Position numbers and translations under genes: made by a program
Source of the DNA: Alcanivorax jadensis T9
Lineage (GTDB): Bacteria > Pseudomonadota > Gammaproteobacteria > Pseudomonadales > Alcanivoracaceae
Assembly: GCF_000756655.1 (NCBI RefSeq)
Contig: NZ_ARXU01000002.1
Location: 62,001-126,000 of the forward strand
DNA length: 64,000 nucleotides
Reading direction: 5' to 3'
Shown: positions 1 to 64,000 of the stretch, piece by piece
Numbering within the stretch: position 1 is the first letter of the stretch
Layout of the letters: each line of letters opens with the position of its first letter
The notes under the pieces: model-generated
Databases searched by the model: none
The model's input: the letters and a program-made list of their open reading frames with translations, nothing else
Told to the model about the DNA's origin: nothing

Positions 1-339
1 CTTGTCCTTCACCACCCAGGTACCGGGCAGGCCTTCGATCTGCAGCTGCGCGTTATGACCCAGCCCCATGGGAATCAGATCCCGCGACACCGCAATGGAC
101 TTCATTCCTGGTTTGAGGCGATCCCCCCAGGCAGCCAGGGCATGGTCCGCTCCCGCCCCCTGGCCGTGCAGGGAATTGTAGGCCGTGGCAGTGACCATCA
201 TGGTCACCGTGTTCGGTGCGGGCTCGGCAGGCTTGCGCTGATCCGCTTCGCACCGCGCCACCAGCCAGGTCAGTGCCACCAGCACCAGGGTAAAATCGGC
301 GGCATTCACTCGCCGTTGCGGGCTGACTGCTAGGCTCAT
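1..339 (-). CDS. 3D-domain protein (C-terminus outside window)
   Basis: The frame is open from an ATG at 339 to the window edge, so 113 codons are visible and the C-terminus is missing. Residues 15-27 are hydrophobic and look like a signal anchor. The part from about residue 45 (TATAYNSLHGQG, then IAVSRDLIPMG) resembles the 3D domain, the Asp-rich double-psi barrel of MltA-type lytic transglycosylases and Rpf-like cell-wall proteins. A periplasmic role in peptidoglycan is therefore likely, but the later catalytic Asp residues are not in the window. Its start lies only 3 bases from the divergent start of the next gene. Confidence 0.65.
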   Translation of the reverse strand, partial: MSLAVSPQRRVNAADFTLVLVALTWLVARCEADQRKPAEPAPNTVTMMVTATAYNSLHGQGAGADHALAAWGDRLKPGMKSIAVSRDLIPMGLGHNAQLQIEGLPGTWVVKDK

Positions 340-342
340 GGC

Positions 343-1233
343 ATGATTCTCCGTCTGGTCACTCTTATTATGCTTCACGGTCTGCTGTCGGCCTGCAACC
401 TGGTTTCCGACAAGAGGGCGGAGGACACGGCTGCGCCCGCAGCCCTCACCGACACCCTGCGCCACTGGCAACCCGCCGACAATCCCGATGCGGTGATCCT
501 TGGCCTGCACAGCTTTGGCGATTACGGCGCTGCCTTCGACGCGCTGGGCCCCTACTTTGCCGACAACGGACACCTGCTGGTCAGTTATGACCAGGCCGGG
601 TTCGGCGAACGCGCCCAGCAAGGGCAGTGGGCCGGGGAAGACCAGCTGGTGTCAGAAGCGGTCTATCAGATCGAGCAACTCTATGAACGCTATCAGCGCC
701 CGGTGTTCCTGGTGGGTGAAAGTCTGGGAGGCGCCGTGGCGATGCTGGCAGCGCTGGAGGTGCCTGACAAAGTGGCCGGAATAGTGCTCGCCGGGCCTGC
801 TGTGCGCGAGGGCATCCGCCTGCGCTACGGCTGGAATGCCGCCATCGCCAGCGCCGCCTTTCTGGCTCCCGGATACCAGCTGACGGTAAACCGCGACCCC
901 GATGACCCCAACCTGGCGGCTGACAGCGCCCAACGTCTGGCAAACGACCCTCGGGTGATCCGCGAAGTCCGCATGGATGCCTACTGGGGGCTGATCCAGC
1001 TGGCCGACAGTGCCAGCGACCAGGCGCCATCATTACAGGTGCCCTCGCTGCTGCTCTATGGCGGCAAGGATAACTCCGTGCCGGCAGCCGGCATCAACCA
1101 TCTGCACGACCACCTTGCCGACCGAGGCGAGTACCGCTTCTACCCCCAGGGCCCGCACCTGCTGCTGCAGGGGCCACAGTGGCAAAACGTCGCCGACCAT
1201 ATTCTCGACTGGGTCGCCCGCACTTCCCCCTGA
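343..1233 (+). CDS. Lipoprotein alpha/beta hydrolase (lysophospholipase-like)
   Basis: A 296-aa serine hydrolase. The N-terminus is a lipoprotein signal with lipobox LSAC (Cys about 18), so the enzyme is probably membrane-anchored. The nucleophile elbow GESLGG (near residue 127), an oxyanion region LGLHSFGDYG near residue 50, a late Asp in GGKDNSVP and a His in PQGPHLLL complete a plausible Ser-Asp-His triad. The closest family is monoacylglycerol lipase/lysophospholipase; the substrate cannot be read from the sequence. The ATG at 343 is preferred because the next Met (370) would leave a signal of only nine residues. Confidence 0.75.
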   Translation: MILRLVTLIMLHGLLSACNLVSDKRAEDTAAPAALTDTLRHWQPADNPDAVILGLHSFGDYGAAFDALGPYFADNGHLLVSYDQAGFGERAQQGQWAGEDQLVSEAVYQIEQLYERYQRPVFLVGESLGGAVAMLAALEVPDKVAGIVLAGPAVREGIRLRYGWNAAIASAAFLAPGYQLTVNRDPDDPNLAADSAQRLANDPRVIREVRMDAYWGLIQLADSASDQAPSLQVPSLLLYGGKDNSVPAAGINHLHDHLADRGEYRFYPQGPHLLLQGPQWQNVADHILDWVARTSP

Positions 1234-1294
1234 GATTGGCCTCACAGGACACAGCCATGCTGTTAAGCTGGCGCAAACCCTAGCGGAGCAAACC

Positions 1295-2128
1295 ATGAGC
1301 AAGCGTGTTCTGATTACCGGCGGCAATTCCGGCATCGGCTACTGTACCGCCGAACAACTGGCCGGCCACGGCGCGGAAGTGTCCCTGGCCTGTCGCGACC
1401 AGACCAAGGGCCAGGCCGCCATCGCTCGCATCAAGAACCGCCATCCGGACGCCAAAGTGCGACTGTTTCCGCTGGACCTTTCCGATCTGGAAAATGTGCG
1501 CGACAACGCGGCTCTGATCTACCGCGAACTCGGTGAACTGGACGTGCTGATCAACAACGCCGGCGTGGTGCCGACCCAGCAGGAATTCACCCGCGACGGC
1601 TACGAAATGCAGTTCGGCGTCAATTACCTGGCCCCGGTGCTGTTCACCCACCTGATGTTGCCGTTGCTGAAGAAAGGCAACCAGCCGCGCATTCTGCACG
1701 TGGCGTCCGTAGCCCACTGGCTCGGGCGCATCAACAAGAAAACCTGGCGTGGGCGCAAGCCCTACCTGGTAATGGATGCCTACGGCCAATCGAAACTGGG
1801 CAACATCCTGTTCAGCAATGTGCTCGCCGAGCACCTGCAGGAGCTCGGCATCACCAGCAACGCCCTGCACCCGGGAGGCGTGGACACACCGATATTCCGC
1901 CATGTCCCCAAGGCCGCCATGGCCCTGATCCGCCCGACCCTCACCACCCCGGAAAAAGCCGCCACCCTGCCCGTCAGCCTGGCCCTGGATCCGCAGTACG
2001 ACGGGGTAACCGGTGAATACTTCGCCAACCACAAACCGGCCCTGCGCTCACCCCGGGCACGCAATGCAAAGCTGGCGGAAGAGCTGTATTACGACACCAT
2101 GGCGGAGCTGGATCTGCCCACGCTGTGA
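1295..2128 (+). CDS. Short-chain dehydrogenase/reductase
   Basis: A 277-aa SDR. The Rossmann motif TGGNSGIG is at residues 8-15, NNAG is near residue 87, and the catalytic YGQSK motif lies near residue 162. The overall pattern (LACRDQTKGQAA, LDLSDLENVR, LHPGGVDTPI) is that of the retinol dehydrogenase/WWOX-like SDRs that use NADP(H). The real start is the ATG at 1295 after AGCGGAGC; the frame upstream of it only overlaps the hydrolase gene. The substrate is unknown. The gene lies 61 bases after the hydrolase and may share its transcript. Confidence 0.85.
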   Translation: MSKRVLITGGNSGIGYCTAEQLAGHGAEVSLACRDQTKGQAAIARIKNRHPDAKVRLFPLDLSDLENVRDNAALIYRELGELDVLINNAGVVPTQQEFTRDGYEMQFGVNYLAPVLFTHLMLPLLKKGNQPRILHVASVAHWLGRINKKTWRGRKPYLVMDAYGQSKLGNILFSNVLAEHLQELGITSNALHPGGVDTPIFRHVPKAAMALIRPTLTTPEKAATLPVSLALDPQYDGVTGEYFANHKPALRSPRARNAKLAEELYYDTMAELDLPTL

Positions 2129-2167
2129 AAAACCCACCACAGTGGTAACAGCGACAACGCTTTTCCC

Positions 2168-2253
2168 GTAGGAGCTATGCTTGCATGGCGAAAAGGGCCC
2201 TCTGCTTGCAAGGCAACCTGAAACCTTTTTCGCCATGCAGGCATAGCTCCTAC
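2168..2253. repeat. REP-type inverted repeat pair
   Basis: Two 27-bp arms (2168-2194 and 2227-2253), each with GTAGGAGC at its outer end, match as an inverted repeat with one mismatch. The pair fills the gap between the convergent SDR and acpH genes, where it may also end transcription. Related GTAGGAGC or GTTGGAGC units recur throughout the window, as REP/BIME sequences do in Pseudomonas. Confidence 0.85.
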
Positions 2254-2261
2254 AAAGAATG

Positions 2262-2846
2262 CTATTCCTCCACCCGTGCGGCTTTTACCACGCCCTGAAG
2301 CTCGGGATAGAAATCCAGAAACCCCCGCTCCAGCTCCTGATAGCGGGGCTCGATTTCCTCGACGATGCCGGCAAAATCATTGGCAAAACGAATACGCCCG
2401 GCGATCACATCCAGCGCCTGCCCCACCCGCTCCAGCTCACGGTACTGATTGAGCAGGTCGTGCTCAATCAGCCGTTCCACTCTTGCCCGCATGGGCGCAT
2501 GCATCAGCCCCAGGCCGGACTGTAGATGCTGGTAGTGGCGGGTAATGGCCGCCTCGCGGTCATGGTCATAAAACGCCGACCAGTGCTGCCACAGAAAATG
2601 GTCAAACAGCACGTCCAGGGCCACACCGGCAAAGCGGCGCCGTGTTGACGAGAAGCTGCGCCGCTGAGCCTGCACCCAGGGGTGGTTATCGGTGAAACGG
2701 TCCACCAGACGGTGATTGTCCAGGCCCCGTCGCACCGGCTCACTGAGCCGGGATCGTTCCACCCCATGCATGAAATCCCCCAGCACATTGCCGACCTTGG
2801 ATGGCACAGACGGCCGAGCCAGGGAGAGGTGTGCCAGATAATTCAT
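2262..2846 (-). CDS. acpH: ACP phosphodiesterase family protein
   Basis: A 194-aa AcpH (DUF479) protein, an HD-like hydrolase that removes 4'-phosphopantetheine from holo acyl carrier protein. The start MNYLAHLSLA, then KVGNVLGDFMHG and VLFDHFLWQHWSAF, are family hallmarks with conserved His and Asp metal ligands (LGDF, FDHF). The length is typical for the family. The start at 2846 is preceded by CCAGGAGC. It follows hinT by 48 bases on the same strand and is probably cotranscribed with it. Confidence 0.88.
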   Translation of the reverse strand: MNYLAHLSLARPSVPSKVGNVLGDFMHGVERSRLSEPVRRGLDNHRLVDRFTDNHPWVQAQRRSFSSTRRRFAGVALDVLFDHFLWQHWSAFYDHDREAAITRHYQHLQSGLGLMHAPMRARVERLIEHDLLNQYRELERVGQALDVIAGRIRFANDFAGIVEEIEPRYQELERGFLDFYPELQGVVKAARVEE

Positions 2847-2894
2847 GGTCGCTCCTGGAGGCGGCGCACAATCAGCGCCAGGCCTTGACCACCT

Positions 2895-3296
<402 letters not shown>

Positions 3297-3382
3297 TCAC
3301 AGCTCGCACGGTAACTGCGCGTAAAATGTTCGGTGTGTGTGGCGCACACCTTAGCGGCAGCCCAGAATAATGGCATTATAGC

Positions 3383-3544
3383 ACCTGAATCCATGACTTC
3401 AGCGTGGATGCATGGCGCGAGAATTTGTTGTCACAGGAGGTTTTCTGAGGAAGTGTCGTATCAGGGAATACGATCGACCGAAGAAAACCTACTGTGGCAG
3501 CAAAGGCTTGCGTCAGGCGCCGCGATGAAGTCATGGATTCAGGT
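3383..3544 (+). repeat. 162-bp nested inverted-repeat element, copy 1
   Basis: The element begins and ends with a perfect 19-bp terminal inverted repeat, ACCTGAATCCATGACTTCA. Inside are a second long imperfect stem (left arm near 3424-3446, right arm near 3485-3508) and an apical hairpin CGTAT/ATACG. Copy 2 at 6131-6292 has the same length and 139 of 162 identical bases without gaps. The 3' end lies 40 bases before the start codon at 3585. One frame is open right through the element into that gene, so start prediction can be misled. It looks like a MITE- or ERIC-type sequence. Confidence 0.9.
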
Positions 3545-3584
3545 GAAAGTCTGTCGAAACCCAACCTTATTCCACCGGAACCGC

Positions 3585-4493
3585 ATGGCCACTCTTTTTG
3601 TCGAAAATTTAACCGTCGCCGATTTCTCCTACCTGCACCCCAAGCGCGGCATGGTCGGCGAGTCATGGCTGGTCGATCTGGAATTGACCGGCGACCTGGA
3701 TCATCAGGGCATGGTGTTCGACTTCGGCCATATCAAGAAGCGCATCAAGCAGATCATCGATGACAATGTGGACCACAGGCTGCTGGTGCCGGTGGACAGC
3801 GAGCACGCCACGGTGAGCGAGCGGGACAACAACACCAGCCTGGAATGGCTCTACCGGGGCGGCACCATCCGCATGGTAGCGCCCAGCGAAAGCCTGCTGC
3901 TGATGAGCGGCCCGGAAGTCTCCAAGGCCAATCTGACCCTGTTCCTGATGGACCTGGTACAACAGGTGGTGCCGGACAATGTGGCCGAGGTGCGCATCGT
4001 GCTGCGCGAGGAAGATACTGGGACCGCGCCTTTCTATCATTATTCCCATGGTCTGAAGAAACACGACGGCAATTGCCAGCGCATTGCCCACGGCCACCGC
4101 TCCGGCATCCATATCTTCGAGAATGGCCGGCGCAGCCGCTACTGGGAAAAGCTCTGGGCGGACCGCTGGGAAGATATCTACCTGGGTACCGAAGAAGACC
4201 TGGAAGGGACCTACTACATCGAGGAAATCCCCCACCACCGCTTCCGCTACGATGCCCCCCAGGGGCACTTCGAACTGGTGATCCCGGAAGATCATTGCTA
4301 CCTGGTCGACACAGACACCACCGTGGAGCAACTGGCCGGGCACATCGCCGAGCAACTGGCCACCGAAGCCCCCGGCAAGCACTTCCGCGTGCGTGCCTTT
4401 GAAGGCATCGGCAAGGGCGCCATCGCCGAAGCCGGCGAAAACATGCCCGGCAAGACCCACAGCGGCTGGCTCAGCGGCGCGACGGTGATTTGA
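3585..4493 (+). CDS. Fused 6-pyruvoyl-tetrahydropterin synthase-like protein
   Basis: A 302-aa protein of the PTPS/QueD superfamily, about twice the usual length. The first half (TLFVENLTVADFSYL; GMVFDFGHIKK; DHRLLVP) has the GMV-DF and DHR segments but no zinc-site histidines. The second half (YHYSHGLKKH, GNCQRIAHGHRSG) has the HGH and Cys-containing segments. The two halves may form one composite site. QueD makes 6-carboxytetrahydropterin for queuosine; whether this protein does is not established. The ATG at 3585 is chosen because everything upstream in frame is the repeat element. No operon partner is seen. Confidence 0.7.
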   Translation: MATLFVENLTVADFSYLHPKRGMVGESWLVDLELTGDLDHQGMVFDFGHIKKRIKQIIDDNVDHRLLVPVDSEHATVSERDNNTSLEWLYRGGTIRMVAPSESLLLMSGPEVSKANLTLFLMDLVQQVVPDNVAEVRIVLREEDTGTAPFYHYSHGLKKHDGNCQRIAHGHRSGIHIFENGRRSRYWEKLWADRWEDIYLGTEEDLEGTYYIEEIPHHRFRYDAPQGHFELVIPEDHCYLVDTDTTVEQLAGHIAEQLATEAPGKHFRVRAFEGIGKGAIAEAGENMPGKTHSGWLSGATVI

Positions 4494-4572
4494 GAAGTAG
4501 CGGCTACCTAAGAGCTGTAACGCGGGAAGGACTGCACCCCATTAACAGGGCCGTACCCGCGACCCAAAGGCT

Positions 4573-4832
4573 GTAGGAGCGGCACTGGCGGCGCTATTAA
4601 ATGTAGGAGCACCTCTTGCAGGTGCGAACCGAGCGTAGCGAGGCAACAGAGGGTTATCTGTCCGCGGTTCTTTCTGAAACCTGTCGAGCTCTGAGATTCC
4701 TGATCGCCCTGCGGGCGATTTCCGCGCAAGCGCGGTTCGCCGTGCAAGCATAGCTCCTACAAGCGGTTTCGTAGAAATGCCGAGGTCTGAGGGACTTTCC
4801 ACCCTTTCCCTATCCAACCAGCGTAGCTCGTA
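4573..4832. repeat. REP-like repeat cluster in a 340-bp gap
   Basis: The gap 4494-4833 holds no convincing gene. It contains two tandem GTAGGAGC units (from about 4573 and 4602) and, from about 4680, a unit of about 150 bp with small hairpins (GATCGCCCTGCGGGCGAT, CCGCGCAAGCGCGG) and a reversed GCTCCTAC. That unit recurs at 8986-9134. In both places its end (CTCGTAGCT) touches the stop codon of a minus-strand gene. Short open frames here read through the repeats and are not genes. Confidence 0.8.
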
Positions 4833-4833
4833 G

Positions 4834-5793
4834 CTACTCCTCCGCCAGAATGCTTTCCGCCTCTTCCTGAATCAGTCTTCTCAACCAGCGATGGGCCACG
4901 TTGTGGTGTAGTAACGACGACCAGGCCATTTTCAGTTCGAACTGGGGAATGTCGAAGGGCGGCTCCTTGATCAGCAAACGTTCGTTCTGTGCCTGCATGC
5001 GCGCCACGCGGCTGGGCAGGGTGGCGACCAGGTCGTTGTTCATGGCGAGCAACGCGGGCATCTGGTAGTGACGGGTAAAGATACTGATCTTGCGGCTCTT
5101 GCCCAACTGCTCCAGGGCATGATCAATCCAGCCCAGCCCGCCGAGTTTTTCCGGATTCATGCCGAAGCCCACCCCGAAACCGGTTTTCGATACCCAGATA
5201 TGCTGTGCCGACAGGTAGCTGTCCAGGTTGAAATCGCTGGCAATGGGGTTATCCCGATTTAACAGACAGGAAAAGGAGTCCTTCCACAGGCTCACCTGAT
5301 GAAAGGAGCCGGGAATCTCGTTGAAGCGGTTCACCGCCATGTCCACCCGGCCCTGCTCCATGTCCTGGTAACTGACATCCGACGGCGTCAGAAAATCCAG
5401 CACCACGTTGGGGGCTTCGGCACGCAGGCGGCGCACGATATGAGGCACCAGGGTGGCTTCCGCATAGTCGCTGGTCATGATGCGAAACACCCTACGACTA
5501 TCCGAGGGCTTGAATACATCTTCCGGGGTAAACAACTGCTCCGCCTGAGACAGAATCTGGCGAACCAGCGGGCGTAATTCCTGAGCACGCTCGGTTGCGG
5601 TCATGCCGTCACTGGTGCGAATCAGCAGCGGATCGCCAAACAGTTCGCGCAGTCGCTTGAGTGAATTGCTCATGGCAGGCTGGGTGATGCCCAGTTGCTC
5701 CGCCGCCCGGGTCACATTCTGCTCGCGCAACAGCACGTCCAGGTACTTGAGCAGGTTCAGGTCAGCCGCGCCAATATTCATGGTGTGAATCAT
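4834..5793 (-). CDS. LysR-family transcriptional regulator
   Basis: A 319-aa LysR regulator. The N-terminal winged helix-turn-helix (LLREQNVTRAAEQLGITQPA, then SNSLKRLRELFGDPLL) occupies residues 10-65, and a LysR substrate-binding domain follows from about residue 90. The N-terminus resembles the NodD/PcpR-like branch. The effector and targets are unknown; no divergent metabolic gene adjoins it. The start is uncertain among GTG 5796, ATG 5793 and ATG 5781; 5793 is given because a weak GAG lies upstream of it. Confidence 0.85.
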   Translation of the reverse strand: MIHTMNIGAADLNLLKYLDVLLREQNVTRAAEQLGITQPAMSNSLKRLRELFGDPLLIRTSDGMTATERAQELRPLVRQILSQAEQLFTPEDVFKPSDSRRVFRIMTSDYAEATLVPHIVRRLRAEAPNVVLDFLTPSDVSYQDMEQGRVDMAVNRFNEIPGSFHQVSLWKDSFSCLLNRDNPIASDFNLDSYLSAQHIWVSKTGFGVGFGMNPEKLGGLGWIDHALEQLGKSRKISIFTRHYQMPALLAMNNDLVATLPSRVARMQAQNERLLIKEPPFDIPQFELKMAWSSLLHHNVAHRWLRRLIQEEAESILAEE

Positions 5794-5796
5794 CAC

Positions 5797-6130
5797 TCAA
5801 GGAAGCATCATTGAAATGGATTCTAGCGCCCGGCAGCGAGACTGTCACATGAGAACAGCACATGTTTTATGCATCACGCAACATTCGACATCCCATCCAG
5901 CAGCATCCGTGGCGCATGTCGCATGGAGCGTTATTCAATGTAAAAGCAATTTTTACCGTTTTCAGTGTTAACCGGGTCGCTGTTTGAGGCTTAATGGCAA
6001 GCTGCCAGTATCGCCTAAAGGCAAAAAAATGCGTAAGGTCTGAAGCATTGTTAACACTACACCCTGTCGTGTTGTCTAAGCCGGCACTCTGCCATCAGAG
6101 TGCTGAATATTGTTCGCGGGTGTGATTCAG
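5797..6130. other. Intergenic region before repeat copy 2
   Basis: No gene is seen. The region is AT-richer than its surroundings and contains a separated 9-bp inverted repeat, AGTGTTAAC at 5964-5972 and GTTAACACT at 6050-6058. This could be an operator or chance. Promoters for the divergent lysR and Arc-like genes should lie here. Confidence 0.4.
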
Positions 6131-6292
6131 ACCTGAATCTGTGACTTCAGCGTGGATGCATGGCGCAAGAGTTAGTTGTCACAGGGCCTTTTCTGAAGAA
6201 GCACCATATCAGGGGATACGGTCGACTGAAGAAAATGTTCTGTGGCGGCAAAGGCTTACGTCAGGCGCCGCGGTGAAGTCACGGATTCAGGT
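6131..6292 (+). repeat. 162-bp nested inverted-repeat element, copy 2
   Basis: The second copy of the element at 3383-3544, in the same orientation and of the same length. Its terminal arms are ACCTGAATCTGTGACTTCA and, read in reverse complement, ACCTGAATCCGTGACTTCA. Relative to copy 1, an A-to-G change is present in both arms, so pairing is kept. Several differences in the inner stem leave G-U pairs when the plus strand is folded as RNA. It ends 11 bases before the start codon at 6304, so it must lie in or provide the 5' leader of that gene. Confidence 0.9.
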
Positions 6293-6303
6293 CAGAGGTT
6301 ACT

Positions 6304-6576
6304 ATGACAAGCAGCGCAACCACGCGAGCCGAGAAGTTCGTGGTTCGATTTCCCAATGGCATGCGTGGCGAAGTGGCGCAAGCCGCCGGCCTGAGCCATC
6401 GCAGCATGAATGCGGAGATCATTGCCCGCTTGCAGCACAGTCTCAGCAATTGGCCAGCTACTTTGCCCCATGGCGAAACAGCAATTCCTGACGGCAACGA
6501 GGAAGCGTACCTGCTGGAACGCTTCCGGCGCCTGCCAGCGGGGAAACAACAGGCACTTCTGGCCCTGCTGGACTGA
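6304..6576 (+). CDS. Arc-family ribbon-helix-helix DNA-binding protein
   Basis: A 90-aa protein. Residues 9-48 (EKFVVRFPNGMRGEVAQAA, then SHRSMNAEIIARLQ) match the Arc/MetJ ribbon-helix-helix fold: a beta strand for operator contact, then two helices with the typical SMNAEI turn. The C-terminal third (LERFRRLPAGKQQALLALL) is a predicted helix that may help oligomerisation. It is probably a small repressor. The start at 6304 lies just beyond the 162-bp repeat, which leaves very little native leader; AGAGGT at 6294-6299 overlaps the junction and is very close to the ATG. Confidence 0.75.
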   Translation: MTSSATTRAEKFVVRFPNGMRGEVAQAAGLSHRSMNAEIIARLQHSLSNWPATLPHGETAIPDGNEEAYLLERFRRLPAGKQQALLALLD

Positions 6577-6701
6577 GCACTAACGACCTTCTGTCCATAC
6601 AATATGCCGTTGGCGGCCTGTGATTTTTTTCAATAACGGGCATACTCTATGATGAAACATGGCCGCCATCGACTCACGGACAGAAAGGAGCCTTACCGGC
6701 C

Positions 6702-7931
6702 GTGACAGCTCCCCAGAACCAAAATCCACTTCCCACTGGCAATGACATCAGCTTGCCGTGGCATCTGCGTCTGCCCAAGCCGCTGGAAAAAGATTTTCGC
6801 CTGTATTTTCTGGCCAGCGTGTCGAAGGTGGCACCCTGGGCGCTGGGACTGGTCTCCATTCTGATCGCCACCGCCATGCTGATCGAATCCTGGATCGGCA
6901 CGGATGTGATCACCAATTCCTGGCGTCCCCGGCTGTTCACCCTGATGCTGGCCGGCGGCTGCGTTATCCTCGCCCGCACACTCCAGTGGCGGGAGTGGCT
7001 TCACCCGGCCACGCTGGCACTGGCCTTCGCCATCGCCCTGACCGGCAATTATCTGGGCGTGCATGTTGAACACCCGCTCTCCTATACCTTTTTCCTGCAC
7101 ACCCCGATGTCGATCATCATGATCTGCATTCTGGTTCGTGTGCCGTTCTATTCCGCACTGCTCAGCTCCACGGTGATGATCGGCGCCATGGTCGCCACGC
7201 TGATCGCCAACCCGGAACGAACCCCCTTCGAGGCCACCACCCTGACCATGGTGACTCTGGCCTTTGCCAGCATGAGCCTGTTTGGCCAGTACGTGTATGA
7301 GCGGTTGTTGCGCCAGCACTTCCTTTCCGAGCACGTGCTTTACCAACACCGCAACGAGCTGCACTCCGCCAACCTGGTGCTGGAAAACCAGGCCACCGTG
7401 GATGGCCTCACCGGCTGCATCAACCGGCGCGGCATGGAGTCCCGGCTCAATCACCTGTTCCATCTGCACAAGCAGGGAAACCCGGATGCACCGGAACGTA
7501 TCAGCCTGCTGCTGTTCGATATCGATTTTTTCAAACAGTACAACGATACCTACGGCCACCCGGCCGGGGATGAATGCCTCAAGAAAATATCCAACGTCCC
7601 CCTTTCCATGGTGCAGGCGGACACCGATTTTGTGGCGCGCTATGGCGGCGAGGAATTTGTCATCGTTCTCACTGACTCCAGCTTCAACGATGCCCTGGTG
7701 TTTGCCGAACGGATGCGTAACCGGGTAGAGCAACTGGGTCTGCCCCACAGCGGCTCCCGGGTCAGCCAGGTGGTCACCATCAGCGTCGGAGTCTCCTGCT
7801 CCGACCACGGCGCCAGCAACAGTGCCGAATTGCTCAAACAGGCCGACGAAGCCCTCTATCAGGCCAAGGGTGCCGGGCGTAATCGGGTGGCGCTGATGAA
7901 CAGTCAGGGGTTGGTGGAGATGTTGAGTTAG
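6702..7931 (+). CDS. Membrane diguanylate cyclase (GGDEF)
   Basis: A 409-aa inner-membrane enzyme that would make cyclic di-GMP from two GTP. About six hydrophobic segments fill residues 35-205, followed by a short linker and a GGDEF domain (about 235-400) with an intact GGEEF active-site loop near residue 314. The product-inhibition I-site is not evident: the position nine residues before the loop is Ala rather than the Arg of RxxD. The start is GTG 6702, with AAAGGAG 11 bases upstream. The sensory N-terminus is not a family I can name. Confidence 0.88.
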   Translation: MTAPQNQNPLPTGNDISLPWHLRLPKPLEKDFRLYFLASVSKVAPWALGLVSILIATAMLIESWIGTDVITNSWRPRLFTLMLAGGCVILARTLQWREWLHPATLALAFAIALTGNYLGVHVEHPLSYTFFLHTPMSIIMICILVRVPFYSALLSSTVMIGAMVATLIANPERTPFEATTLTMVTLAFASMSLFGQYVYERLLRQHFLSEHVLYQHRNELHSANLVLENQATVDGLTGCINRRGMESRLNHLFHLHKQGNPDAPERISLLLFDIDFFKQYNDTYGHPAGDECLKKISNVPLSMVQADTDFVARYGGEEFVIVLTDSSFNDALVFAERMRNRVEQLGLPHSGSRVSQVVTISVGVSCSDHGASNSAELLKQADEALYQAKGAGRNRVALMNSQGLVEMLS

Positions 7932-8088
7932 TTGATAATTGAGAATGGATAATTGATAACTGCGCGATCGGTGTTACTGCAATTTTAAACGCAAGAGGCC
8001 GCGCCCATATTCCGGGCGCGGCCTCTTGCGTTTAAAAACGAACCGGTCTTGTCCGCGGCGTTATCAATTATCCATTCTCAATTATCAA
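7932..8088. repeat. Heptad-armed palindrome around a terminator
   Basis: A perfect 28-bp inverted repeat (7932-7959 and 8061-8088) made of four 7-base words of the type TTGATAA. The left arm begins right after the stop codon of the diguanylate cyclase, and the right arm includes the stop codon of the convergent M23 gene. Between the arms sits the long GC-rich hairpin listed separately. The same plan with other words recurs elsewhere in the window. Confidence 0.88.
7984..8036. terminator. Bidirectional hairpin terminator (AGGCCGCG type)
   Basis: A perfect 23-bp stem (7984-8006 and 8014-8036) with a 7-base loop. The core GCAAGAGGCCGCGCCC is flanked by A/T at the base of the stem, giving short U-runs in either direction. 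It lies between convergent genes. Sister hairpins with the same AGGCCGCG core are at 14856, 38940 and 54789. Confidence 0.85.
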
Positions 8089-8897
8089 TTCATCGGCGGC
8101 ACCACCGTCACCGGATCCAGCTTCACCTCAAACCAGTTCAATCGCCAATCCAGGTGCGGACCGGTAGCGCGGCCGGAGGCGCCGACTTTGGCCACCGGCT
8201 CGCCCTGCTTCACGGTCTGCCCTTTTTCCACCAGTACCTCGCTGAGGTGAATCATGGTGGAGGACACGCCATAGCCGTGATCCATGATCAGGGTGCCACC
8301 GGAATAATAGTTATCCCCCTGCACCAGTCTCACCACCGCATCTGCCGGCGCTACAACAACCGTGCCGGTAGGCCGGGCCACATCCACGCCGAAGTGCGGA
8401 CGGCCGGGTTTCCCGTTATAGACCCGCTGGCTGCCATAAACACCACTGATGCGCCCGGTAAGCGGCCACTGAAAATCACTGAGGAAGGCCAGCAGGGCAG
8501 AGTCGGTATCCCGCGCCGTTTTAATCTCGGCCACCTCGCGACGAATCCGCTTGAGCACCGCTTCCGGCGGCGGCTCCACGGTACGCTTGGGCACCCCTTC
8601 AATCCGCTGGATGTCATAGTCCCGCTTGCTGAGGGTCACGGGTACCTGTTGGGTTTCGCCCTGCTTTTCCAGCACCAGGCTCTGCTGCAGCGCCGCATCA
8701 CGGCCAAACCCGACAGCAAAAAAACCGTCACCGGTAACTCGCACCACCCTGTCATCCAGTTTGACGGCCACCCCCGGCGCCACCTGGCCACGCAGCAAGG
8801 CCCCCTGGGTACGCTCCCCTTCCAGGGACAATAGCCAGTCGCTGGCCATCACATTATCCGCCAGCAGCACGAGCAAACCTACAACAATTCGCAACAT
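8085..8897 (-). CDS. M23 (LytM) peptidase-like protein
   Basis: A 270-aa exported protein. A signal peptide covers residues 1-18, followed by a beta-rich N-terminal region and a C-terminal M23 domain from about residue 150. The first zinc motif HxxxD is present (HFGVD). The second motif, normally HxH, reads HLD in GPHLDW, so one expected zinc-ligand His is Asp. It may still bind metal or may act as a LytM-type activator. The start is the ATG at 8897 after CGAGG; a longer frame upstream runs into repeat sequence. A peptidoglycan role is inferred. Confidence 0.82.
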   Translation of the reverse strand: MLRIVVGLLVLLADNVMASDWLLSLEGERTQGALLRGQVAPGVAVKLDDRVVRVTGDGFFAVGFGRDAALQQSLVLEKQGETQQVPVTLSKRDYDIQRIEGVPKRTVEPPPEAVLKRIRREVAEIKTARDTDSALLAFLSDFQWPLTGRISGVYGSQRVYNGKPGRPHFGVDVARPTGTVVVAPADAVVRLVQGDNYYSGGTLIMDHGYGVSSTMIHLSEVLVEKGQTVKQGEPVAKVGASGRATGPHLDWRLNWFEVKLDPVTVVPPMN

Positions 8898-8985
8898 CGA
8901 ATACCTCGAAACGGTTACAGGGATCAGAGGAAACCGGCACTGAATATATACGGAGAACCTGTCTGGGGATTCATTGGAAGGATCT

Positions 8986-9134
8986 GTCGAGTGCTGAAAT
9001 CCCTGATCGCCCTGCGGTCGATTTCCGCGCAAGCGCGGTTCGCCATGCAAGCATAGCTCCTACAGCGGCTTCGTAGAAACACCGGGCCCGGGAACTTTCC
9101 AACCTACCAGTATCCAGCGAGCGCGGCTCGTAGC
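8986..9134. repeat. REP-like unit, second copy
   Basis: A near-copy of the unit at about 4680-4832, sharing the hairpins around GATCGCCCTGCGG and CCGCGCAAGCGCGG and the outer GCTCCTAC. It again ends (CTCGTAGCT) at the stop codon of a minus-strand gene, here the HD-GYP gene. Identity is high over the first 90 bases and weaker over the rest. Confidence 0.8.
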
Positions 9135-10706
9135 TCAGAGAAAAGCGCTGCCATCCTCCACATCCAGCTGCACCGGATCCAGATGTTTCTCGGCGTACTG
9201 GCGCCACACCCGGGAGCGGATGAACAGACGATAAAGATCCGGGTCTAGGTGATCGTTGTCGCGCATGCGTTGCAAGATGCCAAGGGCTTCGCTGAGTTTC
9301 AGTGGCGTCTTGTAGGGGCGCTCCTTGGCGGTAAGGGCCTCGAACACATCAGCGATGGCCATGATCCGCGCCGGAATCGACATCTGGTCGCGGGTCAGCC
9401 CCAGCGGAAAGCCGGTGCCATCCATTTTTTCATGATGGCCGCCAGCATATTCCGGCACCTGGCGCAGCTTGGGCGGGAACGGCAACGAGCCAAGCATGTC
9501 CAGGGTCACATCCATGTGGCCGTTGATGATTTGCCGTTCTTCTGGAGTCAGGGTGCCGCGAGGAATGCACAGGTTGTAGACCTCGTCGTCGGTGAGCAGG
9601 GGCTTTTTCTGACCCCAGGCATCGGTCCAGCGCCGCGCGGCGATATCACGCACCCGTTGCTGATCCACCTCAGCCATGGCCTCACCGCCCCGGTTGATCC
9701 GCTCCAGAAACGCCAGCTCTTCCTTCAGCTGGCCGATTTCCGCTTCCATGCGTTCCCGGCTGGCAGGCTCGTCAGCGGGATCAAGCAGACAGGCCTTTTC
9801 GTAACGAAACTGGATCTCTGCACGCAGGGCGGCAAAGCGGCTGGCCACCTCATCGATGCGATCATGGAGGGTGTGCAGTTTGGTGGACTTGTCCAGTACC
9901 GAGTCCGGGGTAGCCAGCTTGCCGCAATCGTGCAGCCAGGCCGCCACGTGCAACTCGTACCAGCCATCCTCATCCAGGGAAAAATCCGCAAAGTCCGAAT
10001 CATCCTCACAGGCCGCCTGGGCCAGCATCTCGGTGATCACCGGCACCCGCTGACAGTGGGCACTGGTGTGCGGGCTCTTCGCATCAATGGCCTGGGCCAG
10101 CACCTTGATAAAGGCATCCAGCAGTTCCTTGAGTTCCTGCACCTGGCTCAGGTTGCTGAGGGCAATGCCCGCATAGGTGAGCAGGGACTGGAAGATCAGG
10201 TCGCTGTGCTTGCCCAGCCGGTGCAAACGGGCCGGTAGCGCGCGGTTATAGGCCAGCTGCAGCACACCGATGACCACCCCTTCGTGGTTCCGCAGGGGCC
10301 ACAGCCGCAACCCGCCGGCATCCGGGGCCAGCGCATCCAGTAAGTGCCGATCCTCCTCGCTGAGGCCGTTCTCCGACAGGTCCACCGCCAGCGGCTTACC
10401 GTCTTCGTAACACTGCTCGGGCAACCCTCGTTTGCGCGCCATGGGGCAGAACAGGCTGGCCTCCTCGTGCAGGAAAGCATCACCGGAACGGCGGCACAGG
10501 CAGCTCAGCCCCGGTTCGGGCTTACCATCCGCATACAGCCACACCCAGCCGGTATCGGCCTCACACAGATACAGGGCCTCATCCAGCAACACCTGCAGCA
10601 GGCGCGGTACGTCCCGCTGCTCGCTGAGATGCTGCGCCACCCGCAGCAACCGCGGCATCAGGTTTTCATCCGTCACCGGTGTGGTATCGGGCAAAGAGGA
10701 ATTCAT
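9135..10706 (-). CDS. GAF-like plus HD-GYP domain protein
   Basis: A 523-aa cytosolic protein. Residues about 30-200 look like a GAF-type sensor (TGWVWLYADG, LRLWPLRNHEGVVIGVLQLAYN), and an HD-GYP domain follows. HD is visible in WLHDCGKLA near residue 260; HHEKMDGTGFP near residue 427 is the GYP region with Tyr replaced by Phe. HD-GYP enzymes hydrolyse cyclic di-GMP. An inserted helical region of about 100 residues separates the two motifs. The start is ATG 10706 with GGGAG upstream; an in-frame TTG 18 bases earlier is less likely. It may oppose the diguanylate cyclase at 6702. Confidence 0.85.
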   Translation of the reverse strand: MNSSLPDTTPVTDENLMPRLLRVAQHLSEQRDVPRLLQVLLDEALYLCEADTGWVWLYADGKPEPGLSCLCRRSGDAFLHEEASLFCPMARKRGLPEQCYEDGKPLAVDLSENGLSEEDRHLLDALAPDAGGLRLWPLRNHEGVVIGVLQLAYNRALPARLHRLGKHSDLIFQSLLTYAGIALSNLSQVQELKELLDAFIKVLAQAIDAKSPHTSAHCQRVPVITEMLAQAACEDDSDFADFSLDEDGWYELHVAAWLHDCGKLATPDSVLDKSTKLHTLHDRIDEVASRFAALRAEIQFRYEKACLLDPADEPASRERMEAEIGQLKEELAFLERINRGGEAMAEVDQQRVRDIAARRWTDAWGQKKPLLTDDEVYNLCIPRGTLTPEERQIINGHMDVTLDMLGSLPFPPKLRQVPEYAGGHHEKMDGTGFPLGLTRDQMSIPARIMAIADVFEALTAKERPYKTPLKLSEALGILQRMRDNDHLDPDLYRLFIRSRVWRQYAEKHLDPVQLDVEDGSAFL

Positions 10707-10910
10707 GAGCAATCCAGCTCCCAATGATCATCCGTAACAAAATCGTGTATTTACCCAGCAAGCATAGGCTGAGCCAGGATTTCAGGCAAAACAGGCCGCC
10801 ATACGTCTATTTCCCTCCGACCGGCGCATATACCGCCGGTTCCGGTTGAAGCTCTGGTCTGGATTGCCTACCATCTGCCGGTTCCGAGCCAATCTGGATT
10901 CCTACCTCTC

Positions 10911-12827
10911 ATGAGTGTCAGCTATCAACTGCCCGACGGGGCAACCATGGCGTTTGATCAGCCGGCGTCCGCCCTGGACATCGCCGAGCGTATCAGCAAA
11001 AAACTCGCCAAACAGGCACTTGCCGCCAAAGTGGACGGCAAGTTGATCGATGTTTACCTGCCCATCGACGATGGCGCCACGGTGGAAATCATCACCCGCG
11101 ACACTGATGACGGCCTCGATCTGATCCGCCACGATGCTGCCCATGTGATGGCAGAAGCCGTGCAGGAGCTGTTTCCGGGAACCCAGGTCACCATTGGCCC
11201 GACCATCGAAAACGGCTTTTACTACGACTTCTATCGGGAGGATTCTTTCACCCCGGAAGACCTCAAATCCATCGAAAAACGCATGATGGAAATCGTACGT
11301 CGCAACGAGTCTATACGGCGTGAAATCTGGGATCGGGACGAAGCCGTCAGCTTCTTCCTCAAAGAAGGCGAGGAATTCAAGGCGGAGATCATCCGTGACC
11401 TGCCCGCCGACCAGGAAGTGAGCCTCTACCGCCAGGGCGATTTCATCGACCTGTGCCGTGGCCCCCACCTGCCCAGCACCAGCAAGCTGGGCGACGGCTT
11501 CAAGTTGATGAAGGTGGCCGGCGCCTACTGGCGCGGCGATGCCAGCAAGGCTCAGCTTCAGCGTATCTACGGCACCGCCTGGCGCGACAAGAAAGAACTC
11601 AACGCCTACCTCAAACAGCTTGAGGAAGCGGAAAAGCGCGACCACCGCAAACTGGCCAAGGAAATGGGCCTGTTCCATATCCAGCAGGAAGCGGTGGGCA
11701 GCATGTTCTGGCACCCGAAAGGCTGGCGCATGCGCAAGAACCTGGAAAACTACATCCGCGGCAAGATGGAAAAAGGCGGCTACCAGGAAGTGGCCACCCC
11801 GCAGATGATGGACCGCATCCTCTGGGAAAAGTCCGGTCACTGGGACAAGTACGGCGACGACATGTTCACCGTCTGCACCCACGATCACCGGGAAATGGCG
11901 GTCAAGCCCATGAACTGCCCGGGCCACGTGCAGATCTTCAATCAGGGCATCAAGAGCTACCGGGACCTGCCCATTCGCCTGGGCGAGTTCACCACCCTGT
12001 TCCGTAACGAAGCCCACGGCGCCCTGCACGGCCTGATGCGCGCCCGCTCCTTCAGTCAGGATGATGCCCACATCTTCTGTACCGAAGGGCAGATCAACGA
12101 AGAAACCGCCGCTTTCATCACCATGCTGCGTGAGGTCTACAAGGACTTCGGCTTCGAAAGCTTCCGCATCAAGTTCTCTGACCGCCCGGAAAAACGCGCC
12201 GGTGCCGACGAGACCTGGGACAAGGCCGAAGGCGCTTTGCGCGAAGCGGTGGAATCCCTGGGGCTGGAATGCGAATTGAACCCGGGTGAAGGGGCCTTCT
12301 ACGGACCGAAACTGGAATTTGTCCTGCGCGACGCCATTGGCCGTGACTGGCAGTGCGGCACCCTGCAGGTGGACTTCGTGCTGCCCGAGCGCCTGGATGC
12401 GGAATACGTGGCCGAAGACGGCTCTCGCCAGCGTCCGGTGATGCTGCACCGTGCGGTGCTGGGTTCTCTGGAGCGCTTCCTGGGCATCCTGATCGAATCC
12501 ACCGCCGGCCACCTGCCCCTGTGGCTGGCACCGGTGCCGGTGGCCGTTTGCACCATCACCAATGCGGCGGATGACTACGCCCGCAGCGTGAAGGAAAGAC
12601 TGGAAGCGGCCGGCATCCCGGCGGAGCTGGACCTGCGTAACGAAAAGATCGGCTTCAAGGTGCGCGAGCATTCCCGCGCCAAGGTGCCGCAGATCTGGGT
12701 CATTGGTGAAAAGGAAGCGGAAGAGCAACAGGTCGCCCTGCGCCGCCTGGGTTCCCAGGCCACCGACACGGTAAGCCTGGACGCCGCCGTCACCGCCCTG
12801 GCCAACGCCACCCGCCTGCCGATCTGA
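10911..12827 (+). CDS. thrS: Threonyl-tRNA synthetase
   Basis: A 638-aa class II synthetase that charges tRNA-Thr. TGS (1-60) and editing domains (HDAAHVMAEAVQELFP) precede the catalytic core with zinc Cys in MNCPGH and motif 2 around GALHGLMRARSFSQDD. The C-terminal anticodon-binding domain (DLRNEKIGFKVREHS) ends in a short tail like that of alphaproteobacterial enzymes. infC, rpmI and rplT, the usual gammaproteobacterial neighbours, do not follow; hisI and cysS do. It could be a relocated or second, transferred thrS. The start is ATG 10911. Confidence 0.95.
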   Translation: MSVSYQLPDGATMAFDQPASALDIAERISKKLAKQALAAKVDGKLIDVYLPIDDGATVEIITRDTDDGLDLIRHDAAHVMAEAVQELFPGTQVTIGPTIENGFYYDFYREDSFTPEDLKSIEKRMMEIVRRNESIRREIWDRDEAVSFFLKEGEEFKAEIIRDLPADQEVSLYRQGDFIDLCRGPHLPSTSKLGDGFKLMKVAGAYWRGDASKAQLQRIYGTAWRDKKELNAYLKQLEEAEKRDHRKLAKEMGLFHIQQEAVGSMFWHPKGWRMRKNLENYIRGKMEKGGYQEVATPQMMDRILWEKSGHWDKYGDDMFTVCTHDHREMAVKPMNCPGHVQIFNQGIKSYRDLPIRLGEFTTLFRNEAHGALHGLMRARSFSQDDAHIFCTEGQINEETAAFITMLREVYKDFGFESFRIKFSDRPEKRAGADETWDKAEGALREAVESLGLECELNPGEGAFYGPKLEFVLRDAIGRDWQCGTLQVDFVLPERLDAEYVAEDGSRQRPVMLHRAVLGSLERFLGILIESTAGHLPLWLAPVPVAVCTITNAADDYARSVKERLEAAGIPAELDLRNEKIGFKVREHSRAKVPQIWVIGEKEAEEQQVALRRLGSQATDTVSLDAAVTALANATRLPI

Positions 12828-12841
12828 AGCCACGAAACACC

Positions 12842-12906
12842 GTTGGAGCCTTGCTCGCAAGGCGAATAGAGGGTTACCCCTTCGCTTTGCAAGCAAAGCT
12901 CCAACG
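12842..12906. repeat. REP-type inverted repeat pair (GTTGGAGC)
   Basis: Facing GTTGGAGC and GCTCCAAC units with TTGC(T/C)(C/T)GCAA-type cores, between thrS and hisI. The first T of GTTGGAGC has a compensating A in the other arm, compared with the GTAGGAGC form elsewhere. Confidence 0.8.
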
Positions 12907-12932
12907 GCAGCATTCAGCCCCCGGAGGCGTTC

Positions 12933-13361
12933 ATGTTCAAAGACAACGAACAACAGCCCGAAGGCTTTCAGGTGCCACTACAAGAGGCCCTGGACAACCT
13001 GAAGCTCACCGACGACGGCCTGATCGCCGCCATCGCCCAGCAGCATGACACCGGCGAAGTGCTGATGATGGCGTGGATGAACCGGGAAGCCCTTGAGGAA
13101 ACCCTTGCCACCGGCCGGGTCTGCTACTTTTCCCGCTCCCGGAAAAAACTCTGGCGCAAAGGCGAGTCCTCCGGCCAGGTGCAGATGCTGAAAGAACTGC
13201 GCATCGACTGCGACGCCGACACCGTGCTGGTAAAAGTGGACCAGACCGGCCCCGCCTGCCACACCGGCCGCCGCGACTGCTTCTACTGGAAAGCCGACGC
13301 CAACAACGTGACCATCGACAAGACGCCGATCATCGATCCGAAAGAGCTTTATAAAAAATGA
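12933..13361 (+). CDS. hisI: Phosphoribosyl-AMP cyclohydrolase
   Basis: A 142-aa HisI, third step of histidine synthesis (PR-AMP ring opening). The zinc and active-site signature [19 protein letters not shown] and the following TGRRDCFYW carry the conserved Asp and Cys ligands. [16 protein letters not shown] is also diagnostic. There is no HisE domain, and no other his gene lies nearby. Its stop overlaps the cysS start as ATGA (13358-13361), so the two are probably translationally coupled, which is an unusual pairing. Confidence 0.95.
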
Positions 13362-14740
13362 CTCTCAAGCTGCACAACACCCTCACCGGGCAGAAGGACG
13401 ACTTCATTCCGCTGGATCCCAACCGCATCACCCTCTACGTGTGCGGCCCCACGGTCTATAACTTCGTCCATATCGGCAACGCCCGCCCGGTGGTGGTCTT
13501 TGATGTGCTGTACCGGCTGCTGCAACGGCTCTACCCGGAAGTGGTCTACGCCCGCAACATCACCGATATTGATGACAAGATCATCAAGGCTGCGGCGGAA
13601 AACAGCGAAGACATCGGCGTGCTCACTGAGCGCTTCACCGCCGCCTTCGCCGAGGACATGGCGTCTCTGAACGCGAAAACCCCGAACATCATTCCCAAGG
13701 CCACCGACCATATCAACGAGATGATCGCCATGATCGAGACCCTGGTGGAAAAGGGCCACGCCTACGAGGCCGACGGCCAGGTGCTGTTCGCGGTGGAATC
13801 CATGCCCGACTACGGCAAGCTTTCCGGTCGCAAACTGGAAGACATGCTCGCCGGTGCCCGGGTGGAAGTGGCCGACTACAAGCGCCACCCCGGCGATTTC
13901 ATCCTCTGGAAGCCGTCCACCGACGAGCAACCGGGCTGGGAGTCTCCCTGGGGCCGTGGCCGCCCAGGCTGGCACATCGAGTGCTCCGCCATGATTCACA
14001 AACACCTGGGTGACGTGATCGACATCCACGGCGGCGGCCAGGACCTGATTTTCCCGCACCACGAGAACGAGATTGCTCAGGGCTGCTGCGCCCACGGCAC
14101 CGATTACGTGCGCTACTGGATGCACAACGGCTACATCAATATCGACGGCGAGAAGATGTCCAAGTCCCTGGGCAACTTCCGTCTGGTCCGCGATCTGCTT
14201 ACCCAGTACCACGGCGAAATCCTGCGCTTTGCCCTGCTTTCCAGCCACTACCGCTCGCCACTGAACTTCTCCGCCGACGTACTGGATAACGCCGAAAAAG
14301 GCCTGGATACCCTCTACTACGCCCTGCTCGGTCGCGGTGAAACGGTGGAACCGGAACCCGGCTACCAGCTGCCGGACAACCACCCGGTGCTGGACGCCCT
14401 CAAGGATGACCTGAACACCTCCGAAGCGGTCAGCGCCCTGCACGCCATCGCCGGTGAACTGAACAAGGCCGAGCTGGCCGACAAACCAGCCCTGAAAGCC
14501 GAACTGCTGGCCGCCGCCGACCTGCTCGGCCTGCTGACGGTCGAGCCCACCGACTGGTTCCAGAACAAGAACGTGAGCGAAGACGGCCTCAGCAACGAAG
14601 AGATCGACACCCTGGTCGCCGAGCGCACCCAGGCCAAGAAAGACAAGAACTTCGCCCGCGCCGACGAGATCCGCCAGCAACTCACCGACGCCGGCATCCA
14701 GCTGGAAGACACCCGCGAAGGCACCCGCTGGAGTCGCTAA
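13358..14740 (+). CDS. cysS: Cysteinyl-tRNA synthetase
   Basis: A 460-aa class I synthetase that charges tRNA-Cys. The HIGH-type motif is VHIGNARP (about residue 36), KMSKS is intact ([10 protein letters not shown], about residue 268), and the zinc-site Cys and His are seen in [15 protein letters not shown] and PHHENE. The length is normal for bacterial CysRS. It overlaps hisI by four bases. A hairpin terminator of the AGGCCGCG family lies downstream. Confidence 0.96.
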
Positions 14741-14745
14741 CCCCC

Positions 14746-14772
14746 TGTAGGAGCCATGCTCGCATGGCGAAC
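14746..14772. repeat. Single REP-like unit
   Basis: One TGTAGGAGCCATGCTCGC unit followed by ATGGCGAA, directly after cysS. Unlike most others it has no facing partner nearby. Confidence 0.65.
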
Positions 14773-14855
14773 CTGCTAGCGATAACGGCCAATAACCAAA
14801 AGGCCATAGCGGCAAGCTTCAAGCTGCAACGCGATAGAAAGTTGTCATGACCTGA

Positions 14856-14900
14856 AACGCAAGAGGCCGCACCCAAACCCTGGGCGCGGCCTCTTGCGTT
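14856..14900. terminator. Bidirectional hairpin terminator (AGGCCGCG type)
   Basis: A 19-bp stem (14856-14874 and 14882-14900) with one mismatch and core GCAAGAGGCCGC, nearly identical to the hairpin at 7984. It lies between the convergent cysS and START-domain genes. Outer flanks contain 7-base-periodic words (near 14815-14830 and 14928-14958); the right flank runs into the 3' end of the START gene. Confidence 0.8.
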
Positions 14901-14948
14901 CAACAACCCATAATCCTGCATCGCCTCTAGCAGCTAGAGGCTAGAAGC

Positions 14949-15608
14949 TCAAAGCTTCAATCCCTCCATCCCCGGCAGTTCCGGCAAATCCCCCCGCGTC
15001 GCTTGCGCAAACCGCGGCTTCTCCAACTGCTCCTTCAACCCCTCCAGGGTCACCAGTGGCGCCCTGGTGGACACCAGGTTGGCCAGCCACACCGGCACAT
15101 TGCCGCCCGGGTCCACGAAGGTCTCGAACTTCACCCGCACCCAGCCGTCCGCCAGGGGGGTGATCACGAACTGGTTATCCAGAGCGGGAATACGCACGAA
15201 ACCCTGCTGCTTGTCCTTGAAGCCTTCGGCGTTCTCACTGTGCAGGTGAATCTCGCCATCGGCTTTCTGGGTCAGCGTATTGACCAGCACCACGTCCCGG
15301 TCCGCCACCGGCCAGATACCATTGAAACGCATGTGGATACGCTCTTTTTCCTTGATGCTGAGCCGGTCCGCCCCCTGGCTCTGGAAGATCCATTCCTCAA
15401 AGGTATCCACCGCCGTAATCACCGCCAGTACCGAGGTAGCACTGGTCTGCAACTCCACAACGCCCTTGAAGGCCTTCACCGAGCTGTCAGACACCTCGCG
15501 CACATAGGTCGTAACCTCACCCCGCTGCGCGCCCTCGTGGTTCAGTTCCCAATCCGCAGCCCAGGCAGGGGCCGCCAGCATTAACAACGCCACAACAACA
15601 GCTTTCAC
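14949..15608 (-). CDS. START-domain lipid-binding protein, exported
   Basis: A 219-aa protein with a signal peptide ending in PAWA (about residue 17), followed by a single START-type helix-grip domain (VDTFEEWIFQSQGADRL; WPVADRDVVLVNT; FVDPGGNVPVWLANLVS). Such proteins bind hydrophobic ligands, and related proteins occur in Pseudomonas. The ligand is unknown. GTG 15608 is chosen because AGGAG lies seven bases upstream; the longer TTG start at 15623 would include the ribosome-binding site in the protein. Confidence 0.78.
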   Translation of the reverse strand: MKAVVVALLMLAAPAWAADWELNHEGAQRGEVTTYVREVSDSSVKAFKGVVELQTSATSVLAVITAVDTFEEWIFQSQGADRLSIKEKERIHMRFNGIWPVADRDVVLVNTLTQKADGEIHLHSENAEGFKDKQQGFVRIPALDNQFVITPLADGWVRVKFETFVDPGGNVPVWLANLVSTRAPLVTLEGLKEQLEKPRFAQATRGDLPELPGMEGLKL

Positions 15609-15712
15609 AACAACACTCCTCAATCATGTCCGTGGCGCAGTATGCACCGCGCTTGCCGCCAGACAAGGCCCCTCCCGCAGATTGGCACAACCGGCCAGAC
15701 CTCTTCTTTTTT

Positions 15713-15779
15713 GTAGGAGCTTGCTTGCAAGCGAACCACAGCGGCTGCCGAATCGGTTCGCTTGCAAGCAAGCTCCTAC
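15713..15779. repeat. REP-type inverted repeat pair
   Basis: A perfect 25-bp inverted repeat (15713-15737 and 15755-15779) with GTAGGAGC ends and TTGCTTGCAAGC core, in the 304-bp gap between the divergent START and yidD genes. Just beyond it, 15801-15829 holds one half of the CTCTGTG 9-base-periodic repeat. No gene is seen in this gap. Confidence 0.88.
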
Positions 15780-15912
15780 AGGCAAAGGCGAGCCTTGCCT
15801 CGGTGAACTCTGTGCCCTCTGTGGTAAAAATCGATTTTGATCAGGCTGGCATCCGCCACCGGATTGGCCGTATCATGCCCCGTTGAGTTGACACCACACA
15901 GGTCTTGATACC

Positions 15913-16188
15913 GTGAAATCGTTTCTGCTCGGCATGCTCTGGTTGTACCAGAAGCTGCTGAGCCCCTGGATCGGCAACCAGTGCCGCTTCTATCCCACCT
16001 GCTCGGAATACGCCCGACAGGCGGTGGAAGTCCATGGCAGCCTGCGCGGCAGCGCGCTGGCGGCGAAGCGTTTGTGCAAGTGTCACCCTTGGCATGCCGG
16101 CGGGTTCGACTATGTGCCGGGCACCGAGCCCGGTCAGGAACAGCACCGCTGCAGCGACCACACCGCCCCGGGGGAGAACGCACAATGA
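15913..16188 (+). CDS. yidD: Membrane protein insertion efficiency factor YidD
   Basis: A 91-aa YidD. The signature [20 protein letters not shown] (residues 11-30) and the conserved [15 protein letters not shown] with its cysteines are present, preceded by an amphipathic N-terminus for membrane association. YidD usually sits between rnpA and yidC; here it stands apart and leads a possible zinc-uptake cluster. The start is GTG 15913. Its end overlaps the next start by four bases (ATGA). Confidence 0.9.
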
Positions 16189-16490
16189 TGCGCGCCCGCA
16201 ACGGCCTGTCGCTGTCATTGATTCTGGCGCTGTTCTGCGCCCAGTTGCTGCTTGCCTGGCATGCGCCCGCGCACATCGACGCCCAGCCCCATGATCCTCA
16301 CAAGGAACTGCTGGCCGCTGCCGATTGCCAGGTCTGTACCCACGGCCAGGGCATGCTGGCCCTGCCCAGCCACTACGTTCACGTAGTCTCGCAGCATGCC
16401 GAGCCAGCGCCACTCGCCGTGGCGACACCGGTGCGGCGCGCCCCTGAACGACTTTCCTACCCCCCGCGCGGCCCACCCGCCTCCGTCTGA
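16185..16490 (+). CDS. Small exported DUF2946-like protein
   Basis: A 101-aa protein with an N-terminal hydrophobic signal ([18 protein letters not shown]), then a His-rich stretch ([15 protein letters not shown]), a CxxC pair ([10 protein letters not shown]) and a C-terminal PPRGPPAS motif. This layout is typical of DUF2946 proteins, small predicted metal-linked proteins often found next to TonB receptors. It overlaps yidD by four bases and precedes the zinc receptor by about 100 bases. A zinc- or copper-binding role is inferred from the residues and the context. Confidence 0.65.
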
Positions 16491-16592
16491 CACCGCCTAC
16501 AACACCCGACAGCTGCCGCCCGGCGAACCCTAACGGTCCCCGTGCCATGCACTGTCACCCCCGTTGTCATAAACGTGAAGACAGAGGTTAGT

Positions 16593-18659
16593 ATGAATTC
16601 TCGACGCCATACCCTGGCCGGGTGCGTCGCCGTGGCGCTGGCTGCATCGCTAGCTCCCATGGTCGTTCAGGCCGAGGGCACTGCAACATCCAATAGCAAT
16701 GAACTGGAAGCGGTGAACGTGTCCGCCCTGCCCCTGGGCAGCGGCAGCCCCAGCACCCCCTACTCGGTGATGGACCAGCAAACCCTCACCCAGAAAAACG
16801 CTGCCACCCTGGGCGAGACCCTGAACAACCAGCCCGGCGTGCACAGCGATACCTTCGGTGGCGGCGCCAGCCGGCCGGTCATTCGTGGCCAGAGCGGCCC
16901 GCGCGTGGGTGTACTCAACGACGGCTCCGCAGTGCTGGATGCCTCCAGCATTTCCCCGGACCACACCGTCACTGTGGACCCCATGCTGGCCCGCCAGATC
17001 GAGGTCCTGCGCGGCCCGTCTACCCTGCTTTATGGCAGCGGCGCCAGTGGCGGCGTGGTCAATGTACTGGACAGCCGCATCCCCACCGAACGCCCCCGTG
17101 AGGAGGTGGAAGGCTTCGTCGGCGCACGCGCCAACACCGTGGCCGATGCAAACGCCACCGCCGCCGGCATCACCTTCTCTGCCACAGACCATCTGGTGTT
17201 CCGCGTGGAGGGCAGCCGCCGCGACGCCGATGACTACGAAGTGGACGGTTTCGACCGCCTAACCGTGCCCGGCACCTTCGCCGAAAGCGACAACAGCAGC
17301 ATCGGTGCCTCCTGGATCGGTGATCAGGGCTTCTTCGGCATGGCCTACAGCTACCGCCGCGATAACTACGGCCTCCCTGGGCACAACCATGAATTCGAAG
17401 AATGCGGTGTCAGCCGCGGTAGACTGGACTGCCCGGACGAAGAGCACGACCACGAGCACGGCGAAGAAGTGACTCCCTTCGTGGACCTGGCCAGCCGTCG
17501 GGTGGACGCCCGCGGTGAATACCGCAACCCCATGGACGGCATCACCGCCATCCGCTTTCGTGGCAACCACACCGAATACCGCCACCATGAAATCGAGGAA
17601 GGCGAAATCGGCACCACCTTTCGCAACCGCGGCGGCGATGCCCGGCTGGAAGTGGAGCACGCTCCCATCGGCAACTGGCGGGGTGTGGTCGGCATGCAGT
17701 ACACCGACTTTGACTTCAGCTCCATGGGGGGTGAAGCCTTCGTGCCAAAAACCGAAAGCCGCTCCATGGCGTTGTTCGCCGTGGAAGAGTACCGGCTCAA
17801 CGATCAATGGCGTTTCGAGCTGGGGGCCCGCCAGGAGCACCAGCGACTGCGCCCCGAAGATCGTCCCGGTGAAGCGCTACCGGATCTGAAGCAGGACAGC
17901 ACCTCCCTGTCCGCCGCCGCCAACTGGGCCTTTGTGCCGGGCTATGAACTGGTGCTGTCCGTGGGCCACTCCGAGCGCGCTCCCAGCGCCCAGGAGCTGT
18001 ATGCCGAAGGCGTCCACCTAGCCACCAACACCTACGAGTGCGGCCTGTTCAGCGCCTGCGGTGGCGGCCAGCGGGATCTGGACGACGAAATCAGCCTCAA
18101 CGCCAACCTGAACCTGCGCAAGACGCAGGGCGACTGGCTGTTTGACCTGGGCGTGTTCGAGAACCGCATCAACAACTATCTCTATGCCCGCACCCTGGAC
18201 CAGATCGAAGACTTTCGCCTGATCAAGTACAGCCAGCGCGACGCCACCTTCACCGGTGCCGAAGCCTCGGTGAGCTACTACGGCATCGACCCCATCGGCA
18301 TTACCGTGTTCGGCGACATGGTGCGCGCCACCTTCGATGACGGCGGCTACCTGCCACGCATCCCCGCCAAGCGACTGGGTACCCGGCTCAACACCTACGT
18401 GGGGCATTTCGATGCCGAGCTGGAGTATTACCGCAGCTTCGCCCAGGACCAGATCGCCGGTTTCGAGGACCGTACCGCAGCCTATGACATGGCCAACGTC
18501 ACCGTCAGCTACCGACTACGCGGCGACCAGCGCTACACCTTCTACGTGCGCGGCAACAACCTGCTCGGCGAGGAAGTATTCAACCACTCCTCCTTCCTGG
18601 CCAGCACCGTGCCGGAACCGGGTCGCAATCTGACCGTGGGTACCCGTATCGAGTTTTAA
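16593..18659 (+). CDS. znuD: ZnuD-like TonB-dependent zinc receptor
   Basis: A 688-aa outer-membrane receptor. A signal peptide ends near VVQA, a plug domain follows (PGVHSDTFGGGASRPVIRG, VEVLRGPSTLLYG-type), then a 22-strand barrel ending in Phe. An extracellular loop near residues 260-300 has a Cys pair and the His-rich EEHDHEHGEE, the zinc-capturing feature of ZnuD. Zinc transport driven by TonB is therefore likely. The start ATG 16593 follows AGAGGT. No Zur box was recognised in the 100 bases upstream. The next gene is another His-rich exported protein. Confidence 0.88.
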   Translation: MNSRRHTLAGCVAVALAASLAPMVVQAEGTATSNSNELEAVNVSALPLGSGSPSTPYSVMDQQTLTQKNAATLGETLNNQPGVHSDTFGGGASRPVIRGQSGPRVGVLNDGSAVLDASSISPDHTVTVDPMLARQIEVLRGPSTLLYGSGASGGVVNVLDSRIPTERPREEVEGFVGARANTVADANATAAGITFSATDHLVFRVEGSRRDADDYEVDGFDRLTVPGTFAESDNSSIGASWIGDQGFFGMAYSYRRDNYGLPGHNHEFEECGVSRGRLDCPDEEHDHEHGEEVTPFVDLASRRVDARGEYRNPMDGITAIRFRGNHTEYRHHEIEEGEIGTTFRNRGGDARLEVEHAPIGNWRGVVGMQYTDFDFSSMGGEAFVPKTESRSMALFAVEEYRLNDQWRFELGARQEHQRLRPEDRPGEALPDLKQDSTSLSAAANWAFVPGYELVLSVGHSERAPSAQELYAEGVHLATNTYECGLFSACGGGQRDLDDEISLNANLNLRKTQGDWLFDLGVFENRINNYLYARTLDQIEDFRLIKYSQRDATFTGAEASVSYYGIDPIGITVFGDMVRATFDDGGYLPRIPAKRLGTRLNTYVGHFDAELEYYRSFAQDQIAGFEDRTAAYDMANVTVSYRLRGDQRYTFYVRGNNLLGEEVFNHSSFLASTVPEPGRNLTVGTRIEF

Positions 18660-18737
18660 CGCCTTGATCGTTCAGTGAAAACGACTCACCCCGGCGCCTT
18701 TACTCCGCCGGGGTCGCGAACCGAATTGGAGAACACC

Positions 18738-20108
18738 ATGCAACGCTTCAAACACGCAGCCAAGCGGGGCCCGGCCCTGCTTATCTGGATGCTGGCCGCC
18801 CTGCTACTGGCCGGCTGTGAAAACGAAACCGGCAGCACCCCGCTGGGCGGCGGCGAAGACGACGCCCATGACCACGAAGAACATGGCGATCATCCGGGCC
18901 GTCTGGCCATCCTGTCCCGCGACGGGGCCGGCGATCAGCTGTACGCCTACGACCTGGAAGAACAGGCCCAGCTACCCGGCAGCCTGGCTCTGAACCACGC
19001 CCCCAGCGCCCTCTACACCAGCCCAGGCAAACGCTTCGTGTTGGCCATGCAGCGCAACGCCAACCAGGTGCAGATCATCGACGGCGGCCTCTACCGCCAC
19101 GACGACCACGTGGATGAAGTGGCCCCCGGCCTGGTCGGCACCCTCACCGGCCCGCGCCCGACCCACTACCGGGTTCACGGTGAGCAAGCCGCCCTGTTCT
19201 ACGACGGCGACGCCGGCAGCGCACTGATGGCGCAGGTGCAAGTACTCACTGACCACTCCCTGGAAAGCGCCAGCATGGAGGCCGACCATACCTTCGCCAG
19301 CGTCCACCACGGTGTGGCCGAACCCCGTGGGGAAATCGTGCTGGCCACCCATCGCACCGCCGCCAGCGGCCTGCCGGAAAAAGTGGACATCCTCCACCAG
19401 CACGGCGACCACTACCACGGCGAAGGCACCATCAGCCTGGATTGCCCGGACCTGCACGGTGCTGGCTCCAACGAGGAATACTCCGTATTCGGCTGCAGTG
19501 ACGGCATCCTCATCGTCCACCAGGATGGTGAAACCTTCACCGCCCAGCACGTGGATAACGCCACCCTGGGCCTGGCCGCCGGCGAGCGGGTCGGCAGCTT
19601 CGACAGCCAACACGAACTGCCCCAGTTCGTGGCCTACGCAGACGACCGCATCCTCATCATCCACCCGGACCATGGCGACGCGGAAGAACTGGACTGGACC
19701 GAAGGCGCCGCCGTCAGCCTGGACAACCATGCCCTGGACAGCCACGGCGAGCATCTGATCCTGCTGGATGACAGCGGCGACCTGCGCATCGTCGACACCG
19801 CCGACTGGAGCGAACACGCCCACGTGGAAAACGCCATCAACCCGGAAACCGCCGCCCCGCCGGCCAGCGGCCACGGCAGCCGCGTCTCCATGACCGTCGG
19901 CGGCGAACCCGCCCAGGTGTTCCTGTCCCACGCCGACAGCCAGTCCATCATTGTCGTCGACGTGGAAACCGGCGCCCTCGCCACCCCGCTCAACCTCACC
20001 TTCACCCCGGGCCAACTCACCTGGGTAGGCCTGAGCAGCGAAGAGGGCGACCATGAACACGAGGAAGACGACCACGATCATGACGAAGAGCACGATCACG
20101 ACCACTAA
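18738..20108 (+). CDS. His-rich beta-propeller lipoprotein (AztD-like)
   Basis: A 456-aa protein with a lipobox LLAGC (Cys about 31), a His/Asp-rich segment just after it (DDAHDHEEHGDH), repeated beta-strand motifs consistent with a propeller, and a C-terminal tail of about 20 residues made almost wholly of His, Asp and Glu. This resembles AztD, the periplasmic zinc metallochaperone that passes zinc to an ABC transporter binding protein. The start ATG 18738 follows TTGGAG. It lies 78 bases after the ZnuD-like gene and probably takes part in zinc handling. Confidence 0.68.
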   Translation: MQRFKHAAKRGPALLIWMLAALLLAGCENETGSTPLGGGEDDAHDHEEHGDHPGRLAILSRDGAGDQLYAYDLEEQAQLPGSLALNHAPSALYTSPGKRFVLAMQRNANQVQIIDGGLYRHDDHVDEVAPGLVGTLTGPRPTHYRVHGEQAALFYDGDAGSALMAQVQVLTDHSLESASMEADHTFASVHHGVAEPRGEIVLATHRTAASGLPEKVDILHQHGDHYHGEGTISLDCPDLHGAGSNEEYSVFGCSDGILIVHQDGETFTAQHVDNATLGLAAGERVGSFDSQHELPQFVAYADDRILIIHPDHGDAEELDWTEGAAVSLDNHALDSHGEHLILLDDSGDLRIVDTADWSEHAHVENAINPETAAPPASGHGSRVSMTVGGEPAQVFLSHADSQSIIVVDVETGALATPLNLTFTPGQLTWVGLSSEEGDHEHEEDDHDHDEEHDHDH

Positions 20109-20255
20109 CCGCTAGACCTGCCTGCCCCTCTCTCGAATCCGACGAGGGGCAGACTTCCCACACCCCTTCCTGATCCCCCGGTCGCCGTACCGCCTTCTTT
20201 TCACTACAATCCGTTTCATTACTTCGTCATACACATGACTCAAGCGGGAGACACC

Positions 20256-20774
20256 ATGAAAAAAGTACTGCTAGCCGCCACCCTGGCTCTGCCCATGTTC
20301 GCCCAGGCAAGTGGCTACGCCGGTCTGGAAATTGTCAGCAGCAAGATCGAGCCGGACAACACCAGCTCCTCCGCCAAGCCGAACGCCCTGCAATTCAAAT
20401 TCGGCACCTGGATCAACAAGGATGAAACCCTCGGCGGCGAACTGCGCCTGGGCCTGGGTGTCGGCGATGACGAACTGAGCAACAACGTGGACCTGGAAAT
20501 TGACCGCATGTACGGCGCCTACTTCCGTGGCCAGTTCCCCAACACCCTGCCGGTACGCCCCTACGGCCTGATCGGTGTCTCTTACATCGAAACCACCGCC
20601 AACTTCCCCGGCGGCGGCTCCGACGGCGAAAACTACAAGGATCTGTCCCTGGGCCTGGGCGCCGACATCACCATCACCAACCAGATCTTCCTCAGCGTGG
20701 AATACCTGCGCGCGGTAGATCGCAGCGGCGATGAAGTATCGAACCTTGGCTTCGGGATCAACGGGCGGTTCTAA
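20256..20774 (+). CDS. Small outer-membrane beta-barrel protein
   Basis: A 172-aa protein with a signal peptide (MKKVLLAATLALPMFAQA), followed by alternating strands (LGGELRLGLGVG; RPYGLIGVSYIET; DLSLGLGADITI) and a terminal Phe, typical of an eight-stranded OmpA/OmpW-like barrel. The ligand is not known. It follows the zinc genes but has its own leader of about 145 bases with GCGGGAG before ATG 20256, so it may be independent. It ends in a clear terminator. Confidence 0.78.
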   Translation: MKKVLLAATLALPMFAQASGYAGLEIVSSKIEPDNTSSSAKPNALQFKFGTWINKDETLGGELRLGLGVGDDELSNNVDLEIDRMYGAYFRGQFPNTLPVRPYGLIGVSYIETTANFPGGGSDGENYKDLSLGLGADITITNQIFLSVEYLRAVDRSGDEVSNLGFGINGRF

Positions 20775-20803
20775 GCCCTGTTTATAGCTGAAGGCTGAAC
20801 GAG

Positions 20804-20829
20804 AAACGCCCACCGGAAGGTGGGCGTTT
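20804..20829 (+). terminator. Rho-independent terminator
   Basis: The stem AAACGCCCACC / GGTGGGCGTTT with a GGAA loop, followed by a T-run, 30 bases after the barrel gene. Confidence 0.9.
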
Positions 20830-20926
20830 TTGGTTTGGGCCTGTACATCACCCTGCGCTAGTGAGCTAGCAAGAGGTCAACAGACTAAAACGAGGCAGGG
20901 CCCAGCTCTGACTTTTCAGGCTGAAA

Positions 20927-21256
20927 CTATCTGAATCGCTCATTCCATTTCCCATCATTTTCATTCTCGCAGCTCTCTTCCGTATCAAAGCGAATCTGCT
21001 GGCGACAATCTTTCATTTTGATTTCAATAGACGCCAGTTTTTCTTTGATAAGCGCACGCATGCCTTCCTTATCCGTCTTGGCGAGATGGGCATTTGTGTC
21101 ATACACACAGACAATCGACAGTGACGCGGGGAAATCGCTGTAGTTCACAAAGTGCGTGAGCCACTGGAATCCTTCGTATTTTTCCAATGCTGCCTCGCAA
21201 GCTTCGGTCAGCGCCTGCCTCAGGGAGTTTTCTGTTTTCTTGTCAGTCTTTCTCAT
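20927..21256 (-). CDS. Integron cassette hypothetical protein (Fis-like label)
   Basis: A 109-aa Lys- and Glu-rich cytosolic protein, AT-richer in coding than its neighbours. Its pattern (MRKTDKKTENSLRQALTEAC; FQWLTHFVNY; FDTEESCENENDGKW) matches a short family frequently found as a gene cassette in marine bacteria and often labelled Fis-family regulator, although no clear Fis helix-turn-helix is visible here. The start codon lies at the end of an attC-like site, only a few bases after its core. No attC follows its end, so it is the last or a truncated cassette. Function unknown. Confidence 0.7.
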   Translation of the reverse strand: MRKTDKKTENSLRQALTEACEAALEKYEGFQWLTHFVNYSDFPASLSIVCVYDTNAHLAKTDKEGMRALIKEKLASIEIKMKDCRQQIRFDTEESCENENDGKWNERFR

Positions 21257-21328
21257 TTTTAACGCCGAAAGTTGCGGCTGCGAAGCAGTCCAGCCACGAA
21301 GTGGCGTTGCAACCTTTCCTTGTTAGCT
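21257..21328 (-). other. attC-like recombination site (72 bp)
   Basis: Read on the minus strand, it begins AGCTAAC (21328-21322) and ends GTTAAAA (21263-21257). The inner arms GGAAAGGTTGC and GCAACTTTC pair, and small hairpins (GCCACTTCGTGGC, GCTTCGCAGC) form the middle. This matches the imperfect palindrome and core sites of an integron attC. It separates two cassettes. Confidence 0.72.
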
Positions 21329-21335
21329 GGCGTGC

Positions 21336-21899
21336 TCATAATAAATTATGTTTTTGAATGTATTTAAGATGTACATCCCTTAATAAATTGAGGAAATCTG
21401 CAAGTTTACTTAACGGTAAACTGAAGCTGATTTCCTCAACGTTGATTACGTTGCCTTTACGCCTTGCCTCTCTTTTATCTGAGAAAATAATGGATACATC
21501 GTCTATAAAAGATATCTTGGCATGGGCGATAGCGTTTCGTACGTGCCGGATAAAATCAATCGAGGATAGATCATTTGCATCCTCGTTTTTGTATGTTGTT
21601 TGATGCAGATCCCCCTCTTTGCGAAGAAATGTATTTATAGCTTCATACTCGTCACTATATTCATCGGAAATTATTTCTCTAGGAACGACTAATAGTGCGT
21701 AAAGCGCCATTAGGGCACTTCCTTGATTTAATATCCCAATCTCTTGAAAAGCTCTTTTTACTGGGCTGGGAAAATTTAAACTATCAAAAGACTTCGACCC
21801 TTTAGTGTAAACAGAACCAAGCTCATTAAGAAGAATAACTGTGTAGTAGCTTTGCAAAATCAAATTATGTTCTTGTACTGCAGATTTATCCAATCTCAT
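21336..21899 (-). CDS. HEPN-like protein in an integron cassette
   Basis: A 187-aa protein rich in Ile, Lys and Ser, with markedly lower GC than the flanks. The segment DFIRHVRNAIAHAKISF contains RNAIAH, an Rx4H motif as in HEPN ribonucleases, and the layout resembles the pEK499_p136-type HEPN family. HEPN proteins act in toxin-antitoxin and antiviral systems, but no nucleotidyltransferase partner is adjacent. The start is the ATG at 21899 with GGAGAG before it; the longer GTG start lies in the attC site. Confidence 0.62.
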   Translation of the reverse strand: MRLDKSAVQEHNLILQSYYTVILLNELGSVYTKGSKSFDSLNFPSPVKRAFQEIGILNQGSALMALYALLVVPREIISDEYSDEYEAINTFLRKEGDLHQTTYKNEDANDLSSIDFIRHVRNAIAHAKISFIDDVSIIFSDKREARRKGNVINVEEISFSLPLSKLADFLNLLRDVHLKYIQKHNLL

Positions 21900-21905
21900 C
21901 TCTCC

Positions 21906-22006
21906 AGCTAACGCTGCGCACAACGGCGCCCTTGTAATGGAGGCGCAGCCGTAATGTAAAGGGCGTCCGGCGGCCGCAGGCCGCGAATTGATGCGCCTTG
22001 TTATAA
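21906..22006 (-). other. attC-like recombination site (101 bp)
   Basis: On the minus strand it starts TTATAAC AAGGCGCA and ends TGCGCA GCGTTAGCT, so the outer arms pair, and the inner ACGCCCTT/AAGGGCG arms pair as well. The stop codon of the upstream cassette lies within the first core, as is common in cassettes. Its final core GTTAGCT is complementary to the first core AGCTAAC of the next attC, as expected for an inserted cassette. Confidence 0.75.
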
Positions 22007-22279
22007 GCCTTGCACCTTATTCGTGAGTTCAATTGTTTGTTTGCTGTCCTTTGTGACCACTAACCAATCAAATAGGACTTCGCTGTATTGGCCCGTGACG
22101 GCATAGAACTTTGAAACATGGGCTTCTTCGCCAAAGAACTCTTCCTTTTTTGCAGAACTCACAGCTTGAATTATGCTCTCCGCAAATTCGAGCAGCTCTT
22201 GCTCAGTCCCGATGAGGAAAGCTTCTTCCCAGCCGGTTTGAGCGGTAATTACAGGACCTGGATTTCGTGTTTTGCTAAT
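22001..22279 (-). CDS. Cassette ORF lacking an ATG start
   Basis: A frame of about 92 codons, open from just after a TGA at 22283-22285 to TAA at 22001, with no ATG. ATT 22279 or ATA 22282 are the only early starts. The predicted acidic protein (GWEEAFLIGTEQELLEFA; EVLFDWLVVTKDSKQTIEL) is plausible, with amphipathic helices and a beta hairpin. It fits between two integron core sites and ends in attC, so it is probably a genuine cassette gene, possibly started from ATT or decayed at its 5' end. Function unknown. Confidence 0.5.
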   Translation of the reverse strand: MSKTRNPGPVITAQTGWEEAFLIGTEQELLEFAESIIQAVSSAKKEEFFGEEAHVSKFYAVTGQYSEVLFDWLVVTKDSKQTIELTNKVQGL

Positions 22280-22285
22280 TATTCA

Positions 22286-22793
22286 CCCGAAGCCGCTAAA
22301 GGCTTATAACAGCGTATTCAGTCGAACGATTCGACATATCTTTTTTCGACATAATTCCAACCGGGGTACAACATATAGTGCCGAAGAATCCACTATCTTC
22401 AGTACCTTACCGAAAAAATGGCAACCATTCCCATTTAACAAAACTCGAACGAGCGGCCTATTCCCTGGATTCTCCCGGTATAGCCTCTTTCTGAAAAATA
22501 CCTTATATCAACCGTTTAGCTTTTTCTGTAAGCCATATCCTACAAGCCGGGATGGCCTATCTGTTGAGCACGGGAGGGTTTGGGTCTGTGGATTGAGGGT
22601 TCGCCATGCAAGCATAGTTATTCGCTACGCTCACCCTTCGGGCCGCACGGAACTACGTGCGTTACTCCGCTGCGCTACATTCCTGAGGGGATATTCAGGG
22701 GTCGAGTGTTTGCGGGAATGCTGGATGGGCACAGCGAAGTGGTTTTCGCGGTCGAACGACCGCTCCCACGGGGTGTGGTGATGCGACGGGCAT
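22286..22793. other. Gene-free stretch: cassette-array edge and REP fragments
   Basis: A core-like GTTATAA lies on the minus strand at 22310-22304, marking the outer edge of the first cassette. From 22311 to about 22540 the sequence is AT-rich with no coding pattern. From about 22590 to 22780 it is a patchwork of REP-like pieces (GGTTCGCCATGCAAGCATAG; a hairpin around GGTCGAACGACC). No integrase gene is present. Open frames across it are artefacts. Confidence 0.6.
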
Positions 22794-22826
22794 AAAAAAG
22801 CCCGGGTAGCTTGTGGCTGCCCGGGC
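22794..22826 (-). terminator. Terminator of the haem dioxygenase gene
   Basis: On the minus strand, GCCCGGGCAGC and GCTACCCGGGC pair with a five-base loop, followed by six T (plus-strand A at 22794-22799). Confidence 0.9.
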
Positions 22827-22856
22827 CGGTGGTGGCGGTGTTAGCGCCGCTCTCCC

Positions 22857-25604
22857 TTAACGGTCTTCGTAACGCTGGTGCTTGAAGAAGATGCCGGTAT
22901 CACCGAATTGAGACAGGGTGAACTCGGACTGGGTGACCAGTTCGCCGATTTTGACGGCGCTGTTGCGACGCTCGCGGGCGTAGCGTTCGGTGACCCAGGG
23001 CCAGATGGATTTACGGATCTGCCTATCGGTGCCGTAGACGTCGTACACCTTGGTGCCCGCCGGGATGGCCGTGAGGTCGTCACGGAAATCGTGAGGGGCG
23101 GTGCTGATGGTGTTTCTCAGATCCGGGTTGGGCACGAAGTAGACCTGCGTCGGCGTTTTGACGCTGCCTGCGGCGCTACCGTCCTGGTTCACTTTGGCCA
23201 TGTCGCTCATCACCAACAACGTCGGCTTGGTGGAGACCAGCGAGAACAGCGCGGTGGTGCCCAGTGTTTCGTTCACTTCCGCTTGCACATAGTTGGACAG
23301 TTCGTTGGCGAAAATGTTGTGGTTGTCGCCCTGCCCGCTGAGGGTATAGAGCGCAGACACGTTTTCGGAGCGTTTGCCGTCCACCAGCAATTTCAGGGCC
23401 AGGCCGGGGGCGAAGCCACGGTCGGACGGGTCGCCGGTGACGGACAGGCGCAGCAGGCCGTGGTCGGCGCCCTGGAACAGGCCGCTGTAATCATGGCCGG
23501 CGACAGACTGGAACTGCACCTTGGCCAGGGCACCGCGCGGATGAATCGGCTTGCTGTATCCCGGGGGCGCCACGTCGGTGACATCCTGGACTTTCTTCCA
23601 CAGTACCGAGTTGATCAGGCCGCCGATGTCGATGGGCTCAATGGCAGGCACGTCACTTTCTTCGTAGCTGGTGCGCAGGGCGCCGTTGACCCACAGGTGA
23701 TCCTGCTTGGCCTGGGCGGACCAGTCCTGATAGTCATCAGGCATGTTCAGGCCCCAGGGTTTGAAGGCGTTGTTCATGCCCACCAGGCTGGTGGCCAGCG
23801 CCGGGAAGTGACGACGGATCACGTCCACCATGGTGTGATCTTCCACCCAGTCGATGCCGCCGGCGGTGTAGACCTCGTCGGTGTAGTCGGTGGTGAAGAA
23901 GCGGTCGGTCATCAGACGACGGGACGCATTGAGGATGAAGATCTGGAATGAAGTCTCGCCGAAGCCGAAGCCTTCCGGACGGGTTTCTTCCGCCAGCTGC
24001 CCCACCAGGGTATCGATCATTTCGATGTCGTTGTTGTAGAGCGACTTCAGGTCCGCCAGCAGCTGGGGATCGCTGGTGAGATCCTCGAAACTGGTGATTG
24101 GCTTGAGGCCGATCTGGCGACGGAATTCGTTGTAGCGCGGCACACCGCGTTCGCGATCACGCAGTACGTCGATAGCAGCCATGTCGATGTCGCCGATCAG
24201 CGGCATGGACAGGTTACGCAGGAAGTCCGGGTAGTTGTTCAGGGTCAGCGAGCCCGGGTGGGTGATGCCGAAGGAATACCACAGGCGATCCTGGCCCACG
24301 TCGCCGAGCAGGTCTTCCGCGTCGCCGTTACGGGTGTCCTCAATAGGAATTTCCTGATCGACGATGTTGGAACCGATGTCGTACACCTTGATCTCGTCGC
24401 GCAGCAGCGGGTGCATGCGGTACACGGAGACAAATTCTTCGGTCAGGGTGTAAGGCACGCCGTAGTTGTTCGGGGTACGCGAGCCGACCAGGCCGGCCAG
24501 GGCGTGTTCGATGGAACTGGTGGGGCTGTCGCCCAGACCGGTGTCGATGCCGACCAGATCAAACAGGCTGCCCAGTTGACCCAGGTTGTTGTTGAGCACG
24601 TCCAGGTCTTCCTGGAATTTATCACGGGTGTCGCGATCGCCGCCCAGGCCCCACCAGTTGGCGTACATGGCCCGCTCCAATACCGGGTTGGCCAGAATCG
24701 CCGGGGTCCATTCCACGGTGTGGATCTTGGCCATCAGCGCGGAGTTGATCAGGCGCGCCTTGTCGAACAGCCACTGATCAGACTTGCCCGGATTGTTGGC
24801 CTTGAGCATATCGGCGATAGCGTTGTGCTCCAGGGTGAACAGATGATGCATCATGCTCAGCCCCACCCACCAGTTTTCATTGAAGCCGGTGATGGGTTTG
24901 CCGCTGAGAAATTCCGTGGGCAGGCGGCCATTGCCGTCCACTTTCAGCTTGCCGTCCACGAACGAGCGTACTTCGTCGTTGGTGTCCTTGTCGCTACCGT
25001 AGAGCTGGGAGCCATCCCACCAGTGGGTGTTGATGTTCTCGTAGGTGACGATGGATTCATCGCCACTGACATCCGGGTCCGGGCGGGTACGCTGCACGGA
25101 CATGGTGCCATCGCCCAGCACATCGCCCGGCGGCAGCGGGAATTCAATCGGGTTGGCCTCGGTGCGCGGACCATGGTCGAACCAGTCGTGCACCATGAAC
25201 TGAATCCAGGAGGTGGCGATAAAATTCAGGGTGGTGGCAGGCTTGAAATCACCGCCACGGGACATGATCAGGTTACTGACTTCCCGGGGGTTGGGGGTCA
25301 GCAGGTTGCCACTGGCGTTTTCCGCATACACCGACGCCGGGTCTACGTTACGGCCGAAGTTGGCGTGGGCGGAGCCTTCCGCCGGATTGTCGAGAATATT
25401 ACAGGTGCCGTCTTCGGTACGGGCGGTGAGACTGCGTTCGTCGCAGACAATGCTGGCGTTCTTTTCGTCCCAACTTTCCATGTCGAACATGTTGTTTTCG
25501 AGCAGGTCTTCCCGCTGCCCGGCCAGTACCAGCAACGCACCCATAACGCCCAGGGTGCCGAATTTGGTGAGGGCCGGCCAGGTAACCCAGGGGGTCATAG
25601 CCAT
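22857..25604 (-). CDS. Alpha-dioxygenase/cyclooxygenase-like haem protein
   Basis: A 915-aa animal-type haem peroxidase. The distal His is in MVHDW (about 139); the catalytic Tyr and proximal His are in VYRMH (Tyr about 395, His about 398), the arrangement of plant alpha-DOX and COX enzymes, which oxygenate fatty acids. THWWDGSQLYG, MMHHLFTLEHN and IHTVEWTP also match. The dioxygenase part ends near residue 670; the remaining roughly 240 residues form an extension I do not recognise. The hydrophobic N-terminus looks like the membrane-binding part of alpha-DOX rather than a signal. The start is ATG 25604 after CGGAGG. A fatty-acid or alkane-derived substrate is inferred. Confidence 0.8.
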   Translation of the reverse strand: MAMTPWVTWPALTKFGTLGVMGALLVLAGQREDLLENNMFDMESWDEKNASIVCDERSLTARTEDGTCNILDNPAEGSAHANFGRNVDPASVYAENASGNLLTPNPREVSNLIMSRGGDFKPATTLNFIATSWIQFMVHDWFDHGPRTEANPIEFPLPPGDVLGDGTMSVQRTRPDPDVSGDESIVTYENINTHWWDGSQLYGSDKDTNDEVRSFVDGKLKVDGNGRLPTEFLSGKPITGFNENWWVGLSMMHHLFTLEHNAIADMLKANNPGKSDQWLFDKARLINSALMAKIHTVEWTPAILANPVLERAMYANWWGLGGDRDTRDKFQEDLDVLNNNLGQLGSLFDLVGIDTGLGDSPTSSIEHALAGLVGSRTPNNYGVPYTLTEEFVSVYRMHPLLRDEIKVYDIGSNIVDQEIPIEDTRNGDAEDLLGDVGQDRLWYSFGITHPGSLTLNNYPDFLRNLSMPLIGDIDMAAIDVLRDRERGVPRYNEFRRQIGLKPITSFEDLTSDPQLLADLKSLYNNDIEMIDTLVGQLAEETRPEGFGFGETSFQIFILNASRRLMTDRFFTTDYTDEVYTAGGIDWVEDHTMVDVIRRHFPALATSLVGMNNAFKPWGLNMPDDYQDWSAQAKQDHLWVNGALRTSYEESDVPAIEPIDIGGLINSVLWKKVQDVTDVAPPGYSKPIHPRGALAKVQFQSVAGHDYSGLFQGADHGLLRLSVTGDPSDRGFAPGLALKLLVDGKRSENVSALYTLSGQGDNHNIFANELSNYVQAEVNETLGTTALFSLVSTKPTLLVMSDMAKVNQDGSAAGSVKTPTQVYFVPNPDLRNTISTAPHDFRDDLTAIPAGTKVYDVYGTDRQIRKSIWPWVTERYARERRNSAVKIGELVTQSEFTLSQFGDTGIFFKHQRYEDR

Positions 25605-25756
25605 GATAAGCCTCCGTCTTTTGTTCTCGGGTATGTCGGATGACAACGCCCGGACTCTAGCAACGGGGTCGACCCCTCCACCCCCTCCTGCGGGAGGGGG
25701 TGAGCGGAAATCGCGAACCGGGTCATGGTTTGCAACGATAGGATTAAGGAGCCTCT

Positions 25757-25859
25757 GTAGGAGCGGCGCTCTCTGTGCCCTGCGGGTATGAGCCGCGAAC
25801 CGAGCGTAGCGAGGAAATGTTTTCCCGAGTACGGTTCGCGGCTCAAACGCCGCTCCTAC
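25757..25859. repeat. REP-type inverted repeat pair
   Basis: GTAGGAGCGGCG at 25757 faces CGCCGCTCCTAC at 25848-25859, with GAGCCGCGAACC and GGTTCGCGGCTC facing inside them. It lies between the LuxR regulator gene and the downstream haem dioxygenase gene on the same strand and could limit read-through. Confidence 0.85.
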
Positions 25860-25877
25860 AGGTGGGGTTTAGAAAGG

Positions 25878-28508
25878 CTATCGTGGTGCGGCGCGCAGGA
25901 CGGCTTCGGTGCGGCTGGAGACGCCGAGTTTGCTGTAGATGTTTTTCAGGTGCCACTTGGTGGTGGTGACGGAGGTGCCGGTCTTTTCGCTGATATGGGC
26001 ATTGCTCAGGCCGCTCTGCAGCAGCTCGAAGATCTCCAGCTCTTTCGGCGTCAGTACCGAGTCCGGATCTACCGCCAGGGGATCGTTGGCGGGCGCCGCA
26101 TCGAAGACAGAAGGGAACAGCTCGGTATAGAAATCCGGCAGCATCAGGGCTCCACTGCCCCATAGCCGCTGCATCAGGCTGGCCAGCCCCGGCGCTTCGT
26201 CAAACACGGAGCGGTTGATGTTGAGCAAGCCGTAACGGGTAATCAGTTCATCCACCCGCTTGGCTTGCTCGCTGGCAGAAAGCCCCTTGCCGGTGATCAC
26301 CAGCAGGTTGGCCTCGATGATGGAGGCCCGGGTCATGATGCCCGCCGCCTTCACCACCGCCAGCAACCGCTGCAACACGGCTTCCGCTTCGGCAAGACGG
26401 CCATTGGCGATCAGCCAGTAGGCCGCGGCCAGCCCTTTGCGCTCCCAACTCTGGCTGTAGGTGGGCGGGGTGCGCGCGGCGTTTTCAGCGACCCAGCCGG
26501 CCAGATCAAACCGTTCCGCCACCGCATCCAGTCGGGCCCAGTGGCCGGTCGTAAACGCCTGGCGCATCATTTCCAGCACCGCCATATTGACGAAGCGTTG
26601 GTAATTTCCCAGCTGCAGGATGCCGAGCAGTTTTTCCAGCATGCGCTCGGAGGGTTTCTGCTTGCCCTGCAAGTGTTGCAACCGCGACAGCGTCAGGTAG
26701 ACAGTGGAAATCACTTCCGTGGCCGAGGCGGATGACACCATGGGCAACAGGTCTTCGCACAGTTGCTGGGCTTCTTCCAGCCGGTTCTGGTCGTACAGCA
26801 CTACCACCATGCCCGTCGCCCACAGGGACCAGGTGGGGCAATCCCGCGAGGTGCCGTGAAAGTGTTCATTGATAAAGGCCACCGCTTCACCGATATGGCC
26901 AAGCTGGTGATTGGCCAGGGCGGTAATCAACCCGGCGTAACCGGCGGTGAAATGATGCCCCAGCCGCAGCAGCACGTCCCGGGCCTGACAGGAAAACGCC
27001 AGTGCGGATTCCAGACGGCCATGCTGCAAATGGTAATAAGCCACCATGGCCAGGGAGAAGGCGCGGATATCCCGGTGCCCGCTACTTTCCATCAGCAGCG
27101 ACAGATTGGCGCCTTCCATGAAGTCGGTGTCGTGTTGAAACAGTTGCAGGTGCATTTCCAGAAAATCGATCACCCGGGCATGGTTTCCCCAGGCAGCTTC
27201 GCCAGTGCGTGTCGCCTCCTTCAAGGCATCCAGGTAATAGCGGGCGCGAAAGAAACGGCGTGACAGGGTCAGGGTGCTGATCAGGGGCGCGGACAGCTCG
27301 TCGCGACTGAGAATCACGCTATCGGGCAGAGTTTCCGCCCAGTCGAGAATATGGGCGGTGTAGCCTTCGCGCAGCCAGTAATCGAACGCCTGCTCCAGGC
27401 AGTGAATGAACAGGCTGTCGTCCCCGGCCCGCTTGGCATGCCACACCGCCTGACGAAAATTCTGCTGACGCACGAAATAGCGGGTGGCCCGGCGATGAAT
27501 CGGCGCGATGCAGTCGGGCATGTCGATGGCCACTCGGGCGCGCAAGAAGTCCTTTAGCAGCGCATGGTAACGGTACCAGCCGGGCTTGCCGGGCACCGGG
27601 ATCAGAAACAGCTCCCGGGAGGTGAGCTCTTCGATCAGGCGGGCGGCGCGATCGCTCTGCAACACCTGGTCGCACAGCTCGGCGCTGAAGCTGTCCAGCA
27701 GAGAGCTCTGCATGAACAGGGTACGGGCGGTATCGGGCAGGCCCTTCAAGACCGCATGGCCGAAGTACTCCATCAACTCCGGCTGGCTGGCATCAAAGTC
27801 CTGCAGGGTCTGCATCCCTGAGCGCATGGCCGCCAGCAGGGCAATCTTGACCCCGGCCATCCAGCCTTCGGTGATGGTAAGCAGGTGGGCCAGCTCGCCC
27901 TCGTCCAGGGCCGTGCCACCCAGGCCTTCATTGAGCGCGGTAACTTCCTCGCGACGGATCTTCAGGTCGGCAGCGCCGATCTCCACCACCGCATCGTCCA
28001 GCCGCAGGCGACTGACATCAAAGGACGGCTGGGTACGACTGGCAATAATCAGATGGACGTCTGCCGGTGGCTGATTCAGCAGGGTGCTGATGACGCTGAG
28101 GGTTTCCGGGCTGCGGATATGCTGAAAGTCATCAAAGACAATAAACAGGGGCTCGCGGACCTGCTCCAGCGCATCAAACAGGGCATCGGCAATGGAAGAT
28201 GGTGGCAACTCAGCCACGTCAAAAGGCATGAACCAGGAGGTATCAAAGGCCGGCACCACTGCCCGGGTGCGTTCGGCAAAACGGCGCAGGAAGCGCACCG
28301 GATCATCATCCGCCGGGCGCAGGTTCAGGGACACAACCGCACGGGACTCGCCCCCGCTCTGCCACTGGCTGAGCAGCGTGGATTTGCCCGCCCCGGCCGG
28401 GGCCAGCAACAGGGTCAGCGGAACCCGGACACAATGATCCAGCAATGCCACCAGTTCCTTCCGGTAGAACCGACCCGCAGCGGGCCGGGACGCATCAGTC
28501 GTACTCAT
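25878..28508 (-). CDS. MalT-type LuxR-family ATP-dependent regulator
   Basis: An 876-aa STAND-class activator. Walker A APAGAGKST lies near residue 38 and a Walker B-like FIVFDD near residue 125; helical TPR-like repeats fill about 350-780, and a LuxR helix-turn-helix (LTPKELEIFELLQSGLSN onward) is at about 805-870. MalT and AlkS share this layout and activate target operons on binding an inducer and ATP. The neighbouring haem dioxygenase gene, downstream on the same strand after 273 bases, is the most obvious target. The inducer is unknown. The start is ATG 28508. Confidence 0.88.
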   Translation of the reverse strand: MSTTDASRPAAGRFYRKELVALLDHCVRVPLTLLLAPAGAGKSTLLSQWQSGGESRAVVSLNLRPADDDPVRFLRRFAERTRAVVPAFDTSWFMPFDVAELPPSSIADALFDALEQVREPLFIVFDDFQHIRSPETLSVISTLLNQPPADVHLIIASRTQPSFDVSRLRLDDAVVEIGAADLKIRREEVTALNEGLGGTALDEGELAHLLTITEGWMAGVKIALLAAMRSGMQTLQDFDASQPELMEYFGHAVLKGLPDTARTLFMQSSLLDSFSAELCDQVLQSDRAARLIEELTSRELFLIPVPGKPGWYRYHALLKDFLRARVAIDMPDCIAPIHRRATRYFVRQQNFRQAVWHAKRAGDDSLFIHCLEQAFDYWLREGYTAHILDWAETLPDSVILSRDELSAPLISTLTLSRRFFRARYYLDALKEATRTGEAAWGNHARVIDFLEMHLQLFQHDTDFMEGANLSLLMESSGHRDIRAFSLAMVAYYHLQHGRLESALAFSCQARDVLLRLGHHFTAGYAGLITALANHQLGHIGEAVAFINEHFHGTSRDCPTWSLWATGMVVVLYDQNRLEEAQQLCEDLLPMVSSASATEVISTVYLTLSRLQHLQGKQKPSERMLEKLLGILQLGNYQRFVNMAVLEMMRQAFTTGHWARLDAVAERFDLAGWVAENAARTPPTYSQSWERKGLAAAYWLIANGRLAEAEAVLQRLLAVVKAAGIMTRASIIEANLLVITGKGLSASEQAKRVDELITRYGLLNINRSVFDEAPGLASLMQRLWGSGALMLPDFYTELFPSVFDAAPANDPLAVDPDSVLTPKELEIFELLQSGLSNAHISEKTGTSVTTTKWHLKNIYSKLGVSSRTEAVLRAAPR

Positions 28509-28778
28509 TTCTGGTCTGCCTAGCGTGTTTTTATTGTTGTCGGCCTGGATGGGACGTCAGTACCGATATGCAAACTAGCGGATATCGATACGACCGGCCC
28601 GGCATTTGATCACAACTTGAGCAACCGGGTAGCACCGTGGCCGCAAATCACAAAAGGGGGTCGCAACGAAGGGGACGGGGAAAAATCGAAATGGTGGAGC
28701 CATCAATACGCTAACGGTGCCAGCCCTTCGCGATGCAAGCATCGCTTCCCACAAGGACCTGAATGCCCCGGCAGCCAC
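28509..28778. other. Intergenic region between luxR start and folE2 terminator
   Basis: No gene is seen. Promoter sequences for the LuxR gene should lie near 28509-28600. A small REP-like palindrome (GCGATGCAAGCATCGC) lies at about 28729. Confidence 0.5.
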
Positions 28779-28812
28779 AAAAAAGCCCCCTTCCCGTTAA
28801 GGAAGGAGGCTT
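28779..28812 (-). terminator. Terminator of folE2
   Basis: On the minus strand, AAGCCTCCTTCC pairs with GGAAGGGGGCTT, followed by a run of T. It starts about 20 bases after the folE2 stop codon. Confidence 0.9.
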
Positions 28813-28832
28813 TAAAGAACTCCCTGAGAGGA

Positions 28833-29792
28833 TCAGGGAATCGGCAGGTAGCCACCGTCCACTTCTTTGGTGACGATCGCCACCGCGTTGTGGGCATGCA
28901 GGCTTTCCAGGTGGTTCACACGCAGCCAGAAGTCCTTGTAGCACCCCTGCGGGTTCAAGGCCTGCTTGAGACGGCGCGCCGCATCCTCGCAGAACATCAG
29001 GTTCTGACCGTTAAGCAGGGCAAATTCCTGCTCGTCCACCCGTTTCACGGCGGTCTGCACCGGCGTTTTCAGGGAACCCTCGATGGAATCGATCAAGGCG
29101 GTGATCGGGAAGGCATCCCCTTCGGTGTGGTCCAGCAACACCCGCACCTGGGCCACGGAGCGCTGGCTGTGTGGGGTCGCCAGGATGCCCTCTTCGGTAC
29201 CAAGCCATTCGAACACCGCATCCGCATCCACTTTGCCTTCGGCAAAATCGCGGCGGAACTGTTCCTGAATCAGCTGGCGGGACAGCGCTGCAGAACAGGG
29301 GCAGGTAGAGGAATATGGCACTTCCACGTACATCTCGATACGCATGCCTTCTTCACACAGGGTGCCCTTGATGCTCACCGGATAGCTCTTCCAGCCGGAG
29401 TAGCTGCTTTTCAGGGCCGGGCGACGCATGGAGTATTCAAAGTCCAGCTGCACAAAGCCACGCGTACTGAGGCCTTCATGGGTCTGCAGGAAATTACGCA
29501 GCAGCTGCTCGATGGACGCGGCACTGACCGAATGGTCGCCGAAGGTCTCTTCCAGCATCAGGAACAGCCGGGACATATGAATGCCCTTGGCGTCCGGATT
29601 GGCCAGGTTCACATAGGCCTGAATGGACGTGCTCACCGGGCGCTCGCCGGCCAGGGTGTCACTGACCCGGGCTGGCAGATGAATTTCGCTCATGCCGACC
29701 CAATCCAGGGTGCTATGGATGTGATCCACCATGGAATTGGACGCAACGTCCGGCATCTGTTTGGTGCCACCGGCACCCGTTTCACGTGTCAT
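28833..29792 (-). CDS. folE2: GTP cyclohydrolase FolE2 (type IB)
   Basis: A 319-aa enzyme that makes 7,8-dihydroneopterin triphosphate, the first step of folate and queuosine pterins. The family marks are [25 protein letters not shown] with the metal-binding Cys, HSQRSVAQV and [13 protein letters not shown]. Type IB enzymes work without zinc and are often Zur-controlled backups for FolE; the zinc-uptake locus at 16-20 kb makes this relevant. No Zur box was recognised upstream. The start is ATG 29792 after GGAG; ATG 29804 is an alternative. Confidence 0.93.
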
Positions 29793-29966
29793 GGGATTCT
29801 CCATAGGGGCGTGCAAGGGGCCATGATAGGACCCTCCGGGTGAACAAAACGGTAACCCGGCCGTCATCGCCCTGACTGACAAGGGGGGCAAGTCTAGCAG
29901 AAAGTATCCCGCAAATTGACCATTTGCGGGCGCGGCTTTGTCTATGGGATTGACAGAAGCGGGCTA

Positions 29967-30860
29967 TCAGTCAGCCAGGCCGCTATCGTCAGTAACTCCA
30001 ACCAGTTCCTGAAAGCGGGCCAACTCGTGCAGCGGCCGGAACATTTCTTCGCTACGGGCGTGGCGACGCAGGGTTTCCGAGGTCTGGATGGCAGCCTCCA
30101 GATCGGTAAAGGCATTATCGATTTCGCCCAGCCCGGCCCAGGCGCAGGCGCGCTGGTATAGGGCATGGGAGTTCTCTTCATCCACTTCCAGTACCCGGTC
30201 GCACAGGCTCAGGGCCCAGCGCTGCTCCCCCAGCTCCAGGGCCGCATCCGCCTTCCAGGCCAAGGCTTCCGGATCGTCCGGGCGCAGTTCCAGAATCCGG
30301 TCGTAGAGCTCGATCTTGGCCTGGGCACTGGGCTCTTTGGTGGCCTTCAGCCACAGGCTGTGGATCTCGTTGGTACGCTCGATCTCTTCCTGGTTTTCGG
30401 CGATGGTCAGGGACTTCTTGCGCAGCTCCCGTTCCAGGTCCGCCAGGCGAGCCTCGTACTCACTGGTGAGGCGGGCCATTTCCTTTTCCGCGTAGACCCG
30501 CACGTTGTCCTTCAGGTCACGGATGGTGGACCAGCCCACCAGGGCCAGAATGGAGGCGGCGCCGGCAATCAGATAGAAGAAGTAGGTCACCGTATTGGTG
30601 GCGTAGCCCATGGCCTTGTCCGCCACTTCCAGCTCCCGGTCGGTGACCAGCAGGTTCATCTGGTTACGGTACTCCATCATGTCCTGACGGAGGTTACGCA
30701 GCTCGCCAAGGATCCAGTTTTCCCGAAACTGGGAAATCACCGGCCCCTTTTCGATTTCGCTTTCAGCTTCCTGGCGGGGAGCCTCATCGGGTTCCGCCAT
30801 TACCGTGGGCGCCAGGCCCATAAACAACACCCCCAGCAAAGCCAGGCGCGCAAGTCGCAT
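29967..30860 (-). CDS. Membrane-anchored TPR protein
   Basis: A 297-aa protein. The N-terminus is a hydrophobic signal (MRLARLALLGVLFMGLAP), a transmembrane segment lies at about residues 93-115 (YFFYLIAGAASILALVGW), a charged coiled coil follows (about 118-165), then tetratricopeptide-like repeats (IELYDRILELRPDDPEALAW; ALSLCDRVLEVDEENSHALY). It probably scaffolds proteins at the inner membrane. No partner is evident. ATG 30860 is chosen so that the signal starts the protein; an in-frame TTG lies 42 bases upstream. Confidence 0.65.
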   Translation of the reverse strand: MRLARLALLGVLFMGLAPTVMAEPDEAPRQEAESEIEKGPVISQFRENWILGELRNLRQDMMEYRNQMNLLVTDRELEVADKAMGYATNTVTYFFYLIAGAASILALVGWSTIRDLKDNVRVYAEKEMARLTSEYEARLADLERELRKKSLTIAENQEEIERTNEIHSLWLKATKEPSAQAKIELYDRILELRPDDPEALAWKADAALELGEQRWALSLCDRVLEVDEENSHALYQRACAWAGLGEIDNAFTDLEAAIQTSETLRRHARSEEMFRPLHELARFQELVGVTDDSGLAD

Positions 30861-31144
30861 TGTCTGCAAGACTCTATCCTCAATCTGTCGACTTACGTTC
30901 AAAAACGGCCCACGAAGCGGTCGCTTCAGGCCCAGGGTATGGTCGCATTAAGCCCTGCCATGCGCCACCACTGTGGCCACATTGGCCAGGACAGCTCAAC
31001 CCCGGGAACGGTTTTGCCCAGCGCGCAATATTGATTCAACTAAGGGAGGGGTTTCGGCCCATGACAGGGCTTGAGGCAAATCCCGCGCAGGCCAGAGAAG
31101 ACGTAGAGTGGCGCGGTTTTGGCGGGTTCCCGTCGGCAGTTACT
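30861..31144. other. Intergenic region upstream of the ectR promoter
   Basis: Between the divergent TPR gene and the ectR promoter. No coding pattern, RNA gene or obvious repeat was recognised. Confidence 0.4.
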
Positions 31145-31173
31145 TTGACTTCTAAATGTTTTATCTCTAAAAT
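31145..31173 (+). promoter_or_regulatory. Probable sigma70 promoter for ectR-ectABC
   Basis: TTGACT (31145-31150), a 17-base spacer, then TAAAAT (31168-31173), in an AT-rich patch. Each hexamer is one base from consensus. It points toward ectR, but the 267-bp repeat element separates it from the gene, so the leader would be about 350 bases. Confidence 0.6.
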
Positions 31174-31228
31174 AGCTTATCACTTTTAGCAAGGAATTAC
31201 TTGGCGTTGCCCTGAACGGTGCGAGGTC

Positions 31229-31495
31229 AAGGAGCCTCTGAATAACTCCTTGCATGCTCAGTCTTTCAGGCTGGTTCGCAATCTAGGCGCAATGTTGAAG
31301 GTGTGTGTCAACCCATCGAGACATTGTAACAAAGAGTGCGGGCCAGCCTGGAAGACCCGGAGGGCGCGGCCTGAAGGGCACATCTGCTGCGCTTTGTCGC
31401 TAGGAAAGGGAACCACCCTGACCGTCGCAACAAAACACAACAGCTGCACCCTTCAGGCCACGCTGAGTACGCAAGGAGTTACTCAGAGGCTCCTT
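31229..31495. mobile_element. MITE-like element with 33-bp terminal inverted repeats
   Basis: The ends 31229-31261 and 31463-31495 match over 33 bases with three mismatches, beginning AAGGAGCCTCTGA. Inside, GGCCTGAAGGG faces CCCTTCAGGCC as part of a longer imperfect stem of about 33 bases. There is no transposase frame. If the ends are taken as GGAGCC/GGCTCC, the flanks are TCAA and TTAA, close to a 4-bp target duplication. The short TIR pattern recalls IS5-type elements, which is a guess. It sits in the ectR leader. Confidence 0.75.
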
Positions 31496-31531
31496 AAATC
31501 CTTACATCTCAAAGGTGATTGCAGACATCCT

Positions 31532-32122
31532 ATGTCTAATAACGGTCACATTACTTTGTTATCAAGAGAACTCACGGCAATGGCCAGACACGAAGACGTG
31601 CTGATCGCTTTACGACAGATTATCCGCGCCACCGACCTGTACTCACGGAAATTGAGCAAGGTCTCCGGCCTGACATCGCCGCAACTGCTTATCATGCAGG
31701 CGATCTCTGCCCACGGTGAAATCACCATGGGAGATCTGGCCAATGAGGTTTCCCTCAGCCAGGCCACCATTACCACGATTCTGGATCGCCTGGAAAAGCG
31801 GGAGCTGGTCGAGCGCAAGCGCGGCGAGCAGGACAAACGCCGGGTGTATGCCCACCTTACCCGGGCCGGCGATGAAATTATCGACAAGGCCCCTACCCCG
31901 CTTCAGGACGAATTCATCGAGCGTTTTGACCGCCTGGAAGATTGGGAGCAGTCCTTGATACTGAGCTCCCTGCAACGGGTGGCCGCCATGATGAATGCCG
32001 GAGACATCGATGCGTCTCCAGTACTGGACCTGGGCGCTATTGACCGCGCCCAACCAGCGGTGGACTTAAGCAGCCGCCGCGAACGCGAAGCCAACTCTTT
32101 CTCTAAAACGGACCAAAAGTGA
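31532..32122 (+). CDS. ectR: MarR-family ectoine operon regulator EctR
   Basis: A 196-aa MarR protein with a winged helix at about residues 45-115 (EITMGDLANEVSLSQATITT; LEKRELVERKRGEQDKRRVY), placed four bases before ectA, as for EctR regulators that repress ectABC in methylotrophs. Here it is transcribed in the same direction as ectABC and seems to be the first gene of the operon, so it may control itself. A shorter product from ATG 31580 (MARHEDVLIALRQII) is possible, since that start has a comparable leader. Confidence 0.85.
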   Translation: MSNNGHITLLSRELTAMARHEDVLIALRQIIRATDLYSRKLSKVSGLTSPQLLIMQAISAHGEITMGDLANEVSLSQATITTILDRLEKRELVERKRGEQDKRRVYAHLTRAGDEIIDKAPTPLQDEFIERFDRLEDWEQSLILSSLQRVAAMMNAGDIDASPVLDLGAIDRAQPAVDLSSRREREANSFSKTDQK

Positions 32123-32126
32123 AACC

Positions 32127-34024
<1,898 letters not shown>

Positions 34025-34091
34025 CAGGCTGCCCGCTCCCCCTCCCCGGGGGAGCCTTTCCTCTCTCCCTTTTTGCTCAGGAGTCATATTC

Positions 34092-34487
34092 ATGATCGTT
34101 CGTACTCTGGCTGAAGCCGAAAAATCAGAGCGTTGTGTCAAAGCCGAAAACGGCAACTGGCAGTCTGTGCGCCTGTCTCTGAAAGATGACAAGATGGGTC
34201 ACTCCTTCAACATCACCACCATCTTCAAGGGCACCAAGACCCACATCCATTACAAGAACCACTGGGAATCCGTGTACGTGATTTCCGGCAACGGCAAGAT
34301 CGAAACCATCGCCGACGGCAAGGTCTATGATCTCACCCCCGGCACTATCTACCTGCTCGACGAACACGACGAGCACTGGCTCTACGGTGGCGACGAAGAC
34401 ATGGTGGTGGCCTGCGCTTTCACCCCGCCCCTGAGCGGCAAGGAAGTGCACGACGAGCACGGCGTGTACCCGGCGGATCTTGATTAA
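34092..34487 (+). CDS. ectC: Ectoine synthase
   Basis: A 131-aa cupin that closes the ring of N-gamma-acetyldiaminobutyrate to ectoine. [31 protein letters not shown] and [12 protein letters not shown] provide the cupin metal and substrate residues. It has a good leader (CAGGAGT). No ectD or ask gene follows, so hydroxyectoine synthesis is not supported by this window. The operon ends in a strong terminator. Confidence 0.96.
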
Positions 34488-34512
34488 GAGACGCAGCTAC
34501 ACGAATGCACGT

Positions 34513-34547
34513 AAAAAAACGGGGCGCTTTTCAGCGCCCCGTTTTTT
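34513..34547 (+). terminator. Terminator of the ectoine operon
   Basis: AAAAACGGGGCGC pairs with GCGCCCCGTTTTT around a TTTTCA loop, 26 bases after ectC. The A-run and T-run would also serve the opposite strand. Confidence 0.93.
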
Positions 34548-34564
34548 ATGTGAAACAAACATCT

Positions 34565-34638
34565 TTTCACCACAGAGAGCATAGAGGGCCCAGAGTGCAA
34601 CCCTTTTCTCTATGCGCTCCGCGACCTCTGAGGTGAAA
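34565..34638. repeat. Nine-base-periodic CACAGAG palindrome
   Basis: TTTCACCACAGAG (34565-34577) faces CTCTGAGGTGAAA (34626-34638), and GAGAGCATAGAG faces CTCTATGCGCTC inside it. The arms have a 9-base rhythm (ACAGAGAGC, ATAGAGGGC, CCAGAGTGC). It fills the gap between convergent ectC and dcaP. A close relative is at 58394. Confidence 0.78.
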
Positions 34639-34646
34639 TGTTTTCT

Positions 34647-35840
34647 TTAGAATGCGTACTTGGCCGTAAGCTGTACGCGCTTCAGGTTACCGTCATCACC
34701 GGCCTCGGTTTCCCGCTCGGCATAGATCAACTCGCCCCCCAGAGACAGCGGCTTGGCCACCTGCCAGATCAGGTTGGCATGGGCGCTCTGCACGCTTTCA
34801 TTACTGGTGCCCGCCACAGTGTCCGGGTTGTCCGCTTCGCTCATGGATACCGCAAAATTGGACCGCCAAGTATCATTCCAGTGGTGACGCAGGGCCAGAA
34901 CCGCACTCCACTGATCAATCAGATCGATATCACCGTCCGCTTCAATCTGCCCGGAGCGGAACGCATTCAGCGTGTGGTAACGGCCAATGGCGTTGCCGTA
35001 ATTGAGCTGGAAGCGCACGTCGTCCATCTCGCCCAACATCATCTTGCCCGCCAGAGCCAGACCATAACCGTATTCGCTTTCGTCACGGTCCTGCCCACCA
35101 ATATTGTCCTGATAGGCCAGCTCACGCCCCATGCCGGAAAGGCTCACATTGCCCCAGTCGCCGGTCAGGTTGTAGCGCAACACCACATCAGGCACACCGT
35201 TATCGTCGTAGGGATTTTCCGCACCGCCGTAGAGGGTGGTGGACGGGTTTTCCAGGGCCAGCATGATTGGGCCAGTGGTGTAGCGAATCTGCGCTTGCCG
35301 CTGGAACACGGTGCCGGCAGCCCCGACAAAGTCCAGGGTTTCCGGTAGCGCGCTCACATTGAAGAAGGTGGACCAGGTTTGCCCGAACAACCATTTGTCC
35401 CAGCTCAGATAGGCATGGCGAATCCGCGGCGCATAGCTGTTGGTAATACGCTCATTACCCAGGCCGTTGGTCTGAAAATCGATCTCGATGTGGCCTTTCA
35501 CATCCCCCACCGGGGTATGCGTCACGCTCTTTAGCCAGAAACGGCTTTGTTTGGCGATCATGTGCAGCTTGCCGGAACCCTCTTCACCGGCGACGGGAAT
35601 GGTAGAGGGCACCATAAAGTCTTCCCCGATTGCCGACGATGCTTCTTCCCCATCACTGTATTTGCTGAAAATGGTATCGGCTTTGATAAAACCGCCGAAG
35701 GTGATCTGACTATTGCCACCGCTGTGCTGCAGCTTGTTCTCCAGATCGGCAACGCGCTCCTCCAGCGTTGCGGCACCTGCGATACCCGCGTGGGCAAACA
35801 AAACGGCGGCACACAGGTACGTGGGTTTTATTGCTGTCAT
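34647..35840 (-). CDS. DcaP-type outer-membrane porin
   Basis: A 397-aa protein. A signal peptide ends at about residue 23 (GIAGA), a short coiled coil follows (LEERVADLENKLQ, about 25-38), then a beta barrel (FGGFIKADTIFSKY; FWLKSVTHTPVGDVKGHIEI) ending in Phe. This matches the DcaP family of trimeric porins known from Acinetobacter, which admit dicarboxylates and other small anions. It lies between ectoine and acetate genes; a role in acid uptake is inferred. Confidence 0.85.
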   Translation of the reverse strand: MTAIKPTYLCAAVLFAHAGIAGAATLEERVADLENKLQHSGGNSQITFGGFIKADTIFSKYSDGEEASSAIGEDFMVPSTIPVAGEEGSGKLHMIAKQSRFWLKSVTHTPVGDVKGHIEIDFQTNGLGNERITNSYAPRIRHAYLSWDKWLFGQTWSTFFNVSALPETLDFVGAAGTVFQRQAQIRYTTGPIMLALENPSTTLYGGAENPYDDNGVPDVVLRYNLTGDWGNVSLSGMGRELAYQDNIGGQDRDESEYGYGLALAGKMMLGEMDDVRFQLNYGNAIGRYHTLNAFRSGQIEADGDIDLIDQWSAVLALRHHWNDTWRSNFAVSMSEADNPDTVAGTSNESVQSAHANLIWQVAKPLSLGGELIYAERETEAGDDGNLKRVQLTAKYAF

Positions 35841-36115
35841 GGCCCTGTCCTCTTGTTTTCATCAACACGTAAGTCACTCCACGAACAGCTTGCTCGGACC
35901 CTGTGTGCTCAACTATTAGCCATAGGTCGAAGTCCGTGACATCCCAGAAGCCCGGAGCAGCAGGCCCACTACGATGCCTTGCCGGTTTTGCCTTGTTGCC
36001 TGAAGCCTGCCGCCTGTTGCGCTACTAAGACCAAGGTCTAATTCAGACCCCCGTCGTGCTTTCGCACACTGGCAATACTCCTATAACAACTGCATCACAT
36101 CAGTGAGGAAGCCCC

Positions 36116-38065
36116 ATGGAAACGGGTAAACGCGTGCCGGTAAAAGCCGCACTGAAATCCCATTGCTGGATAGACGCCAACGACTACCAGTCTCTCTATC
36201 AGCAAAGTCTGCAGGACAGTGTCGGTTTCTGGCGCAGCCAGGCTCAGCGAATCGACTGGCTACGCGAGCCGCAGCAAATTCGCGATACCCGCTTCCACCC
36301 GGATGATGTCCATATTCGCTGGTTTTATGACGGCGAGCTGAACGCCAGCAGCAATTGCATCGACCGTCACCTGGCCGGCAATGGCGATGCGGTCGCCCTG
36401 TACTGGGAAGCGGATGAACCCGGCCAACCGAGCCGAGAGATCACCTACCAGGCTCTGCACCTGCATGTCTGCCAGCTCGCCAATACGCTCAAGCGACAAG
36501 GTGTCAGCAAGGGCGACCGGGTGATGATCTATATGCCGATGATCCCGGAAGCCGTTTTCGCCATGCTGGCCTGCGCCCGCATTGGCGCCATCCATTCCGT
36601 GGTGTTTGCCGGCTTTTCCCCGGATGCGCTGGCCGGTCGTATTGCCGACTGCGGCGCCAAAATGGTGATCACCGCCGATGCCGGTCGCCGCGGCGGCAAG
36701 CCGGTTCCACTCAAGGGCAATGTGGATGAGGCCCTGCTCCAGGACGGCACCGATGTGGTGGAAAAAGTGCTGGTCGTTCGCCACGTGGGCAATGACATCC
36801 ACTGGCAGCCCGGTCGCGATCTGGACTACACAGAGGAACAGGCGCAGAGCGACAGCCACTGCCCGGCGGAAGCCATGAACGCGGAAGACCCGCTGTTCAT
36901 CCTGTATACCTCCGGCTCCACCGGCAAACCCAAAGGCGTACTGCATACCACCGGCGGCTACATGGTCTACGCCTCATTGACTCATCAGCTGGCATTCGAT
37001 TACCAGCCCGGCCAGGTGTACTGGTGCACGGCCGATGTGGGCTGGATCACCGGGCACACCTATCTGGTCTACGGTCCTCTGGCCAACGGTGCCACCTGCG
37101 TCATGTTTGAAGGGGTGCCCAACTACCCTAACGATCAGCGGGTGGGCGATATCATCGACCGCTACGAGGTGGAAATTCTCTATACCGCCCCCACCGCGAT
37201 CCGAGCCCTGATGGCCGGCGGCGATCACTGCTGCCAGAGCAGTCGCCGTGACAAACTGCGTGTGCTCGCCACCGCCGGCGAGCCGATCAATCCGGCGGCC
37301 TGGCAGTGGTTCCATGATGTGGTCGGTAACGGCCAGGCGGCCGTGGTGGATACCTGGTGGCAGACAGAGACCGGCGGCATCATGATCTGTCCGCTACCGG
37401 CAGCTATTGAAGCCAAACCCGGTGCTGCCACCCTGCCCTTCTTCGGCGTACAACCGGCCCTGGTGGACAACGATGGCAACCTGCTGGACGGCCCCGCCGA
37501 GGGCAATCTGGTGATCACCGACAGCTGGCCGGGCCAGGCCCGCACCCTGTGGGGCGACCATGAGCGCTTTGTGCAGACCTACTTCAGCAGCTTTCCCGGC
37601 TACTACACCACCGGCGACGGCGCCCGTCGCGACGAAGACGGTTACTACTGGATCACCGGGCGAGTCGATGATGTGCTCAACGTGTCCGGCCACCGCATGG
37701 GTACCGCCGAAGTGGAAAGCGCCTTGGTCGCCCACCCGCAGGTGTGCGAAGCCGCCGTGGTCGGCTACCCCCACGACATCAAGGGCCAGGGCATCTATGT
37801 CTATGTGACCCTCAATGACGGCGAAGCCGCCAGCGATGCCCTTCTCCAGGAACTGCGCCAGTGGGTACGCCGGGAGATCGGCCCCATCGCCACACCGGAT
37901 CTGATCCATTTCACTGCCGGGCTACCGAAAACCCGCTCCGGCAAAATCATGCGCCGCATCCTCAGGAAGGTTGCCGCCAACGAGCACGACAGCCTGGGAG
38001 ATATTTCCACCCTGGCAGACCCGGCCGTGGTGGCCAGCCTGGTGGAGACCCGGGTGAACCGGTAA
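36116..38065 (+). CDS. acs: Acetyl-CoA synthetase
   Basis: A 649-aa AMP-forming ligase that activates acetate. The signature [12 protein letters not shown] lies near residue 263, WWQTETGG near 415, and the regulatory, acetylatable Lys is in [13 protein letters not shown] near 609. The opening [17 protein letters not shown] is typical of Acs. The leader contains GTGAGGAAG. Genes for the CrbR/CrbS-type two-component system follow, and actP lies farther downstream on the other strand, so the whole block serves acetate scavenging. Confidence 0.95.
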
Positions 38066-38081
38066 TTTCATGTCAGCACAG

Positions 38082-38119
38082 GGAGCCCTGAGCGTGCACA
38101 ACCCGACTCTCAGGGCTCC
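38082..38119 (+). terminator. Hairpin after acs
   Basis: A perfect 11-bp stem GGAGCCCTGAG / CTCAGGGCTCC with a 16-base loop, 16 bases after the acs stop. No T-run follows, so it may stabilise the mRNA or work with Rho. Confidence 0.6.
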
Positions 38120-38184
38120 ATGCATCAAGAGCCAGAGAATTTACGCTGAAGGGAGTCTGTTGTTTTATTGTTTTTCCACCTTCA

Positions 38185-38214
38185 ATGCTGCCCGCCAGGG
38201 CAGCATCTTTTTTT
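38185..38214 (+). terminator. Terminator or attenuator just before crbR
   Basis: ATGCTGCCC / GGGCAGCAT with a GCCA loop, then C and seven T. It ends only 22 bases before the crbR start, so any transcript reaching crbR from acs or from the upstream AT-rich patch must pass it. Confidence 0.85.
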
Positions 38215-38236
38215 CTTTCATGATTAAATCGAGGTC

Positions 38237-38893
38237 ATGACAACAATACTGATAGCCGATGACCATCCCCTTTTCCGCGCTGCCCTGAAACAGGCGGTGG
38301 AGGCCAGCTTTGTCGATGCCACCATCCACGAAGCGGACTCCCTGGCCACCCTGGAAACCCTGGGCCAACAGGCCATTCCCTTTGATGTGATTCTGCTCGA
38401 CCTGCACATGCCGGGTACCCATGGCTTTTCCGGCCTGGTCTATCTGCGCGAGCAGTATCGCAAGGTGCCCCTGGTGGTCATTTCCGCCACCGAAAGTGTC
38501 GACGTGATTCAACGCGCCATTCACTTTGGTGCCGATGGGTTTATTCCCAAGTCGGCCTCCATCGATACCATGACCGATGCCATGCGCAAGATCATGGAGG
38601 GTGAGCGCTGGCTCCCCGAACATGCCCGCCGGGCCATGCCCCCCACCCTGCCCGACCATTCCGCCATGAGCGAACGCATCGCCAGCCTCACCCCCCAGCA
38701 ATTCCGGGTGATGGGAATGTTGATGGAAGGTATGCAGAACAAGGTCATCGCCTACGAGCTGGATGTCTCGGAAGCCACCATCAAGGCCCACATGACCGCT
38801 ATCTTCCGAAAACTGGGCGTACGCAACCGCACCCAGGCTGTATTGGCCTTGAAGGATTTGGCGATTGAACCGCAAGGGATGGAAGGGAGTTAA
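38237..38893 (+). CDS. crbR: Response regulator of acetate metabolism (CrbR/ErdR-like)
   Basis: A 218-aa LuxR/NarL-type response regulator. The receiver domain (residues 1-120) has DD at 9-10, the phospho-acceptor Asp in LLDLHMPG (about 54) and Lys in FIPKSAS. The helix-turn-helix is at about 149-210 (LTPQQFRVMGMLMEGMQNKV). Homologues CrbR/ErdR activate acs and actP together with the hybrid kinase CrbS/MxtR, encoded by the convergent gene. A six-codon frame, ATG 38220, ends with a TGA overlapping the crbR start and may affect its translation. Confidence 0.87.
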   Translation: MTTILIADDHPLFRAALKQAVEASFVDATIHEADSLATLETLGQQAIPFDVILLDLHMPGTHGFSGLVYLREQYRKVPLVVISATESVDVIQRAIHFGADGFIPKSASIDTMTDAMRKIMEGERWLPEHARRAMPPTLPDHSAMSERIASLTPQQFRVMGMLMEGMQNKVIAYELDVSEATIKAHMTAIFRKLGVRNRTQAVLALKDLAIEPQGMEGS

Positions 38894-39030
38894 CAGTGAA
38901 CAGTTAATAGTGCGCGCCGAGCGCATGTGTTTCTAATACGCATGAGGCCGCGACCATGGTTTGGTCGCGGCCTCATGCCTTGAAGAAAAATAAACACCAA
39001 ACCGCGAGCTGTTAACTGTTCACTGTTCAC
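38889..39030. repeat. Heptad-armed palindrome around a terminator
   Basis: The arms 38889-38910 and 39009-39030 match at 20 of 22 bases. They consist of 7-base words of the type GTTAACA/GTGAACA, and the word series continues right across the crbS stop codon at 39033. The left arm includes the crbR stop. The arms enclose the hairpin at 38940-38978. Same plan as 7932-8088 with different words. Confidence 0.85.
38940..38978. terminator. Bidirectional hairpin terminator (AGGCCGCG type)
   Basis: A perfect 17-bp stem GCATGAGGCCGCGACCA with a TGGTT loop, between convergent crbR and crbS. The core matches the hairpins at 7984, 14856 and 54789, although the stem ends differ. Confidence 0.83.
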
Positions 39031-39032
39031 TG

Positions 39033-42000
39033 TTAACTATTCACTGCTTCTAACGTTCGCCGCAACATCCCCTCCGTCAACGGCTTCTGCAAAAAACCTA
39101 TCCCCTTTTCTTCCGCTCGTTCGCGTACGGCCGGGTTGCGGTCGGCGGTCATCAGGATGGCGGGGACCACGTCTTCCCAGCCGCTGTCCAGGCCGTCGAT
39201 AACAGTAAAGCCGTCTTCATTATCCAGCTGATAATCCACCAACAGCATATCCGGGACCGGGCAGGTGGCGGCTTTTTTCAGGGCGTCATCAAGGCCGCTG
39301 GCGGCGATCACCTCACAGTCGAGCATCTCCAGGGCAGCCACCAGGCTGGCGAGCAACGCCGGATCGTTATCCACGCAGAAAACCCGCATGCCTTGAATGC
39401 CCTGGCTGACGGTTTCTGTTTCCTGCAGCACCGGCGGCACCTCACCCTTGGCCAACGGCACGGTGACACTGAATACGGTGCCCTTGCCCGGCCAGGAGCG
39501 AACCGTTAAACGATGTCCCAGAAGACGACAGATGCGATCGGCAATGGCCAGGCCCAGCCCCAGGCCCTTTATCGATTTACGGCTTTGTTGCGGCAGGCGC
39601 TGGAATTCCCGGAAGATCGCCTCGTGCTGATCATCGGGAATCCCCGGGCCTGTATCCCACACGTCAATGCGGATGGCATTGTGCTGGCGACGACAGCCAA
39701 ACAGGATACGCCCCTGCTCGGTATAGCGAATGGCATTGGAGAGCAGATTCTGCAACACACGGCGCAACAGGCCTTCATCCGTTTCCACCACGGCGTTACA
39801 AATGACAGCCCGCAGACTGAGGTCATTGGCGGCGGCCAGCGCAGAAAACTCCTGGCTTAACGGTTCCATCAGACTACCCAGGCGCAGCGGGTGCACGTGG
39901 GCGGGCATGGTGCCGGTATCCAGTTTGCTGATTTCCATCAGCGCGCTAATGATCTGCTCGGCGGCCTGCAAGGAGGTATCCACATGCCCGAGCACAGCCA
40001 CCTCATGGGCAAAGCCACCACCATCACGCTTGATCAACTGCTGGCGCAGTGACGAAGTAAACAGCTGGGCCGCATTGAGTGGCTGCATCAGGTCATGCCC
40101 GGCGGCAGCCAGGAAACGGGTCTTGCCATCGTTGGCGCGGGCCAGTTTTTCATTGACCTCGGTAAGCTTGCGGGTGCGCTCGGAGACCATGTTTTCCAGG
40201 TTTTCGTTGATCTGACGCAGGGCCTGTTCGTCGCGTTTTCGTTCGGTGATATCCATGTAGGTACTGACAAAGCCACCCCCGATCATCGGCGTGCCGCGCA
40301 CTTCCACGACGATGCCGTTGGGCAGCTCCCGCTCGAACTGGTGGGAGTGACCTTCGCGCAGCAACTGCACCCGCTTGCTCACATCCTCTTCCAGGTTGTC
40401 ACCCTCGTAGTAGCCGCGCTCCGCGTTATAGCGATACACATCCTCAATGGACCGCCCCAGCCGGATCAGCCCCTCCGGATAATCGAACAGCTTCACGTAG
40501 GCCTGATTCCAGGCCACCACCTGCATCTCTCGGTCCACCACACAGATACCCTGGCTGATGGTTTCGATGGTGGTGCGCAGCAACTGGTGATTGAACTGGA
40601 TGAGCTCGGAGGCCTCATCCATCATCCGCACCACATCGTCATGACGGCTGTTCTGCTTGCGCAGCAGGGTGCTCATCACGATCCGTGCGGTAGACGCCCC
40701 CATGGTGCCCGCCAGCAACCGCTCCACGTAGCGCACCAGATGCAAAGGCGCCGGTAATGCCAGCTCCTCGGACACACTGCGCCGACGCATGTAATCGAAG
40801 AACAGCGGCTCGGCTCGGGGATGGCCAAGCCCGCGTTTGCACACTTCCAGCAGCTCTGCGGTAGTAATGGACGGGTGGCCAATCCCTTCGCGCCACCAGT
40901 CCATGGGCATGTCCACAAACCGGGCCGCCTGAGCCTCGTCGAGGGCATCGTGGGTCGCACGTCGGGAAAAATAGATAAACGCTGCCAGGTTCCCCAATAG
41001 AGACCAGAACACGCCATGGGTGAGCGGCTCCAGCCCCTCGATGCCAAACAGGGCATGGGGCCGCAACAAGCCCAGTCCGAGCAGGCCCCGTTCGTTTAGC
41101 ACCTGCACCCATTCCATGGGCAATATCACCGGCACCAGCAAACAGTAAAACCACAGCAGAAAGCCGACACCCAACCCGGCAAAAGCGCCCTGCTTGTGAC
41201 CGGTGCGCCAATACAGCGCCCCTACCAGCGCCGGGGCAAACTGGGCCACCGCCGCAAAGGACAGCAGGCCAATACTGGCCAGCCCATCAAAACGGTCAAT
41301 CAGGGTATGGAAGGCAAAGGCCAAGCCCAGCAATACCAGAATGCTGGCCCGGCGCAGGAATCGCAGCTGCCGGCTCAAGCCGGCCAGTTGATCCTTTTCA
41401 TGGAGCCGGGACTGCAACCACAAGGGCAACAGCACCTCGTTGGTGAGCATGATGGCCAGCGAGATGGTGGACACAATCACCATGCCGGTTGCCGCCGCGA
41501 TGCCGCCAATAAAGGACACCATCAGCATGGCGGAATTGTCCTGGGCTATGGGCAACGACAGCATATAGGTGTCTGCCTGACCAATCAGATAAGGCTGGGT
41601 GATGACCCCGGCCACCACGATGGGCAGCACAAAGATGGCAAACATCAATAGATACAGCGGAAACAGCCAACGGGTGGTGCGCAGGTGTCGCAGGTCATTG
41701 TTCTCCACTACCCCCGCATGGAACTGACGAGGCAAACAGAGGATCGCGACCATGGACAGCAACAGGGCGGTGACAAAACTCTGCGAGAACAGGGTGGGCT
41801 CGAAAATCTGCAGCACGTCACCTTGCAACTCCAGTTGCTGCCACATATCCATGGGGCCATCGAAAATGGCATACAGGCAGTAAAGCCCCAGCAACACAAA
41901 GGCCACTACCTTGATAAAGGACTCGAAGCTTACCGCCAGCATCAGGCCGGACTGGTGTTCGGTGGTATCGATATGGCGGGTACCGAACAGCAGGGTAAAG

Positions 42001-42500
42001 ACCGCCATCAGTGCCGCCACCACCAGGGCGGTATCCACCCCGTACTGGGCGGAATCCTTGAGCACATAATCAAACGACAGGGTGACGGCTTTCAGCTGCA
42101 GGGCGATATAGGGGAGCACACCGATGATCGCCACCAGGGTGACCAGGACCGCCAGCCGGCGGGACTTGCCGTAACGGGCAGCAAGGAAATCGGCGATGGA
42201 GGTAATATGATGCTGCTGGGCCACCGTCACCATCTTGTAGATCAGGGCACCGCCCAGCAGTACCGTGAGAATCGGGCCGAGGTAGATGGGCAGGTAGTTC
42301 CAGCCGTTCTGTGCGGCTTCCCCCACCGCCCCGTAGAACGTCCAGGAAGTGCAATAGACACCCAGACCCAGGCTGTAGACCCAGGCATTCTGAAAGGTTT
42401 TGCGACCCTTGCGTGCCGCCCGGTCGCCCCACCAGGCGATCACGAACAGCACCAGCACATACCCCAGTGCCAGGCCACTCAGCTGCCACAATGAAAACAC
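39033..42500 (-). CDS. crbS: Transporter-linked hybrid histidine kinase (CrbS/MxtR-like)
   Basis: A 1155-aa inner-membrane protein. Residues 1-480 form a 12-13-helix sodium:solute symporter-like domain; a PAS domain follows (about 650-770), then a HisKA with phospho-His in GHDLMQPLNA (about 800), a HATPase domain (NLLSNAIRYT; GLGLGLAIADRI) and a receiver with Asp in LLVDYQLD (about 1088). CrbS/MxtR and CbrA share this layout; pairing with the adjacent crbR and acs points to the acetate system. The start is GTG 42500 after GGGAGC. Confidence 0.9.
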   Translation of the reverse strand: MFSLWQLSGLALGYVLVLFVIAWWGDRAARKGRKTFQNAWVYSLGLGVYCTSWTFYGAVGEAAQNGWNYLPIYLGPILTVLLGGALIYKMVTVAQQHHITSIADFLAARYGKSRRLAVLVTLVAIIGVLPYIALQLKAVTLSFDYVLKDSAQYGVDTALVVAALMAVFTLLFGTRHIDTTEHQSGLMLAVSFESFIKVVAFVLLGLYCLYAIFDGPMDMWQQLELQGDVLQIFEPTLFSQSFVTALLLSMVAILCLPRQFHAGVVENNDLRHLRTTRWLFPLYLLMFAIFVLPIVVAGVITQPYLIGQADTYMLSLPIAQDNSAMLMVSFIGGIAAATGMVIVSTISLAIMLTNEVLLPLWLQSRLHEKDQLAGLSRQLRFLRRASILVLLGLAFAFHTLIDRFDGLASIGLLSFAAVAQFAPALVGALYWRTGHKQGAFAGLGVGFLLWFYCLLVPVILPMEWVQVLNERGLLGLGLLRPHALFGIEGLEPLTHGVFWSLLGNLAAFIYFSRRATHDALDEAQAARFVDMPMDWWREGIGHPSITTAELLEVCKRGLGHPRAEPLFFDYMRRRSVSEELALPAPLHLVRYVERLLAGTMGASTARIVMSTLLRKQNSRHDDVVRMMDEASELIQFNHQLLRTTIETISQGICVVDREMQVVAWNQAYVKLFDYPEGLIRLGRSIEDVYRYNAERGYYEGDNLEEDVSKRVQLLREGHSHQFERELPNGIVVEVRGTPMIGGGFVSTYMDITERKRDEQALRQINENLENMVSERTRKLTEVNEKLARANDGKTRFLAAAGHDLMQPLNAAQLFTSSLRQQLIKRDGGGFAHEVAVLGHVDTSLQAAEQIISALMEISKLDTGTMPAHVHPLRLGSLMEPLSQEFSALAAANDLSLRAVICNAVVETDEGLLRRVLQNLLSNAIRYTEQGRILFGCRRQHNAIRIDVWDTGPGIPDDQHEAIFREFQRLPQQSRKSIKGLGLGLAIADRICRLLGHRLTVRSWPGKGTVFSVTVPLAKGEVPPVLQETETVSQGIQGMRVFCVDNDPALLASLVAALEMLDCEVIAASGLDDALKKAATCPVPDMLLVDYQLDNEDGFTVIDGLDSGWEDVVPAILMTADRNPAVRERAEEKGIGFLQKPLTEGMLRRTLEAVNS

Positions 42501-42533
42501 CGCCGCTCCCGGTTAACGGATACAGATTTCAGC

Positions 42534-42749
42534 TTATAGCAACGCCTGAACGAAACGTAGCGCCACCGCTACCAGCAATAGGGCGACGCCTGCCCGCTGC
42601 CATTTGAATTCACTCACAGTGAGTGTCATTTCCCGTCGCCAGAACATCAGCAGGCCACGGGTGTCCCGGGTCCGTTGCCAGTAACGCAGGTAGGCATACA
42701 GCACGATACAGAGACCGGCGATCAAAGCCATTTTTTCTGCGTAGAGCAT
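42534..42749 (-). CDS. Small membrane protein upstream of crbS
   Basis: A 71-aa protein with two hydrophobic segments, residues about 5-20 (EKMALIAGLCIVLYAYL) and 52-68 (AGVALLLVAVALRFV), around a basic loop (RYWQRTRDTRG). ATG 42749 has a strong GGAGAGGAAA leader, and the gene ends 33 bases before the crbS start, so it is probably cotranscribed. It may modulate or assemble with the kinase. I do not recognise the family. Confidence 0.68.
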   Translation of the reverse strand: MLYAEKMALIAGLCIVLYAYLRYWQRTRDTRGLLMFWRREMTLTVSEFKWQRAGVALLLVAVALRFVQALL

Positions 42750-42770
42750 TTTCCTCTCCACCATCGGTGT

Positions 42771-42850
42771 GTTGGAGCCTTGCTTGCAAGGCGAAAGGCC
42801 AAGCACTTATGACCGGTCGGAGTTATTCGCTTTGCAAGCAGAGCCCCAAC
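42771..42850. repeat. REP-type inverted repeat pair (GTTGGAGC)
   Basis: GTTGGAGCCTTGCTTGCAAG at 42771 faces CTTTGCAAGCAGAGCCCCAAC ending at 42850; the second unit has drifted. It separates the exonuclease gene from the small membrane protein gene. Confidence 0.8.
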
Positions 42851-42885
42851 GGTCAAGACGTCCTGACCACGGCGTGATCCATCAC

Positions 42886-43518
42886 CTAATTCATCGTCGA
42901 CTTCTGCAGCTGCAGATACATCAGTGCCGCGGTCACTGCATCGCCACGGGCGGTATGCCGCTCCATGACAGGAACCTGCAGGGCGGCGGCCATGGCATCA
43001 AAGTGCAGATCCGGTTCCAGCTCCGGCTTCCAGTGGCGCATTTTTTTCTGGTACAGGGACGACAGCTCGATAGTAGTGTTGGGCAGATCAAACCCCATCA
43101 GCGGGCGCAGATAGCGGTTGACCATGGCCACATCGAAATCCACGCACCAGCCCACCAGGGGACGATTGCCGATAAATTCCAGCAGCTGCTCCAGTGTAGC
43201 GACTACGGACTCCCCCTCATCCAGGTCCACCGGCCGCAAACGGTGAATACGAATGGAACTGCCTTCCAGGCTATCCGGGGCTTCCAGTTTGATATCCAGC
43301 GCCTGGCTGGTCAGCACCCGCCCCTGCTTCACAGGCACCGCAGCAATGGATACCAGTTCAGCATGGCGGCTATCCAGACCCGTGGTTTCACAATCGATGG
43401 CGATCACATCGCTGCCTTCATAGGGCATGAACAGATGTGCGAAAGGCCCATGAGCGTGGCGGTGTCTATCACTAAAACGTCGCAGTTGTCTCAGCATGGC
43501 TTGTATCCTCGCACCCAT
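42886..43518 (-). CDS. DnaQ-like 3'-5' exonuclease
   Basis: A 210-aa DEDDh exonuclease. IDCETTG (Exo I Asp-Glu, about residue 42), GWCVDFDVAMVN (Exo II Asp, near 125) and HTARGDAVTAAL (Exo III His and Asp, near 188) are all present, so it should be active. It resembles DNA polymerase III epsilon-like proteins found next to CBS/nucleotidyltransferase genes in acetate clusters. ATG 43518 follows GAGGG; ATG 43497 is an alternative. It starts nine bases after the upstream gene. Confidence 0.85.
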   Translation of the reverse strand: MGARIQAMLRQLRRFSDRHRHAHGPFAHLFMPYEGSDVIAIDCETTGLDSRHAELVSIAAVPVKQGRVLTSQALDIKLEAPDSLEGSSIRIHRLRPVDLDEGESVVATLEQLLEFIGNRPLVGWCVDFDVAMVNRYLRPLMGFDLPNTTIELSSLYQKKMRHWKPELEPDLHFDAMAAALQVPVMERHTARGDAVTAALMYLQLQKSTMN

Positions 43519-43527
43519 GGGCCGCCC

Positions 43528-45339
43528 TCAGTATTCCAGATGGAAACGACGGGACAGGCGCTGCTTGAACTCACTGACCAGATGCAGGGCATCACGGAGC
43601 AGATCCCGCTCCAGGGATGACAGCCGTTGCACCACAATATGGTTGTCGGGAATATTCATGGCATCGCCATGAAGGTGCTCCAGTTGATGATTCAGACGCA
43701 GCTCACTGAACAGCTCCATGGCTTCGCCCAGGTCTTCCGCAATGCCTGGCTCCAGCACCTTCGCTGCCACCAGCTTTTCCAGCCGTGACAGTGTTGAGGT
43801 TTCACGAATACGTTGCTGCAACGCCAGAGCGCGCACGCCATGAACCACAGGAAACAAGGCACCCTTCTTGATATCGATACCATGCTGCGGTTTTTTCAAG
43901 GAGCCGAACAGGTTCAGTGGCGTGGCAAACTGAAGAACAGGACGGGCAAAATGCGCCATGAACAAATCGTCATTACTGCAGCGATCAAACAAGGCCGAAC
44001 GAACGGTTTCCAGCAACCGGTTGTCTCCTGCCACACAATGGGCATCCATCAGCGTTGTGATGCGTATCAACCCTTCTCCACCGACATCCCCCGCCCAGTC
44101 ATGAATGCGTTGCTGCCACTGGCTCAGACTGCCCACCCATTCCGGGTTGGACACCATGAACTTGCCGGGGCAAGGCGGGTAGCCCAGGATCAGTAGTGTT
44201 TCGGTAAAACGACGGGCGTCGATTTCACAGGAGGGCCAGTGCTGACCATCCGCCAGGATCAGGCCATTATCCTGATCGGTTTTCAGTATCTGCTCCCCGC
44301 GCCCCTCACTGCCCATGATGATCAAACAGGCCTGCTGTTGTTCCTCAGGCATAACCATGCCGAAGGTCTTGGCCATGATGCGCCCATTCAGTGCGGCCAG
44401 CAGATCCATGGCGAAGCGCATCTTTACGCCCTGGGCCATCAAGGCTTCCACCAGTTCCGGCAGACGCTCGCTGGCCTGCCGTAACTCATCCAGGGATTCT
44501 GCCTTCTCGATTTCCAGACCCACCACATAGGAACGGCTGGAAAAGAAGCTGAGTACATCGGTGAGTTCCACCACACCCACCGCCTGCTCGCCGGCCATCA
44601 CCACTACCCGGGCCACCTTGTGGCGAGTCATGCGGGTCAGCGCGGTAAACAGATAGTCGTCCGGGCGGGTGGTCACCAGCTGCCGCTCTGCCGCCGCTTC
44701 CAGCGGCGTGTCGGCAGTTTGTTCATTGACTACCAGGGCTGTCAGCAGATCGGTCTTGGTGACAATGGCAAAGCCCTCATCACTGTGAATCAGCACGCTG
44801 TCCACACCGTGCTGTTTGAGCGCCGTCACTGCATCGCGCAGGGTCGCCTTGGGGGCCATGACAAGGGGCTCGCGCATGCACTGATCCACCCGTGCCAGCA
44901 TGAATCCGGCCAGGGTGACGCCCCCCTCCCGCCGCTCTGCCAGACGCTGGCTTTTTTCCGCCAGCGTCTGGCGAAAGAACCGTCCAAATTCCGGCTCACT
45001 GTCGCACAGCTCCAGAAACAGGGCGGCGGGAATCAGGTGGCACAGGGTCTGTTGCTCGGCACGGAAGCGGTAACGGCTTTTGCCGTTGAGTACACTGATG
45101 GCCCCGAAAAGATCCCCGGCGGCATACACTCCCACCTGGCTGCGCCCATCCGGGGCATTCACGTCCAGCTCCGCCACGCTGCCCTTGTGAACCACGTAGA
45201 CGTAATCACTGGGGCTGGCCGCCTCCAGAATAATATCGCCGGGCTCGTAATAGGCCAGATCAGTGCCCTGATTCAGACGATGCCGACCCGCTGTTCCCAG
45301 CAGGCTGAACGGATACTGGTCGAGTTCCTTTTCAATCAT
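43528..45339 (-). CDS. cNMP-binding, CBS and DUF294 nucleotidyltransferase protein
   Basis: A 603-aa cytosolic protein. A cyclic-nucleotide-binding domain (about 15-120), two CBS motifs (about 150-270) and a DUF294-type nucleotidyltransferase domain with GSEGRGEQILKTDQDNGLIL (about 345) are followed by a helical C-terminus. GlnD-like proteins of this kind are thought to be signal transducers, often beside actP and an exonuclease gene. ATG 45339 is used; the longer frame from TTG 45375 runs into a palindromic repeat. Confidence 0.85.
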   Translation of the reverse strand: MIEKELDQYPFSLLGTAGRHRLNQGTDLAYYEPGDIILEAASPSDYVYVVHKGSVAELDVNAPDGRSQVGVYAAGDLFGAISVLNGKSRYRFRAEQQTLCHLIPAALFLELCDSEPEFGRFFRQTLAEKSQRLAERREGGVTLAGFMLARVDQCMREPLVMAPKATLRDAVTALKQHGVDSVLIHSDEGFAIVTKTDLLTALVVNEQTADTPLEAAAERQLVTTRPDDYLFTALTRMTRHKVARVVVMAGEQAVGVVELTDVLSFFSSRSYVVGLEIEKAESLDELRQASERLPELVEALMAQGVKMRFAMDLLAALNGRIMAKTFGMVMPEEQQQACLIIMGSEGRGEQILKTDQDNGLILADGQHWPSCEIDARRFTETLLILGYPPCPGKFMVSNPEWVGSLSQWQQRIHDWAGDVGGEGLIRITTLMDAHCVAGDNRLLETVRSALFDRCSNDDLFMAHFARPVLQFATPLNLFGSLKKPQHGIDIKKGALFPVVHGVRALALQQRIRETSTLSRLEKLVAAKVLEPGIAEDLGEAMELFSELRLNHQLEHLHGDAMNIPDNHIVVQRLSSLERDLLRDALHLVSEFKQRLSRRFHLEY

Positions 45340-45356
45340 GGCCACGGACCGATCAA

Positions 45357-45454
45357 TTAAAAGTGGAAAGTTCAACGCCTAAAAGCGCGAGAAGCAAAGC
45401 AACTGGCAGGCGTCTGCCTAGCCCTCGTTTCAACTTTGAACTTTCAACTTTTAA
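45357..45454. repeat. Heptad-armed palindrome
   Basis: The arms 45357-45375 and 45436-45454 match at 18 of 19 bases. The right flank reads in 7-base steps (CTTTGAA, CTTTCAA, CTTTTAA). It lies between actP and the CBS gene on the same strand, in the leader of the CBS gene. No AGGCCGCG hairpin is enclosed here. Confidence 0.8.
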
Positions 45455-45480
45455 CTCTCCTCCCTTATTCCGGAAAGCGC

Positions 45481-45513
45481 AAAACCGGTGCGGACTGACT
45501 GCTTCCACACCGG
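45481..45513 (-). terminator. Terminator of actP
   Basis: On the minus strand CCGGTGTGGA pairs with TCCGCACCGG (one wobble), followed by TTTT (plus-strand A at 45481-45484), about 20 bases after actP. Confidence 0.8.
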
Positions 45514-45532
45514 CTTCGCTCATCTCCTACCT

Positions 45533-47329
45533 TTAGTGCGCCACAGCTTCCCCGGCACCTCGCGGAACACGGATATCTTCCACGATATGCTGGATATGAT
45601 CCGGTGGCGGGGCGGTAAACCGGGATACGGTGAAGGCCACGGCGAAGTTGAGCAGCATGCCAACGGTACCGATACCTTCAGGAGACACGCCCAGCAGCCA
45701 GTGCTCGGCGCTGTTCAGCTCCGGAGACACGAACTTGAAGAAGACGATGTAGCAGAAGGTAAAGGCCAACCCGGTGAGCATGCCAGCGATGGCCCCTTCC
45801 TTGTTCATGCGCTTGTAGAAGATGCCCATGAGGATGACCGGGAAGAAGCTCGCCGCTGCCAGACCGAAGGCGAACGCCACCACCTGCGCCACAAAGCCAG
45901 GCGGGTTGATACCGAAGTAGCCAGCGATACAGATCGCCACCACTGCCGCCCCCCGAGCCGCCAGCAATTCCTGCTTCTCGGTGATATCCGGCTTCAGGGT
46001 CTTCTTCAACAAGTCGTGGGAAATGGCACTGGAAATCACCAGCAACAGCCCTGCCGCCGTGGACAATGCTGCCGCTACCCCACCGGCCGCGACCAGCGCG
46101 ATCACCCAGGCCGGCAGATTGCCGATTTCCGGGTTGGCCAGCACGATGATGTCACGGTCGATATATACCTCGGCATCGTTGTCGGTGGGCGTATTGGTCA
46201 GAACCCGCTCGCCATAGCTGCCCTGGACTTCGGCACGGGTGCCCGCAAAGGTAGGCTTGCCTTCGAAGGGAGCGCCGGCACTCATTTGCACCGCACCGTC
46301 ACCATTCTTGTCCACCCAACCGATCAGACCGGAGTTTTCCCAGTTATAGAACCAGTCAGGCAGTTTTTCATACTGGGTCTGGTGAACCGTATCGATCAGG
46401 TTGAGTCGGGCAAAGGCACCCACCGCAGGAGCGGAGGTGTACAGCAGGGCAATAAAGAACAGCGCCCAGCCAGCACTGATGCGAGCATCCTTCACGCGCG
46501 GCACGGTGAAGAAACGAACGATCACGTGGGGTAGACCGGCAGTACCACACATCAGCGCAGCGGCGATAAAGAACACATCAATGGTGGATTTTGAGCCATC
46601 GGTATATTCAGTAAAGCCCAGGTCCGTCACCACCTGATCCAGTTTATTGAGCAGATAGACCCCGGAATCATTACCTGCCGCATCCAGCACGGTGGCACCG
46701 AAACCGGTTTGCGGCAGCACATGACCGGTCATCATGATGGACAGGAAGACTGCCGGCACCAGGAAGGCAAAGATAAGCACGCAATACTGAGCCACCTGGG
46801 TATAGGTAATCCCTTTCATGCCGCCAAGTACCGCATAGAAGAACACGATGCCCATACCGATAACCACACCGGTATTCACATTCACTTCCAGGAAACGGGC
46901 AAACACAATACCGGTGCCACGCATCTGCCCGGCCACGTAGGTAAAGGACACAAAGATCACGCAGATCACGGCCACGGTCCTCGCTACGTTCGAGTAGTAA
47001 CGGTCACCGATAAAATCGGGCACCGTAAACTTGCCAAACTTGCGAAGATAGGGTGCCAGCAACATCGCCAGCAACACATAGCCCCCCGTCCACCCCATCA
47101 GGTAAACCGAGGCATCGTAACCGGAGTAGGCAATAATCCCCGCCATGGAAATAAAAGAGGCTGCGGACATCCAGTCCGCCGCCGTCGCCGCGCCGTTGGC
47201 GATGGGAGACACACCGCCACCAGCCACGTAAAAGTCTTTGGTCGACCCGGCTCGTGACCAGATCGCAATCCCGATGTAGAGCGCAAAGGAACCGCCCACA
47301 AAGAGATAGGTGAGTGTTTGAACATCCAT
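45533..47329 (-). CDS. actP: Cation/acetate symporter ActP
   Basis: A 598-aa sodium:solute symporter with about 13-14 transmembrane helices. MDVQTLTYLFVGGSFALYIG starts the protein; DFYVAGGGVSPIANGAATAA and AAALSTAAGLLLVISSAISH are the conserved substrate and sodium-binding helices. ActP brings in acetate for Acs. It follows yjcH by 13 bases, the usual yjcH-actP pair. Compared with E. coli ActP it carries a longer periplasmic loop around residues 310-395. It is probably controlled by CrbS/CrbR with acs. Confidence 0.94.
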   Translation of the reverse strand: MDVQTLTYLFVGGSFALYIGIAIWSRAGSTKDFYVAGGGVSPIANGAATAADWMSAASFISMAGIIAYSGYDASVYLMGWTGGYVLLAMLLAPYLRKFGKFTVPDFIGDRYYSNVARTVAVICVIFVSFTYVAGQMRGTGIVFARFLEVNVNTGVVIGMGIVFFYAVLGGMKGITYTQVAQYCVLIFAFLVPAVFLSIMMTGHVLPQTGFGATVLDAAGNDSGVYLLNKLDQVVTDLGFTEYTDGSKSTIDVFFIAAALMCGTAGLPHVIVRFFTVPRVKDARISAGWALFFIALLYTSAPAVGAFARLNLIDTVHQTQYEKLPDWFYNWENSGLIGWVDKNGDGAVQMSAGAPFEGKPTFAGTRAEVQGSYGERVLTNTPTDNDAEVYIDRDIIVLANPEIGNLPAWVIALVAAGGVAAALSTAAGLLLVISSAISHDLLKKTLKPDITEKQELLAARGAAVVAICIAGYFGINPPGFVAQVVAFAFGLAAASFFPVILMGIFYKRMNKEGAIAGMLTGLAFTFCYIVFFKFVSPELNSAEHWLLGVSPEGIGTVGMLLNFAVAFTVSRFTAPPPDHIQHIVEDIRVPRGAGEAVAH

Positions 47330-47342
47330 AATCTTACCCCTC

Positions 47343-47600
47343 TCAGTCTTCGTGGACGTCGAATTTACGATCCAGCTTGTTCATGGATCGCGCATACATG
47401 ATGATCAGCACCAGGAACACATAGATGGCCCCTTGCTGCGCAAACCAGAAACCCAGTTTGAATCCGAAAAACTGAATATGATTGAGTTCATCCACCAGCA
47501 GGATTCCGCAGCCATAGGAAACCGCGAACCAGATAGCCAGGTAGGTCAGAATCAATCGCAGGTTGGCAGCCCAATAGGCGCGGGCATTTTCTTCTTTCAT
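47343..47600 (-). CDS. yjcH: DUF485 membrane protein YjcH
   Basis: An 85-aa inner-membrane protein with two helices (LILTYLAIWFAVSYGCGILL; GAIYVFLVLIIMYARSM) and the C-terminal LDRKF of DUF485. It accompanies actP in most acetate operons and may aid its assembly. ATG 47600 is chosen; the longer upstream frame has no leader. The region 47601-47893 upstream contains no gene and must hold the operon promoter. Confidence 0.9.
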   Translation of the reverse strand: MKEENARAYWAANLRLILTYLAIWFAVSYGCGILLVDELNHIQFFGFKLGFWFAQQGAIYVFLVLIIMYARSMNKLDRKFDVHED

Positions 47601-47893
47601 TACTCGTCCCTCTGCGTCCTCGTTGTAACGGGCTATCCACAAATCGGGATAGGCTCGCTATCAAGACTAGCCAAAGGGCACCGGCGGCACAGTATGACTT
47701 TAGTCGAAGCCCCGGCAGAGAGGGCGGACGGGATGGGCAACGATATGACTGACAGAAAACCCGCCAGCATCGTGTCGACTTTGCGAAAGAGCACAGTCTA
47801 TTGCAGTAGATTCCCTGTCAGAATGCAGGTTTTCCGTTAAAATGCGTCCCCAGGCCCGGAACGGCCTGCCCACAGAACAACATTGGATGTCCC

Positions 47894-48901
47894 ATGAAAA
47901 TTGCGCGATGGATGATCGGCGCCCTTTTGGTAGCGGCTGTTGCTATCACTGTGTCATTCCAGTTATCCCCCTCACGGGATCACTGGCCCGTTGCCCAGGC
48001 TCAGCCTCAGGCCCAACCCGGCGAGGTTACCCTTACCTTTCTTGGCACCAGCACCGTGCTGGTCAGCGACGGCACCACCCACTTGCTCACCGACGGCTAC
48101 TTTTCCCGGGTCAGCATCCCCCAGCTTTTTGGTACGATCGAGCCCAATCAGCAGCGTATCGATAATGCCCTGAAACAGGCCAACATCAGCGAGCTGGATG
48201 CCATCCCGGTACTGCATTCCCATTTCGACCATGCCATGGATTCGCCCATGGTGGCGCAGCGTACTGGCGCTCAGCTGCTAGGGTCCGCGTCCACTGCCAT
48301 GGTGGGCCGCGGTGGCGGCTTGCCGGAAGCACGCATCACCACGGTACAGACTCACCACCCCTACCGGTTCGGCGATTTCACGCTCTACTTTGTACCCGCC
48401 GGCCACGTGCCCTTACCGGCAGCCATCGAAAACTGGACCGGCAAGGGGGAAATTACCGAACCGGTAACGCCACCAGCGCCACTGGGCGCCTGGGAAGAAG
48501 GCACTAGCTACGGGCTGGTGATCAGCCACCCGGCCGGCAGCCTGCTTATTCAGGGTAGCGCCGGCATGCAGCCCGGCGAACTGGACCGTTACCAGGCCGA
48601 TTATGCATTGCTGGCCAGCGCCAGCCTTGGCAAGCAAAGCGAGGCCTATCAGCAAGCCTTCATGGAGGAAACCGCCCAGGCGGTGGGGGCGCACACGGTG
48701 ATACCGGTGCATTGGGATGATTTTTTCGCAGAACTTCGTGACGACGTGGCGCCATTGCCATGGGCACTGGACAATCTGGATGCCTCATTCCGGGCCATGG
48801 CCGACCGTCACGACGGTGATTTTTTTGTGTTGCCGCCGTTCCAGCGCTTTACTCTGACGCCGCCTGGCCCGACATCGGCGCCGCCAGAAACGGCGCCATA
48901 G
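47894..48901 (+). CDS. Exported metallo-beta-lactamase-fold hydrolase
   Basis: A 335-aa protein. An N-terminal hydrophobic segment (IGALLVAAVAITVSFQL) exports or anchors it. The metal motif HSHFDHAMD near residue 111, a second His in PAGHVPL, and a late His in PVHWDDFF support a UlaG/RomA-like MBL fold. The substrate is unknown. The last 53 bases overlap the 3' end of the convergent dusC gene. Confidence 0.78.
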   Translation: MKIARWMIGALLVAAVAITVSFQLSPSRDHWPVAQAQPQAQPGEVTLTFLGTSTVLVSDGTTHLLTDGYFSRVSIPQLFGTIEPNQQRIDNALKQANISELDAIPVLHSHFDHAMDSPMVAQRTGAQLLGSASTAMVGRGGGLPEARITTVQTHHPYRFGDFTLYFVPAGHVPLPAAIENWTGKGEITEPVTPPAPLGAWEEGTSYGLVISHPAGSLLIQGSAGMQPGELDRYQADYALLASASLGKQSEAYQQAFMEETAQAVGAHTVIPVHWDDFFAELRDDVAPLPWALDNLDASFRAMADRHDGDFFVLPPFQRFTLTPPGPTSAPPETAP

Positions 48902-49802
48902 CCTGAGGATCAGATTCACGCTTGATCTGCTCCAACAGCACACCGGCCTGGGGCCATTGACGACGCAGATAGCTGAGCCACTGCTTGACCCGCCCCGCTA
49001 CCTGGGCATCGGTGCCGGTGCCGATCACATCGGCCAGAAACCGGCTCAGCACTGGCGGGATATCCTCCCAGCGAGTGGCGCGACCTTCATCACGTAGCGC
49101 ATTGACCAACCAGGGATCAGCCACCGCACCGCGACCCAGCATCAAATCCTGGCATCCACTTTCATGCTGGCAACGGCGGGCGTCTTCCGGGGTCCAGATT
49201 TCCCCGTTGGCAATCACCGGCAGCGATATGGCCTCACGGATATGGCTGATGCGGTCCCAGTAGGCCGGCGGCCGGTAACCCTGCCGCTTGGTGCGACCAT
49301 GAACCGTCAGCCAGGCAGCCCCCGCCGCTTCCACCGCCCGGGCATTATCCACCGCCAGCGCATCCTCTTCATTACCCAGCCGCATCTTCACCGACACGGT
49401 AATGGATGACGGCACCGCGCGGCGCACTGCCGCCGTGACCGCATGCACCACGTCCGGCTCATCAAGCAGCACAGCCCCGCCACGATGGCGATTGACGGTT
49501 TTTGCCGGGCAACCGAAATTCAGATCGATGGCCGGCGCGCCCAGTTCCACCGCCCGGGCCGCATTCTCCGCCATGCAGGCAGGGTCCGAGCCCAACAATT
49601 GAACGTGCACAGGAATTCCCGCCCGGGTACGGGAGCCCTGTTTCAGCTCCGGACACCAGCGATAGAAGACACGGGGCGGCAACAGCTGGCCGCTGACACG
49701 GACAAACTCGCTGACACACCAGTCATAACGGCCCACGTCGGTGAGGGCCTGGCGAACCCAGAAGTCCGCCAGGCCCTCCATGGGGGCAAGGATCAGTTTC
49801 AT
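48849..49802 (-). CDS. dusC: tRNA-dihydrouridine synthase C
   Basis: A 317-aa flavoenzyme that reduces uridine to dihydrouridine in tRNA. ILAPMEGLADFWVR, EFVRVSG, LNFGCPAKTVNRHRGG with the catalytic Cys, and VHGRTKRQGY plus GRGAVADPWL for FMN binding are all present and fit the DusC branch (position 16). ATG 49802 is chosen because MKLILAPMEG is the conserved N-terminus. Its 3' end overlaps the MBL gene by 53 bases. Confidence 0.93.
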   Translation of the reverse strand: MKLILAPMEGLADFWVRQALTDVGRYDWCVSEFVRVSGQLLPPRVFYRWCPELKQGSRTRAGIPVHVQLLGSDPACMAENAARAVELGAPAIDLNFGCPAKTVNRHRGGAVLLDEPDVVHAVTAAVRRAVPSSITVSVKMRLGNEEDALAVDNARAVEAAGAAWLTVHGRTKRQGYRPPAYWDRISHIREAISLPVIANGEIWTPEDARRCQHESGCQDLMLGRGAVADPWLVNALRDEGRATRWEDIPPVLSRFLADVIGTGTDAQVAGRVKQWLSYLRRQWPQAGVLLEQIKRESDPQAMAPFLAAPMSGQAASE

Positions 49803-50086
49803 GGCGCGGATTCTAACAGAAAGCGTCACCAGCTCCCCTGGTGTTTTACCGTAGAAACCCGCAGCGCATCAGCACTCCTCGACAGCCCGACTACACCAGA
49901 AACCGCAAAAAGACGCACTTCGGCACACTCCGCACCGGTCCACAAAACAGGTGATATTCCTGACACAAACGGGACCCGGTTTCTTGCACTTCCGGTTTTC
50001 CTTTGCCAAGGTGAACCTCAATGTTCGTGAAAAATGGAAGATTTTGCGGGCATTGTTTCACCGTCAACCAGACATGAGGGTACACA

Positions 50087-51139
50087 ATGACCATTCGATC
50101 ACTAGCAGGCGCCGCCGCGGCCACAGTGATGATGGCGTCACTGGCAGCATGTAGCGATAACGCTGAAGAGCCCGCCGCCAGCGCCGAAGCACAGGGACAG
50201 AACTGGCGCTATGCCCACGAAGAATACGAAGGTGATGTGCAGGATGTTTTCGCACACAAATTCAAGGAATACATCGAAGACAACTCGGCACACACGTTAC
50301 AGATTCACCGCTTTGGTGAGCTGGGTGAATCCGATGACATCATGGAACTGACCCAGGCCGGCGTGCTGCAGTTCGTCAACCAGTCACCGGGCTTTACCGG
50401 TTCCCTGATCCCCGAGGCACAGATTTTCTTCATTCCTTACCTGCTGCCGGTGGAATCCGAAAAAGTGGTTACCTTCTTTGAGGAAAGCAAAGCCATCAAC
50501 GAGATGTTCCCCAAGCTCTACGCTGAACAGGGCCTGGAACTGCTGACCATGTACCCGGAAGGGGAAGTGGTGATAACCGCCGATGAACCGGTGACGTCAC
50601 CGGAAGGTTTCCAGGGCAAAAATATTCGCACCATGACCAATCCGCTGCTTTCCGAAACCTACCAGGCATTCGGTGCCACCCCGACTCCCCTGCCCTGGGG
50701 CGAAGTGTACGGTGCCCTGCAGACCAATATCATTCAGGGGCAGGAAAATCCCATTTTCTGGATCCAGTCCGGCGGACTCTACGAAGTATCGCCAAACCTG
50801 ATTTTCACCGGCCATAACCAGTTCACCACGGCCATGATGGCCAACCAGGAATTCTTCAACGGCTTGTCTGAAGAAGATAAAGAACTGGTTCGCAATGCCA
50901 CTGATCACGCCTTTGAACATATTGCAGGCTACGTGCCCGGTCTTGGTGAAAAAATGCTCGACAAGATTCTTGAGGACAGTGACGAGGTGACCGTGACCCG
51001 CCTGACCAAAGAACAGCGTCAGGCATTCCGGGAGCGGGCTCCGCAGGTGGAAAACCGTTTCGTGGAAATGACCGGCGAAAGCGGCGCCGAACTGCTTGAG
51101 CAGTTCAAGGCTGACCTTGAAGCCATCGAAAACGAATAA
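50087..51139 (+). CDS. teaA: Ectoine TRAP transporter substrate-binding protein
   Basis: A 350-aa DctP-family binding protein. The sequence around WRYAHEEYEGDVQDVFA, GELGESDDIMELTQAG and TPTPLPWGEVYGALQT is, as I recall it, strikingly close to Halomonas elongata TeaA, which binds ectoine and hydroxyectoine. A lipobox-like LAAC near residue 22 suggests it may be a lipoprotein. It heads teaABCD, and ectoine synthesis genes lie 16 kb away. The leader contains GAGGG. Confidence 0.92.
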   Translation: MTIRSLAGAAAATVMMASLAACSDNAEEPAASAEAQGQNWRYAHEEYEGDVQDVFAHKFKEYIEDNSAHTLQIHRFGELGESDDIMELTQAGVLQFVNQSPGFTGSLIPEAQIFFIPYLLPVESEKVVTFFEESKAINEMFPKLYAEQGLELLTMYPEGEVVITADEPVTSPEGFQGKNIRTMTNPLLSETYQAFGATPTPLPWGEVYGALQTNIIQGQENPIFWIQSGGLYEVSPNLIFTGHNQFTTAMMANQEFFNGLSEEDKELVRNATDHAFEHIAGYVPGLGEKMLDKILEDSDEVTVTRLTKEQRQAFRERAPQVENRFVEMTGESGAELLEQFKADLEAIENE

Positions 51140-51151
51140 CAGGCAATACCA

Positions 51152-51188
51152 CGCCGGGGCCGAACAGCTCTGCGGTCGGTTCCCGGCG
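51152..51188 (+). promoter_or_regulatory. Intercistronic hairpin between teaA and teaB
   Basis: CGCCGGG (51152-51158) faces CCCGGCG (51182-51188), with CCGA and TCGG pairing inside. There is no T-run. In transporter operons such hairpins often stabilise the binding-protein mRNA and lower permease expression. Confidence 0.55.
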
Positions 51189-51320
51189 ACTAATCAATTC
51201 CGGAACCCTGAATAGCAGCACAGGATTCCACGGGGTTCCCCGGCAACACCAGAATCACCACAAGCCGGGGGCGCGGATCAGGATGATCCGCTCAACCGGC
51301 AATCGCAGAAGGACGCTATC

Positions 51321-51896
51321 ATGAACGATGGGGCGCCATCACCGCAGAAGTCCACCCTGCCAGGCTTTCTCGGCACCCTCGACAACGGCATCGCCAAAGT
51401 CGAAGCCGTTATTCTCGCTACCGGCGTCCTACTCATGGCCATCAACACGGTGGCAAACGTGGTAGGCCGTTTCATTCTTGGCGAAAGTCTGCACTTCTCC
51501 GAAGAACTCAACCGCATCCTGATCGTCATGATCACCTTTGCCGGGCTGGGCTATGCCGCCCGACATGGCCGACATATACGCATGTCCGCCATCTATGATG
51601 TGTTCCCGACTTCGGTCCGAAGGTGGATGATGATTCTGATCAGTTTCGTCACCTCCGTGATCATGTTTTTCCTTTGCTGGTATTCGATCAGCTATATCTA
51701 CTCGGTGTACAGCAGCGGCCGGGTACTGCCCACTCTGGGCTTCCCGATTTATCTGATTTATCTATGGGTGCCGGTGGGGCTCACCGTCACAGGCATTCAG
51801 TACTTCATGGCCGGGATAAAGAATATTTTCTCCCGGGACGTGTATCTGTCCACCACTGTGCTCGATGGTTACGACGAACAGGAAACGGAGATCTGA
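51321..51896 (+). CDS. teaB: TRAP transporter small permease
   Basis: A 191-aa DctQ-type membrane protein with four helices (about 28-48, 65-83, 104-124, 143-165). LHFSEELNRILIVMITFAGLG and ARHGRHIRM are conserved in the small subunit. It works with the large subunit TeaC and the binding protein TeaA in sodium-driven ectoine uptake. The teaC start lies three bases after its stop. Confidence 0.9.
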   Translation: MNDGAPSPQKSTLPGFLGTLDNGIAKVEAVILATGVLLMAINTVANVVGRFILGESLHFSEELNRILIVMITFAGLGYAARHGRHIRMSAIYDVFPTSVRRWMMILISFVTSVIMFFLCWYSISYIYSVYSSGRVLPTLGFPIYLIYLWVPVGLTVTGIQYFMAGIKNIFSRDVYLSTTVLDGYDEQETEI

Positions 51897-51899
51897 CGG

Positions 51900-53186
51900 A
51901 TGATGGCCTGGATCATGTTTCTCGTCATGTTGGTGCTTTTGCTGTTCGGGTTTCCGATGATGGTACCGCTGATTGTCGGCGCCGTGGTCGGCTTCGTGAT
52001 GATGTTCGACGGTTTCGACCGCATGGACTTCTTTATTCAGCAAATGCTCGCCGGCATTCGCCCTACCGCCCTGATAGCGGTTCCCATGTTTATTCTAGCT
52101 GCAGATATCATGACTCGTGGCCAGTCTGCCAATCGGCTGGTCAACATGGTGATGGCCTTTATCGGCCATATCAAAGGTGGCCTGGCGGTCAGTACCGCTG
52201 CCTCCTGCACCCTGTTCGGGGCGGTGTCCGGCTCCACCCAGGCCACCGTGGTGGCCGTTGGCTCGCCGCTGCGCCCGCGCATGCTGGAATCCGGTTACAA
52301 GGATTCCTTTACTCTGGCGCTGATCATTAACGCCAGCGATATCGCTTTTCTGATTCCGCCCAGCATCGGCATGATTATTTACGGGGTGATTACCGGCACC
52401 TCCATTGCCGAACTGTTTATTGCTGGCATCGGCCCCGGCTTACTTATCCTGCTGATGTTTTCCGCCTACTGTGTCGCCTACGCCCATATCCAGAAGGTGC
52501 CCACCGAACCCAAGGCCAGCTGGAATGAGCGTTTTTCCTCGGTGCGAAAAGCACTCTGGCCACTGGGCTTTCCCGTCATCATTGTCGGCGGCATCTACGG
52601 CGGCATTTTCAGCCCGACGGAAGCGGCCGCAGCTTGTGTGCTGTATGCGGTCATTCTGGAGTTCGTGATTTTCCGGTCACTCAAGGCCATGGATATCTAT
52701 GCCATTGCCAAGTCCACCGGCCTGATCACCGCGGTGGTATTTATTCTGGTGGCAGTCGGCAACGGCTTCTCCTGGATTATCTCCTTTGCCCAGATTCCGC
52801 AGACCTTGCTCGGAGCGATCGGTATCAATGAAGCGGGGCCTTTCGGCGTACTGATGGCCATTGCCGTAGCCTTCTTTATTGCCTGCATGTTTGTGGATCC
52901 CATCGTGGTGATCCTGGTGCTCACCCCCATTTTCGCTCCGGCGGTGGCCTCTGCCGGTCTTGACCCGGTGCATGTGGGGATACTGATTACCATGATGGTG
53001 GCGGTCGGCTCGGCAACGCCGCCCTTTGGTTGTGACATCTTTACTGCCATCGCCATTTTTAAACGCCCGTACTGGGAGGTGATACGAGGCACCCCACCTT
53101 TCGTCATCATGCTTCTGCTAGCCACGCTGCTGGTTATCGTGTTTCCACAGATCGCCTTGTCCCTGCGAGATCTGGTCTTCAACTAA
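51900..53186 (+). CDS. teaC: TRAP transporter large permease
   Basis: A 428-aa DctM-type permease with about 12 helices. Family motifs include FPMMVPLIVGAVVGF, the SGSTQATVVAVGS loop, FLIPPSIGMIIYGVITGTS and FSPTEAAAACVLYA. It forms the transport channel and probably moves ectoine with sodium. It follows teaB almost directly and precedes the UspA-type gene by 36 bases. Confidence 0.92.
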   Translation: MMAWIMFLVMLVLLLFGFPMMVPLIVGAVVGFVMMFDGFDRMDFFIQQMLAGIRPTALIAVPMFILAADIMTRGQSANRLVNMVMAFIGHIKGGLAVSTAASCTLFGAVSGSTQATVVAVGSPLRPRMLESGYKDSFTLALIINASDIAFLIPPSIGMIIYGVITGTSIAELFIAGIGPGLLILLMFSAYCVAYAHIQKVPTEPKASWNERFSSVRKALWPLGFPVIIVGGIYGGIFSPTEAAAACVLYAVILEFVIFRSLKAMDIYAIAKSTGLITAVVFILVAVGNGFSWIISFAQIPQTLLGAIGINEAGPFGVLMAIAVAFFIACMFVDPIVVILVLTPIFAPAVASAGLDPVHVGILITMMVAVGSATPPFGCDIFTAIAIFKRPYWEVIRGTPPFVIMLLLATLLVIVFPQIALSLRDLVFN

Positions 53187-53222
53187 CTGGAGCGAGGAAT
53201 AACTCCCCGCAAGGAGGCAGTT

Positions 53223-53663
53223 ATGTACCAAAGGATTCTGGTTCCCGTGGATGGCTCCCAGGGCTCGCTCAAAGCCCTGGACCATGCCGCCAAGCTTCAG
53301 CAGGACAACGATGCCGAGCTGTATCTGCTCTGCGTTTTCAAACATCACAGTCTGTTCGAGGCGTCCCTGTCCATGGTTCGCCCCAACGATGTGCAGCTAC
53401 CGGATGAAGCATTGAAGGAATATGCCTCTTCCGTTGCAGAGCAGGCAAAACAGTTGGCCTCCGACGCCGGCGCCGAACAGGTGCGGGCCTTCGTCAAGGG
53501 AGGCAGACCTTCCCGGGCCATTATCCGTTTTGCCAAGGACAACAACGTGGACCTGATCGTGATGGGTTCACGGGGCACCAGTGGCGATGTGGACGGCTAC
53601 TTTCTGGGCAGTGTCTCCCAGCGGGTCGCCAGCCTGTCGCACTGCCCGGTACTGATTGTCTGA
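53223..53663 (+). CDS. teaD: Universal stress protein of the ectoine transporter (TeaD-like)
   Basis: A 146-aa UspA protein. [18 protein letters not shown] opens the fold and [20 protein letters not shown], near residues 116-135, is the ATP-binding loop. In Halomonas elongata, TeaD is an ATP-binding Usp encoded with teaABC that restrains ectoine uptake; gene order and size are the same here. The leader contains AAGGAGG. Confidence 0.88.
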
Positions 53664-53691
53664 ATTTAAAACGAAAGAAGGGAGCTCAAGG

Positions 53692-54759
53692 ATGAAATAC
53701 CCATACACTCTGCCGCTCAGCGCGGCGCTAATCAGCGGCATGGCTGCCCTGCCTGCCAATGCGGAACTGACCGTGACCCCCTACGGTTCATTACGCATCC
53801 AGGCGGAAGCGGTTTCCGTGGATGAAGCTCAACCCGGAGAGGACGACTCCTACACCGGCCTGCGCGACGCCTATTCGCGGCTCGGCGTCAACGCCAGCTA
53901 TAACGATTTTGACAACGTAGATATCGCTGGAACGCTGGAATTTCCGATCAACTCTGCCCGACTGCGCGCCGAGGACCCGACCTTCTTTCATGAACTCTAT
54001 AAAGAAGACAACAACAGCATGCCCCGGGTGGCGACGATTTCTGCGGCCCATGATCAGTTCGGCAGCGTGACGGTGGGCACCCAGTGGCTGGCTTACTACA
54101 ACAACGTGGCCTACCCGGTGGATTTTTTCAGTTCGTTCTACTCCGGTTATGCCACCCAGGCCGCCTTCCGCCGCGACGCCCTGACCTATACCTCGCCGAG
54201 TATGGCCGGGATCACCGCCACGGTATCCGGGGTGGACATGACTGACGAAGCCGGCACCAGCTATCTGGATACCATGCAATATGCCTTGTCCTGGTCAGTG
54301 GACAACCTGACCCTGGCGGCGGGCTACCAGGACACCGAACAGGACTCCGGTGACCGCCCGGATCAGGTCGGCGCCTCAGCCACCTACACCACCGGGCCTT
54401 GGCGTTTTGCGGCCAAGGTGGAACAACTGCTTTCCCACAGCAGCGTCACCGTGGATGAGGATCCCGTCACCTACAACCTGTATGGCTCCTACACTTGGAA
54501 CAAGTACACCTTCAAGGCCATGTACGCCCAGGGGGAAGAGAGCGACGGAGAAGCCGAAGCTTTTTTTCAGGGGGATTCCGCCCATGTGGGCGTGGACTAC
54601 CAGCATACCGAGGCGCTCAAGTTCTTCGCCGAATACTTCTATGAGGAGCTGGGCTACGCCATCTACACCCCCAACTCGGACAGCTTCAACCCGCTGGCTG
54701 GCTACCAGGTACAAAGTGACGGACAGGTCTTCACTGTGGGGCTGCGCTACGATTTCTGA
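53692..54759 (+). CDS. General porin downstream of teaABCD
   Basis: A 355-aa outer-membrane porin with a signal peptide ending at LPANA (about 23), a barrel (LTVTPYGSLRIQAEAV; YSRLGVNASYNDFDN; GSVTVGTQWLAYY) and a C-terminal YDF. It matches Gram-negative trimeric porins. It lies 28 bases after teaD and shares the terminator that closes the block, so it may provide outer-membrane passage for ectoine; this is inferred only from position. ATG 53692 follows AAGGGAGC. Confidence 0.83.
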   Translation: MKYPYTLPLSAALISGMAALPANAELTVTPYGSLRIQAEAVSVDEAQPGEDDSYTGLRDAYSRLGVNASYNDFDNVDIAGTLEFPINSARLRAEDPTFFHELYKEDNNSMPRVATISAAHDQFGSVTVGTQWLAYYNNVAYPVDFFSSFYSGYATQAAFRRDALTYTSPSMAGITATVSGVDMTDEAGTSYLDTMQYALSWSVDNLTLAAGYQDTEQDSGDRPDQVGASATYTTGPWRFAAKVEQLLSHSSVTVDEDPVTYNLYGSYTWNKYTFKAMYAQGEESDGEAEAFFQGDSAHVGVDYQHTEALKFFAEYFYEELGYAIYTPNSDSFNPLAGYQVQSDGQVFTVGLRYDF

Positions 54760-54788
54760 AGGCGACAGTACGGCTTAGTGCAGCTTGA

Positions 54789-54831
54789 AACGAAACAGGC
54801 CGCGCCCAGCCAGGGCGCGGCCTGTTTCGTT
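54789..54831 (+). terminator. Hairpin terminator (AGGCCGCG type)
   Basis: A perfect 19-bp stem AACGAAACAGGCCGCGCCC with an AGCCA loop, followed by TATTT, 29 bases after the porin stop. Same core as the hairpins at 7984, 14856 and 38940. The remaining sequence to 55026 holds no recognised feature. Confidence 0.87.
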
Positions 54832-55026
54832 ATTTAACCCTTGAGCCTTTCGCGTTGTTGCCGCGTCGATAGGATCCCCGCCGGGGACGCAGACTAAACG
54901 CCATAGCTTAGGAGATCAGAGGAAGAAGCTGCCTGCGACCCCCGGTGGGCCTTTCACTATAAGCAGGCCACCGCCAGCACCGGAACCCCCTGTTTAGAAC
55001 CATTTGGAATCAATTCTCCCCGGCTT

Positions 55027-55245
55027 CTAAAAGCCCATTTTTACCCTTTCATTATCAGCCACTTGCGACCCATCAAAAAAATCGAACAATGGCGCCTCAA
55101 GGCCCCACAGACGGTCAGATAGCAATTGATTCACCACCGCCTGTGCATTACTGTTCCCGCCAAATACACCGGCCCAGACCGCCCAAATCGCCTTTCCGAC
55201 TGCTATCATCACACCTGTGCATGGTTTAGCGCGTTTTGGTGACAT
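55027..55245 (-). CDS. Doubtful small ORF
   Basis: A 72-codon frame from ATG 55245 to TAG 55027 that fills the gap before xseB on the opposite strand. The predicted peptide has a hydrophobic start (VMIAVGKAIWAVWAGVFGG) and a polar end. It has no clear ribosome-binding site, no GC bias at third codon positions and no family I recognise. It may be a decayed gene or chance. It is listed because the gap of about 500 bases otherwise holds only the terminator. Confidence 0.22.
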   Translation of the reverse strand: MSPKRAKPCTGVMIAVGKAIWAVWAGVFGGNSNAQAVVNQLLSDRLWGLEAPLFDFFDGSQVADNERVKMGF

Positions 55246-55265
55246 ACTCAGGCTAGGAGAAACAC

Positions 55266-55508
55266 ATGGCAAAGCAGGCAGCCCCCGCGCTGGAAACCTC
55301 ACTGGACAATCTGGAATCCCTGGTGGAACGGATGGAATCTGGTGACCTGACCCTGGAAGAGTCCCTGAAAGCCTTTGAAGAAGGGGTTCGCCTTTCCCGG
55401 GAGTGCCAACAGGCCCTGCAACAGGCCGAGCAGAAGGTACGTATTCTGCTGGAGCAGAACACTGACGCCGAGCCGGCTCCTTTTGCCGGTGAAGACAATG
55501 GCCAGTAA
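55266..55508 (+). CDS. xseB: Exodeoxyribonuclease VII small subunit
   Basis: An 80-aa XseB. The helical hairpin LETSLDNLESLVERMESGDL, then LEESLKAFEEGVRLSRECQQ, is the family core that binds XseA to form exonuclease VII, which degrades single-stranded DNA. The leader CTAGGAGA lies before ATG 55266. It overlaps ispA by 11 bases, the classical xseB-ispA-dxs order. Confidence 0.94.
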   Translation: MAKQAAPALETSLDNLESLVERMESGDLTLEESLKAFEEGVRLSRECQQALQQAEQKVRILLEQNTDAEPAPFAGEDNGQ

Positions 55509-56394
55509 CTTCCCCGCCCTGGACCAGCTCGGCGAGACCAGCCGGGCCCGTCTGGAGCAGGCACTGGCCACCTTCGTGCCCGCCGCCAGTGCCGCACCAC
55601 GACTGAGCCAGGCCATGCGCTATGCGGCCCTCAGCGGCGGCAAGCGTATCCGCCCACTGCTGGTTTACGGTGCCGCCCAGCTGGCCGGGGCCGAACCGGC
55701 CAAAGCCGATGTGCCCGCCGCCGCCGTGGAACTGATTCATGCCTATTCGCTGGTCCACGACGACCTGCCCGCCATGGATGATGACGACCTGCGCCGGGGC
55801 CAGCCCACCTGCCACAAGGCTTTCGACGAGGCCACCGCCATCCTGGCCGGCGACACCCTGCATACCCGTGCTTTCGAATTGCTCGCCAACAGCGGCCATT
55901 ACCGCGCAGAAACCCGCATCGCCATGATCCAGCACCTTTGCCTGGCCGCCGGCGTGGACGGCATGGCCGCCGGGCAGATGCAGGACATGCTCGCCCAGGG
56001 CCAGCAGCAGACTGTCGCGGCACTGGAAGAAATGCATTATCTGAAGACCGGCCGGCTGATCACTGCCAGCCTGCAACTGGGCTATTTCGCCGCGGAAGTG
56101 GATGCCACTGCGCTGATCAACGACCTGAACCGGTTTGGCGATGCCATCGGCCTGGCCTTCCAGATACAGGACGATATTCTCGATATCACCGCCGGCACCG
56201 AACAGCTGGGCAAACCCTCCGGCTCCGACCAGAAACTGCAGAAAAGCACCTTCCCTTCCTTGCTAGGCCTGGAGCAGAGCCAACAGCGGGCCCGGGAGCT
56301 CTGCCAACAGGCCCAACAGACCCTGGCGGACTACGGAGAACGCGCCCAACCACTGCAACAATTGGCGCAATACATCATCTCCCGCGATCACTGA
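55498..56394 (+). CDS. ispA: Farnesyl diphosphate synthase
   Basis: A 298-aa prenyltransferase that adds isopentenyl diphosphate to make geranyl and farnesyl diphosphate. The first aspartate-rich motif is DDLPAMDDDDLRRG (near residue 86) and the second is DDILD (near 226); GGKRIRPLL and KTGRLI are also present. ATG 55498 starts within xseB. Its product feeds quinone and undecaprenyl synthesis, and dxs follows after 66 bases. Confidence 0.94.
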   Translation: MASNFPALDQLGETSRARLEQALATFVPAASAAPRLSQAMRYAALSGGKRIRPLLVYGAAQLAGAEPAKADVPAAAVELIHAYSLVHDDLPAMDDDDLRRGQPTCHKAFDEATAILAGDTLHTRAFELLANSGHYRAETRIAMIQHLCLAAGVDGMAAGQMQDMLAQGQQQTVAALEEMHYLKTGRLITASLQLGYFAAEVDATALINDLNRFGDAIGLAFQIQDDILDITAGTEQLGKPSGSDQKLQKSTFPSLLGLEQSQQRARELCQQAQQTLADYGERAQPLQQLAQYIISRDH

Positions 56395-56460
56395 CGCCTG
56401 ACGCCTGCTGAAGGTATACTAGGGTCTCATTTCGCCGTGCATTTCAGGCTGCATACCTCT

Positions 56461-58377
56461 ATGCCCAAGACATTTACGCAAATCCCGCTGACTCGCCCGG
56501 CCACTCCGCTGCTGGACATGCTGACCAGTCCCGCCGAGTTACGAAGGCTGCCAGCCACCCGGCTGGAACAGGTGGTGGACGAACTGCGTGAATACCTGCT
56601 CTACGCAGTGGGCCAATGCGGTGGCCACTTCGGCGCCGGTCTGGGCGTGGTGGAGCTGACCGTAGCCCTCCACTATCTGTACAACACCCCCGACGACCGG
56701 CTGGTGTGGGATGTGGGCCACCAGTGCTACCCGCACAAGATTCTCACCGGCCGCCGTGAAGGCATCACCAGTATCCGCCAGCAGGATGGCCTGTCCGGTT
56801 TTCCCAAGCGCAGCGAGTCCGAGTACGACACCTTCGGTGTGGGCCACTCGTCCACGTCCATCAGCGCGGCCCTGGGCATGGCCCTGGGCGCGGAAATGGC
56901 AGGCAGTGACCGGCGTGCGGTGGCCATCATCGGCGACGGCGCCATGACCGCCGGCCAGGCCTTCGAGGCCATGAGCCACGCCGCCCACACCCGCTCCAAC
57001 CTGCTGGTGATTCTCAACGACAACAACATGTCGATTTCCCACAACGTGGGGGGCCTGTCCAACTACTTCGCTCGCATCTGGGCCAGCAAGAGCTATATCG
57101 CCCTGCGCGAAGGCGGCAAGAAGGTTCTCTCCACCATGCCGGCGGCCTGGGATTTTATCCGCCGCACGGAAGAAAGCATGAAGAACATGGTGAGCCCGGA
57201 CATGCTGTTCGAGGCCATCGGCTTCAACTACATCGGCCCCATCGACGGCCACAATGTGGACGAACTGGTGCGCACCCTGGGCAACATGCGTGCCCTGGAA
57301 GGCCCGCAGTTACTGCATGTCTACACCACCAAGGGCAAAGGCTTCGCCCCCGCCGAAGCGGACCCGGTGGGCTACCACGCCATCAACAAAATCGAGCCCA
57401 AACCCAAGGTACAGGTGGCCGTCCCCAGCCAGCCTAAGAAACCCAAGTATCAGGACATCTTTGGCCAGTGGCTGTGCGACATGGCCGAGCAGGATAAGCG
57501 CCTGGTGGGCATTACCCCGGCCATGTGCGAAGGCTCCGGCATGGTGGAGTTCAGCCAGCGCTTCCCGGATCGCTTCCATGACGTGGCCATCTGTGAACAG
57601 CACGCGGTGACCCTGGCCGGTGGCCTGGCCTGTGAAAACCAGAAACCGGTGGTGGCGATCTACTCCACCTTCCTGCAGCGCGGCTACGACCAGCTGATTC
57701 ATGACGTGGCCCTGCAGGATCTGGATGTGACCTTCGGCCTGGACCGGGCCGGCCTGGTCGGCGAAGACGGCGCCACCCATGGCGGCGTGTTTGATCTGGC
57801 TTACCTGCGCACCGTGCCCAACATGATCATCGCCGCCCCCTCCGACGAGAACGAGTGTCGGCAGTTACTATACAGCGCCTACCAGCACGAAGGTCCGGCG
57901 GCGGTGCGCTACCCGCGCGGCACCGGGCCCGGCGTAGCAATTGAAAAGGCCATGGAAGCCCTGCCCATCGGCCAGGCGCGTACTCTCCGTGACGGTCAGC
58001 AGGTGGCGATCCTGGCTTTCGGCGCCCTCACCCCGGCAGCGCAGGAAGCGGGCAAGGCCCTCAATGCCACCGTGCTGGATATGCGCTGGGTGAAGCCGCT
58101 GGATCGTGACGCCATCCTCCAGGCTGTCGCCAGTCACACCCTGCTGGTGACCGTGGAAGACCACCAGCGTATGGGCGGCGCCGGCTCGGCGGTGAACGAA
58201 CTGCTTCACGAGGAAGGCCTGCTGGTGGATGTGCTCAACCTGGCTCTACCGGACCACTTCATCCACCACGGCAAACGGGATGTGCTGCTGGCCGAGGCCG
58301 GACTGGATGCCCAGGGTATCGAGGCGCAAATCCGCACCCGCCTCAGCGAACAACAACGCCTGCGCGAAGCACGCTGA
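56461..58377 (+). CDS. dxs: 1-Deoxy-D-xylulose-5-phosphate synthase
   Basis: A 638-aa thiamine diphosphate enzyme that joins pyruvate and glyceraldehyde 3-phosphate, the first step of the MEP pathway. Conserved marks are [28 protein letters not shown] with NDNNMSIS for ThDP and magnesium, and [13 protein letters not shown] with the catalytic Glu. The length is normal. ATG 56461 gives the expected N-terminus. It ends the xseB-ispA-dxs operon. Confidence 0.95.
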
Positions 58378-58393
58378 ACAGCGAACCGTTTTT

Positions 58394-58467
58394 ACCACAG
58401 AGGACACAGGGCTCACTGAGGAAAAACTTTTCGGGATTTTCTCTGAAAGCTCTGTGTCCTCTGTGGT
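58394..58467. repeat. Nine-base-periodic CACAGAG palindrome
   Basis: ACCACAGAGGACACAG (58394-58409) faces CTGTGTCCTCTGTGGT (58452-58467), a perfect 16-bp match, with further weaker pairing inside. It lies between convergent dxs and the GGDEF gene. The related copy at 34565 also lies between convergent genes, and a half copy is at 15801-15829. Confidence 0.85.
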
Positions 58468-58530
58468 GAAAATCGGGTTTGAGATCTTGTGGGTGGACCT
58501 GCCCCACCCAGCAGGCATTCTGCGTGAGCC

Positions 58531-59757
58531 CTACAACCCCTTGTCATCCTTGACCAGCCGCACTCTGGGTGGCGGCTCATACAGTCGCCAGGTGTCCCGG
58601 CCACTTTGTTTCGCCTGGTACAGGGCACGGTCCGCCGCATCCAGCAAGGCCCTTGCGGTCTGTTTCGGGCCGGGGGTCAATACGGCTACGCCCACACTGA
58701 CGGTGACTTCGCCGGTGTCGGGATTGCAGGAATGCGGCATTGCCAGAGCGCGTATCGAGCGACATATCCGGGAAGCCAGTTGTTGTGCCTCGGTGTCCGC
58801 AATGCCGGGATAGAGCAACACGAATTCTTCACCACCGAAGCGCGCCACCACGTCGCCGCCCCGCCGCCCGTAACGCCGTAACTCACTGGATAGCTGCTGC
58901 AGACAGCGGTCACCCTGCAGGTGTCCGTAATGGTCGTTGTAGGCTTTGAAGCAGTCCACATCCACCAGCATGATAGTCAGCGGCTGCTGCTCACGCTGGC
59001 AGCGCCGCCATTCCCGATCCAGGGCCTCATCAAAGGAACGCCGGTTGGCAAGCCCGGTAAGACTGTCTTCGCGACTGAGCCGATGCAGCCGTTCCGCCAG
59101 AGCCTGGGTGCGTTGCTGCTGGCGCAGCAATTGCCGCTGGTTGAAAAACAGCTGGCGATCTCGCACTTCTGAGGTATAGCACAGGAACATGCCCAGCAGA
59201 CTCACCCCGGTATAGGTACGGTGAGCCACCTGCCAGTCCACCCCGTGACCGAAGCGCTCAGACAGCCACCAGCCCAGCAACCCGCCACCCCAACAGGCCG
59301 CTACCGCCACCGGGAAGCGCAGCCCCACCATGGCGTAGACAATCACCAACGCATAGATCACCGACACATGGGCCAACTGGACGGAAACCGACCCATCGAT
59401 AAAACCGGGAATGGCCATGGACACCGCCACCGCCAGAAAGCTACCCAGCCCCGCGTACCAGGGAAAATAACGATTCAGGGCGGACACCTGGGCCAGGCCG
59501 CCGGCCACCAGCACGATAACCCCCACCCAGATATAGGTGGCCAGCCAGCGGCCACGTACCGCTTCCGGCGCCAACGCATAGATACCGGTGATCAGGAGGA
59601 GATAAAGCAGAAGAATATAGAAGGCATTGACCCGGAAACCTTCCACGGCTTCCCGGCACTGATATTCACGGTATTCGGTTTCCAGGCGCCGGGGAAAGCG
59701 TAACCAGCGCACCCCCGGCACCACCACCCGCCTGGAACGGGGATCGGTATCCGACAT
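58531..59757 (-). CDS. Membrane diguanylate cyclase (GGDEF)
   Basis: A 408-aa inner-membrane protein. About six helices fill residues 43-205, then a coiled linker and a GGDEF domain (about 230-395) with GGEEF near residue 315. The I-site RxxD is present (RGGD nine residues before the loop), so feedback inhibition by cyclic di-GMP is expected, unlike the enzyme at 6702. It has no evident link to its neighbours. The start is ATG 59757. Confidence 0.88.
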   Translation of the reverse strand: MSDTDPRSRRVVVPGVRWLRFPRRLETEYREYQCREAVEGFRVNAFYILLLYLLLITGIYALAPEAVRGRWLATYIWVGVIVLVAGGLAQVSALNRYFPWYAGLGSFLAVAVSMAIPGFIDGSVSVQLAHVSVIYALVIVYAMVGLRFPVAVAACWGGGLLGWWLSERFGHGVDWQVAHRTYTGVSLLGMFLCYTSEVRDRQLFFNQRQLLRQQQRTQALAERLHRLSREDSLTGLANRRSFDEALDREWRRCQREQQPLTIMLVDVDCFKAYNDHYGHLQGDRCLQQLSSELRRYGRRGGDVVARFGGEEFVLLYPGIADTEAQQLASRICRSIRALAMPHSCNPDTGEVTVSVGVAVLTPGPKQTARALLDAADRALYQAKQSGRDTWRLYEPPPRVRLVKDDKGL

Positions 59758-59944
59758 GGCAAATCCCTGCCTGCGGTTGATCAGTTATTATCCATTCAGG
59801 CTAAGGGCTAACCCGGCGTGGCGCCATCCTTTTCGTGCCAGCGGTAGTGACAAAACGATATTAGGGCAATTCAGATCAATGCAACAAACCTCTTGGACAG
59901 CCCTGTGGCCACAGCCCTTAGTGGCGACGCTTCCTGGCGATTAC

Positions 59945-60436
59945 TCAGGTAAACCACTGCGGCAGAAAAATAATCAGCAACTGTACCACCACTGCCGCAT
60001 ACACCCCGGCCAGCAGGTCATCTACCATGATCCCCAGCCCGCCTTCCACGCGACGGTCCAGCCAGCCGATGGGCCAGGGCTTGATAATGTCGAACACCCG
60101 GAAAGCCACAAACCCGGCCAGCGCCCCCCACCAGGTCACCGGCACCGCAATCATGGTGATCAACAGACCGGCGATTTCATCCCAGACAATGCCAGGGTGA
60201 TCGTGCACATTCATGTCGTGGGAGGTTTTCCCACACAGGAACGGGCCCACCGCGATCACCAGCGCCGTCACCAGCAGATAGCCCCACATCGGCAACTGGG
60301 CACACAACCACCAGATCGGCATGGCCGCCACCGTGCCGAAAGTCCCTGGCGCAATGGGCGCCAGGCCTGAGCCAAAGCCGAAGGCAAGAAAGTGGACCGG
60401 GTTTGTCATCTTCGGGCGTTTCAGTTCCATCGACAT
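59945..60436 (-). CDS. pgpA: Phosphatidylglycerophosphatase A
   Basis: A 163-aa inner-membrane phosphatase that forms phosphatidylglycerol. GFGSGLAPIAPGTFGTVAA, HDHPGIVWDEIAGLLI with the catalytic acidic residues, and GGLGIMVDDLLAG are the family marks, with about four helices. It overlaps the end of thiL by 16 bases at ATG 60436, the standard nusB-thiL-pgpA order. ATG 60430 is an alternative start. Confidence 0.93.
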   Translation of the reverse strand: MSMELKRPKMTNPVHFLAFGFGSGLAPIAPGTFGTVAAMPIWWLCAQLPMWGYLLVTALVIAVGPFLCGKTSHDMNVHDHPGIVWDEIAGLLITMIAVPVTWWGALAGFVAFRVFDIIKPWPIGWLDRRVEGGLGIMVDDLLAGVYAAVVVQLLIIFLPQWFT

Positions 60437-61446
60437 CTCTCGCTTGTACGCAACACGCAACATGCTTCACCCATCATGCCGACAAGCCCGTGTGCGTTAC
60501 TCAAAAATGTTGCCAGCCAGTGGCGTGCAACGTCGTTATTGTTCCGTCCTGGCCTGCCAGTCGCAGGCCCGTCCACCGTGCCCAGACAATAGCAGCCCGG
60601 CGGCAGGCTTTCCTGCGCTGGCAGGGTAAAAAGCAGCAGGTAATCATCGCCGCCCTGGAGCTGCAGCCTACGTTGCTCTGCATCGCTGCAACCGGCAAGC
60701 ACAGCATTGCCCAGCGGCAAGGCGTCTTCCTGCAAACAGGCCCCCAGACTACCGGATGCGGCCAGAATATGGCCCAGGTCCGCCAGCACCCCGTCGGAGA
60801 TATCGATGCAGGCCGTGGCACGTCCCCGCAGCGCCTGCCCCAGGCTGAGTTGTGGAGACGGACGTCGGAAGTGATCGATGGCGGCACCGCTGCGCATCCC
60901 TTGCTGCCATTGCTGTAAACCCAGCAGGCCTGCGCCGGTGACACCGCCCACACAGATTTGATCGCCTGCCTGCGCGCCATCACGGCGCAGGGCCTGCCCC
61001 GGCGGCACTGCCCCGGTGGCCTGAATGGAGACGGACAGCGGGCCCCGGGTCACGTCGCCCCCCACCAGGGAGATGCCGGCCTGGTCGGCCAGGGTAAACA
61101 TGCCATCGGCAAAGCCTGACAGCCAGGCTTCATCCACGTTGGGCAGGGTCAGCGAGAGCAGAAACCAGAGGGGGTCGGCGCCCATGGCCGCCAGGTCGGA
61201 CAGATTCACCGCCAGGCAGCGGTAGCCCACATCAGCGGCATCCATGTCGTCAGGGAAATGGCGCCCGGCCAGGCTTGTGTCCTGGGTCATCACCAGTTGC
61301 TGACCGGCGGGGGGAGTCAGAATCGCCGCATCGTCACCGGGGCCAAGCACCACGCCGGCATCCGGACCGTGGTGACCATGGCGATGAAAGTAACGCCGAA
61401 TCAGGGAAAATTCATCCAGGCTCTGCGGCTTTGGGGTGTCTGTCAT
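60421..61446 (-). CDS. thiL: Thiamine-monophosphate kinase
   Basis: A 341-aa PurM-like kinase that makes thiamine diphosphate, the cofactor of the nearby Dxs. LDEFSLIRRYF, VLGPGDDAAIL, GYRCLAVNLSDLAAMGA and IDISDGVLADLGHI bind ATP and magnesium. ATG 61446 gives the conserved N-terminus. It lies 40 bases after nusB. The last 25 or so residues are atypical and encoded partly across the pgpA start. Confidence 0.93.
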   Translation of the reverse strand: MTDTPKPQSLDEFSLIRRYFHRHGHHGPDAGVVLGPGDDAAILTPPAGQQLVMTQDTSLAGRHFPDDMDAADVGYRCLAVNLSDLAAMGADPLWFLLSLTLPNVDEAWLSGFADGMFTLADQAGISLVGGDVTRGPLSVSIQATGAVPPGQALRRDGAQAGDQICVGGVTGAGLLGLQQWQQGMRSGAAIDHFRRPSPQLSLGQALRGRATACIDISDGVLADLGHILAASGSLGACLQEDALPLGNAVLAGCSDAEQRRLQLQGGDDYLLLFTLPAQESLPPGCYCLGTVDGPATGRPGRNNNDVARHWLATFLSNAHGLVGMMGEACCVLRTSERCRWN

Positions 61447-61486
61447 GGGAGAAGCATAGCGCGCAGGGAGCCCTGCGCGCATCCGC

Positions 61487-61939
61487 TCAATCGCGGAAAG
61501 GACGTTCTGACGCTTCCTGGTAGCGCAGCTTGCGCGCCAGCTTGTCGAGCACGCCGTTGACGTACTTGAAGGAATCGTCGGCACCGAACACCTTGGCCAG
61601 TTCGATGCCTTCGTTGATCACCACCCGATAGGGTACATCCAGGCGCTCTTTCAGCTCGTAGGCGCCGAGTCGCAGGATCGCTTTCTCGATCTGGGACAGC
61701 TCCTCTACCCGACGATCCAGATAGGGCGTCAGCAGCTCGTCGAGCTCTTTCACCTGGGCCGGCACCCCGTGCAGCAGGTCATGGAAATACTCGCGATCTG
61801 CCTTGGCAAAATCCTGGTTAGCCAGGAACTGGGCTTCGATGTCGCTTACGGCGGCACCGGCCAGCTGCCATTGATACAGGGCCTGCATGGTGAATCGGCG
61901 CGCCTTGCGGCGGGCACTGGGTGTGGAAGGATTGTTCAT
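61487..61939 (-). CDS. nusB: Transcription antitermination factor NusB
   Basis: A 150-aa all-helical protein that with NusE binds boxA RNA in rRNA antitermination. [26 protein letters not shown] and [17 protein letters not shown] are diagnostic. It lies between ribH and thiL, as in most gammaproteobacteria, 60 bases after ribH. Confidence 0.95.
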
Positions 61940-61999
61940 GCTGCCTCAACGTCAGGAAGTGGTGCGGGACGCCTGCGCCCCGCGCCGCGTCCCGAATAA

Positions 62000-62470
62000 T
62001 TACAGTGCCTTAAACAGGGAGACCATTTCCAGCGCGCTCATAGCCGCTTCGGCACCCTTGTTGCCAGCCTTGGTGCCGGAACGTTCGATGGCCTGTTCAA
62101 TGGTGTCCACGGTCAACACACCGAAGACCACCGGTACGCCTGTGGCGTTCTGGACAGCGGCAATGCCTTTGGCTGCTTCGCCGGCCACATATTCGAAGTG
62201 GGCGGTGCCACCGCGAATCACCGCACCCAGGGTGATCACTGCATCGTAATCGCGCTTTTCGATGACCTTCTTCACTGCCACCGGCATCTCCCAGGCACCG
62301 GGGACACGGATGATCTCGATATCATCAGGGCTGACACCGTGACGGACCAGCGCATCCACCGCGCCTTCCAGCAGGGCTTCCACCACAAAGCTGTTGAAAC
62401 GTGCAACGACGATACCGTAACGACCGCCCACATTGTTCAGAGTGCCTTCCAGGGTTTTGATGTTTTGCAT
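62000..62470 (-). CDS. ribH: 6,7-Dimethyl-8-ribityllumazine synthase
   Basis: A 156-aa lumazine synthase, the next-to-last step of riboflavin synthesis. [47 protein letters not shown] and [11 protein letters not shown] include the active-site Phe, Glu and His. The length is normal. It follows ribB after about 134 bases that contain the heptad palindrome at 62527. Confidence 0.95.
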
Positions 62471-62526
62471 GCTTGCCTTCCTGTCAGTGCCGGTGGCTCA
62501 CGGCGACCGACTCAGTATTTAACTTG

Positions 62527-62601
62527 CAGTCGGACGTCGAAAGTCGGACGTCTGACGCTCTTGAAATTGTCGTCCGACGCCAAACTTCAGACGTCCGACG
62601 T
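62527..62601. repeat. Heptad-armed palindrome
   Basis: The arms 62527-62557 and 62571-62601 face each other imperfectly and read in 7-base steps of the type AGTCGGA/CGTCTGA. The right arm ends four bases from the ribB stop codon. It lies between ribB and ribH on the same strand. The words are GC-rich, unlike those at 7932. Confidence 0.75.
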
Positions 62602-62604
62602 ATC

Positions 62605-63714
62605 TCAACTATCTGCTTCAACATACTCGGTGATTTCCAGATCGAAACCACTGAGCGCATTGAACTTCATCGGCGAGCTGAGCAGGCGCATCTTGCGCAC
62701 CCCCAGGGCCTTGAGAATCTGGGAGCCGGTACCGATGTTGCGGTAGGCACGGGATTCCCCTTTGGGTTTGCTGGCAGTGCCGCCGAAGAAGGCTTCCAGC
62801 CGCTCCACGGTATCCTGGGATTCATAATCCTGACCCAGAATAATCACCACGCCGGCATCCGCCTGGGAGACAGATTCCAGAACGCGATGCATGTTCCAGC
62901 CGGTGCGGCCATTCATCTTGGCGCTCATCAGATCTCGCAGCGGATCCACCTGATGCACCCGAACGGTCACTTCCTTGTCTTCGCTGATCTCACCTTTGAC
63001 CAGGGCCACATGGGTCAGGCCATCCACGGTGTCGCGGAAGGCGACCAGACGGAAATCACCGTACCAGGTATCCAGGGTGTTATCGGACATCAGCTCGATG
63101 GTTTTCTCGTTGAGCGCACGATACTGAATCAGATCGGCAATGGTGCCAATCTTCAGCTCGTGCTCCTTGGCGAACACTTCCAGGTCTTCGCGGCGGGCCA
63201 TGGAGCCATCGTCGTTCATCACCTCACAGATCACCCCGGCGGACTCGCAACCGGCCAGCATGGCCAGATCACAGGATGCCTCGGTATGACCGGCACGCCG
63301 CAGCACGCCACCGGGCTCGGCCATTAACGGGAAAATGTGGCCAGGCTGGACGATGTCATAGGCGCGGGCATTGCGGGCCACGGCGGCCTGCACCGTGCGG
63401 GCACGATCGGCAGCGGAAATCCCGGTGGTCACCCCTTCACGGGCCTCGATGGAGACAGTGAACTTGGTACCAAAACCACTGCCGTTGCTCTGTACCATCA
63501 ACGGCAGTTCCAGCAGCTCACAGCGCTCGCGAGACATGGGCATACAGATCAGGCCACGGCCGTAGCGGGCCATGAAATTGATTGCCTCGGCGGTGACATG
63601 CTCGGCGGCCATCACCAGATCGCCCTCGTTTTCCCGGTCTTCATCATCCATCAGGACAACCATCTTGCCCTGGCGAATATCTTCGATCAGTTCTTCAATA
63701 CTGTTGAGCTGCAT
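62605..63714 (-). CDS. ribB: DHBP synthase with degenerate GTP cyclohydrolase II half
   Basis: A 369-aa RibBA-shaped protein. The RibB half (1-205) is intact: [16 protein letters not shown] binds magnesium, followed by [11 protein letters not shown] and [22 protein letters not shown], so it should make 3,4-dihydroxybutanone phosphate from ribulose 5-phosphate. The RibA half lacks the three zinc cysteines and the RCDCG motif; [12 protein letters not shown] stands in their place, so cyclohydrolase II activity is unlikely. A separate ribA must lie elsewhere. ATG 63714 is chosen as the conserved start. Confidence 0.92.
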
Positions 63715-63779
63715 AGTGGTACTCGACCTATTTAGCGTGGAAGCAAACGGCACTTCCTCTGCATTTTTCACCGGTGATG

Positions 63780-63934
63780 AGCTGCAAGCTACAAGCCGCA
63801 AGCTACAAGGAAAACCAGTGCGAACCCTGTCTTTCCGGTACGCCGCGATGTTGGCGCACTCCAGCCTGCAATTGATGGCAACCCGCTTTTATCGCGTTGA
63901 AGCTTGTCACTTGCGGCTTGTTACTGGCGGCTTC
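63780..63934. repeat. Heptad-armed palindrome
   Basis: The left arm, about 63781-63809, reads in words of the type GCTACAA/GCCGCAA; the right arm 63903-63931 faces it with about 23 of 29 matches. The right arm runs to the ribE stop codon. It lies in the leader between ribE and ribB. No FMN riboswitch was recognised in 63715-63930. Confidence 0.75.
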
Positions 63935-64000
63935 AGCCGCCTTTCAAAAACCCGTTTTCGGCCAGAAATGCCATAGAGATACCTTCCGCATTCGGCTCGG
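63933..64000 (-). CDS. ribE: Riboflavin synthase, C-terminal end
   Basis: Only the last 22 codons are in the window, ending ISMAFLAENGFLKGG at TGA 63933. This tail is like that of the riboflavin synthase alpha chain, and the position upstream of ribB-ribH-nusB is the canonical one for ribE. The identification rests on this short end and on gene order. Confidence 0.6.
   Translation of the reverse strand, partial: EPNAEGISMAFLAENGFLKGG

What the first reader, a model, noticed from the sequence alone, without database searches (positions are those of the whole stretch)
7932..8088. Palindromes with 7-base-periodic arms whose word differs at each locus
At least five loci (7932, 38889, 45357, 62527, 63780; weaker at 14815-14958) have inverted arms built from tandem 7-base words. 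Each locus uses a different word: TTGATAA, GTTAACA, CTTTCAA, AGTCGGA, GCTACAA. Architecture and period are conserved while sequence is not, which suggests a process that re-writes both arms together, or a family recognised by periodicity rather than sequence. In most copies one arm abuts or includes a stop codon. I know short heptanucleotide repeats from cyanobacteria and similar words in Pseudomonas, but not a described family of this kind.
Basis: partly seen in the sequence, partly recalled or inferred. Interest (0 to 1): 0.8.

Follow-up and report, generated by a model that had tools for sequence, protein, structure and literature searches.

The report
Heptad-armed hairpin cassettes between genes
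Many gaps between genes in this marine bacterium (Alcanivorax) hold a short DNA cassette, often a hairpin, framed by two mirror-image arrays of seven-base words, and related species often carry a different cassette with different words at the same place, swapped or flipped as one unit.

Summary
The palindromes are real: 7 lag-7 clusters in the window against a shuffled mean of 0.125. Three of the six loci (7932, 14815, 38889) belong to a family of 56 hairpins in this genome. Typical layout: [about 4 heptads]-CGCG-hairpin GAGGCCGC..GCGGCCTC-CGCG-[heptads inverted], mostly between convergent frames, arms starting at stop codons. The other three loci have arms but no such hairpin.

Words are not unique to a locus: about seven classes recur, and both arms agree in class at 37 of 38 cassettes here and 35 of 37 in relative G016. 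Class usage differs between genomes: class A/B pattern counts are 40/50 here, 1/252 in G016, 44/9 in G011.

In orthologous gaps the word switches with the interior. Same-class pairs keep the interior in 15 of 18, different-class pairs in 0 of 19. Flanking genes are at background identity beyond about 30 nt. Four of those 15 interiors are inverted.

Best reading: terminator-like gap cassettes replaced as units and flipped by palindrome-provoked recombination. The agent is unidentified. Heptad inverted pairs are published for Xanthomonas and Geobacter; I found no description of cassette turnover or dialects.

The parts
7926..7966 (+). Left heptad arm, class A (AATTGAT AATTGAG AATGGAT AATTGAT), beginning at the TAG stop of the GGDEF gene (frame 6702-7931)
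7983..8037 (.). Central hairpin, core 7995-8025 GAGGCCGC..GCGGCCTC, terminator-like on both strands
8054..8092 (-). Right heptad arm, class A, inverted; overlaps the stop of the peptidase M23 gene (8085-9050, minus strand)
14808..14829 (+). Left heptad arm, class F (AGCTNCA), downstream of the cysteinyl-tRNA synthetase gene (13358-14740)
14856..14900 (.). Central hairpin, core 14863-14893
14921..14962 (-). Right heptad arm, class F; overlaps the end of frame 14949-15623 (minus)
38888..38916 (+). Left heptad arm, class B (AGTKAAC); contains the stop of a LuxR-type response regulator gene (38237-38893)
38930..38988 (.). Central hairpin, core 38944-38974
39000..39049 (-). Right heptad arm, class B; overlaps the stop of a histidine kinase gene (39033-42500, minus)
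45357..45396 (+). Left heptad arm, class E-like, degenerate, at the 5' end of a DUF294 gene (frame to 45375, minus); no GAGGCC hairpin at this locus
45415..45462 (-). Right heptad arm, class E (AGTTGAA/AGTTCAA), downstream of an SSF transporter gene (45533-47329, minus)
62528..62558 (+). Left heptad arm, AGTCGGA/CGTCGAA word, upstream of a lumazine synthase gene (62000-62470, minus); no GAGGCC hairpin
62571..62599 (-). Right heptad arm of the same locus, downstream of ribBA (62605-63801, minus)
63779..63812 (+). Left heptad arm, class F (AGCTACA/AGCCGCA), at the 5' end of the ribBA frame; no GAGGCC hairpin; next gene not identified (window end)
63902..63933 (-). Right heptad arm of the same locus

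Best explanation
These are intergenic cassettes. The hairpin form is about 150 nt, runs roughly from gene end to gene end, and consists of two inward-pointing arrays of about four heptads of one word class around a bidirectional terminator-like hairpin, mostly between convergent genes. A shorter form without that hairpin lies between co-directional genes. SHOWN (for the samples named): the architecture, copy number, class agreement of the two arms, position of arms at stop codons, different class usage in different genomes, replacement of arms and interior together at orthologous loci, flanks at background identity beyond about 30 nt, and inversion of the interior or of the loop alone. INFERRED: the long inverted structure is a hotspot for breakage and template switching. 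Breaks are repaired over short tracts from the same locus of another lineage, sometimes from another cassette of the genome, which swaps the cassette whole; template switching between inverted arms or stems flips what lies between. Cassettes stay at gene borders because the hairpin stops transcription from both sides. Why a genome prefers one word class is not explained by this alone.
For: Structure and family. Arms of one class: 32 of 32, 37 of 38 and 35 of 37. Stops at arm starts: 56 of 64 arms. Both neighbouring frames end toward the hairpin at 33 of 43 loci, against 17 of 400 random positions. Unit replacement: 15 of 18 same-class versus 0 of 19 different-class pairs keep the interior. Tract length: at 15 switched loci flank identity is 0.870 in the first 30 nt, then 0.92-0.94; at 9 retained loci 0.91-0.93 throughout. 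Exchange between species: at 7932 the G011 interior is an exact reverse complement of that of G000, the match ending about 22 and 43 nt into the genes while flanks are 86-92% identical; G012 and G014 share an identical interior at gap6 with flanks at 84-90% beyond 60 nt. Inversion: 4 of 15 conserved interiors, loop alone at L036. Copies between loci: for example L252, L050, L024 score 34-44 against a shuffled maximum of 20. Template switching between inverted repeats is described as causing arm homogenisation and spacer inversion (PMC8604942, abstract start in the listing).
Against: No breakage, recombination or transcription was measured. The T-run after the stem is interrupted (consensus TTGCGTTT), so termination is inferred. 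Template switching should make the arms of one locus more alike than arms of different loci of the same class; they are not. Interior inversion was seen only in class A cassettes: none of the 12 further conserved pairs in the five other genome comparisons is inverted. Most interiors have no recognisable relative in the same genome, so a donor was seen only for a few. The flank test cannot exclude ordinary recombination with donors of the same species that already carried another cassette.
Confidence: 0.5

Rival explanations
1. Class-specific readers: a DNA- or RNA-binding protein in each genome recognises the heptad word, and cassettes with the matching word are kept or favoured. Replacement is ordinary gene exchange filtered by that reader.
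For: Class agreement without individual agreement of arms; genome-level class preference; arrays point inward from gene borders whatever the gene direction (by eye).
Against: No reader was identified or searched for beyond one transposase family. G000 itself uses several classes.
Confidence: 0.2
2. A transposon-like (MITE) family: heptad arms are terminal inverted repeats used by class-specific transposases, and each class is one element family.
For: Inverted ends of matching class; a few dispersed near-copies of interiors in one genome.
Against: No target-site duplication: mean longest flanking direct repeat 2.97 nt against 3.01 in the permutation. At the gaps studied, the cassette sits at the same place in relatives while its content differs (G016 and G011 loci were chosen for having hairpins or words, so absence was not surveyed). 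Y1_Tnp genes, the one transposase family searched, are absent from G001, which has 13 hairpins.
Confidence: 0.12
3. Ordinary simple-sequence repeats: heptads arise and spread by polymerase slippage next to terminators, with no cassette-level process.
For: Slippage at seven bases has been proposed for bacteria in general (reported in PMC4692102); arms vary by whole heptads (for example L026 and L040).
Against: The same 24-mer AATTGAGAATGGATAATTGATAAC recurs exactly at many loci; arms agree in class; interior and word switch together.
Confidence: 0.06
4. A DNA uptake signal of the Neisseria kind: the hairpin core or the heptad is an uptake word, and transformation exchanges the DNA around it.
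For: DUS has species dialects and is often an inverted pair at terminators (PMC3630211, passages); the core is constant while the gap content is exchanged.
Against: GAGGCCGC is not enriched as single copies: 7 in the window on both strands against 6.9 expected from its sub-words, 6 of them in the three hairpins. Heptad words were not tested for single copies.
Confidence: 0.04

Closest known systems
GGGAATC heptameric repeats of Xanthomonas and GGGGA(C/T)T repeats of Nostoc (PMC4692102; sections 10, 13 and 16 and passages read)
   Same: Heptads, usually four units; in Xanthomonas 70 and 75 cases of two sites in inverted, convergent arrangement; mostly intergenic, near or overlapping stop codons on the coding strand, or near start codons on the non-coding strand.
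   Different: There one G-rich word, studied as G-quadruplexes, mostly between genes in the same direction. Here about seven word classes, a conserved hairpin form between mostly convergent frames, class agreement of arms, class preferences per genome and unit replacement. In the parts of that paper that I read no central hairpin or class rule is described.
Paired repeat sites of Geobacter metallireducens (PMC2700814; passages)
   Same: Tandem heptads (classes with four or five units) and other tandem sites; several classes, mostly found in pairs on opposite strands.
   Different: Proposed there as global-regulator (IHF/HU) binding sites; separate classes also with 8-, 7-9- or 5-base units. 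No orthologous replacement in the passages seen.
TAACTGA direct repeats of Beggiatoaceae, Cyanobacteria and Bacteroidetes (PMC4679880; abstract, outline and passages)
   Same: Intergenic heptad arrays of a related sequence type, spread over distant phyla.
   Different: Mostly direct arrays just upstream of start codons, with one indirect repeat reported in the main genome; no hairpin cassette.
DNA uptake sequence dialects of Neisseriaceae (PMC3630211; passages)
   Same: Species dialects of a short word; inverted pairs associated with terminators.
   Different: Single copies in genes are common there; the hairpin core here is not enriched outside hairpins.
REP/BIME elements with RAYT transposases (recalled)
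   Same: Dispersed intergenic palindromes near gene ends.
   Different: REP units are not framed by heptad arms (recalled); here Y1_Tnp genes and hairpin number do not go together in G001.

Membership tests
Heptad inverted pairs of the Xanthomonas kind (PMC4692102) | Tandem heptads, typically four units, as two inverted arrays near ORF borders | tested here: met
Heptad inverted pairs of the Xanthomonas kind (PMC4692102) | G-rich word able to form G-quadruplexes | tested here: not met
   Words of classes A-E have no GGG run (word lists)
Intrinsic terminator | Stable G+C-rich hairpin downstream of a gene | tested here: met
Intrinsic terminator | Run of T after the stem | tested here: inconclusive
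   Mean 4.34 T in 8 over 100 tails, consensus TTGCGTTT; the terminator scan of 7000-16000 did not list the hairpins at 7995 and 14863
Intrinsic terminator | Transcripts end there | not testable with these tools
   No transcript data used
DDE transposon or MITE | Terminal inverted repeats | tested here: met
DDE transposon or MITE | Target-site duplication | tested here: not met
   2.97 versus 3.01 nt over 32 loci
DDE transposon or MITE | Autonomous copy with a transposase inside the arms | not tested
   No systematic search for distant arm pairs was made
REP/RAYT system | Dependence on a Y1 transposase in the genome | tested here: inconclusive
   Y1_Tnp in 16 of 17 genomes, none in G001, which has 13 hairpins
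DNA uptake sequence | Strong excess of the word, also as single copies | tested here: not met
   Hairpin core only; window only; 7 observed against 6.9 expected
Rfam families | Match at the gathering score | tested here: not met
   0 matches in the window
Invertible element with a site-specific recombinase | Inversion between inverted repeats | tested here: met
   4 of 15 conserved interiors, all class A
Invertible element with a site-specific recombinase | Cognate recombinase gene | not tested
   No search was made

The most novel reading that the evidence does not exclude
A word-specific trans-acting system in each genome (a reader or recombinase of given specificity) drives gap cassettes toward the host's own heptad dialect: cassettes in a foreign word are replaced whole from related DNA, so the gaps are rewritten in a species dialect while the genes on either side stay untouched. 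Similar heptad arrays, some in inverted pairs, in Cyanobacteria and Bacteroidales would then mark a widespread, unrecognised kind of intergenic cassette system.
Probability: 0.22. Interest if true: 0.88.

Novelty: new variant of a known kind. Interest (0 to 1): 0.62.

Why it matters
Heptad arrays are reported from unrelated bacteria without an agreed function (PMC4692102, PMC4679880). A genus where they frame a defined cassette, agree in class at both ends, differ in usage between species and turn over as units makes the question testable: what exchanges the cassettes, and does anything read the word. It also shows non-coding gaps changing in discrete steps while the genes beside them drift normally, which matters for comparing intergenic regions between related strains.

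Tried and rejected
Rejected or weakened: words unique to a locus; arm copying within a locus as the cause of class agreement; long import tracts as the immediate cause of switches (same-species donors not excluded); target-site duplication; uptake signal for the hairpin core; known RNA family; simple dependence on Y1 transposases. Literature: nine of ten searches used. None showed a paper on heptad-armed cassettes or word dialects in Alcanivorax, for literal words, gave three papers that look unrelated by title. The library holds open-licence papers only, so absence is weak evidence.

Limits and dropped rows. Word classes were drawn up by hand from the same loci that were then scored. One search used 43 of 56 hairpins. 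One search used 54 hairpins in held G000 sequence and 56 in held G016 sequence, one mismatch per stem side allowed; G016 has 66 exact ones, of which 50 were listed. In one search the pairs are those for G000 with G016 and with G011. One pair (window 14863, FF versus FE) was left out, and 3 of the 12 G011 rows had no armed hairpin in G011. The cut-off 0.76 was set after seeing the values: at 0.74 the counts are 16 of 18 and 1 of 19 (window 7995 versus G016, 0.75). Random G000-G016 pairs have 99th percentile 0.72 and maximum 0.96, and may include true orthologs by chance. The five other comparisons overlap in loci and genomes. There, 12 of 13 same-class pairs reach 0.76 (the other is 0.75), none inverted; of 15 different-class pairs none does (highest 0.75); two EF/FF rows and 11 rows without a cassette are left aside. 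L248 (A versus B in G016) was seen but is not in the tables. One search used 15 switched and 9 retained loci and left out L033, L038, L044 and 14863. G011 loci were picked by class A words and G016 loci by the hairpin. Gap8 rows include misparsed short hairpins and were not used. In one search the exact heptad order of Alcanivorax class A was found in 2 of 89 places, L125 and L173, both Alcanivorax records; 46 of 89 are plain AATTGAT arrays.

Full report
OBSERVATION. The five named loci hold inverted arms with a period of seven. Lag-7 arrays are not chance: 7 clusters against a shuffled mean of 0.125, maximum 1, in 40 shuffles. The locus at 14815 is weak as an inverted repeat but has the same central hairpin as 7932 and 38889. 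The left arm at 45357 is degenerate.

WHAT IT BELONGS TO. The pattern GAGGCCGC-N(8-24)-GCGGCCTC occurs 3 times in the window (none expected), 56 times in the genome and 13-68 times in each of 17 genus members including this one. In 194 genomes sampled from the order, 19 have a match: many copies in the two genus members sampled, 1, 6 and 11 in three others of the family, and single copies elsewhere. The genus is Alcanivorax by inference: contig C103 of G011 has the length of NZ_JABURH010000137.1, an Alcanivorax sp. record with a class A cassette, and G001 has 3120143 bases, which I recall as A. borkumensis SK2.

ANATOMY. At 43 of the 56 hairpins (3 in the window, 40 fetched) the usual layout is [about 4 heptads]-CGCG-about 25 nt-hairpin-about 25 nt-CGCG-[heptads inverted]; some lack one arm and one has none callable. 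At the 32 loci with two callable arms the stop codon of the flanking frame ends within -20..+28 nt of the arm start for 56 of 64 arms. At 33 of 43 loci both neighbouring frames of at least 100 codons end toward the hairpin within 90 nt, against 17 of 400 random positions; frames, not proven genes, were used. Word searches in the genome show the same arms around shorter interiors without this hairpin. In L242, L247 and L256, for example, one arm follows a stop codon and the other stands just before an ATG (read by eye). In the window, 45357 and 62527 lie between co-directional genes (SSF and DUF294; ribBA and lumazine synthase), and 63780 lies at the 5' end of ribBA. So arrays mark gene borders and point inward whatever the gene direction, as reported for Xanthomonas (PMC4692102).

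WORDS. About seven classes, defined by hand: A AATTGAT, B AGTKAAC, C AGTTGAC, D AATTAAT, E AGTTKMA, F AGCTNCA, G ACGCAWC; 62527 has a further word. The arms of one cassette agree in class: 32 of 32 (permutation mean 7.9, maximum 17 of 10000); 37 of 38 in G000 and 35 of 37 in G016. Within a class, arms of the same locus are no more alike than arms of different loci (0.825 versus 0.861, p = 0.73). Agreement is therefore at class level, which speaks against one arm simply being copied onto the other; class A varies little, so the test is weakest there.

DIALECTS. Exact pattern counts, both strands, overlapping matches included, for class A / class B: G000 40/50, G001 0/0, G002 20/0, G003 9/300, G004 1/187, G005 0/238, G006 0/86, G007 0/1, G008 1/167, G009 0/5, G010 6/9, G011 44/9, G012 0/264, G013 6/7, G014 0/363, G015 4/90, G016 1/252. 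The control (pattern read backwards) gives at most 4 for A and 1 for B in any genome. Only these two classes were counted genus-wide. Among hairpin cassettes with agreeing arms, A makes 17 of 37 in G000 and 0 of 35 in G016 (Fisher p = 1.5e-6).

ORTHOLOGOUS GAPS. Flanking sequence was used to find the same gaps in relatives. In G016, with flanks at 84-99%, mostly 88-97%, 16 of 29 gaps hold another word: A to B at window 7995, L016, L026, L048 and L054; C to B at L019, L030, L037 and L043; A to D at L042 and L051, A to D/B at L039; E to F at L035 and L049; B to C at L046; D to B at L044. Twelve keep the class, and one (14863) is FF versus FE. Over G000 with G016 and G011, same-class pairs keep the interior in 15 of 18 and different-class pairs in 0 of 19 (Fisher p = 9e-8; pairs are not independent, cut-off 0.76 set after seeing the values, see Tried and rejected). 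Two gaps, 14863 and L044, look like half-swaps, with one side of the hairpin kept (by eye). At switched loci flank identity is 0.870 in the first 30 nt and 0.92-0.94 beyond, like the retained loci (0.91-0.93).

INVERSIONS. All six A/A pairs of G000 and G011 share the interior, three inverted; L050 is inverted between G000 and G016: 4 of 15 conserved interiors, all class A. In the five other comparisons none of 12 conserved interiors is inverted. At 7932 the G011 interior is the exact reverse complement, with one mismatch in an arm and the match ending about 22 and 43 nt into the genes. The hairpin loop alone is inverted at L036 and, by eye, at gap3 between G000 and G015.

MECHANISM. The facts fit gap cassettes that are exchanged whole over short tracts, occasionally copied between loci, and flipped across their own inverted repeats. 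Palindromes as fragile sites, and template switching that homogenises arms and inverts spacers, are described (PMC7999016 and PMC8604942; abstract starts in the listing). That this drives the exchange here is inference, and the missing likeness of the two arms within a class counts against template switching as the source of class agreement. The likely function is bidirectional termination or insulation between convergent genes; the stem is strong, but the T-run is interrupted and the consensus scan did not list these hairpins. What sets the dialect is open: a word-specific protein, or history.

ELSEWHERE. A pattern of class A heptads finds at least 113 stretches in genome contigs (scan stopped at its limit; 80 listed), mainly Cyanobacteria and Bacteroidales, with some Deltaproteobacteria, Patescibacteria, a few Firmicutes and Alcanivorax. 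Of 89 places examined 46 are plain AATTGAT arrays, and the exact Alcanivorax order occurs only in the 2 Alcanivorax records. Of 78 arrays tested, 13 have an inverted array of the word family within 250 nt downstream, 7 a direct one, against 1 of 78 random positions. Only part of them resembles the cassettes here.

KNOWN OR NEW. Heptad arrays in inverted pairs near ORF borders are published for Xanthomonas, and paired repeat sites, some of them heptads, for Geobacter (PMC4692102; PMC2700814). TAACTGA arrays occur in several phyla (PMC4679880). In nine searches of an open-licence library I found no description of this cassette, its class rule, its dialects or its replacement. I rate it a new variant of a known kind.

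Noticed in passing
gap3, end of the gene coding L043:1-1527 (NadB-like by eye), in G000, G003, G007, G011, G015, G016: The last two to four codons and the stop codon differ with the cassette, as if the cassette supplied the end of the reading frame (by eye).
   Followed up: no
L249 (G000:C3:356200) and L250 (G000:C6:44550): A class A array is followed not by an inverted heptad arm but by another inverted repeat of the type TAGGAGCGCCGCTTGAGGCGCGAA.
   Followed up: no
window 62528-62599 and 63779-63933: Heptad arrays lie between riboflavin genes (ribBA, lumazine synthase), a gap that one would expect to be within an operon.
   Followed up: partly
G003:C1:309135-309213 and G003:C1:2078491-2078548: Long runs of one class B heptad (about 11 and 8 units) in G003, far longer than the usual four.
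   Followed up: no
L128, L135, L168 and other Okeania records: Class A-like arrays are followed by a conserved stretch ACCTCTGGTTAAAACCGTTACGGAATTGAATATAAGG, and in L128 the inverted partner has class D-like words.
   Followed up: partly
G000-G016, Y1_Tnp matches: RAYT-like Y1 transposase genes occur in 16 of 17 genomes in one to seven copies; their neighbourhood was not examined.
   Followed up: no
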